64,000 nucleotides of DNA, from positions 2,455,001 through 2,519,000 of the forward strand of contig NC_036457.1 in NCBI RefSeq assembly GCF_002775205.1. The letters run 5' to 3'. The notes beneath the pieces are model-generated. The model was not told the DNA's origin, searched no databases, and worked only from the letters and a program-made list of their open reading frames with translations. Numbering within the stretch: position 1 is the stretch's first letter; every line of letters begins with the position of its first letter. The DNA comes from Xiphophorus maculatus. Taxonomy: Eukaryota; Chordata; Actinopteri; Cyprinodontiformes; Poeciliidae. The translations under genes and the position numbers were made by a program. Positions 1 through 64,000 of the stretch are shown here, one piece after another.

Positions 1-193
1 GCTCGTTTTTGTTTCCTTTTCACCATTTCTGCTTTGGCTGCAGTTGGAAGCATTGGAGTCTTTCAGGATGCAGTACTCTCTCTGGGTACTCCATCTTCCA
101 ACGACAGGCCTGCTAATTTGTCTGTTCCAGATGCCAGTAGGAATGATTCTGTGTGTCTCTGTTGCCCTGCAGCAGACTAGCAGCCTGTCTCCA

Positions 194-547
194 CACTGCA
201 AAAACATAAAGTCTTACCAAGTAATTTAAGTCTAGTTTCTAGTGCAAATGTACTTGAAATAAAATCAAACTAACTTATAAGTAACTTTTCACCAAGATAT
301 AGGAGCTTGTTTTAAGTAATTAATGTCTAGTTATTGATGAAAAAGTAACATATACACTGGCAGATTACTTTATTTAAAACATAGGAAAATGTCTTGTTAT
401 AACTTAAATGACCTGCCAGTGGAACTAATACATTTTCACCAATTTTAAAGAATTATGTACTTAAAACAAATAGCTCATTAGTTAAATTTTGTCTTATTTG
501 AAGATATTTGCACTAGAGACTTGGTAAGATTGTGTGTTTTTGCAGTG
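194..547. repeat. Palindromic (fold-back) repeat, family A, copy 1
   Basis: The left end reads cactgcaaaaacataaagtc and the right end is its near reverse complement, ending in tgtttttgcagtg, so the whole unit can fold into a hairpin. Internal motifs such as 'cttaccaagta', 'ctagtgcaaat' and 'aggagcttgttttaagt' recur in further copies at 5,857, 7,185 and 56,491, and in partial copies elsewhere. It looks like a non-autonomous DNA element (MITE). The superfamily is not resolved because target duplications are not clear. Confidence 0.75.
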
Positions 548-841
548 TAGTTAGGCTATCCTGTGTACTGGCATAGACTTAAGCTGCTGGAGGAAATCAT
601 TTCCACTTGTCCTCACTCTTGCCTTATTTGCTGTTGTTTCCACTTTATTTTTGTCTCTGGGTTTTCACTAAATCAAAGCGACACCAGTCTTGGCATTTTG
701 TTCTGCAGTGACACCTTCTTAAAGGGGGTTGTTGGCTGAGCTACTGCTGTCAACAACTTAACGTTATTCTTCTGGAGGCGATACACTTGGCCTTGCCTTT
801 CAGTGTTTAACCTTCTCCTGGTAAAAGCTGTGATTCAGGCT

Positions 842-1500
842 GTTTTCACACCTGATAGTCCAGTTCAATAGGGGGCCAAAATTGCAACATCTTCTCCGTC
901 TTCCAAAGACATGCCTGGTAATTTGTCTCTTTCAGTTGCCCTTAGGAAGGGTCCTGTGTCTGTGTGTTACCAAGTAATTTAGGTCTGGTTGCCACATTTG
1001 TTACGTTTTCAGCTGCTGCAGTTCTCTTTCTCATTTCACTTTGTGAAACGTACCAAACCCTTTGAAAAACTTGTTCCCCTCCTCACCTGTGGGGGCGCTG
1101 CACTAACAACCACAGATGGAAGCAACATCAAAACCTCTAAAGAAGACACTGAGCACAACTTCCTACTTCTCAAAATGTAAACAAAAATGGAGTAGACTCA
1201 GATTTTAGCGCTTTTAGGATTCCTCTTTTGTCTCTGGTAAAAAAAAACCCCATCCATTAAACTTAGACATTTGCTTGGGTTGTATTTACCCAGAATGCCA
1301 TGCGCCTTTTGCTTTTAGCGCAGTCTCTGGTCTGCCTGGCGTTCACATCTGCATCCCTCCGGTTTTTCACAATTCTACGATCATGGAAATTCACTCAAAA
1401 CCAACAGAGTCTCGCACTTTTCCATGCTGCACAATTGGGAAATTATAGCAAATTTTCTGCAAAAATGGTCGAAAACATGGAGTTTCAGTGATGCTAACGT
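842..1500. repeat. Dispersed repeat family B (TTCACACC ends), copy 1
   Basis: It begins ttttcacacctgatagtcc and contains 'cccctcctcacctgtggg', 'ggggcgctgcac', and 'tatttacccagaatgcc'. The same ordered motifs recur at 22,985-23,592, 49,792-50,294 and 59,537-60,430. Full copies end in ggtgtgaatg, complementary to the start, so this is probably a terminal-inverted-repeat DNA element. The right boundary is uncertain in this copy. Confidence 0.65.
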
Positions 1501-2775
1501 CCACCTGCAGGTGGCAGTACTTCCTACTTCTACTACTCTGCTGCTTGTAGCTTTAATAATGTCAATTTATAATCTGTGATAGATATTGCGATTAACAAAA
1601 AATCAAATTTATTATTATATAGAAGCGCAAATATAGGAAAATTACTTTAAAATATTTCTAAATTAGCATCACAAAATAAATTAGAAATCCTGGAAGGACT
1701 GAATAATGTGAAAAGATGTTCAATGTTATTTAATTTTAATAACTTTTTCTTTAAGAAGACGTAACTGGCTCTGGAGAACATTCATGATCTTGACAATGGA
1801 AATGATTTTGAGTTTGATTTAATGTTTTCATCTATATTTTCTAGGTTTTTAACTTTTGTTCTGCTTATTTATTTTGTTCACATTCAGAACATGTGTTGGA
1901 AAACATGAAATTTAATTGTAATAGTAGCCTTGCTTGTCAGTTTATTTATGTTATGGAGATTTTATGAGACATCAGAATGACATTATCTAATCAATGTGTC
2001 GTTATTTCTTATTTCTTCCCACACTTTATAACATAACAGCTAACATGTCAACATCTGTGTCCATTTCTCATAAAACTGTACTTTTCCTGGATCCGTCTAA
2101 CACAAGCATTTTATTTTATTTCGCCTTACGGAGAGCCAAACTAACCAAATGTCAGAATCATTCAGCCTTTTTCAGCGTCAGTAAATCAGACGACAACAGA
2201 AAAACCCGCTGCCAACGCTTACATCAACAACCTCAGTTATGGGAATCATTAAGAAGGTCTTTAAAAGTGTCGATCAGCTTGTCATGGACCAAGCGAACTG
2301 AGAACCACGTCTGCTGGAGGCACAGCTGCGGTTCTTGTTATCCTGCCTCCGGCTGCCAAACTGTCAGCTGGACGGTTAAACAAATCCTGCTGCTGAGCTC
2401 ACACCGACGGAGCTTTGTTTAGATCACACATGATTTCCATTGATTTAAAGTAGACAAGTGAAAACTGTAATGTGGGCTGAACCATGAACAGTGTGGTGGT
2501 TCTTTGCCAAGCTCCAGATTCAAAAGATTCACTTGAGTTTAACGAATCTTTCTGATTCTATGAGGTTCTTTTCAAGTTCAAGGAGAGTTTTAGTATTTGT
2601 GTGCTGCTGCTTCAACAAAACAAAGCAAGAAAACATGTTAAAGATGCATCTGCTTGATTCTGTTGCACATTTTAGCAAAAAAAAAAAAAAATTCTTTGTA
2701 AGTTTCTTGGTGAAGATGAAGGTTAAAGAGTTTGCTTTCTGAAGGAGGGGTTATAAGGAGTAAGCACAGTCAGTA

Positions 2776-3310
2776 GCTGCGTTTCCATTACACATGTGAG
2801 CAAAACTTTACGCTGTCAAAAAAAAACTAAATTTCAAAGTTGTGGTGTTTCCATTAAATAAAAACACAATTAAAATCACACTTTCATAAGTTTGTTCATG
2901 TGATAAGACATTAAAAAACATGTTGCGTCATCATTCTCCAACTACTTCCTGTCATCTTCTTCTTTGTGGTTTCCACCAGTAGTAACAGCCGGTTGCTGAT
3001 CATGTGACTCTAGTGGTATGAAGGAAGTGTTTCTACTGCAGTTTTCCAAAATACACCAATTTCGAAACGGTTAAAAACAATCCAACCTCATCCTAGTGCC
3101 AAAGCTTTTAGTAGAAACACAAGAGTTTTTTTCTAAATTGGTTTCCATTAAGGAATTAATTTTTTTAAATGTCAAATTGTGTAATTATATGGTCAAAGGA
3201 AAAGCAGTTACTGTCCTGCCTGTAATAGAGAGTGGTCAGATTTTATTAGGTTGCAACGGTTTTCCTGGTTTTGTTCTCTCCGCTACGTTTGCTTGTATTT
3301 TTTAAGCTAC
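2776..3310. repeat. Dispersed repeat family C
   Basis: Motifs 'gcgtttccatta', 'gtgtttccattaaataa' and 'actacttcctgtcat' occur in the same order at 16,985-17,245 inside a plasminogen intron. Part of the same family ('ctaggatgaggt' region) appears near 51,690-51,830. No coding capacity is visible. Confidence 0.55.
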
Positions 3311-3560
3311 AATGTTCAACACAGTATTTTTAAAATTCTGAATATTCACTGGTGTGAACTGTATGTGTATGTTTAGCTTAATTTACTCAGTTATAGTTAC
3401 TTTAGTACCATTTGGGAAAAAATGCTTTTAGGAGTACTTTAATTATGCTGTACTTTTTACTTTTGCTTGAGTAATTTTATTATGAAGTAATAAAATCGCT
3501 GCTCTTATGTAAAGAACAAGCTTGTTTTAACCAAAAGGTCACCAGACACACACCTCCAGT

Positions 3561-3578
3561 TTTATTAAAGTTTTTATT
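3561..3578 (-). terminator. Two overlapping-use poly(A) signals for a minus-strand gene
   Basis: On the minus strand AATAAA occurs twice, at 3,573-3,578 and 3,561-3,566, about 110-130 bases after the stop codon at 3,690. This supports the terminal exon call just upstream on that strand. Confidence 0.55.
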
Positions 3579-3689
3579 GAAAATAAACTGATTTTTTTAA
3601 CATTTGGGCTGTTTTTAGAAGCCGTAGAAATCCAAATGTACAAAGAGATGATTCTGAATCTCAAACTTTCCTCTCATGTTGTTGGATTT

Positions 3690-3754
3690 CTACCAGTGGT
3701 CCTCTGATTTGACCCTTTCAACCACAGTCGGCCCCCAGTCCGAGTTAAAAATAC
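3690..3754 (-). CDS. Orphan 3'-terminal coding exon, gene not identified
   Basis: On the minus strand a good acceptor (tttgtttcag) is followed by 65 bases that read, in the second phase, IFNSDWGPTVVERVKSEDHW and then a TAG stop. Two AATAAA signals follow within about 130 bases. That combination looks like a genuine last exon. The 20 residues match no family I can name. The upstream part of the gene should lie at higher coordinates, between here and the plasminogen promoter. The only candidate seen is a CpG-rich patch near 6.6 kb, and no connecting exons could be recognised in between. It could also be a chance open tail. Confidence 0.35.
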
Positions 3755-4071
3755 CTGAAACAAAAGAACCCGGAGCGCTTTAAAGCCCCGTTTTTACTGG
3801 ACTTTGCTTCCTTCTTTTCAACATGGCCGTAGATCAACCGGCCTTCGTTCGCCACCAATCACTCTTCATCCCCTCCTGTCTCCGTCTCTCACACACCTGT
3901 TGCTTCTCCATTAGGAACACACACAGACAGAGAAACCCTGAGGCCCTGCGCTGCTTGCTAACACTCGTTTAGGAAGTGTAGAGGAGGAAGGGCGCCTCCT
4001 CTCAGGTTACCTGTCCAGGTAAGGTGTTTGTTTAGCGTTACCTCCCAGCAGGCCGGCCGGACGTCCAGCCT

Positions 4072-4101
4072 GACACACACACGCGCACACACACACACAT
4101 G
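4072..4101. repeat. CA/GC dinucleotide microsatellite
   Basis: A run of alternating CA with a few CG interruptions. Confidence 0.9.
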
Positions 4102-4329
4102 CACAGCACTCTGAGTGTTGAGGCTTTGTTGACGTTTGAGAGCTGATACCTATTATGGAAACCCTCAAGATCCCCTCCATGTTTTCTCAGTCTTACCAAC
4201 CAGCAACAAAAACAGACTTTATAGTAATTCGTTTAAAACGTACGACTTGAGTCAAATTTTGTTGCAAGGCTGGAAATAAAATGTAATAATAAAAAAGTCC
4301 AGCAGATTATGGGAGATGATTAGGGTCAC

Positions 4330-4690
4330 TGAAAAAAAACTTTAATAATTCTGACTTTAAACTCAGAATTCTGAATTTTTATGCAAAATTCTGACTTCAA
4401 TCTCAGAACTTTGACTCTTTTTTTTTCAGAAAAAATCTGAAAAATCTCAGAATTTAAACTATTTTTCTCAGAATTCTCCCTTTAATTCCAGAATTCTGAA
4501 ATTCACCTAAGAATTATGACTATTTTTTTAAAAGTCTCACTTTGTTCAAAGAATTCTGAATTTAATTTGATTTAATTTAATATCAGAATTGTGACTTTTT
4601 TCCTCAGAATTTTCACTTTGTTGTCAGAATTCAGACCTTTTCACAAAATTCTGACTTTTTTTTAAAGCGGAATCCTGATTTCTTTTTTCA
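4330..4690. repeat. Degenerate tandem repeat based on 'cagaattctga'
   Basis: About 15 imperfect copies of a roughly 20-base unit (cagaattctgactttaatct and variants). AGAATTCT is itself palindromic. Related arrays are at 12,318-12,520 and, in a variant form, 53,100-53,540. Confidence 0.7.
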
Positions 4691-5856
4691 CAAATGTTTC
4701 AAGTCGAAGTTATAGCCAGAAATAATATTTATCTACTTTTTGAGATAAGATGCATCCATTGTTTGTTAGACAGAAACAATTCGTCCCTGCTTCTGAGACC
4801 TTCAGGCGACAGAAAATAGAGATTATTTTTGGAAATATAGTTTTGTGGAGTAGCAGTGACCAATCAGTATCTCACCAGGGTTTCTAACAAAAATAACTAT
4901 CAGTTCAAGAAAACACAAACAAGAAAACTTCAACATAAAGTTGAAATTTTCTTGCAAACTCACACTCATGAAAACACAGCAGGAATTATTTTAATCGACC
5001 CAACAGGTGGATTAAATTACAGAGTCCCAATCAATAGACATACTGTAATATTCCCAGATACAGTTATATTAAACATAATGGCTGTGATTACTTTTTGTAA
5101 TATCTCTGAAGTGAGATAAGCTGTGGTTAAGTTGTAAATTGAATTAAGATGATATTTGTTGTGAGTCGGGTCAATTTAAAGGAACAGAACTGAATTAAAC
5201 TTTGATTATTTGAGCCAAACTGTTACATTACAAGCATAAAATGGAAGTCAGATGGAATTAGATGGTAGATTTATTTAATCATTTAGTTTGTTTTGCCTGT
5301 TGTTTTTCCCAGAGTAAGTGTAGTTTTGACCAGAGCAAACTGAATTATTTGGAATGAAAACAAAAGAAGTCTTGTTTAGAAGTCTAATTAGTTTGTAAGA
5401 ACATGAAGTTTATGTAACTTTTCTTCCCTCTGCGGTTTTAAACTCTTCAGCATTCCTCTGCAGTTTAATGCTCTGCAGGAGGTTTGTGTGGCTCCTCAGA
5501 GCCGTGACAAAACAAACCGAAAGCCCGCTCAAAGAAACCCGACACTTTCTGCAGCAGATGACGAGCAGCGAGTATATTTAGCAGAAAGATTTGTTTCTCT
5601 ATGATGTACATCTTCTTCTTTTAGCTCAGTGTGATGCAAAATACTTCCCTTATTTTCACTCAAAACAGAACTAATGAAGATTTAAACGTTTTTAAAGATT
5701 AAACACGTTTTATACCTGATGTATTTTATTTAAGACGCATATCTTTATGACGTAAAAGAAACATTAAACATTGAAAAATCTGTAAAGCTTAGAAGATGCC
5801 TTATCATTGCTTTAAAGGAGGATTATAAATCTAAAGAATGTCGTGTTACACTTTTT

Positions 5857-6154
5857 CACTCCAAAAACACAAAATCTTACCAAGTATTTTGGTCTCGTTT
5901 CAGTGCAAATATCTTAGTTCACCGGAAATAAGACAAAACTAACTTACAAATATCTTCTCAGCAAGAAATGGGAGCTTGTTTTAAGTCAATAATTCTTCAA
6001 TATCGAAAAACAGTTCAACTAATAGATTATTTCACCTTTAATATAAGAATAATTTGTTGTTAAATAATCTTCCAGTGGAAGTAGTACTTTTTAATTTCAA
6101 GTGTACTAGAAACTAGACCAAAATTACTTGGTAAGATTTTGCGTTTTTGCAGTG
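5857..6154. repeat. Palindromic repeat family A, copy 2
   Basis: Left end cactccaaaaacacaaaatc, right end gattttgcgtttttgcagtg, which are reverse complements with few differences. The inner motifs match copy 1 at 194-547. A partial copy of the right half follows at 6,225-6,400. Confidence 0.8.
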
Positions 6155-6594
6155 AAAAAGTGGAACGAGACATTATTTTTCCATATTATAAGTTATAATT
6201 TGGGAAAAATATTTTGTTCCGCTGGCAGTTTCTTTAACTTGGAAAGTTTTTTTCATTGATATTAAGGAACTATTGACTCAAAACAAGATTTATTTCTCGC
6301 TGAAAAGTTATTTGAAAGTTAGTTTTGTCTTATTTTAAGTGTACTAAGATATTTGGCTATAAACTACACAAAAATACTTGCTAATATTTTTAATAAACCT
6401 AGATATTAGCAGTATTTTAAGTAAAGAATAAAGTGCATTTTTGTAGGTATTATTAAATGAGTGTTAAAGCAGCAGACTGGCCTCCTCCAGCCCTAACATG
6501 AGGCGTGGAGCGGCTGGAAGTGTGGCCTCTGCGGGCTGACTGTGGGAGAACAGGTGGGCATAGTTTCTGTCAGATAGTGAGAGATTGATGGAGT

Positions 6595-6720
6595 GGGTCA
6601 GAGCGCTGACGGCGGGTATTCCCTTACAGTAACGGCTGAGCCGGAGACAGCTGGGCACTGGACCCGATGCGCGCAGCGCAGCGCGGCGTCCACGGCCCGC
6701 CACATGGAGACGCATTGTGC
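6595..6720 (-). promoter_or_regulatory. CpG-rich patch, possible promoter or first exon
   Basis: A locally GC- and CpG-dense segment (gcgcgcagcgcagcgcggcg) in otherwise AT-rich DNA. On the minus strand an ATG at 6,700 opens a frame beginning MWRAVDAALRCAHRV and reaches a GTAAGG donor near 6,625. This is compatible with a first exon, possibly of the gene whose last exon may be at 3,690. No downstream exon confirms it. Confidence 0.25.
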
Positions 6721-7184
6721 TCCTCCTGAAATAACTTCATACGGGACACTAAGATGCAAGCTGGCCGAAAAACAGCGATACATTTAAAATAAATCACAGT
6801 AAAAACAACAACACACCGCTCTGTTAGTAATGTTACTATTATGCGTCCTTGAACAGGTTGGGTTTGTGAGCGATACAAAACATGTTCATTACTTTTTTTT
6901 TTCACGAAATCAATCTTATATGACGAGATTTTAGGGATAATTTTCATGGTCACATGCCTGCAAAAACGTCAGTACAGCAGCCATAGTTTGTCTCTGTCAC
7001 GGTGAAGAAGAATACATTTAGTCAGTGGCGACCCCTAACGTTAGGGAGGATAACTACAGCACACAAAGGTGAAGCGTCTTCAAGACCTTAATGATTCCTG
7101 AAGAAAAACCTACTGTGTGATGTGTTGGTTAAGAACATTTTATAATCTGTTCAATTTAATGGGGAATATTTTATTTTTACCACA

Positions 7185-7521
7185 TACAGCAAAAATACTA
7201 AATATTACCAAGTAATTTTGGTCTAGTGCAAATATTTTAATACACTTAAAATAAGACAAGAAATAATTTCTTGTTTGTAGTCAATAATATCTTAATGTCG
7301 ATGAAAAACCTCTTGTTCTATGTTAGATAATTTTAGTTATAACAAGTCATTTTTCCCATCTCAAAATTTCAATTATACATTTTCATTAATATTAAGGAAT
7401 TATTGACTGAAAACAATTCCTGTCTTATTTGTAAGTTATTTTGTTCTTATTTCAAGTAAACTAAGACATTTTAATTAGAATCTAAAAAAAAAGTACTTGG
7501 TAAGATTTTGTGTTTATAAAA
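7185..7521. repeat. Palindromic repeat family A, copy 3
   Basis: It starts tacagcaaaaatactaaata and ends gtaagattttgtgttt, with the conserved inner motifs of copies 1 and 2. The outermost bases are more diverged. Confidence 0.7.
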
Positions 7522-9465
7522 TGAAAGGTTCATCTTGAGCAAGAACCTGGCGACTGTGGGAAGAAACAACTGCCTTTTAACATGATACTTCCTGCTCCAA
7601 CGGCTGCAGGTCTTTTGTAAGGTGATTCAGTTTGTGTTGTCACAGAATTGATCAAGCCTTCAATCTCACAATTTGGTTTTATGTATTATTCTCTAAGACA
7701 TGTTTGAATAAAATGGAGAAAATTATTCTATGGGATTCCATAGTTGCAAATCCTGAGCAAAAACAAAAGAAATAATAAATGTAAATACTTGCACTGCAAG
7801 TGTTTCAGTGAAAAACATCCAACAATCTTTTTTTTTTTTTAAAGCAATTTCCTCATTTTTCTTTCTCTCAAATATTTTTGCAGAACCAACTAACATGGAC
7901 AAAGACGCTCAGTTTCCTCAAACGCCTCTCTCCAATCTGATGAGTTTGATATGATGAAGCTGTTTGTGCTGAACATTTTTATCCGTCCCTTTCAGGTCTT
8001 TAGCCAAACGTCGAAGGCGGACATGCTAAGCTACGTCTTTACTGTTTTTCTCACTCGCGTGCAAAACCTCTGTGAACTCCCCAAGGCACGCAGAGCGAAA
8101 AATACCGTCACTGTTTGGAGTTTGAGAGGCGAGCAGTGTTTAATCACACATCTTTCAAAACCGCATTGCCACATAATGAGTCCAGTCAAGGGCAAGTCGC
8201 TTTAGCAATGCTTTAATCAAAGTAAAAATGCACTCAATTTAAGGAACAATGTCTGAAAAAAAACATCATTCTGCGCCTGTTTTCCGGGGCCTTCCGTCCG
8301 ACGAGGTTGTCACTGAAGTCTCACAAAGCGCTCATGTTTTGAAAGAGCAATAAATTAGTTTTTTTTTTTTTTCCTGGTCCATAATACAAAACGGCCATGA
8401 TATGTTCGTTGGTCTTGATAAGGACGGTCCGTCGGGAGGAAAAAAAACAATTATGCATCCACATCAGGATAACCGTTTGTAGAATAGGATGTATTAATTT
8501 AGCGTTTGCTCTCATTTATGATGTTATCCAGCTTTAGAAAAGAGGAAAATGTAATTTAATCTTCTTCACACCTTTGATTACACATTTCTTCCATAAAGAG
8601 AAAAGAAATTCACTTCATCTGGACTCTGGAAACATCAAGAAAATGTCTTACAGGTGGCAACACTAAACACACAAACAGCTTTTATCCTGATCCCTAAGAG
8701 ATGTTTTTACATTCAAATCAGTTTAATTAACCAGACCGCAATGGTTTCCTAAAATCCCTGAGTTTATTCTTAGAAATATTAGTAATCTAAAACACTGATT
8801 GCAATAGTAAAAGTTTGAGATTTATTACTGTAGTATAAGTGAACAGATTTTAGCTAATGTAGCAGCTTATTTTACACCTAACTCCAAAAAATAAAACTGT
8901 TTTAGGAGGGAAGATTTGCTGTTGTGTTCATATTAGTAACACAAACTGGTACAGGAGGTTTATTAGATTGTTAATCTGTCTTGTTAAAACCATAAACTTA
9001 AATATATTTTATAGGAATTTCAAATGGTAGCCCACCTTAAGGTGCCACATAATTATGAAATGGAAGAAATTTTATTTTACGAAGAAACATCAAAATGGTC
9101 TGTATTTATCTTCAGCCTTCCTGACATTCACTGCAATTACACTGAAAAAGTAAATGAAGCTCCAACTTATTTGGTCACAAATAATTGAAGTTTGTCAAAC
9201 TTACTTTATTTATGTTTGTTTAACTTAGTTTATTGTTTAGTTGACAATAAACTAAATAAATTAGCTTGGATAAGCCTCATTTGATGACTTGTGCCCAATT
9301 AATTGAATATATTTAAGTTGGATCACCTGTTCTGTTTTTTCAGTGTAGTCTGGTTGTTTATTTAGTCCAGTAGGAAGCTGAACTTCTGCCCAGTATAAAG
9401 TCTTTTACAGCTTCTAACTGGTATTATTTTGTTCCAGTATCATCCTCCGTCCATTTTCCAATCAG

Positions 9466-9560
9466 CTTTGAACTTCCCTGTCCCCACAGCATGATGCTGC
9501 CACCGCAATGTTTTATGATGGTTAAGGTGTTTTCAGAGTGACATGCAGTGTTTTCATGTC
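9466..9560 (-). mobile_element. Tc1-like transposase fragment
   Basis: On the minus strand this reads ...ENTLTIIKHCGGSIMLWGQG, matching the Tc1 transposase block that normally reads VKHGGGSIMLWGCF. Only this piece is left, so it is a dead remnant. Confidence 0.7.
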
Positions 9561-9629
9561 GGTCCAACAGTTTAATTCTGTTTTTATTCAACATTATCAT
9601 CTTTTTCTAAACATTATTTTGAAGTCTTG

Positions 9630-9960
9630 TAGTAAAGTCAAGTTTATTTGTATAACACATTTCAGCCATAAGGTCACAAAAATCACTTTACAGGATAAAA
9701 ACATAACGCAATAAACAAACAAAACATGAGATTACAGTAACAAAGTCAAGAAAATTAAAGAAAGTTGCAATTAAAGCTGGAATTAATATATTTTCCAGTT
9801 ATTATTAATCAAAAGCAGCTCTTAAAAGGTGAGTTTTCACCCTTGACTTAAAGGAAATCAGTGTTTCGACTGTTTTTCAGTTTTCTAGAAGTTTGTTCCA
9901 GGTTATATTAGCATAGAAACTGAATTCTGTTTCTCTGTTTGATTCTGCATCTAAAATGTA
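9630..9960. repeat. Dispersed repeat of interspersed-element type
   Basis: The start 'tcaagtttatttgtataaca' followed by 'catttcagccataaggtcac' and 'aaaggtgagttttcac' resembles a widespread fish interspersed repeat. I cannot assign a family. No coding frame is visible. Confidence 0.45.
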
Positions 9961-12070
9961 ATTTTAGACGAATCACTTTAGTACATTTCTTGCCATTTTT
10001 TAAAACACAGTGTTTATTTCAATTTTTAGAATTTAAAATAAAGATAAGCATAAAAGAGGATGGATTTTGGATTTTATTCCAAACTAATATGTTTTAGAAA
10101 TGTTACTGTGACTTTTACTGTGAATTAAGAGCAAATATTGCAGTAAAAACCTGCATTTGTTACTATATCTGTATTTAAAAACATGAACTGGTTAATTTTA
10201 GTTTTTAGTCAAAGTTATGAAGATCTATTGTGGAAGAGCCAAAGAGCCATTTCCAGACTATAATATAGAAAATCATGAATTACTCAAGAAGGTAAAGTTC
10301 TGTTATCTTTTTAACTTTACGATGCTTTACATCTCAGTTTACCGGCTTTGCACAGTTGTTGTAAGATACTCATGCTTACTTACAACAACCTACAAAGCAG
10401 CTAATGAAATGAATTTAAAAGAAACAGAAAATTTAAGAGTAAGAAAGTGTATTTGGTATGTTTTGTTGTCATTGTTTAGTTCCACAGTTCAAAAGAAAGA
10501 AGCAACCCTGGGCTGCAGCTGCAGGAAGAAGCCCGTCTTTTATTTTTTAAGGAGAGGGCGGCGTTCCTAAATTGAGGTCTGACAGTCGGATATTGATTGA
10601 GCTGAAACCTTGGACGCTGCAGAGCCCATACCTCTCCCTCGGTCTGCTGGATCTAGCATTGTTCTGGAAGAGACTGACCTTCAACTTGACTGATGGATAA
10701 TTTGTTAGCAAAACAATGGCTGAGACCTGAAACTTTCCTGAAGAAAACATGAGTTTTTATTAGATGATCTGCGCTACAATTTAAAAAAAAGAGGGAAGGT
10801 TAAAGGTCGATTCAAGAGATTTAGTTTAAAATATATATTTTAACATTTTTATAGTTATTTTCTTTCCAAATAAGTGAGGAAAGGAAAGAAAATAGTAAAA
10901 GTGTAAAATTTTTGAGCCACGTCTACTGAATCTGCTCTTTAAATCAAAGAAATTTGACAAGTTTTAGGTACTGAACTTAAATTTGTTTGTGAAAGCAGTA
11001 AATTGTGTTTCTCCAAGAGTCGAGAACTTAAAAAAAAACCAGAAGAAAAAGGCGGGAGTGGGAACTATTTCCCAGGATGCCTAGCGGCGGGTTTTTGCAT
11101 CTTTTGTTGTTTTGTTTTGTTTACAGCTTCTGTTTGTTTGTTTTTCGTCTCATGCGACTGAACTTGATATATTTTGCAAAGAAAAATTTACAAAGTTTCA
11201 TTAAAATAGTTCCAGCAAAAAAAGTGATTTTTATAAATTAATGCCAAAAAGCTGAATTTTTATTGAATTTTATACATTAAACATCATTTTCCTTTCACTT
11301 TAACATCATTGTGCTGATCTATTAAAACACATCGTCTATGATTGTAATGTGACAAAATATTTAAGCTTTATTATTGATTTTGGAATTAAATTCTCTTTTC
11401 TTTAATATGTTTTATGTGGACACAGATTAACCTTTAAGCCATTTTGATATTGTTGACATTATGTTTTTCTCTTAATGTTAGTTTAACCCAAACACGTCTG
11501 CAGGTTTTCACTCTTTAATGCGCTGAAGGTTGTTTAACAAGCTAAAGCTGCAACAGCCTGTCCTGTGATTACATTTGCAACTTTCTGCGGTTCTCTTTAC
11601 ACTCCCGCCTCTCTGGTACTTGTACAGGTTTTTCTTTCAGGTTGCAACTGAACAAAGACAAAAATGTGTTTGAATTTTAAATAAAACTCAGACTTTTAAT
11701 TCCTATAAAATGGCTTAACCTTTAAAATAAGGATGAACAAAAGTAAAGGCAGCACCTGATTTAGCTTTGTGGTGCAGATCCTTGGGCCCTCCCACTCCCA
11801 CTCTGAGGCTTTGTGGTTCCCGCTCAGCGCTGCGACCTTCTGAGCAGAAATCAACACATCATCAGAACCGTTTCACTTCCCATCCTTGACTCCACATTTT
11901 TCGACTTCGGCGGTGTTTGTTGTCACTTTCTTTTCACACGCTGATGCTGTGAAGTGTTTTCTCTCTGCATTATTCATGCCTCTCTCTCCCGCTCTCGGCT
12001 CAGGGTGAAGGTGGAGAGACTCCAGGCTTTCATTCAGGGAGCGAAGCGCCTCAAGGTTGCTGCCGACCAA

Positions 12071-12090
12071 CAGCACCCTCTAGAGGCCAG
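12071..12090. promoter_or_regulatory. CTCF-like motif
   Basis: The string agcaccctctagaggccag resembles the vertebrate CTCF core (AGCGCCCTCTAGTGGCC type). This is a single motif match by eye, with no other support. Confidence 0.25.
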
Positions 12091-12131
12091 GAGTGGGAAC
12101 TGCTTTGGAGGAAAGGCTGTGATTGAAAAGA

Positions 12132-12162
<31 letters not shown>
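12132..12162. repeat. (AATC)n microsatellite
   Basis: About eight perfect tandem copies of aatc. Confidence 0.95.
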
Positions 12163-12163
<1 letters not shown>

Positions 12164-12317
12164 CACATCGTTAATACACAGACTAGAAGACATTTTATAA
12201 GAATGTAAAGTGTGACTTTTATTTAAAATTTTCTAACTTTGATAGCTTCAAAGAGGATAAGAAATAAGACAAATTATATTCAGGATATTTATATTACTTT
12301 ACATATGGAAGAGGATT

Positions 12318-12520
12318 AGTTACACTGGAAAAAAACACTTTTTTCTAAAAATTCTGACTTTATCTTAATCTGGCCCTCTTTCCTTCATAATTCAGATTTT
12401 AATCTCAATTCTTTTTTTTCTCACACTTCTGATTTTAATTTCACAATTTTGACTTTAATCTCAGAATTCTGAATTTTTTCCCTCAAAACTTTCACTTTTG
12501 ATCTCGGAAGATTAAAGTCA
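12318..12520. repeat. Degenerate 'tctgactttaatctca' repeats
   Basis: Imperfect repeats of ttctgactttaatctcag, the same unit as at 4,330-4,690. Confidence 0.6.
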
Positions 12521-13610
12521 GATTTTTATTTTATTTTATTATTATTATTTTTAGTTTTTTAAATAAATAAATGGCCAGGAAAAAGAAAAACTTTCAAAAC
12601 CTCTAATTAGAAAACATGAAAAAAAAATCTAATTTAAAAAAAATCTAAAAATTCAGAAAAGTAAAACGTTCCTTCTCAATCCGACTGCCTGTCAGATCCT
12701 CACCCATCGTCTCATTTTCCATTTAAAGAAGTCAAGAAAGGATTTAAAGTATTCTCTCAACTTTTTACAAAGAACTTTGAGTTTCTCTTTGAGAAATGCA
12801 AATCTGTCATTCGAAGATCCAGCTTGATGTTGAGACCTTGATCTCACCATCAAGGCCTTGATGCTTTTCTTTATCTTTTTCACAACATTCTCATCCTGAT
12901 TAGGAAAAGTTTGTTAAATCTTTGGATCAATGCAGAGAAAATCAAAAATCAATCACTGGAAAGACCCAACTTTACCTAATATTACTGTAACATTGAGAAG
13001 ATTTCATTCTATTGTTGGTTAAAAGATTGATGAAATGTGGATTTAATTGGACTGGATTGGATCTGAAATGTTGCACCGAGATCAATAATACCGTCTAAAC
13101 TTTGTGCAGAGTTTTTAAAACTTATTTCCGTCCTCTGAAAACCAAACTCTGGATGTTCCCGTTGCACTGAAAGTAGGTTGTTTTGAAATGACTTGTTTGC
13201 AAAGAAGGACACTGATCTCTCTTAGCTGAAGATTAACAGTCGATATTGATCCTGTTTCATCTGGTTCACATCAGCAAATCTGCAGTTTTGTCCTCTGAAC
13301 ATTCAAAACATTAGTTTTCATATATTCATATATTCACCAAAAAGAAAAGAAGAATACAAGAGTAATCAAAGAAGGAAATAAATAACAGCAAATATTTGTT
13401 GTTTTATTTGTGCTTAAAGTAAAATCAGACCAGAATTTGCAGATGAAATCAAAGTCCAGGAGCCAGATTTTTAAAACCTAACATGGCAGGTTTAAAATAA
13501 TTTTGTTTCAGACCGACCGCTCTTCTTTACCAGAACACAGAAAGTGACTCTTTGTGAATGAAATACCTTCACATTGGGGTGCTGGACTGTTGATCTGGTC
13601 CAAAAATCTA

Positions 13611-13784
13611 CCATAAACAAGGATTCTGACCTTTTGCTCTTTGCTGTCCTCGTCAATGATTGACGAATAACTGAGCCGTCCTATTTCTCCTCCCAGCTGA
13701 GCTATAAGCTTTACGGACCGTAATTATACATCAGAAGGGGCGTCTGGTTGAGCGGATGATGAGCTGCTAGTCTGAATCCTCAAC
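13611..13784 (+). promoter_or_regulatory. plg proximal promoter and 5' UTR
   Basis: The block directly upstream of the plasminogen ATG. It has a TATA-like tataag at 13,703, about 80 bases before the ATG. Motifs 'ataaacaagg' (13,613) and 'ttgctctttg' (about 13,634) are shared, in the same order and at similar spacing, with the region upstream of the vWA gene (28,868-29,028). This shows that the two promoters are copies of one another. No transcription start has been measured. Confidence 0.6.
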
Positions 13785-26708
<12,924 letters not shown>

Positions 26709-26876
26709 AATGTGACCGGAGGTCAAAAACAGGATACACACCTTCCTGGTTTTGGGTTTATGTGAGTGTTTTATGTAACAGGATTAAATTGTGTTATTTA
26801 GAAGAAACCTGGAACCTTTATGTGATTAAAGGTTTATTGATGAAAATTCTTCTATGCTTTTTGAATTGATTGAAAA

Positions 26877-26882
26877 AATAAA
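26877..26882 (+). terminator. plg poly(A) signal
   Basis: AATAAA about 170 bases after the plasminogen stop codon. The implied 3' UTR runs from 26,709 to about 26,900. Confidence 0.75.
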
Positions 26883-26899
26883 TTACACTGGTTTTGGTT

Positions 26900-28860
26900 C
26901 CAAACATCCCTTTATTTTTATTTTATTTTCATCTTCATTCTTTTAGATGCTTTATATATCATGTCATATAAAACATTTTTAAATGCTTTATATTATAGCA
27001 TTAATAAACTGACATTTTTCATGTGCAGAGACGGATTCTTCATAGAATCAAGAAAATTAAGAAAAATTTCTTTTCATGGTCCTTTTTTCTCACAGCCATC
27101 AGCATCTACAACAACTCTGAAAATTATTGAGTTACAACATTTAATTTCCCTTAGGTTAATAATGGTTTGAGCTGAATTGAATATTTGTGGCTCCAAACAC
27201 GTTTTATTTTGCTGCATTTTGGGGGAAAATTGATGTTTAAATTATTGCAGATCCTGTTTAAGATAACTTAAGATAAGTTAAGTTAAGATAACTTAACAAA
27301 TGTGAAAATTTGTTCTGCAAAGAATTTATTCTGCTGTTCCTCTGTCTTCATGATGCTGTTTGACTGAAATCCTCCAAAAGTCCTTAAAGCTTCTGCAGAA
27401 CAGCTGAGATTGTAATAAAATGTTCTGGTTTCAACCTGAACACATCATTAGAAGTCTGCTTTTAGTACTAGATTATATAGAAAAGCAATATTTTTACTTG
27501 TAAAGAAAAAAAAATCAAAATGCATGAATAATTTTCAATAAACTTAAAAATTATGCCCGGGTGTGTCGTGGTGGCGTAGCGGTTAGCGCAGCCCATATTT
27601 GGAGGCCTTGAGTCCTCGACGCGGTGGTCGCGGGTTCGACTCCCGGACCCGGCGACATTTGCCGCATGTCTTCCCTCCTCTCCTTCCCTGTTTCCTCTCA
27701 GCCTACTGTCATTTAAGGGACACTAGAGCCCACAAAAAAAACCCTGGAGGGGTAAAAAAACCAAACAAAATAAAATTATGCCCTATTTTGTTCGGTCAAT
27801 ACTTATTGTTGTTTTACCGCCGCAAAATGTGACAAACTCCAATAAGCCTGTCAAAAGTAAAGTTTATGTGCAGCACATTTCAGCAACTAAGCATCATAAA
27901 AACATAGCCAGTTATAAAAGGAGCAACATTTTGTAAAACAACAGAATTAATCACCAAATATAAATCAAATATAATTATCAATGTTTCTATTACTATGAAT
28001 TAAAGGCAATAAACAGGTGGGGTTTTAACTCTGACAGTGACATAATCCATGCAGAGTGAAAAAAATCCATGTAAAAACTAAAACCAGGTAAAAACCTGAA
28101 GCAAGCTTTCAATAAAAATCAACATAAACCATGTCGGTAATCTGCATGAGGAGGAGGAGCCATGCTGTTGTGTGTTTTTTTAAAAGAACAAATTGATAAA
28201 ATGTCAACCTCTTTTTCTTTTTTAACTTCAATGAGTCAGGAGCAGAGTAAGATATCTCTAACAAATGTGCTGAAGAAAATTAAAACTATTAACCAAATAA
28301 AAATTATTTTCTTTTTGGCCACCTGGTCTTTTATTTGGTACCTTGTGTTTAATGTATAACTCCACTGGGTCAATGACAATCTCTGCAAACACTGGCTTCC
28401 CAGCATTACTGTTGCATCACTGTAGAAAAAAAAGGTTACACAATTCTTGATATTATTTTGGATTTTGTAAAGTGGAGGAAACAAGTATTTGATGCATCAA
28501 GGATTTAAAAAAAAAAGTTTTCCCGCTAACCTTGCAGCTGTTTAAACTCATTGGTTGTAGAAAAGACATCCGTCCACACAGTCAGTCGCACTCCAACCTC
28601 CCACCATAGACAAGAACAAAGAGATGTTCTTTCCTAAATTAGCTGGATGGACTACAAAAATCAATCGGTTACCCTAAATTTCCCAAAACCAGTTTGGATA
28701 GTGATGTTTTATCAGAAATATTTCATGTATTATTGTTAAAATTGATATTAAATATAATATTCTCTAAACATATTAGACAAAAACATAGTCAGAGAGATAA
28801 ATTAAAATGGATAAAAGTTTGACAGTGTAAATAGCAAAGCTTTGCTTACTGGAAAGAAAA
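26900..28860. other. Intergenic region between plg and the vWA gene
   Basis: No exon is recognised. It contains a short 'agataacttaag' direct and inverted repeat (27,259-27,300), a tRNA-derived SINE (27,557-27,762), and AT-rich DNA without other recognisable structure. Confidence 0.6.
27557..27762 (+). mobile_element. tRNA-derived SINE, copy 1
   Basis: The head carries pol III A-box (tggcgtagcggttagcg) and B-box (ggttcgactcc) sequences. It is followed by a body with 'gccgcatgtcttccctcctc' and 'gggacactagagcccac', and an A-rich tail. A close second copy on the same strand is at 58,635-58,845. It is not a functional tRNA gene: the anticodon arm cannot be formed cleanly and the body is SINE-like. 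Confidence 0.85.
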
Positions 28861-28867
28861 ATACTGT

Positions 28868-29028
28868 ATATAAACAAGGACTATGGACTGTTGCTCTTTG
28901 TCTGAGTTGCTTGTCAGGCAAACCATTGGCTAAAAACTGAACTGCCCTATTCATCCAATACATTATATTTACCCCACTACAGGGATGTTTGAGTGCAAAT
29001 AACGAACAGCTGATGGGAGGTCCTCACC
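28868..29028 (+). promoter_or_regulatory. Promoter of the vWA gene, copied from plg
   Basis: Shares 'ataaacaagg' (28,870) and 'ttgctctttg' with the plg promoter. The distance to the ATG is 159 bases here and 172 in plg. A TATA-like tatattt lies at 28,964. Homology continues through the whole signal-peptide exon and the first bases of the intron. The obvious inference is plasminogen-like (hepatic) expression. Confidence 0.6.
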
Positions 29029-32000
29029 ATGGACTTCTACAAGGTAGCATTTCTGCTGGGAGCCTTCATCTGTACTGGTAAGATAAAAATATGAGTGATT
29101 TTGGACAAAAAACAAAAACAAAACAAATAGTTGCTAAAAGAGGAGTGAAGGCCAAAGTGTGGTGCGTGGCAGCTTTTGTCAGACTTTCCCAGGGCTGCTT
29201 ACACCTGAATGACTGAATGTAAAGGCCTTTCAAATCCTCTGGACTTGATGAAGCGCTAAAGAAATGCAGGCAATTTACCATAAACATGATGGTACCAGCT
29301 GAAAGTACATTACCTTTCTGATACCATATTTCATCCTTTGTTGTCAGGGCTACGAGCTGACCAGCCGCACAACGCTGTAGGTAAACAGATTCATTTCAGC
29401 TGTTTTTAAAGTGACAGGACACAACAAAAGTCACTATTTTCATATTACGAGATCCATGTGTTCAATGGAAATTATTCTAGCTTTGTTCAACATAATTGAG
29501 TTTTTGCTATGTATTTGTAAAATTCCCACATAAATATTTGTCTTGCTAATGAAGCCAATGAACTGTATTAACTCTTCGCATGCCATTACAGGACTCTACT
29601 GTTCTGCTAGGGGCATCAGGGCAACATCTATGTTCATGTGCACAGTGATCTAGAGCTGCACAATATATCAAACTATATTTGCCAATATGTGCAAAATTGC
29701 AGTTTCAAATGACCGCTAATACTTTTTCAGTGGGATAGACTTTACCTGCCATTGATGTTCATGTCTGATGTCATGTTTATTACTGGGTAGTTAAGCTCAG
29801 AGAAAGTGGTTGATACGTCATGATGATGTAAAAAGAAAGAAAACTTGTGTTAGTCCAACTGATAGTATCACTAAGATATTTGACAACTAAATCAGAGTCA
29901 TGTTTTCCTACATTGATGCAGCTTCAGGTTGGTCCATAGGACCACATCTACCTCGGACCAATGGTCAATATTTAAGTCCCATCATCAGAACTGTGGCCAT
30001 ATATAGGTTTTATTCTAGATAATGAACTCTCTTTTAAAAATCACATAGCAAATCTACTACGGACATTGAAAATGAAAATTGGGTTTTATTATCGAAATGG
30101 ATCTTGTTTTACACTCAAAGCTAGAAGAAAATTGGTAGCAGCGACATTCCTGCCACTTTTGGATTATGGAGATGTTTTATATATGAATGCTTCGACTAAA
30201 TGTCTTCAATCATTAAATACTGTGTATCATTGGGCTTTAAGATTTATAACCGGTAGTAGACGTCTGACACATCATTGTGATTTGTACGCAAAAGCTGATT
30301 GGCTCCTTTAAGTCAACGGAGAAACAATCATTTAATGATAATGATATATAAATCTCTACTCGGTCTAAGCCCAGCATATTTATCCACTCTCCTACATAGA
30401 ACTGTCGGTTCTCGTTCTCTTCGCTCCAATAACATTATTCTTCTGCATGTCCCACGCTTTAGATCTGAAAAAGGGAAGCAGGCATTCAGTGTTTTGCCCC
30501 CACAGCGTGGAATCAGTTGCAGTCTGAATTTAAGATGTTGGAAATGATTTCACTGGACTTATTTCGATCAGTTCTTAAAGATAGGCAACAAGATTCTATG
30601 GAACAGTGTCATTGTTTTTAAATTGTTTTTATTGTTTTATACTTGTGCATATGTATTAATTGTTTTTATCTTGTAAAAAGGTTGCTATGCATTGCAAATT
30701 TTTTTGCCCAGGTCCCTCTTGAAAATGAGATCTAGATCTCAACGGGGTTTACCTGGTTAAATAAAGGAAAATAGAAATAGAAAATATAAATAGACCTGTA
30801 TTTTAGCGTAGCTGTAATTTCATTTATTTTTCACATACATTTGTAACAGTTTTTTTCTTTCAGCATCTCTGTGTGAAATATCCAAAGTTGACATTGTGAT
30901 GCTAGTGGACGGTTCTGAGAGTATTTCCAACAGAGAATTTTGTACAATGAAAGCATTTATATCCCAGGTAGTTCAGAACCTCCCCATTGGTCCCAACCAA
31001 GTACAAATAGGTATTACTTTATTATCATTTAAAAATGTCATTAATGTGCTAATTTAGTTTATCTAATATGCCAGTATTGGTCAATATTGTTGTTAAAATA
31101 TATTTTTGCTCCATGTTTCTGTCTGATTTGATCTATTCATGTCTGGGTTTTTTAGGTTTGACTCAGTTCAGTACCTACAGTAAAACCGAGTTGGACCTGA
31201 ACAGCCACAATAACAATCAGACTCTGCTGCAGGCCATTGATGCAATTCAACACATGAAAGGACTCACAAATACGGGTCAGTATTGAGGACTCAGGATCTG
31301 AGTGGATCACAACTAAAAACAGGAACTTTGTCCATTTCTTCTGTTAGTCTCGCTGGAACAATATTAAATAGAAGAAGCAGTTGTACAATATTGACCCTTT
31401 GCAACTACGTCAATCACTGGAGGCGCCATGGTGGACATGGGAAGTTAGGATCGGGAGTATTGAACAAAATGACTGAAATTGTTTTCCCAAGTTGTTTTGC
31501 CAGTTTATTCATGGCTTCTACTACGAGTCCACACCTGGTTAGGGCTCATAGAAGACAGTATTTACCAAAATTTGAAATAGCTAGCTTAGTAACGGACCGA
31601 TACCGTGAACCAGACGTGATCAAAATGCCAACTTTGCCTGAATTCACACCACATGATTTATATCAGTATGTCATTAACAGCGTCTCCCTTACACTGGAGC
31701 AACCTTACAAGTTTACAAAAGACAACATGCTAACCAGTTTTTTTCTGTTTTAAAGTGAAAGCAAATAAAAGCGATATTAGACATGTCTAAGTACAGAAGC
31801 TTCTGAATATTTCCTGGGTCACATCAGCACAAATTCCAATAAGATCGCCTAAAACTGGATTATTATTTTTCTAGGCATGTAATGCTGACTCCTAGAACGT
31901 CTCTTCAACTTCTGAATTTGTTCTTTTCACATACAGAAGAAGCTCTGGATCATGTCCTTATTCGCAGCTTTCAGCTCAATGCCGGGATGCGTCCACTTTT

Positions 32001-33387
32001 CACATTTTCAGCGGCTCAACTTTTCCCTCAGAGTCTAACCTGGGTCGACTTTCTTCTGTTAGTCTGGCTGGAACAATATTAGAAGAAGCAGCTGAGTAAT
32101 AATAGAAGAACTAGCAGTTAGAAAATGCTGAGTCACTGATTACTATAGAGATTTTCTTTCATTTTTGGAGGGGGAGCCCACAGCACCACTACTTTCATCA
32201 AATAGAGTTTGAGCCTCAAAGAAGCTGCTGGGCAAAGTTAATACGTCCTAACAGAAATTTGTGACGCATCAATCTACAAATATATAGTAGCCACATATGT
32301 AATTTTTAAAAGTTTCTACATCTATGATAGACTACATTATGTGAGAAAATGTTACTATGTAAGAAGTTTAAAGTTTCTGAATGCTTCCTGGATGCTATAA
32401 GCACAAAATCCAGTCATACAGCTGGATTATTTTTTTTCCAGGCATGTAATGCTGATACCTAGAACGTCTCTTCACCTTCTGAATTTCTTCTTTACCACAC
32501 ACAGGAAGAGGTCTGGATCACGTCCTGAAACACAACTTTCAGCCCGGTGCAGGGATGCGTCCAGACTCAAAAAAGAAAGTCGTTCTGATCACTGATGGAG
32601 AGTCTACGGACAAGACAGAAATTCCTGCACAGAATCTGAAAGACAGTGGAATCGAGATCTATGTTATTGGTAACATTTGTTTTCTGTGTGGATAATTCAG
32701 TTTCATTAGTTAAAGAAAAACACATTACCAACGAGAAGTTGTTCTTCTTAGATCAGTACTATAACGGTGCACATTTTTTATAGGTGTGGGCAGTCATGTT
32801 CACAGTCAGCATGTCATTAACCAACTGAGGACCATTGCTTCTGAAGACACAGAAAATCATTTATATCTTTTTTCAACTTACCAATCATTCTATGATGCTG
32901 CCATCAATATATCCAGAAACCTCTGTCATGATGCTACCAATCTGGAAAAACAAGGTATGTATGTTTAAAAATGTAGTTCGTTTAAAAGTCATGAAATAAT
33001 AAAACATAAATCCTTTAATCTGTATTTTTAAAAAGTAGATAAGTCAGCAAAAAATAAAGCTGTTGACAATCGAGATCTTGGTTCATTGGAGTTATTTATG
33101 GTTTTGTTATTTTTGTGTTCCTTAGTTTTTTTATTTCTTTCCTCTGGTGCTCAGAGGTGGTGCATGACAGCGTCTCTCAGATTTCCCCTTGGCTGTCTGC
33201 AATGTAGCCACAGCTAAACAGCTGAACATATAAATAGAAATGCAGGTCTTTTACCATAAACATGACTGTACCAGCTGAATGTACATTGCTTTTCTAAAAC
33301 CTGCTGACATTTCATTCTTTGTTGTCAGGGCTGCAAGCTGATCAAACCAACTCAACAGGTAAACAGATTCATTTCAGCTTTTTTTAA
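29029..33387 (+). CDS. Secreted single-vWA-domain protein with a plasminogen-type leader
   Basis: Not a gene I recognise. Exons: 29029-29077, 29348-29380, 30864-31010, 31156-31275, 32505-32669, 32784-32954 and 33329-33387; every junction is phase 1, giving 247 aa. Exon 1 encodes MDFYKVAFLLGAFICTG, near-identical in length (49 bases) and sequence to plasminogen exon 1. Exon 2 adds a short linker (LRADQPHNAV). Residues about 37-215 form a von Willebrand A domain with MIDAS DGSES (43-47), a Thr in the TNTG loop and ITDGES. The phrases IGPNQVQIGLTQFS and AGMRP resemble collagen XII/XIV-type A domains. Cys31 and Cys219 flank the domain and could pair. The last exon (GLQADQTNST...) is a duplicate of exon 2; it is taken here to read through its donor to a TAA at 33,385. 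Alternatively the donor is used and further exons are missing or unrecognised. Likely a plasma adhesion or ligand-binding protein (inference). Confidence 0.75.
29930..30780 (+). mobile_element. 3' end of a non-LTR retrotransposon (L2/CR1-like LINE)
   Basis: Encodes broken pieces of the reverse transcriptase C-terminal region: RRKLVAATFLPLLDYGDVLY, ALRFITGS, YKSLLGLSPAYL and RSLRSNN. The 3' tail is 'ctcaacggggtttacctgg' then 'ttaaataaagg' and short A-rich repeats. Frameshifts make it inactive. It sits in intron 2 of the vWA gene, sense orientation. Confidence 0.8.
31380..31755 (+). mobile_element. Transposon-derived ORF fragment in vWA gene intron 4
   Basis: Contains an open frame including LPKFEIASLVTDRYREPDVI, then MPTLPEFTPHDLYQYVINSV. 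Related but decayed sequence recurs at 35,430-35,600 ('gaaatagctagctta', 'ttcacaccacatgatttata'), which shows it is a repeated mobile sequence and not a host exon. The family was not determined. Confidence 0.55.
31937..32005 (+). pseudogene. Degenerate duplicate of vWA exon 5
   Basis: After an acceptor (atacag) the sequence reads like exon 5 at 32,505: 'gaagctctggatcatgtcct' and 'atgccgggatgcgtcca'. It then diverges and lacks the ITDGES part and a donor. The upstream intron is duplicated too: 'ggcatgtaatgctga' is at 31,874 and 32,441, an offset of 567. The intact copy at 32,505 keeps frame and phase, so this one is dead. Confidence 0.75.
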
Positions 33388-33530
33388 AGTGACAGGACAC
33401 AACAAAAGTCATTTTTCTCATATTATGAGGTCTATGTGTTCAATGGAAATTATTCTAGCTTTCTTCAACATAATTGAGTTTTTGCTGTGTACTTGTAAAA
33501 TTCCCACATAAATATTTGTCTTGTTAATGC
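33155..33530 (+). repeat. Duplicate of the exon 2 region of the vWA gene
   Basis: About 370 bases match 29,150-29,575, including flanking intron ('accataaacatga', 'gtaaacagattcatttcagc', 'caatggaaattattctagct'), with an offset near 3,981. It contains the exon-2-like segment used as the last exon (33,329). It marks a tandem duplication whose second vWA domain is not found downstream. Confidence 0.85.
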
Positions 33531-34520
33531 GGAAGTATACTCAAAAATATCTTGAAAATTTTTCTGAAGTAAAAGATTTTTATCTTCTAACTTTATATGA
33601 TATGTATCTACTAGAATGTTGTATGATGTACCTACATTTTAAGAGCCTTTTGAAAAATACCCCGATTTTCTTTCATCTAACATAAGTTTGCAAACATGCA
33701 TGAAAACACTGATGAGTTAATATCCAGTTAGTGACAATTCTTTCATCATTTTCTAAACCAGGTTTCCCTAATGACGATTGAAGTCAGACATTCAGCAACT
33801 TTCAAATAGAATCTGATTAATACTGAGGCCAGCACTGTGTCACTTTGTCTCTTGTAATGTCAAATTGTTTGTGTTTAATTGATTGAAAATTTTTTAAAAA
33901 GTAAAACCTCAACATCAAACATTTTTTTCTTATTTCTTCCACATTCACTATACTGTATTGCAGGAGAACATAGCATGTTACACTATGTTGAATACATTAT
34001 ACTATCCTGTGTGTAACATACATGTTACTGTACTAATAGTATAATATGGCATGTTACACCATGTGTGTAAAATTCATCGTACTGCACTGTCTCTATACAT
34101 GAGCAAAGCATATATGTTTTTATTATGACACAATTTTACATGTTTGGTTTTATAATGACCGAGTGTATCATTATGTATTTTACTTTTATGCATCTCATAC
34201 ACATATATGACATTTTATTGTTGTTCACAGTCTAGTATGTTGAAATTTATCATGAGACATAGTCAAGTGCGATTTATCACATTACACACAACATAGTATG
34301 ATTTATGATATGACACATAGTTCAGTCTGGTTTATTTCATCATGACACAATATGATGCGATTTGCAATTAATGTTTAACAATAAACCGACTTATTTTTTA
34401 CACAATGGTTACCACAATGTATGTTTTTTACACAAATGTTCTGCTATTTTTTATCATGAGACCACACTAAGCCATAGTGTGTCATGACCTTTCTAGTCTC
34501 AAAACAGTGTACTCCAACAT

Positions 34521-34985
34521 ACACTCACTGGCCACTTTATTAGGTACCCCTGTCCAACTGCTTATTAACACAAATGTTGAATTAGCCAATTACAGGGCAG
34601 CAACTCAATGCACTTAGGCATGTAGAAATGGCCAAGACTATCTGCTGCAGTTCAAACTGAGCATCAGAATGGAGAAGAAAGGTGATTTAAGTGACTTTGA
34701 CCGTGGCAAGGTTGTTGGGGTCATACAGGCTGGTCTGAGTGTTTCAGACACTGCCGATCTACTGGGATTTTCATGCACAACCATGTCTGGGGTTTACAGA
34801 GAGTGGTCCGAATAAGGGAAAATATCCAGAGAGCCGCAACCCTGTGGCCGCAAATGCCTTGTTGATGCCAGAGGTCAGAGGAGAATGGCCAGACTGGTTC
34901 GATAGAACGGCAACAGTAACGCAAATAACGTCTCGTTATAACCGAGGTATACAGAAGAGCATCTCTGAATGCACAACACACACAG
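34521..34985 (+). mobile_element. Tc1-like transposon remnant
   Basis: Starts with the terminal 'actcactggccactttatta' and encodes KGDLSDFDRGKVVGVIQAG, then LSVSDTADLLGFSCTT and VYREWSE. These form the helix-turn-helix DNA-binding part of a Tc1 transposase. Stops follow and the catalytic domain is absent. Confidence 0.85.
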
Positions 34986-35290
34986 ATAGTGGTGAAGAGA
35001 CGGCAGAACTCTGAAAACCAGTTGTTTCAAACTGTGACATAATTTACAAGCCTGTACAGTAAGGTCACGGATTATTATGACCATCAAAATCTGTGACCAG
35101 TGTGATCCTGGCTATTTGAGGGTTAAATATTGTTATAAGCACACACAGATAGTGGTGAAGAGACGGCAGAACTCTGAAAACCAGTTGTTTTAAACTGTGA
35201 CATAATTTACAGTCCTGTACAGTAAGGTCACGGATTATTATGACCATCAAAATCTGTGACCAGTGTGATCCTGGCTATTTGAGCCGTGAA
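34981..35290. repeat. 163-bp direct tandem duplication
   Basis: The segment beginning cacagatagtggtgaagaga at 34,981 is repeated at 35,144 almost without change. The second copy ends near 35,285. Near identity suggests a recent event in an old region. Confidence 0.93.
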
Positions 35291-35329
35291 GTTTACAATC
35301 CCAGCTGTATCAGTTTTTACGCAGTTTAC

Positions 35330-36030
35330 ATACTCTTCATACTCTTCTTCTCGCTGATCTTCAAGTCATACCTGCGCTCTATCGCCCTCTGTGGTCACAG
35401 GAAATGATGGTTCACAGATTTTGTTTACAGAAGTTGGAAATAGCTAGCTTACAAACCGACCCATACCTCCTCCCTCCCGATGTGTTGACTTTCTGAATTC
35501 ACACCACATGATTTATATCAGAATGTCATAAACAGCGTTTCCCCTCAAACCAGAGCAGCCCTATCACCAGATGCTAACCATTTCTTTTCCATACATGCTA
35601 GGCTACATGACGGTGCGGCATTGTCTCCATGGTTACTAACGTTTAGCCACGTACCTTCTACATAATGCAATGCCTGAAATATTTCTAATTATACTTACTT
35701 ATAAAGTATATAAACGTTAAGACTTCTTACCTTGTAAAAAGGTTTTGCTGCCAGTCGTTATGATTGACGGCTGCTGTCCTTCCATCATGGCCACATCTGT
35801 CCTCATTAAAAGTTAGACAATAAAATGACATGTTTGGTTTCTATCTGTTCTTGTCTATTTGCGCAGTCGGCCCTATTTCTAAAGTGAAATTAACTAAACA
35901 GAAGTGATATTAAACTACCGGCTGTGTTTTTGACAGGCTTTACTGGAGCGCATAGGTTGGTTTGATGTCCGTCATGGCGGACCGTGACGTGTTCTGGACA
36001 GCGTGACGTCACCGGCAGAGTCAATACTAT
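35330..36030. mobile_element. Decayed transposon sequence with CRE-containing end
   Basis: 35,430-35,600 matches the transposon ORF fragment at 31,560-31,745. The right part (35,940-36,020) is CpG-rich, with 'catggcggaccgtgacgtg' and a palindromic tgacgtca, like a mobile element promoter. No open frame remains. Confidence 0.45.
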
Positions 36031-36559
36031 GTGTGTACACACTTCACATAATAAAATATTATGTGTTTATTATGTATTTTACACTTTGAGTGTAAAATAC
36101 TTTCTACTTTTTTCCATAATAGAATATATAAGGGACTGAAGTTGAATTTTGCTTTATACTAGTGTGAAGTATATTAAAATGGGTTAATATGTGGAAAATA
36201 TACAATGTTTTAATATTTTTACAGTGTTTACTATTAAGTATTTCATGCACATTGTATAGTAACCTGTATTTTTGCCATGTCACACAGAATAAAATGATTG
36301 ATTATATCAAGACACATTACTGTGGTGTGTATGTTACAGGATAGTGTAACATTTTAACAGCCTTCTTTTTCACACATACTATAATGTATTTTACACACAT
36401 GGTATATAGTAAATTGTATGTCATTTAGAATGATTTATTTTGTCATAATACAAAGTATAGTATATATATTTTTATGACATTTTGTATGATTTGTTTTATA
36501 ATGACCTATGTATTTTATAGTACATTGTGTTTTTGTAAAGTGAACACATTTTACACATA

Positions 36560-36948
36560 CAGTACAGACCAAACATTTGGACACACCTTCTAATTCAATG
36601 GGTTTTCTTTATTTTGATGACTATTTATAAGGCAATAAATCCCACTTATTAACCTGACAGGGCAGGTTGACCTATGAAGTGAAAACCATTTCAGGTGACT
36701 ACCTCTTGAAGCTCATCAAGAAAATGCAGAGTGTGTGCAAAGCAGTGATCACAGCAAAAGGTTCTACTTTGAAGAAACTAGAATATAAGGGCTATTTTCA
36801 GTTGTTTTACACTTTTTTGTTTAGTGCAAATTTCCACATGTTATTCATAGTTTTGATGCCTTCAGTGTGAATCTACAATGTCAATAGTCATGAAAATAAA
36901 GGAAACTCATTGAATTAAAAGGTGTGTCCAAACTTTTGGTCTGTACTG
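36560..36948. mobile_element. 389-bp Tc1/mariner-type MITE
   Basis: Terminal inverted repeats of 30 bases with about two mismatches (left end cagtacagaccaaacatttg, right end the complement). A TA target duplication flanks both sides (36,558-36,559 and 36,949-36,950). No transposase. Confidence 0.92.
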
Positions 36949-38411
36949 TATGTAATGACATTTTTAGTCTTGAAACACAGTCTAGTCTGACATTTGTATT
37001 TACATTGATACATCGTATAGTATGATTTAATCACAATACAGTACAATGTAATTTCTGTAACATGAAAGTGCAGGGAGGGATCATTTTTACACAGTTTGCT
37101 ATTATTTACTTTACACACATAGTTCTGTATAATATTTTGCTGTGCCAAACATAGCAATGTGTAACCTGACACATAGTATGGTGTGTTTTAAAGTGTACAG
37201 TGAAAGTTTAGGAAGAATCATTAATGTATAATTTATTTTTCACACATAATGTATTTAACACATGACCTGGGGTCTTTGCTGTATTTTACAATGACATATA
37301 GTATAATCCTTTTTATGGCTATAATGTACATGTTGATGTATGTTGCAATGGCAAGTAGTATAGAATTATTTATTTTATTATAACATTAAGTATAGTGTGA
37401 CATTTTATCATGAAACATAATATATAATATTTTTCTTATTTTATCACAAACTCAGTTTAGTATTATGCATTTTAAATTATTCTGGGATTTTGTAATACAG
37501 AACAGCAGTAAGATATTATTTTCATGATATAGTATGACATTGTATAATGAGAAATACATGCAGAAATACAGATTTATTCTGCCTGTTACACCATGACACA
37601 CATGGTATAATATACAGTAATGTATATTTACTGTGATACTTATTTACAGTATGGCTACAGTATGGCCTAATTTTCACATCTGGACTATAATGTATTTTAA
37701 AGTGGTATAGTGTGGTACATGTAGTATAGTTGTTCATTTTACCACCATGAACAAAGACACAGTCTAGTATAATGGATATTATAATAAAATATAGCAGTCT
37801 ACTTTTTTTATCAAGACAGTAGAGTATGATTTATTTTGTCATGATACATAGTACAGTACAATATGTTTTGCAGTACACTTTAAAGGTTAAACATGAAACA
37901 ATACTGTTGGATGTATTTTTCACACATAGTATAGTACAATAATATTAGTACAACTGGAATGATGTTATGCATTTGAAACATTATAGCGTTAAATGTTTTT
38001 CACACATGAAATCCGATGACATTTTGCCATAATATATATACTTTATGATTTTTAATGACAATTATTGAATGATTAATAGATTTTATGATGTGTTTTGTAG
38101 TGTGATGTTTCTTTAAGTGCCACAATAAAAAACTAGACAAAAAGAGGAAGAAAATGTGATTTTTGTTAAAAATTCAGTTTTGAACATTATGTTTTAAAAT
38201 CCAGTTCATTCTAGTTTGATTCCAGCAGATTTACAGGTCGACTTAAACCTGTTTCATAGACTGGAACAAGAAAACAATGCAAGCCAACTAAAAAGCTGAC
38301 CATCATGTAGTATTGTGAAGAAACAAATGATTAATTTTAGAAGTAAAGCTTTGTATTAAAAAAACATAAAAAACTGATTTCTTAAGTTGGAACTGATTTG
38401 TTAGAATAAAA

Positions 38412-41400
38412 CTAAGCCACTTCATTAGTTTTCAAGACTTGCTTCACTTCCTGATTTTCTTCTTGTTTCCCCTTTTTCCTGAGAAAAAAAAGACTTTAAG
38501 TGAATAACAATAAAATTGTATTATAGTGTCAAAACACAATAAATCTACAACATATAAGGTACAGGATAAAATGCTAAAATCTTACTGAAGACTTAACACG
38601 AAGGGTTTGTGATTTTGTTTTTGTTTTTTACCGATCAGGAAACTCAACGTCCTGGATGGTATCAGGCAGAGCAACTCCTCTGGTTTCAGGCAGGAGCAGA
38701 ACCAAACCTCCAGCTACCAGAGCTACAACTCCTGTTTAGGAACATGAAGGTCAATGAAGCCAAAGTAGATCAATGATTGGATAACTTTAACCTGAACTAG
38801 TTCTGGTCAGTATTTGCTTTGTTTGTTTTTTTCCCATTAGCTTAAGATCAATTTTTACCAGATTAAGAAACCTTATGGTGAAACCTTATGAAGCATTATG
38901 GTGATTTATTCTGTCTTTGTTTTTTGTTTTTTTGCCACACTTAATATTTGAAATGATCAGACTGTGTAAAAACCAAAATGTAGATTTTAAATAGTGATTT
39001 AGTTTCTTCACAAAAAAAATATCAATGCACTGCTTAGAAATATTATCTTCTCCTGTTAAATCACAAATACTAAAAACTAATTTTTTGGTCCAATTTCAAC
39101 AGTCAGTCTCTGCCTGGCCTGTAAAATAACAGAAATCACTTAAAAAGAACCTGAATGACAACATGAAGTAGGCTTTAAGATCCCAGAAAGCAATATAAAG
39201 AAGTTGAAGGACAACAAAGCTACTAACATCGACCAGACTAAATAGTAGCAAAGGCATTTTTAAGGTTTTTGGATTGGCTGGCCTGCCCAGTCTACACTGT
39301 CAACACAAACAACAAAACATCAGAAACCTACCAAAGATAATGAGAGGCAGTTCAAGCCAGATGCTGGCCAGTCTGTAGAGCAAGAAGGGAGAAACAATTC
39401 CTCCAATATCACAAAGAGTGGAGCAAACCGACACTCCCAGGTTCCTATAGCAACAAGTTAGAGAGGTTAGTTATATAGTACATTAGCTTTAAAGAAGTAA
39501 GCAAAAAAAGTCAGCCCAATTGATGCTTATTTTTTAATCACCTAACACAAGTCGGGTAAAGCTCAGTGTTAACAAACACCACCATCTCAAAGGCCATGGT
39601 GATCCCCAGCCGACCGATGCAGGAGACTATGGTCTTTAACCAGAACATGCCTGAAGGACAGAAAGTATTTATGCAGTGGCTGTTTTTATGCTTCTTCCAA
39701 ATTTTATCCTTTAAGAAGTCTTACTGTCAGGAATGAAAGCAGTGACGAAGCAGGAGATTCCAGCTACGATGTTGGCGGACGCAAAGGGAAGCCGACGGCC
39801 GATCCGCTCAATCGTCAACAGGATGAGGAACGCGGCGGGAAACTCGACCAGACTGGAGATAAGGAAGTCGATGTAGACGTTTCCTCCCGTTATCCCCACC
39901 CGCATGATGAGGCCCTGATAAACCACAGCACTGGTGAACCTAAGGAATAAAGGCATAAAAAGTTCAATCTTTCCTACATGCAGGGCTGGAATGATCTGAT
40001 GTTTTAGATGAGCCTGACCAGTTAAACATGAGGATGAAAGTGTGTTTTCTCATATTGGGAGTTCTGATCAAGTCCAACAAAGAGGCAGAGGTGGACGCAA
40101 CGTCATCACCAGTTAATATCTATGATAAGACACAGTTCATTAAAATTACAATGGCAACAGTAATGCAGTTATGGATTAAATTACACAGTACTGCCAGTAG
40201 TTTAAAATATGTTAGGTGGTAATACCCACATGGTGTAATTACCCAAAGTGAACAAGTTGTTTTCAGTATTTTTGATGAATTACATAGAGAAGTTGTAATT
40301 ATGTAATTAAATTGTACATTATTCCTTGAAGATTTTATATTACATCCAATTTCCAAGAACTGTTTAAGCCAGTTGAATATTAAGAAAAATGCAGAGGTGG
40401 GTAGAATTTGTATTCAAGTAAGAGTAGGACTACTTCAAAATATCTTTACTCAAGTAAAAGTAAAAAGTAGCCGTCCAAGAAATTAGTCAATTAAGAGTAA
40501 ATAAGTTTTTGGTAAAAAGTCGGTAACTCAAGTACTGAGTAAGTGATAAAATTCTCAATCATTTAATATTTAAAACATGCATAATCAAATGGACCAAAAT
40601 ATTAATTTAAGAGAAAATTTGAGTATTTTTAGAACCAAAATGATATATATGTAAACAAAAATTAACAAAATCAGGCGAACAAAAATGTTTCCAAATCAGT
40701 TTATTTCAATAAAAAAACTTTTGAAACTTTAACAAAAAGCACATTTGTACTACAGTATATGTGTATGTTTGTTTTCCATTCACTGAGTGGAGAATCCAGA
40801 AATTTTACTCAAGTACATGTAATTAGTTACTACAATTTTATTTTGTGTGATTTTAATATATTCATGGTCAAACTCACTGAATGTACACATAGTCTGATCA
40901 AATACATGCTGAAGTGACAGAGTGAAGTAAATAAATACCAAACGTCAGGAAGCCTATTATAAACGTTCTCTTCACTGTATTGATGGATTCTTTCACCAAA
41001 GCAAAAGGGCTAAATAAAAATGTACTTAAACCTTGTTTACATAAAAAATGGTCTAAATCCTTCCACTTCAGAGGAAAGGAGTTGACTAATGACAGGATTT
41101 ACCTCAAAATGAGAGGAGAGTTTCTTCCTGTTCTCCTTGGCAATAGCCTCGGTTATTTCCAGAGCTTTTGAGGAATTGTTTTGAGAGATGAGCCACCGCG
41201 GAGACTCTGGGATAAACCTGACAGATAAAACCACAGAAACATTTTCATCTTCAAGCAGGCAAAAAGGGGCTGTTTCTTTTTCATATGAACAGTTACCTGT
41301 ATTCTGACAGCAGCAGAATGCAGGTTGCATAAACAAAGAAGATTCATAAATTCTCAGAAAAGCTTTTCTGTACCTCATTCTTGTAATCAATAGATGAATC

Positions 41401-44400
41401 ATTTGCTTGCCATAGAGATTTATTAACGATTGGATACGTTCACTGGACTTATGTTCCAGCTTAGTCAAGCATCAACACAGTGAGCCAATCAATCTGCTCC
41501 GTGTTAAAACTCTGGAAAATGAGTTAATGTTTCAGGTGCTCATCAGGGCAAAGGTGAAAATGTGGCCTCTGTTGTTCCGAGATTCTACCATAAACAGAAC
41601 ATAGAAAACGTTCAGATCGAAGGAAGGAACTGACAGCTGCCAGTGGAAATTCTTCATGGCATAAAATGAAGTTTTTAATCCACAGCATCACAAAGTCGAT
41701 GACGTTGCTTGTTAAAATAATATCTCTAATGGACAATCTCAAGTTCTTTCAGTAATAGACTGCTTAATCCTGGTTGCACAAAGAAGCGTTATCACAGATC
41801 CTTCCAGTTGGAAGACTTTAAAATCATCACTTATACTTTTATCATGGTGTCACCATCCAATTGTTTTGCTCAATCCTTAAACATTGACCATTTTGGGATC
41901 AATGTTTAGTGTTACATAGATTATGTGTTTCCAAATTGTAAGATAATTGTCCGATTATTCAGTAGAAGCATTTTGCTTGCTGTGGAGAGAATCTTCATTT
42001 GTGCAGACAGAGAGTCTGCATTGCGTAGCATTAATTAAAGCTATGCTAATTGTTTCACTATTTGGATTGCAATTGCAGCATAAATATGAAACGACACATT
42101 CATTTTACATGCATTGCAATCCAGTCAAATGTGTTTGCCTGGTAATAACCGTGTAATAAATATATGTTACATCTCAGATGCATAGAAAGATACACAATTA
42201 TAATACAGAAGTATTTTGAAGAAATCTGCAGATTAGTTTATTTCAATATCCTAATTTATTACTAAAGCAAACTATTCATAGTGACAGATTATGTAAAAAA
42301 AAGTTCAAATGAAGGCCAAGTATTTACATAAGGACAAAAAACTGCAGTTTATTACCTGTAGTAAGCAAAATAAAGGGCATACGGTGCCGTGAAGGCAACC
42401 TGCAGCCAGCGCCAGTCAGTGATGAAGTAGGCGAGCAGAGGGAGGATGAGGAGCCCAATACTGAAGAACATCTGATACAAAATGCCGACTGTGCGTCTGT
42501 ACTTTACCCCAACTAATTCTGTTACTAAAACAACAGAAAAGGCAGAACATCAAGCCACGTTCTGTTTTAAAGAGACAAGAAGACAAAATGTGAACTCTCA
42601 TCATTACGCAGCACATATATGGCCATCCAGCCTCCTTTGACGCTGAAGCCGGAGATGGCCCTGAGCACCAGGATGACGATGTAGTTTGGTACTACAGCCA
42701 AACCGATTCCTGCTACAACGTTTATCACGTTGGACATGAGGAAACTCTTCATTCTTCCAAATCTACACAGAGAAAAAACAAAACAGCACATGATATATTC
42801 TCCTTTAATACTTTTTCAATATGAATGAAATCCTCATTTTAAACTACTGTCTGTAACAAATGGTTAAAAGTTTGTTTTTTCGTACTTTTTTGGGATGTTT
42901 TTTGTTATTCTAGGTATTTATCACGGCCCTACCTGTCAGCAAAGTAACCAAAAGCAAAGCTGCCAAGGAGGAAGCCCATGTTGAGAGTTGACTGGTACAT
43001 ATCCACCAGCCATCCATCTGAACACACCAGGTTGAACTGAAAATATTTCAACAGAAAATGTGAAAAATTGCAAAGTGAAAATGATAAAATAACAAAAACA
43101 AGAAGCCAATTCTGTGAGATTAGTGGGTGTCAGTACAGGGTGGACATGTACAAACATTTTTTATTTTAGCGACATTAAAGATGTCAAGTTGGTCAAAATG
43201 TGTCATTTTATTTTTTGAATTTATTTTAGTCAATTCAGCTCTGTTGCTCCTGACGGTTGGTGGTTACCATAGCAACCAGTAACTGACAGCAGAGAAAAAA
43301 TTGGGGAGGAGCTGTCAGCTGCTCATAGTTTCCTATTCCTCTGTAGTTTATTTATTATATTTTATTTAATGTGTGGAGACAGAAGCTGCTGGACTCAGTT
43401 AGCAGGTATTTTTTTGGACTGTGGAAACACCCAGAGAAAATTCATGCATGCAAAGATAAACTACAGCTAAGAATTGTTTTAATCCCTGCTGTACTATGCA
43501 CCCTTTTTTAAATCAAATGTGAAATATTGCATAAATTTCATCACATTTTTTAAAAGTTTGCTCAAATGTACAGATTTCTTTCTCACCTCGGTGACAAATG
43601 ACTTCCTGCCTTCATAATGATATTCCCAGCCTTCCTGAAAGACAGAAAATATAATAAAAGAGAAACTGTTTCATTAAAAACAAGCGAAGGACACCTAAGC
43701 GTTTGTATATAAATTGGAGTTGCCATCTTGGCAGGTGTTTGAGATATTATTAAAGATGTCAGTTATAAAAAATGTCTTCAAAGCAAGCCCATATATTCAC
43801 AGGACAAAAATACTTTCTGTGCAATGAAAACAACGCAACAACAAAATTAAATTTTTTGACCAAATTTTGCAGACAAATTTTGCAATGGAAACCATGGTAA
43901 CAAGCAGATTGTGGAAAATCTTATTTTAGTTGTTAAAGCAGGTACAATATGATGAAGAGGTAAAATATCCTGTGGTGGACAACTTGTGAACTTAAAGTTG
44001 AGCTTAAAGACCAACAATGCAAAAGTGTGAAATGACCGGCACTCACTTACATTTATTAAAATAAAAAACTGCATGATTTGTCTAATTTAACTGCCTGAGT
44101 GACATTAATGGGAAACATCTGATTGAATTATAATACTGAAAGGATGAAAATGAAACTTTTCATTCCAACCCTGCTCACGCTCCCTGACTGACACTGATTG
44201 CATAGAAGAGGTTGCAGCTGTTGCACGAATCCGATATAAATCAAAAATTAAATTTGTTCCTAGGTAATTAGTTTGTCTGACGCCACAAAGAGAAGTTTGT
44301 TATTTCTTTCACAGCTCTAGATGTTAACAACCTCATTACATTTTTGCAGGATGGGAGCAGAAGGAGGAAGCAGCGTGAATGTGGAGCAGCTTCGCTGCAT

Positions 44401-46547
44401 TGCCTCACAAACGGAGGATAAAATTTTCCTTTTCTTTAAAAGATTGTTTACATCTCCACAAGAACATTTTTATGTAACTTCGGTGTCACAGAGGGGCTAA
44501 CAAGAAAAGCAAACACCAATAAAGTGATCATTTCTTAGCAGACCAACATTGTCTTCTGTACATTTATTGTTATTATTCGCCCAGTGTTACAAGGTTATGA
44601 ATTTGGATGTTTTTCAAAACTTTAGGGCCTTTAGCAGAACAGAGGTCCCAGATGAAGACTTATTTCTGAATCAGAGGTGAATAGTTTTGTCCTTTTTGTT
44701 TATTCCTTTATTGTTCCGACATTCATAGAGCAAAAACAAGGATCTGAAAAGGTGATGACTGTCGGAACAACATCACAGCAGTTGTTTACCTCCATTGTCA
44801 GATTGCTGTCGATCATTATGTTATAAACCCAGTTCTCTGACTTTCAATAACTGTAAGATTTTCACAAATAAGGGCGAGGTTACACCGCTGGAGAGATAAA
44901 AATTTTAAACTGAATGGTCCTTTGTGTCTTGTTCTCCATGAAAGTGGGGATAAATTATTCTTGCACACTTTGCACCATCAAAATGTGACCTACACGTTCG
45001 CACCATGCAATGATGCAAATGTGTAGGTCTAATGAGAAAGAAAGAAATAAGTCAGTTTATTTCACGTTATTGTTGGAATAATCATGTAATTGAAACAGTG
45101 ACACATTTCCAGGTTCTTGTATTCTACAAGTTTCCCACTAGAGGGCAAAATTTTAAATACACTTTCACCTGTTGCAGAGGTAAGAAATACACTGAGGCAA
45201 TAAAAATGATTTTAATTGCATATAATGTGTAATTTTTTATCTAGATTCTGGGGCTCTACAGGAACTTGTTTATGCCATCGGCTGGAAAACTTTCTATTTG
45301 CTGAGGTAGAAAGTTTGAGATGCTGCTTTTTCAGTTTCAAGCAATAACTAAGAAACTACAAAATTTGCTGTTCTTTGCCAAACAACCACAAGAATGCAAA
45401 TGTGCCAAATGAACGCATGAGAAGATGCTGAAGAGAGCTGATGAGAGACGGAGCTGAAAGAAAAACAGAGACGGAGCTGAAAATATTTTACATAAAGTCC
45501 AACGGACAAAGCAGTGACATGCCTGCACTCAGGAAGTGTTGGAGAGAAAATGTTCAAACTTACATCAATAACGTTTGTATTCCCTCGAAGCAGACACTTG
45601 TGGCTACATTTTGATGCATAAATGATTTCTATATAGTGAAATATGTCCAGACAGCAGCATTTTGTTTGTCAGACTTCAAAAAGGGTCGGTTACTATAGTG
45701 ACGCATTCTGGCAGCTGAAGATTAGTGGAAAAACTGAAAACAGACAAAAAATCTGCATAAAACTTAAATCGTGATTTTAGAAAAACTGTAAGAGATATCA
45801 AAAAGATGAATCATTTGAAGAGAGTTCAACACCTTGTGACTTGATTAAAAGTTGAATGAAGTTTTGATGTTGAAGTAGGCAGTAGCAGTAAGCTGTCAAA
45901 GAGCACAAAGTGCTGAATTTTGTGGAATTCTGAGGAATTTCAATGCATTTCAATGGGGCTGAAATTCACATAAAAGTTTAAATATTTCAAAAAGTAGAAT
46001 AGATTAAATTACCAAATGTAATAGTGCAGTTCCCCAGAAGAAGCTGAACATTTTGATATATGAAATGTTAAAATCGGTCAAAGTATGCATAAGTAAACTC
46101 AGAAGGCATACAGAAAATGGAATAACAACAAAAAAGAGAAACAAAATGTTAAGAAGTGATAATGCTGAATGCATTTGATTGCAAGAAACTGACCTTGCAT
46201 GGTGTAACAGCCACTCCGCTAAAGTCCAGTCCTTCTGGGTCACAGCTGAGTTCTGTGTTGTTCCAGTCCACCTCATGCTGATCGCAGCTGCTGTGCTGCA
46301 GGACTCCTGAGACGTTGAGCAGCGGCGCCGTCAGGCTGCGACTCTTCTCCAGGCTCCATCCGCAGGCCTCCCTCTTCTCCACCAGCGCAGAGTCCCGGCA
46401 CCAGTGATCCGGCGTGAAGCCCTGGAAGACGATCCCAACGTAGACGCCGGAGAAAGGCAACGACAAGAAGCAGAGCATGGCGAAGATCCGCTTCTGGCAG
46501 CGGCCGAAAGAGCCGGCCTCCTCCAGGAGGTCGTCAAAGGTCGCCAT
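38412..46547 (-). CDS. slc22a2: Organic cation transporter, SLC22A2/A3 type, plg-proximal copy
   Basis: Plasma-membrane facilitator of organic cations, 12 transmembrane segments (MFS). Exons (transcript order): 46194-46547, 43587-43634, 42933-43036, 42608-42762, 42356-42524, 41103-41217, 40019-40119, 39725-39939, 39542-39650, 39332-39444, 38632-38731, 38412-38478; phases close and give 549 aa. Starts [16 protein letters not shown]; large glycosylated loop with NVSG and NNTE; GYFADRFGRMK (MFS motif after TM2); [17 protein letters not shown] after TM6; [22 protein letters not shown]-like IERIGRR; CDIGGI with the TM11 Asp needed for cation binding; LLPETRG near the end. Exon 1 is split by a 2.56-kb intron after PCK, absent from its neighbour although the summed length (402 bases) is equal. 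Paralogue naming (A1/A2/A3) cannot be settled without a tree. Confidence 0.9.
40388..40840. repeat. Fish repeat rich in 'tactcaagtaaaagta'
   Basis: In slc22a intron 6, starting 'gcagaggtgggtagaatttg' and continuing with several 'actcaagtaaaagtaaa' motifs. It closes with 'ttttactcaagtacatgtaa' near 40,800. This is a recurrent fish non-autonomous element; exact ends are uncertain. Confidence 0.55.
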
Positions 46548-47749
46548 CCAAACGCTGAAGTTTGAGTGTTTGATGCTGGTCTGTTCGGCTCACTGTAGGT
46601 TTCTGTAAAGGTCTGCCCTCAGAGATTTTCATTGTTTAAATGTTGCGTCACTAAGCAGGTCAATGTCCGGAGGTAAAGTCCAAAAGTTTGGTGAAAAAAA
46701 AATCTAAAAGCTGCACAAGAGGAAAAACCTTCAATATTTTTAATGAGTGAATGACAGAGGAGTTATCCAAACTTTAATACGCATAATTTGTAACAAGCAT
46801 GCTTTCTGTTTTCAATGAAGTATTACACAATCACAGATTCAAGGAATACAGATAATCATTGGTATCCAGGAATGTTTAGGATTCAATGATTTACATATTT
46901 AGAAAAAGGACATCTTCATAACCAGCATTATATGAAATATAGGAAGGAGGATCAAGAAAAACAAATGCTGCATGTTTCTTCTTCTTCAATACAGAATAAA
47001 GTCAAAACTTTCAAGAAAAATGTAGAAATGCTGAGAAAAATGTAGAAATTCAGTTTTAAAGATAAAACATTGACAATAATGTGGAAATAAGTCAGAATGA
47101 TGTAACTGCTGCGTTCAAGATGTTTATATCCTAAAGTAGAAATAATGTCCCTCTTATTAAATCTTATTCTAAAAACATAAACCATATTTACGAGGAATAA
47201 TTGATAGACGTAATTTACTTTTTATACTTTTTTCTATTTCATTTTTAATTTTAAAATGGAAACACAACAGCAGCTAAACTTCCTCATTGTTTTTTTCTTC
47301 TTCATAGAAATATATGTAATTTTCTCCACAGAAACAATATATAGACAATAAATTATGAACTTTAGCTGAATAAAGGTGAGTTACTGTGAACTAATGAAAG
47401 TTCATAGACTGTATAGTTTGAACATGAAATCATGAAGTAAAAACTTCCATTTTCAGGCCCGATTATCAGATGTTTCAGCTGCATGATTATCGCCCTCTGC
47501 TGGCCATAAAACATCACGTTAGATTAAAAATCAGTAAAACTTTTTACCTCTGAACAAAAACACTCAACACTCCAGTGTATTTAGAATAAAACTCTTTAAT
47601 AATTTAATACTGTAGCTAAACAGCAGAAAACATAAACGCAGATTCATCTTAGCTCTAACTTCTGTGAATATGTGAACAGTACAGCAACAATATGAGTTTT
47701 AGTGAATCCAAACAAATAAAAACAGAGTTGAGGAAGAGAAATAAATAAA
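46548..47749. other. Spacer between the two slc22a genes
   Basis: About 1.2 kb holding the upstream region of the plg-proximal transporter and the 3' flank of the other. AT-rich, no further exon seen. A CTCF-like motif lies at 47,491. An ATTAAA poly(A)-like signal for the distal gene lies near 47,598. Confidence 0.5.
47491..47508. promoter_or_regulatory. CTCF-like motif between slc22a copies
   Basis: cgccctctgctggccata is a close match to the CTCF core. Motif resemblance only. Confidence 0.3.
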
Positions 47750-50700
47750 TCAGACAACTGCTGGTTCTTTGCAGGACGACACATTGCTGTTGGGCAGCAG
47801 GTTGGCCACCTGCTGGCTCTCCAGCATCATCTTTTCCTTCACCCTGAACACAAACATCATGCATGGAAAAACCTTTGTCAATTTATACAATAGAACATTT
47901 TAATTTTACCCTAGTTTGCTTCAGGAAGACAGGCAATAAGCACAACCTTTTAAATATTTTGCTACATATGGTTAAAAAATGACAACAGAGATTGGGCCAG
48001 GCTAAGAAAAAATAAATAAAATAACAAGAATTACGAGAAGTCATAATATCGCGGAAATAAACTCGTAGGAGAATAAAGTCATAATATTACAAGAATAAAG
48101 ACAAAATATTCTGAAAATTCTGACAACAAAAAGATTATTAGAGAGATGCTAAGACAATAAAAAAATAGATAATATTATTAGAATAAACTTATATGAGAAT
48201 AAAGTCATTGTATTGTGCGATATTCTTATATGTCTTCATTTTCGTACAGGTTTATTCTTTTGGCCGCTGCCAGAATAAAGTTGTAAAGACATACAACTTT
48301 ATTCATGCATGTCTTTATAAATGTACTTTTATTTCTATCACTATTTCTTAGCATAGCCCTAATACTCCGTTGTAAAAAATAGATTATTGTGGAGGTTTAG
48401 TTTCCTCTGTCAATCTTTTTTTTCAGTAAAAACTAATATCTCCCCCTGCTGGCTAGTAGATAAAATGCATGCTTAGAAATCATAAATATTAGTTTTATTT
48501 TTAGACTCTGTTTCTTTTCCTCAGTTTGATTCTTTAATGTACATCCATGAAAGAAACTGGACAGGCGCATTTAAAAATATTCTTTTTTTTGTAACAAGCA
48601 GCTCACCTCTCAGGAAACTCGATATGGTCGATGGTGTCAGGCAGCGGCACACCTCTGGTTTCTGGAAGAAGGAGAACTAAACCACCAGCCACGAAGGCCA
48701 AACATCCTGCAGAGCAAATTAGAAACTCAGCTTTTATAATCATGTTAACTTCTCATTTTTTGTCACAACTAAAAGTTTTAGTTATTACTTAAAATGAGTA
48801 CGTAAAACAAGCTCCTCTTTCTTGCTGAAAAGTTACTTGTAAGTAAGTTTTGTTTTATTTCAAGTGTACTAAAATATTTGCATTAGAAACTACAGCAGAA
48901 ATACAGAGTTTATGTTTTTGCATTATACTTTCATTTCCCTTGCAGTCGCTCAGTAGAGTATTGATGCAGTTCCTTTAAAATTTCAACAAACATTTGGAGT
49001 GACACTACTTTGCTTTAACACCATAACATATAAAACAATCTAAAATAGTTTTATTTCAACTTATTACACGCTATTATGTTGTGGTTGGTGAATATTTGTG
49101 TCCCCAGACGTAGCAACACTGATTAGTTGATGTAATTTACAGGCCTGATTTTGGACCAGACAGTGGAAATGCACACAAGTTGCAGACAAGGGAAACTAAA
49201 AAAACTCTAGAAAATAAAATGAAGAGGAAAACTGTTGTGGTTTACATTGATCCATCCATCCATCTTCTAACACTCTTGTCCCCCAGTGGGGTCAGGAGGT
49301 GCTGGTTCCTCTCCAGCTAACGTTCGGGGCAAGAGGCGGGGGGTCACCCTGTACAGGTCGCCAGTCTGTCGCAGGTTTACATTGATGTGAACCTTAAATG
49401 ACACTGTAGGTTATTTAAAAAACTAAGAGCACACCAAAAATGATGAGTGGGAGCTCAAGCCAGATGACAGCCAGTCTGTAGAGCAGGAAAGGAGCGACAA
49501 TGCCCCCAACGTCACACAGAGTGGAACAAACCGACACGCCGAAGTTCCTAGAAAGACAACAAGTCTGAGATTTAAAATGCTTCTTAACCAAAATATACGA
49601 ACAATCAAAGAAAGAGTCTTACCGGACAAATGTTGGGTAGAGTTCAGTGTTTACGAAAACGACCATCTCAAAGGTCATGGTGATCCCCAGCCGACCAACG
49701 CAGGCCACCACAGTCTTAAACCAGAACATACCTGAGAGAGTCGAGGAAAAATAAACTGTTAACTTGGAGTAATACATTTAGCTTTCACAGCTGATGGTCT
49801 GATACACTCAGTTCGATTGGGGATCAAAATTGAAACATTTGTTACATTTTCAGCTAGTTACGGTTAGCTATGTGTCAAAGTTAACCTCCTCGCCTGTGGG
49901 GGCGCTGCACCAAGAACCACTGAAGGAAACAAAACGAAAACTTCTGAATGTAAAACAAAATGGAGTGGCAACAGATTTTAACGGATGTAGGATTTCTCTT
50001 TTGTCTTTGTAAAAGACCATGAGCCATTTCTACCACTAGAGCTAGACACAGGTTTGTTTTGGTTGTATTTACCCAGAATGCCTTGTGTTTTAGTTTGCTT
50101 CCTGCTTTTAGAGCGGTCACATATGCATTCAAACCGCACAAGAGTCCACATCAACCGAACCGAGACCGAGGTTTGTAGGCGAACTAGAGTTCGCTTTAGA
50201 GTCGAATTACACATTCACACCTCCCCAAACGAACCAGACATTTTAGAGTTAAATGAAAGCGGACCAAACAGGGCTGGTGTGAATGCTCCCTAGTTTCTCC
50301 TGAGAGCCTCACTGTCAGGGATGAAGGCTGTGATGAAGCAGGAGGCGCCGGCCACGATGTTGGCGGTGGCGAATGGGAGGCGTCGGCCGATTCGCTCGAT
50401 GGTGAAGAGGATGAGGAAGGCGGCAGGGAACTCCACCAGCCCGGAGATCAGGAAGTCGATGTAGACGTTTCCTCCCAGAATTCCCAACCGCATGATCAAA
50501 CCCTGGTAGACGACGGCACTGGTGAACCTGGGGGCACGCCGACACAGAAGCCTTAGAAACGCATTTTTGGGATTAACATAACGATAGAAGCATGAAAATT
50601 GTACCCTAAAACTTTGAAACTGTGTCAAAATCAGGCTAAAATTTTATCCAGAAAGATTCTCTTCAGCCTGGGAATGAAAGGGTTAAGTTTTTGTTTTTTT

Positions 50701-53700
50701 ACATATTTTGTTATAAAACAGATAATCTGTGAAAAGATTGGTCTATTCCACCTCTTACCTGAGCTGATATTTCTGTCTGAAGAGATGCAACACTCCTGGT
50801 CAAAAACAACCAATCAGAGCGAGGAGGAAGGTCATAACGCCATCAATCAACCGCATGTACTTGTTGCTAAATGTGCTAATGGTGGAGAAACACTTACCTT
50901 TACAGGAAAACTGTTTATCTGCCATAATTAGTGGCTATGTTAACTAGCCTTACCATTCACAACAGGCTCTGCTGACAAAGAGAAACTGAATCAGCCATGA
51001 CTGGCAGCGCTAAGACCCGCCTCCTGGCTCTGATTGGTTGTTTCTAGTTAGACATACAAGATGGCACAGGAGCTCAATTTTTTCACAGATTATCCGTCTC
51101 ATACCATATTGTTATAATATAGAGTCAGTTTCAATGAATTATTGACTTAAAACAAGCTCCTATATCTGCCTGAAAAGTTACATGTAAGTTAGTTTTGTCT
51201 TGTTTCAAATTTATTAAGATATTTGCACTGGAAACTAGACAAACAAAACTTTTGTTTTTCAAAAACTGGGGGAAAACCAGCGTTTGCATGGAGTTTTAAG
51301 AGAAAAGCTCACCAGTTGAAGCTGAGAATAATTGTGTGTTTTCTCATTTTTGGAGTTCTGATCAGGTCCATAAAGGAGGCGGTGGAGGAATCAGCGTTAT
51401 CATCCGACAGCGTCTATAAAACACAAACATTCAGGAGTTTCACATGCCAGGTTATCTGTCCAGACTGAGGAGGAGAGGTGAGTGCTACCTCGATCATCTT
51501 GGACAGAGTCTTTCTGTTTTCCTTCGCCATGTCTTTGGTGATCTTCACAGCTTTGGACTTCCTGTTCTGAGACAGCAGCCATCTTGGAGATTCAGGGATG
51601 AACCTTAGAAGTAAAGACGACGATGGAAATCATGAATCTTCCACAAATCCCAGTTTTTCACCTCATACTGTATGTCTAAATTATGAGCTTTTGCAAGCCA
51701 ATTTTGAAAAAACTCATTTTCCAATAAAATGTTTTTGCACTAGGATGAGGTGGTTTTTTCAAAATTAGTACATTTTGCAAAACTGCAAAGAAAAGTTTTG
51801 GGGGGTTTTTTGTGAATCACACTCATCATGTGATCAACAGCCTATGGAAGAAGATTAGGGCCAAAAAACATTCTGACATTTTCCTTTGTTCACTAAAGAA
51901 GTTCACTGTTTACTCATCAGTGAGGCATTCGGGCGTCTCACCAGTAGTAGGACAGGAAGAGGATGTAGGGGACGGTGATGACGACCTGCAGCCAGCGCCA
52001 GTCCGTGATGAAGTAGGCGAGCAAAGGGAGGATGAGGATGCCAACGCTGAAGAACATCTGGTAAATAACTCCCACCGTCCGTCTGAACTCCACCCCAACG
52101 ATCTCTGTGACTGATGTACAAACATTTTGTTCTGGATTTTTTTAAGTACACAGAATTAATTTATTTCTATTTATGTAGAACAATGATGACTTTATTAGAA
52201 CTGAAAAATCTGCTGATGCTTGTTTTGTTTCATGGATGTGCAGGTGGCCGATGTGTTCAATGGTATATTGGAAAGGAAAAAAAGGAGTAAATTTCCTTAA
52301 AAGTGATAAGAGCTACTTTATATGTTTTTATGTAACTGTTTTATGTTTTATGTAACCTGCAAACCACAGAAGTCAAAGCACCACAAACAAATCCTGGACA
52401 GTTTTAACAGTTTTTAAACATCATTAATTAGAATTTATTGTGACAACAATAAATCAAAATCTTATTATGCTAAGAAATTTATCACGATAACTGATAAGCG
52501 ATATGATCTGTATGTTAAATAAAAAAATTCTCACTGAGTACGTATCCCGCCACCCATCCTCCTTTCACTCCGAACCCGTACAGAGTCCTGAAAACCAGTA
52601 AAGAAATGTAATTGGGAGCCACGGCCACCAGGATGCCGGCGATCCCGTTCAGCACGTTGGACATGAGGAAGCTCACTTTCCTCCCAAACCTGCAGAGACA
52701 CAAACATTTACTGGGAAATGATCCCAAACTCCGACATCGTCCTGCTGTTTAAACTCAATCAGAGCAGAGAAAGCAAAGCAACCTGTCGGCCAGGTAACCG
52801 ATGGCGATGCTGCCGATCAGGAAGCCAACGTTCAGCGTGGCCTGGTACAGATCCACCAGCCACCCGTCTGAACACACTAGGTCAAACTGCAGACACAAAA
52901 TCAGGGTGAAACATGAAATAATTTACATTTTATTTGCGTTAAACAGAATATTAACCTGTTAGAAATATCAGTCTTGGTCAAGAATCTCCTGCAATTTTTT
53001 TTTTTTATCTCAGTGGGATTTTGCTGGTGAAATAAAGGTTAATAAAATAAAATAAAAATAAATAACTGAAGCTACAAACTTTTGGAAACCACAGAACTAC
53101 ATTGCATTGATTTCAGAAATTTTAAAGAAAAAGAAAAAAGAATTTCTGAGCTTCAAAGGTAAAAAAAAAAAAAAACATTGGAAAAGAAGAAAACTTAAGG
53201 GGAAAAAACAAGGAACTTTTCTGAGTTTGAAAAATCTAAAATTGTTGACTTTTCAAACTGAAAAGTTTTTTTCTCCACAATTTCTGAGATGAATTTCATA
53301 ATTTCTGAGCTTTTTCCTGGAACAGAGACTTTTCAAACTCAGAAATGTCCACATCATTTTCTTTAATAATTCTGAGAATAATCTCAAATCTCAATTTTTT
53401 GTGCAAATTTTTTATTTTTCAAATTCAGACATTTTTATGTAGTTTTTTCTAAAATGTCTGGGATTGATCTCAAAATTGCTGAGGTTTTTTTATTTTTATT
53501 TTTTTGTCAAATGTTCAGCTTCTCAAACTCAGAAATGTCCGAGTCTTTTTCTAAATAATAAATTTACTCTGTCTTCATAGTTTTGTCTTGTTTAAAGTGT
53601 ACAAAGATTTACAAACTAGACCAGCTTGGTCAGATTTTGTGTTTTTGCAGTGTAAACCAATTTTCTCCTGCAAACTTTGCTCAGGCAGAAATGTTTATCC

Positions 53701-54167
53701 TTCACCAAATGCAATAAAAATAGAAACTTTGTATTTTCTATCAACTCAAACTCAACTTTCCTCACCTCGGTGACGAAGGACTTCCTCCCGTCATAGTCGT
53801 ACTCCCAGCCCTGGGTGCAGCCGGCCGTGGGGGTTTCGCTCCGGTCCGTCTCCCGTGGATCGCAGCTGTTTTCCGTCACATTCCAGTCCACTTCGTAGCG
53901 CAAACAGCTGCTGCGCTGCAGAACCCCGGTGATGTTGAGCAGCGGCGCCGTCAGCCTGCGACTCTCCTCCCGGCTCCATCCGCAGGCCTCCCTCCGCTGC
54001 ACCGCCGCCGAGTCCCGGCACCAGTGATCCGGCGTGAAGCCCTGGAACACGATGCCCACGTACACGCCGGCCCACGGCATGGACACCATGCACAGCAGGG
54101 CGAAGACCCGCTTCTGGCAGCGCCCGAACTTCCCCGCTTCCTCAAAGATGTCGTCAAAAGTGGCCAT
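47750..54167 (-). CDS. slc22a2: Organic cation transporter, SLC22A2/A3 type, igf2r-proximal copy
   Basis: Tandem paralogue of the preceding transporter. Exons (transcript order): 53766-54167, 52783-52886, 52535-52689, 51942-52110, 51489-51603, 51313-51413, 50313-50527, 49623-49731, 49435-49547, 48607-48706, 47750-47843; phases close and give 558 aa. Every internal exon has the same length as its counterpart. Motifs: [16 protein letters not shown]; loop sites NITG and [22 protein letters not shown] in an undivided exon 1; [54 protein letters not shown] with the TM11 Asp; LLPETRG. The C-terminal tail ([12 protein letters not shown]...) differs from the other copy. An in-frame ATG lies 17 codons upstream; the start is set by matching the paralogue. 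Part of the membrane core ([12 protein letters not shown]) looks A3-like and [12 protein letters not shown]2-like, so orthology is open. Confidence 0.91.
48010..48340. repeat. Degenerate 'gagaataaagtcataatatt' repeats
   Basis: Imperfect copies in the last intron of the distal slc22a gene, the same unit as at 18,400 and 21,555. Confidence 0.6.
48765..48915. repeat. Partial copy of palindromic family A
   Basis: Contains 'aaacaagctcct', 'ctgaaaagttacttgtaagt' and 'caagtgtactaaaatatttg'. Only the right half is present. Another partial copy is at 51,120-51,262. Confidence 0.6.
49247..49376. repeat. Dispersed repeat with CATC start
   Basis: 'gatccatccatccatcttct' followed by 'cctgtacaggtcgccagtct' is a widespread fish interspersed repeat pattern. 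Family not assigned. Confidence 0.5.
49792..50294. repeat. Dispersed repeat family B, copy in slc22a intron
   Basis: Motifs 'gtgggggcgctgcacc', 'tatttacccagaatgcc', 'attcacacctccccaaacg' and the right end gctggtgtgaatgctcccta. Confidence 0.7.
50795..51062. repeat. Dispersed repeat family D, copy 2
   Basis: 'ccaatcagagcgaggagg' at the left and 'ctctgattggttgtttcta' at the right are reverse-complementary. Matches the element at 24,865-25,112. Confidence 0.6.
53000..53070 (+). mobile_element. 3' tail of an L2-like LINE
   Basis: 'ctcagtgggattttgctgg' then 'tgaaataaaggttaataaaa' with A-rich repeats, the same 3' end type as the LINE at 29,930-30,780. Only the tail is present. Confidence 0.5.
53100..53540. 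repeat. Degenerate 'aatttctgagcttttcaaac' repeats
   Basis: Imperfect purine- and pyrimidine-biased repeats in the first intron of the distal slc22a gene, akin to the 'cagaattctga' arrays. Confidence 0.5.
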
Positions 54168-54545
54168 GAGTTTTGCCTCCAAGCAGCTGATCTGTATGCC
54201 GGGCCTCTCGCTGCGCACCGACCATTCGAACTGCGGGCCCAGTTTGGCCCAGTTGGGTTTTTAACGGGACCAACTGGAGCAAAGGTCCACTGAAATGCGT
54301 CTGTTCTTTGCATGCTGTGCAGCAGAGCATGAAAAACCTTTGCTGTGATTTTTACAGACGTCAGACGAACAGTTAGAAGTTGGCGCAAAGCCTGCATGAA
54401 TTTCTCAAAGCTCCGTTAACATAATTGCATCTGATGGAGCAGCTTGATGCAACCAGTTAAAGTTTAAATACTGCGCATTTAAACCCGCTCAGGTCTGAAT
54501 TCATTCAGACTAACTCGCATCGTCTCGGACGAGTCTGAAAAGTGT

Positions 54546-54929
54546 TTCTATGGAGCGAAATTGGGGCCATACAGTTTGTTCAAAAGGAGAAAAAACAACA
54601 ACCTTGAAACTGAAGGAAAAAAACACAGATTAGTAAGAGAAAAACAAAGATTTTACATTAAACAGTTATTTTGAAATTAAGTTTGAAACTGAAAAACAGA
54701 TTTGAAACTGTAAACTGAATAAAAATATTTTAAACTTAAAAATTATTTTGACAGACAAAAGATTTGAAACTGAAAAATAATTTTGTAATTGAAATAACTT
54801 TAAAGCTGAAAACAATTAAATTGAAGATTTGAAACTGAAAAACAGTTTCAAATCTTTTTTTCAGTTTCAAACATTTTTTTCTAGTTTCAATTTTCTAAAA
54901 TACTTTATGGCCCCAATTTAGCTCCGTAG
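54546..54929. repeat. Inverted-repeat element with inner 'tttgaaactgaaaaacag' repeats
   Basis: Left end ctatggagcgaaattggggc and right end gccccaatttagctccgtag are reverse complements with two differences. The interior is built of imperfect 'gaaactgaaaa' units that are themselves inverted towards the right end. A third copy of the end ('tggccccaatttagctccat') lies at 55,050-55,070. Confidence 0.75.
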
Positions 54930-56490
54930 AACCTGGGAAAAAAAAACTTGATTCCAAAAATAGCATTGAACATTTTTAACAGTTTTACATATTTTTTACA
55001 GTTTTAAAACTTCTTCAGTTTCAATTGTTTTTTCTGTTGCACAAAATTTATGGCCCCAATTTAGCTCCATAAAAAATTCAATAATGTAAAGAAAAAAATC
55101 GAAGGAATATTTCATAAAAACTGTCATCAGGATGAGACGAAACTTCAACAACAGAGTGCAGATCTCTTATTTATTCAAATAATGCATTATTCTTTACATC
55201 AATCTTTTGTTTTTAAATAAGAAAACGGAAAAAGCTGCAAACAGAGAATATAATTCAGATCAACTCAAACATAACGAACCCCATAAGTACCAAATCATCA
55301 TCCCAGGGGATTTCTCCAGTTTATGTCACAGCTTTCTCTTAACTCCAGATTTCAACCTGAAAGAGTTTCACGGATGAGAAAGTTCAGGAGAACGTTTACG
55401 ACAGAACAGTCCCATGCAGAGGAGAAAAGGACGCAACAGAAAACGGGAAAAAGTTACAAAATTCCCAAAACAACAGTTCAAACCAGAATTCATTAACGAG
55501 TGATTGAACTGAGGTTGTTTTATTTTTATTTTACATTGATGCAACTTCAAATCAACAGTTTAATCATTTCATTTCATCTTTGAATCCTTTGATAAATAAT
55601 CTGAAATCATGTTGAGGAAAACCCACACACCGTCTCTCACTCCCATGACGAAATCTGATTTTTAAATGAGACATTTGTGATCTAAGTGATAAAAACAGGA
55701 GCGCTAACGAGTGTTTGTGGTTTGTTTTTGGTCAACTCATCCATAAAAACACTGTTAGACTCTAAAAAAGAAAGAGCTTGACGTAATGGTTACCTACAGA
55801 AGCTTGAATACTCCAGTTAGTCTAATCCTAAAGAAATTTCTCTCATAATTTGCACTTAAAATATAGATTTTTTGTCACATTCTAAGATTTTGTTCCAGTG
55901 TATTTTACAGGAAGTGACATGAAGTCTCAAGTAGATTGTATTTAGGTAGATGATAGAAATAAATGCAGCTTAACAATAAATTTTGTTTCCATTTATCAGG
56001 TTTTTTCAAGTGTTTTGAAGATCAAGAAGAATTTTTGTATTTTTTTAGAGGAGAAGATAAACTCTGTCTTTAGGAGCGTAGCAGTACATGTGATTGTCCC
56101 AAATCCCTCGAAGTAGGACAGAAAGAGCAAAACCTATGGAAAGCCGAGGTGGGAAAAAATAAAAACCAATCTAAAGCTCTCCACACTACAGCAATGCAAA
56201 GATCGCATCAGATGTTTGTTTTATTTATTTTGAAACATTTAGAGCTTTTGGTAACCAATGGTTACAAAGGAGAGCATGTTGGGAGTATGGCAAGCCAAAT
56301 GGTCATGTAATCAAGCACTTTGCTATGTCTGGTTGTGTCTAACATTAGTAAACTTTTAGTAAGTAACAAGGCTCCTAAATAAAGTTTGTTTTCTGTTTGA
56401 AATGAGGTTTTTGTTTCTGTACCCAGATCAACCCTGACGTGGTTTATTTGTACTGCTACACTCAATTCCTGTTTCTGATCCCAAGTTGGA

Positions 56491-56863
56491 CACTGCAAAA
56501 AACACAAAATCTTACCAAGTATTTATGTCTAAATTCTAGTGCAAATATTTGAAATGAGACAAAACTAACTTACAAGTAACTTTTTAGGAAGATATAAGAG
56601 CTTGTTTTAGGTAAATAATTCCTTAACATTGATGAAAAAGTTCTAGTTCCATCGGTAGATTATATCTGCATACGGATTTATAACACAGGAAAAATGTTGT
56701 TACAAGTCAAATAATTTGCTAGTGGAAATGACACTTTCATCAATATTGAAGAATAATTTATTTAAGCTCATATCTTTCTGAAAAGTTACGTGTAAGTTAG
56801 TTTAGTCTTATTTCAAGTACACAACGGTATCTGTACTTGTTCAGGTTTTGTGTTTTTGAGGTG
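56491..56863. repeat. Palindromic repeat family A, copy 4
   Basis: Starts cactgcaaaaaacacaaaat, ends gttttgtgtttttgaggtg, with the same inner motifs as the copies near 0.2, 5.9 and 7.2 kb. Confidence 0.8.
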
Positions 56864-58022
56864 GAAACTGACTTTTTGGACAACAAAATGAAGCAAAAGT
56901 TTTTGCATTAATATCAGTTCAGATTTAGATGTTCATTATTTTTCTTTTAGCAAAATTGAAATAAATTTAGTTAGATTTGCAAAAAAAATTAGCACTCTTG
57001 TTTGACCTGTGTTTTTAATTTTGTCATTTTGTGGGAGTTGCTACTTTTCTTAATTCAATAGCATAAATTGGACAACAAAAGAGGATGTTTAAGAAAATAT
57101 GAACCATTTTAAATCCTGGAATTACTCAAAACTAGAACATCTGAGCACTGATTCATTGGCAAACAAGTTGCCCAAAGACCGTGTAAAGAACACTGCAGAT
57201 TGGTTTTATCTCTTACACCAAACAAATACTGATGCAAGTTAAACCTGCATGTTTTTGGCCAACTGTGAACTCTGACACTGAAAAATCTAAAACATTTTGG
57301 AGCAGAAACATCAGCAAGACCTGCAAACCAAAGTTGAGTCTATAACATAAAAGAGCAGGAAAAAAGTCTAGATTAGTGACTGAAATATGGCTTCCATTCT
57401 CCAGTTTCCCTTCAGTCGACCATCCATTCCCACTTCAGGCTGTCGTACAGAAAATCCGTTAAATAATCATAAAATAAACATGTGTGCGACACACCAAAGA
57501 GGTCGAGAAACAAAAAACAAACGCAACATGATCATCCATTTACAAAAAAACCTGTTCGCTGGACAAAACCATCAAGGAAGGCATCAAACTTTCTTTTTAA
57601 GGGGAAAGAAAGAAGAAAACCTGCTCTGCTAGCAGCTGTAAACAGTGTCTTCGTCCCTTAATAACGTTTCACCAGCTTCCAACACGTTCCTACAGGAAAA
57701 CCTAACAAATGTTGTGCTGATTTCATCAAAGTGCTAAATTAATGGCACGAACTTATTAAAATTGAAAAATAAAAATAAAGAGTTGTGGTTTTCTCACCGA
57801 GGAACGTGTGCAATCGGGGTTTAGTTGAGAGACGCAGGTGCTAAAGGCCTGAAGAACAGTTTTAAATAATAAACCTCTCAATAAATTAAAATCAACACCG
57901 GCAGTTCGAGTCCGAATCGGCCGAGAAAAGGCGCAGCGGAGGGGAGAGAAAAAACGCAATCTGTTGGTTTTGCTGCTGCCGTCTTGGAGACATTCACTGA
58001 GAGAAGAGTTCAGGCGGTGACA

Positions 58023-61000
58023 TCACACCCTGAGGAGATCCTCGTCGCTGTCGTCGTCCTCACGCTTCCGGCTGCGAGGTTTGCTGCTCTTCCTCGCCCT
58101 GTCCGACTCCTCCAACAAGCCCACCAGGTCTTCATCACTCTCCTCCTGGAATAAAAAAACAAATAGCACGCTGTGAGGCTTTGGAGACGATTTATTATCC
58201 CAGAAACTGTTGTGATAAACCAGAATATTCTAAACTGATTTTGCAAAAATCAAAAGTAAAGCAAGGATAAACAAAAACAAATTTCACTGGTTGATAAATT
58301 GTCACAGAAATTATTGTAAAAAATGATGCAATTCTTGTTTTGAGTCTAGATATTAATATCTGTATCAGTTCCGATGCTAAAAAAAATCTAGATTGGGTAT
58401 CGGTGACAATGTGTCCAATCCATAAAGGCAGATCTATTCATTCTAATTCTATGCTTTGTGCTCTGAGTGATGCCATCCTTTATTTATTTTTGCATTATAT
58501 TTAGAATTCCTAATTTCTAATTTCACTTTCTTGAACCATTTGAAAGACGTTTTGTTGCAGTTCATTTCTTTATTATTAATTTTACAGTCGCTGTTCTGAC
58601 AGAACAAATTAAAGTTGTAGCTTATTAAGCTACTTGTGGGCGTGCCGTGGTGGCGTAGCGGTTAGCGCGACCCGTATTTGGAGGCCTTCAGTCCTCGACG
58701 CGGCCGTCGCAGGTTCGACTCCCGGACCCGACGATATTTGCCGCATGTCTTCCCCCCTCTCCTTCCCCGTTTCCTGTCAGCCTGCTGTCATATAAGGGAC
58801 ACTAGAGCCCACAAAAGACCCCCTGGAGGGGTAAAAAAAAAATAAAAAGATTGAAAAAAAAAAAAAAGCTACTGGTGTATTTAACTGAGCTGTACTGGTG
58901 CAGAATTAGCAAATAAATGTATATCTACATTTTAAATCAATTCAACGTTGTTTCTCTGTATCTGTGTTGTTGTCTGCAATGGATAATTTTATTATTTACA
59001 CATAAATAAAATGGATTATGGCGTTTCTGTAAACAAAATTTGAGTTTAAAAAAATGACCGATCGACCGGCGTGACCTCTGACCTGGAGGACGGAGCTGCG
59101 CTGAGTCCTGGACGCCGCCGACGGTTTCAGCACTCTGACGCCCGGGACACTCAGCACCTCGTCCTCGCTGTCGTCGTCCTGCTCGTCCAGAGAGAACGAG
59201 CGCAGCCCGTCCGTGTTCACCGGCTTGGTCCTGATGTGGCCGTTGCTATGGTTACTCCCCCCGCGGTGCGAGGAGGAAGACAGAGGGGCTTCCAGTTCCT
59301 CCATCAGCCACTCCATCTCCTCCTCACCGCCTTCCTCATCCGTGTTGACCTGAGGTCAAAGGGCGGATTTAGCAGCAGCAAACTGAGAACTCCCGCGCTC
59401 TCTGAAGGCGGCAAGAACGAACCTTTGAATATTTATACGAGACTTGATTTCCTCTCTTGCAGCAGCCGGCGACCTTCTGCATCACGAGCTCCCTGAATGT
59501 TTGATGAGAGAGAAGAAACAAAAACTGATTTTTTTCTTAGGCTGATTTCACACCCCAACCAAAGTTGTAACATTTGTTTAATTTTCATTCGGTTCAGTTC
59601 GCTTTCACACCAAGTCAAAGCAAACTGATTGAAAAAACCGTTCCCCTCCTTGCCTGTAGGGGCGCTGCATGAAAATCTCTGAAGACGACACTGAGCAAGA
59701 TTGAGCACTTTGGAAACATCAGAAATGCGCCGAGCTGACACAGATCAGCTGAGGTAGGCCTTGACCTCCGGCACACAGCTCTGTAAGGTCTGATTGTGTC
59801 TGATTGGTTTGTTGCCATGTCTTATGCAGAAATGCACTTCAAGAGCTTCCACTCTCCGGTTTTTGTATCCAGAGGCAACATGAATACGAAACATTTAGCT
59901 GACATGGTGGAGAATTATGTACATTTTTTATGATTCTTTGCTAAACAACCACAAAGACAAAATGACTGAAAACCTCAGAATGGGAATTACAACGTGGTCG
60001 TCCAGGGAGGAGGTCGTCTGCAGAAACTGTAAAAATAACTGAGGAAGTAATTCCATCCAAGCATCGGTTAATATGTACAATTTAATAAATGTGACACTTT
60101 AGCTCCATTTGCAAGGCAGACTGGAGTACATCATGAGAATCATTTTCAAAATCGAAGGCAGAATTTTTTTGACTCCAAAATCAATTTAGAATGGAATCGT
60201 GGCCTCAAAAATCCAAATTCAATCAAATTGTGAGTAAGAAACCGATTCCCAGCCCTAGTATTTACCCAGAATTCCCTGTTGTCGATCGTTTTCTGCTTTT
60301 TTAGCAGTCTCCGGTTCGCTTGACGTTCCCATCAGCATTCGAACTGAATCAGAGTTCACTTCAACCGAACAGAGACTGAGGTCTGTAGAGTTCATGAGCT
60401 CAACTACACATTCACACCTACAGAACAGTGAATATTTAAAAAACAATAAAAGTTTTTTGTTTTTAAGATGCAGTGTTGGCTTTTAAACCCTCAGATAATC
60501 TGTTTATATTTTCGTTTTCACTTCGTTTAGACAAACTGGACTTCCTAGAGACAATCGAACTGCAGTTTAATTAAGACGGACTGAACAGGACTTACCTTCG
60601 TTCTCTTTTGTGCAGCAGATATCCCAGCAGACAGACGACCAGAACCACCAGCAGGAGGGTCAGCATTATTCCCATCGCCTGGCTGCGGCGGGAAGAATCG
60701 ATGTCGCCGTCCGACGTCTGACGATCGATGGTTCTGCAGAGAATCGACCTCCGTTTGAGTAAAACCTCTAAAACGAGGCGTGAAGTCAGGAGACGTTTAC
60801 TCACATCAGCCCACACACGGCTTCTGTGTGCCACACAAACAGGTACTGGCAGTCGTCCGTCTCCAGCAGGAACTCTGGGATGCCGACGCCGACCGACGGG
60901 CTGCAGTAGAACGTGATGGTGGAGTAGACGGTTCTATTCTCCTCGTTGTGGCACTTGGAGTCCGAGGGAACGAGAACGTCCAGGTCTCCTCCTGGAGATG

Positions 61001-63759
61001 CCAAGCAAAGACCTTAGGCCTGACATTTAAAGACTTTTTATGACTTTCTAATAACTTGTTGTTTGCTTCATACATTCATCTGAAAGCCCCAAAATTCCTC
61101 AAGATTTTCACCGATGTTTAATTAAACTTGTTCTGATTCCGAGCCACAGGAAGGCGTTCGTCTCTTCTTTGTCTAGTGGCTGTTCTGGCGTTTGAAGCAG
61201 GTTGATCAAAGTGCCTCTGACAGCCTTTTTTTTTTTTTTTAAACTTATCAGAACTTGAAATTCTTGGCAGCCTTCACTTCTCCTGAGTTTTGACCCTTCA
61301 GATTTTTGATTCAGGCCGGATCCAAAGTTGAACACCTTTTTTTTTTTAGATCAACTTTGCAATGCTGAGCTTTGAGGAAGCTAATCACAATGCTAACAGG
61401 ATTAGCAGGTCTGCTGCTGATCGGAGTAAACTTGAACAAAAGGACAGAGGAACCAGCTTTTCTACAACAATCGCAGGTTTTGGTGTTAACCACATAAATT
61501 ACCGTTAATGTAATACTTGGCCTTGTCAGAGGAGCCAATCTTGCGCCTGTAGTCTGCGTTCAGCTGCACCTGGCAGATGTTTGCACCAAGGCACTTCGGC
61601 AGGGAGTTGTTGGTGATGCCGGACAGCTGGATGTGGTAGATGTAACGGTCGCCGTTGGTACGGATGTCGCCAGATGCCTGATGTGGTCTGACAGAAATAA
61701 ATAGTTTGCACATTTAATTTTGGGCTGAAACTAATGATTGTTTTAGAATTTGATTAATCGGATAAAAACAATTGGAACTTTTCACTGATTTTTCATCTAA
61801 TTCTTTTTTAAACAGTATTAAAAATTCATAAAAAGATGCAATAAACAATTGAATTTCTTTACTAAATAAGAAAATAAACATGTAATTGCATAAAATAAAA
61901 TAACATTTCGGTATTCCCTTAGTGCACATTTGATGCTAAAAATACTTCAATTTAATTTATTTATATGGCACCAATTGGTGCCATCAATCATCAACATGTG
62001 AAAAGCTTTCTGCTTGACTCATTCAAACAGTGTGAAGCTCTGTTGATTAACTTTTGGATTCACTAATTAATAATTTGATAGAAAAGATGCTTCATAAGAG
62101 ATTTTTTTAAACTAAATTTAAACCAGATGAAGTTAAAACAGTGCCACTCGAAATGTTTATAGCTTTGGCTTAATTACCGCTCTGACTATTATTCTCTCAG
62201 TAAACGCATTTTATAAGTCTGTATACGCCACTTAACGATTAATTGATTACCAATTGGTTGACAATGATTTCAGTAATCAATTAATCACGATAATTTCAGA
62301 TTTTACAATAAAACTATCAATTCAGAGCAGATTTTTGAGGTTATCCTAATTAGTTTGGTGAAGATGAAAAAGTTCTTGAATGAAAACTTGGACTGTTAAA
62401 CTTTTGTCTCTGTTGTACAGCAGGTTGGTTCCTGTAATATTATAAACATTAATATGACACTGTATGGGTTACCTGGTGTAGAGTTCTCCCAGATTCAGAC
62501 TGGTTCCGGTGTCGGGAACCTTTATCATCCCGTTCTCGATATGGACCTCCTGCGGCTTCACAGCGCAGGCCAGGCGAGTCTCCCAGCCAATCACAAACTC
62601 ACAGGTCGCCATGTCGACCCTGTTCCACGCACAGAACAGGAACCATCATGGAGGACTTCACTGACTCGCATTCACATTTACACTGAATAAAGACGAAACC
62701 TCAGACACGGCGGGAAATATCAGGTGAAAGTGAAACTTTATGAGGAAATTATTCAGTTTTAGCTAATAAACATCCTAAAAATGAAATATGAGATAAATCC
62801 TGAGCTAGAGAGAAGAGAGAGTTTATTTTATAATGTTCATAAACACTTTAATGCAAAGGATTAGAGTCAAGGAAGGAGAAGAAAGGAAAGAAGGAAAAAA
62901 GAAGACATTTTACAGACGAAAAAGAAACCAGAAAAGGGGAGGATATGAAATATTTTAAAGATAAAGAGAAAGAAACACAGAAAGAAAGAAAAGAGAGAAA
63001 GGAAAAAGACAGAAAGCAATAAGGAAACCAATAAAGGAAGAAGTCAGGATAGGAAAAATGCAGGAAACAGAATGACACAAAAAAGGAGAGAATAAGAAAA
63101 TGAGTCTGTGTGTGAGGAAGAGATGAAAGTCATGAAGAAGGAAGGAAATATTTTCTAGATTTCTACAGATGTGGAAATCACTGCCTGCAGCATCACATGT
63201 GGAAGCTAAGATAGCATAACTGATTTGAACAAATCAGCCCCTTAATGTCCCAAAACAAAAATATCTTCCTTTAGATAATGAATTAGTGTAACATGTCTGA
63301 CAATTTTCCAGGTGAAACATGTAAGATCTGTGTTTGTTGCGTTTTACCTGAGGAGTGACGGGTGACCCACAGTGGAGCCGCAGCTCAGCTGGATCACCGT
63401 TTTGGCCTTCAAACTGTTACCGCACACATCGTCTCCGTCTGAATAGTTCACGTTTATCTTTCCACCTGTGGAGGAACGCAAACCTGATGAAGAGGCTTGA
63501 CATTTACAAAACAACTGGAAGGCAAAACTTTAGAAAACAGCAGAACCTGTGGTTCGAAAACTACTTTTAAAATGTTTCCGTTGGGGGAAAATATTTCCTG
63601 TTATAATCTGTGCATTTCCTACCAGTGTAGCTCATTTTCTGGGTGTAAGCCCAACCCAGGGTCTGAGTCTGTCCGGATTTGGAGTGTCGACACACCGTCG
63701 CCCCCGTTGGACAGCTGGTCAGCCCACCATAGATTCCCTGACACAGGTTGAAGTAATAC
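58023..63759 (-). CDS. igf2r: Cation-independent mannose 6-phosphate / IGF2 receptor, 3' part
   Basis: Type I sorting receptor carrying mannose-6-phosphate-tagged enzymes from Golgi and cell surface to endosomes. Nine exons are inside the window (transcript order): 63623-63759, 63348-63465, 62473-62619, 61503-61687, 60805-60991, 60596-60733, 59423-59492, 59083-59349, 58023-58145, encoding about the last 457 residues; the N-terminal part continues beyond the right edge. The luminal part has the Cys-rich CIMR repeat pattern ([49 protein letters not shown]). One transmembrane segment follows ([20 protein letters not shown]). The tail has the AP-2 endocytosis motif [16 protein letters not shown], the CK2-type cluster DDDSEDEV and the GGA-binding acidic dileucine end [11 protein letters not shown]. 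Phases at all joins agree. The tail resembles the mammalian one motif for motif. Confidence 0.96.
58635..58845 (+). mobile_element. tRNA-derived SINE, copy 2, in the last igf2r intron
   Basis: 'gtggtggcgtagcggttagc' and 'ggttcgactcccggaccc' give the pol III boxes. The body and A-rich tail match 27,557-27,762 closely, implying recent activity. It is antisense to igf2r. Confidence 0.85.
59537..60430. repeat. Dispersed repeat family B in igf2r intron, with insertion
   Basis: Begins ggctgatttcacaccccaac, with 'cccctccttgcctgtagggg', 'tatttacccagaattccctg' and 'acattcacacctacagaaca'. It is longer than other copies because unrelated sequence (about 59,720-60,240) interrupts it. Confidence 0.55.
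62868..63110. repeat. Polypurine (GAAA/GGAA)n tract in igf2r intron
   Basis: About 240 bases almost without pyrimidines on the plus strand (ggaaggagaagaaaggaaag and similar). Such tracts can form triplex structures. No coding meaning: the 76-residue open frame on the other strand is low-complexity Phe/Ser. Confidence 0.85.
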
Positions 63760-64000
63760 CTGCAGGAAGGGATCCACATTTATAGAGTCAATGTTGCTAA
63801 ACGCACCATTAATCACTCAGGCTTAAAACATTTAAGAATGTATTTTGAATCATAAAAAAATCTAAGGAAGTTAGCTTCAGCCTTTGTTTAAATCTGGATT
63901 TACCGCATCTGCCTTCTTCTGTTGCAAAATTATGGCATCAAATTTTGAAATGCAACATGGCCGCTTGTGACTGCAGATCGGATATGATGTAGTTCTACAT

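Follow-up and report, generated by a model that had tools for sequence, protein, structure and literature searches.

A probable chimeric gene beside plasminogen

In the platyfish Xiphophorus maculatus, a gene lying about 2.3 kb beyond plasminogen (plg), on the same strand, very probably has a chimeric origin, with a product that we predict to be secreted. We analyzed a window of 64,000 nucleotides (contig NC_036457.1, positions 2,455,001 to 2,519,000), to which all coordinates refer unless a prefix is given. Its plus strand at 29029-33781 encodes a protein of 244 aa followed by a stop, in eight coding exons with AG/GT splice sites (Table 1). Every join is in phase 1, as originally predicted, and the frame is indeed a single open one; its reported length of 247 residues and end at 33387 had to be corrected, because the donor of exon 7 had been read through to the next stop. 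In the homologue search, an NCBI platyfish model (P0001) matched all 244 aa of our prediction with 100% identity, and it agrees with our exon 8. The source name of this model is 'collagen alpha-1(XII) chain-like isoform X2 [Xiphophorus maculatus]', and the label 'isoform X2' implies at least one further isoform. Only vWA models were matched by the protein in Pfam. The neighboring plg was recognized by its five kringles of two exons each, its trypsin end (E 5e-16) and, by eye, its PAN exons. Downstream of the vWA gene, on the minus strand, lies an OCT2-like SLC22A gene.

Table 1. Coordinates in the window of the chimeric gene, its internal duplications and plg
Feature	Position	Strand	Evidence or remark
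plg source block: proximal promoter/5' UTR, exon 1 (13785-13833), first 16 nt of intron 1	13613..13849	+	
plg coding region: PAN, five kringles, protease	13785..26705 (end approximate)	+	
plg-derived block of chimeric gene (ATAAACAAGG, 5' UTR, exon 1, start of intron 1)	28870..29093	+	blastn, repeat pairing, genome search, upstream alignment controls
Exon 1, 49 nt, leader MDFYKVAFLLGAFICT, plg origin	29029..29077	+	phase 1, donor GT
Exon 2 block, direct repeat of exon 7 block (33236-33529)	29260..29551	+	86.5% identical over 297 bp
Exon 2, mini-exon GLRADQPHNAV, most likely native to vWA donor family	29348..29380	+	
Exon 3, vWA start, MIDAS DGSES	30864..31010	+	
Exon 4, vWA	31156..31275	+	
Decayed partial copy of exon 5 block	31797..32000	+	78.5% over 200 bp
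Exon 5, vWA, MIDAS Asp (ITDGES)	32505..32669	+	
Exon 6, vWA end	32784..32954	+	
Exon 7, second mini-exon GLQADQTNST, duplicate of exon 2 block	33329..33358	+	
Exon 8, FPNDD + stop	33762..33781	+	matches NCBI model

A 5' end shared with plasminogen

DNA alignment confirmed the original prediction that the promoter block and 49-base first exon align with the start of plg. The two first exons are both 49 nt long and identical at 39 of 49 positions. They are part of a longer match (13777-13849 with 29021-29093; 73 nt, 81%, blastn E 8e-14), which spans the end of the 5' UTR and the whole coding part of exon 1 (49 bases) and reaches 16 nt into intron 1, where the homology with plg stops in platyfish. 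A second colinear piece, starting from ATAAACAAGG, pairs 13613-13685 with 28870-28951 (71%, blastn E 0.002), and the spacing between ATAAACAAGG and the ATG measures 172 nt in plg against 159 nt in the chimeric gene; taken alone, ATAAACAAGG is weak evidence, since two copies were present in 5 of 100 shuffles. The homology covers exon 1 and ∼160 bp upstream, and its source is ∼15 kb away. Local alignment of the 190 nt before each ATG scored 44, a value reached by 0 of 972 and 0 of 981 random stretches of the window (best scores 26 and 27). Using 28860-29100 as query against the 704-Mb platyfish genome, in a search that scores the best candidates only and skips very common words, we found matches only to itself and to plg (E 1.7e-10). 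A wider repeat family carrying the leader was rejected, plg being the sole other match. For the HNF1-like palindrome of plg (13652-13664), no counterpart with up to two mismatches was found upstream of the vWA gene, and HNF1-like sites in the window are not above chance. We can only infer that the chimeric protein might be produced in the liver.

The leader MDFYKVAFLLGAFICT shares a median of 8 and a maximum of 13 of 16 residues with the leaders of plg (113 Met-starting sequences among the best 120 of 4355 plg homologues, a set from which platyfish plg is absent), 10 of 16 with that of platyfish plg, and 2-4 of 16 with 10 native leaders of the vWA family (for P0004 and P0024, an inner Met was taken as start). 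Together with the DNA identity and the upstream controls, this match supports the proposal that the 5' end and signal-peptide exon came from plg. The chimeric leader keeps Y4, F8, L10 and T16, which are frequent in percomorph plg and changed in platyfish plg; F13 is common to the chimeric leader and to the plg of both platyfish and Nothobranchius, and these two plg proteins have Ser at position 16. By number of shared residues, it is nearer to other percomorph plg leaders (13 of 16) than to that of platyfish (10 of 16). Because it keeps percomorph-type residues changed in platyfish plg, the copying of plg was probably not very recent, as far as these sequences can tell. The leader is identical in X. 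hellerii (0 of 16 changes). Since the model of the Gambusia orthologue begins downstream of the 5' end, the plg leader is documented in the protein models of the two Xiphophorus species.

A probable donor among teleost vWA receptors

The A domain had been described as being of collagen XII/XIV flavor, but collagen XII/XIV was rejected as its donor, on the grounds of the phylogeny and of a nearer family of teleost vWA receptors. The two collagen rows sit apart from the chimeric protein in the tree (25 rows). The FACIT collagens XII/XIV share the vWA domain type with the chimera, which lacks their other parts: no FN3, TSPN or triple-helix part was found by Pfam beside its vWA.

Protein searches at E<=0.001 yielded 14 and 134 proteins, 120 of the 134 being listed. 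Among the matches listed are fish proteins in which a leader is followed by a GLQAEGxHxSTG-type stretch and a vWA domain; several of these add a transmembrane segment and an ELDYYNLGV-type tail, and SRCR domains are present in P0024 and P0035. Teleost vWA receptors, which have their own leader of MDHLLLVLLLLWSS type, are nearest to the chimeric protein. In the tree, three rows (two of Gambusia) are less than half filled, and one Cyprinodon row is long. It groups the platyfish, swordtail and Gambusia proteins in one clade (100/100), neighbored by the membrane-anchored Poecilia, Poeciliopsis and Gambusia proteins (87/86) and then by Fundulus (85/95).

When P0004 was searched against the platyfish genome, it gave 92 matches, and identity of at least 55% was reached only in the window and at C10:17756270-17759659 (L031). 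The vWA pieces of L031 have introns at the same places as the chimeric gene (tblastn pieces, by eye) and are followed by two SRCR domains (E 5e-22 and 4e-12), an Ig domain (E 1e-7) and a transmembrane exon. Exons 3 and 5 of the chimeric gene show 72% DNA identity to L031 (blastn). Two distinct parental genes can therefore be recognized at the DNA level, plg for exon 1 and the promoter and the vWA receptor family for exons 3 and 5. The GLQA-type stretch before the vWA is present (GLRADQPHNAV versus GLQAEGSHTSTG and similar, by eye). The transmembrane anchor and ELDYYNLGV-type tail are absent from the chimeric protein, and the tail of P0004 had no tblastn match in the window at E<1. These comparisons point to a donor among teleost receptors that have a vWA domain, in some cases with SRCR and Ig domains, and a membrane anchor. 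The nearest receptors in the tree (P0004, P0005, P0017, P0021, P0024 and L031) share the vWA and the GLQA-type stretch with the chimera, and L031 shares intron phase as well as places; they differ in having a native leader, a transmembrane tail where the model is complete and, in some, SRCR/Ig domains, whereas the chimera has a plg leader and no anchor. These receptors are annotated as collagen alpha-1(XII) chain-like, cartilage matrix protein-like or M130-like.

Judging from sequence, exon 2 is most likely the mini-exon of the donor and not plg exon 2, since the relatives carry the GLQA-type stretch and L031 shares intron places and DNA similarity. Exon 7 is a duplicate of this mini-exon; the blocks around the two have no other match in the genome search. 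A similar short linker separates the two domains in relatives that have a pair of vWA domains (P0003, by eye), so that exon 7 may be the leftover of a second vWA unit.

A possible kringle remnant in the Gambusia orthologue

The predicted protein of the Gambusia affinis orthologue (P0007), 86% identical over the shared part, continues after exon 7 with a 51-residue tail resembling the first half of a plasminogen kringle. This tail shows 51% identity to kringle 3 of platyfish plg (E 1.6e-13, two-sequence comparison), 58% to Nothobranchius plg and, over 34 residues, 65% to an apolipoprotein(a)-like protein of grouper. It scores 23.9 bits with the Pfam kringle model (E 5e-5), below the Pfam cut-off of 34.3, and 45 bits with a model built from 409 kringle pieces. 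The kringle exon is decayed, and two of the kringle cysteines have been replaced. The join comes from automatic prediction and may be a fusion with a neighboring gene. If the kringle is real, the host of the vWA cassette is a plg-type gene, in which a kringle exon follows the cassette. In platyfish, no kringle remnant was found 3' of the gene by tblastn (26.8-64 kb), nor in six frames of the same region using models of the second half (121 pieces) or first half (409 pieces) of the kringle, both of which recover the kringles of plg; the kringle matches on the same platyfish chromosome are plg's own. The statement that the rest of the gene is unrelated to plg thus holds for platyfish, where no kringle was found, but is incomplete in view of the decayed kringle exon in the Gambusia model.

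Proposed origin of the chimeric gene

We propose that a copy of the plg start supplied the proximal promoter, the 5' UTR and the exon for the signal peptide, and that a gene for a teleost vWA receptor supplied the mini-exon and the vWA exons, copied as DNA together with their introns. The donor would have had a signal peptide, GLQA mini-exon and vWA, sometimes SRCR/Ig domains, and a transmembrane tail. Every piece has phase-1 introns at its borders, so that the join would have needed no frame repair. The likely mechanism is DNA-level shuffling through such introns, perhaps into a plg duplicate. The receptor leader would have been replaced and the membrane anchor lost, and a secreted protein with a single vWA is therefore expected. 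It would be transcribed from the plg-like promoter, in a tissue where such a promoter works, and might bind a ligand through its metal-dependent MIDAS face.

A possibility of very low probability is that the leader is native to the vWA family and came to look like that of plg by drift, with the promoter match due to chance. Several leaders of the family also start with MD, but such drift does not fit the DNA match (81% over 73 bp), for which plg is the sole other genomic hit, an upstream score above all 1953 controls, or the low similarity of the native leaders. More probable than that, although still unlikely, is a decaying or mis-annotated locus whose exons can be joined and give no functional protein. 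It would agree with the local decay (partial exon 5 copy), the long tree branch of the chimeric protein (0.5), the strong divergence between X. maculatus and X. hellerii (21 of 239 residues differ, with a gap of 5 residues in addition) and the different 3' ends of the Xiphophorus and Gambusia models. Against this stand the open frame through eight exons with consensus splice sites, the unchanged leader in X. hellerii, the MIDAS residues kept in both Xiphophorus species and a confident predicted fold.

Within the chimeric origin, two routes have to be weighed. Most likely, as we infer from the one Gambusia model, the vWA cassette was inserted into a duplicate of plg, with the signal exon on one side and a kringle exon on the other, and the kringle would later have been lost in Xiphophorus. 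We tentatively extend this to a fuller scenario, which has less than an even chance: in a fish ancestral to both Xiphophorus and Gambusia, a duplicate of plg at the place of primate LPA would have taken a vWA cassette from a fast-evolving family of membrane receptors, giving a gene of plg signal exon, vWA and kringle; Gambusia kept the kringle, and Xiphophorus trimmed the gene to a soluble receptor domain driven by a plg promoter, which could act as a plasma decoy or adhesion protein. Possibly, although we would not favor it, only a plg 5' segment of ∼230 bp was copied upstream of a resident vWA gene, without a plg duplicate as host. The abrupt end of the platyfish homology 16 nt into intron 1, and the lack of any other plg piece around the gene, are consistent with such a small copy; the Gambusia model, with its kringle exon after the shared exon 7, argues for a host. 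This choice is a sub-question of the chimeric origin, and its probability is not to be added to that of the latter.

Relation to known genes

Literature searches gave no paper describing this vWA chimera, in agreement with the original remark that no described gene of such make-up was known. Plasminogen and its duplicates (primate LPA and the grouper apolipoprotein(a)-like P0122) share the signal exon and proximal promoter with the chimera. In P0122, a plg-type leader is joined directly to kringles, and in both this protein and the chimera the signal peptide passes straight to later domains. Plasminogen has PAN, kringle and protease domains, whereas Pfam found no PAN, kringle or trypsin domain in the platyfish chimera. 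The chimera sits beside plg and an SLC22A gene, as LPA does in human, where the order is PLG-LPA-SLC22A3.

Chimeric genes formed by capture of a signal exon are a kind already known. The notothenioid antifreeze glycoprotein genes encode a new secreted fish protein derived from a trypsinogen-like protease gene, with the signal peptide in exon 1 (PMC10256766). Their new coding part is a repeat, whereas the chimera acquired a whole pre-existing domain of another gene family. The antifreeze glycoprotein signal exon is itself that of the protease. In the present case, living fish still show both parents, the phase-1 break points and relatives at apparently different stages, so that the order of steps (duplication, insertion, loss of anchor, loss of kringle) is directly testable in poeciliid genomes. 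The gene would be a natural example of gene stitching, in which the start of plg placed before an adhesion-type domain made an apparently new secreted protein. Its public name, 'collagen alpha-1(XII) chain-like', conceals a chimeric and probably secreted product.

Fold and divergence of the vWA domain

The MIDAS motif is intact, as originally described: DxSxS and the Thr and Asp of the metal site are all present. A confident model predicts an intact Rossmann-like vWA fold; the first AlphaFold model was poor (pLDDT 56) and was set aside. We dropped the idea that constraint is significantly stronger on the leader, mini-exons and tail than on the vWA exons (1/43 versus 20/196 changes between X. 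maculatus and X. hellerii, P 0.08 with cuts at the exon borders; P 0.014 with the cut at residue 26 and V27A left out).

Changes are enriched in the upper loops, which were hand-chosen from the secondary structure of the model, between X. maculatus and X. hellerii (7/34 versus 11/146, P 0.03), X. maculatus and Gambusia (8/16 versus 6/71, P 0.0004) and X. hellerii and Gambusia (5/11 versus 10/71, P 0.03), pairs that are not independent. The same enrichment is found in four of five pairs of relatives (e.g., 16/38 versus 26/138, P 0.004; fifth pair, P 0.16), and divergence of the MIDAS face was rejected as a mark of the chimeric gene. Two chimera-relative pairs show no enrichment (P 0.28 and 0.24). 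Because it is seen in most relative pairs and not in the chimera-relative ones, upper-loop divergence looks like a family trait among close pairs.

Related loci elsewhere in the genome and a grouper protein

The platyfish vWA receptor gene L031, a member of the probable donor family of the vWA exons, carries two SRCR, one Ig and one TM exon. Because our search of the platyfish genome found nothing closer than this locus to the single-vWA anchored form seen in Poecilia (P0004) and Gambusia (P0011), that form may have been lost in platyfish. On another contig, a stretch of 1.4 kb contains four kringle matches, and an in-frame stop interrupts two of these. Among the plasminogen homologues, the grouper protein P0122 (Epinephelus lanceolatus) has kringle 3-like repeats directly after a plg-type leader and is a fish apolipoprotein(a)-like relative of plg.

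Remnants, repeats and neighboring genes

A reading frame in intron 2 of the chimeric vWA gene resembles the remnant of a LINE reverse transcriptase; a 111-aa piece of it had no Pfam match at E 0.01. Part of the exon 5 block has also been copied and is decayed, its vWA-like start open yet truncated (EALDHVLIRSFQLNAGMRP). A dispersed repeat pair (89% identity) with a tRNA-like head, for which the tRNA gene search called none, resembles a SINE. The SLC22A region looks like two tandem OCT-type copies, its repeated blocks being 75-82% identical when the window is compared with itself, and a reading frame from one copy matched OCT2 (E 1.5e-35). Immediately downstream of the chimeric gene lies a 144-nt tandem pair, 98% identical.

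Features in the window and elsewhere in the platyfish genome (G000)
Feature	Position	Strand	Evidence
Apparent tandem SLC22A (OCT-type) pair	window 39330-54260	minus	repeated blocks
Intron 2 reading frame	window 29976-30547		
Partial exon 5 copy	window 31797-32000		
Repeat pair	window 27559-27769, 58638-58848		
144-nt tandem pair	window 34977-35283		
L031, vWA receptor gene	G000:C10:17756000-17760500	minus	
Kringle matches	G000:C12:10633409-10634799
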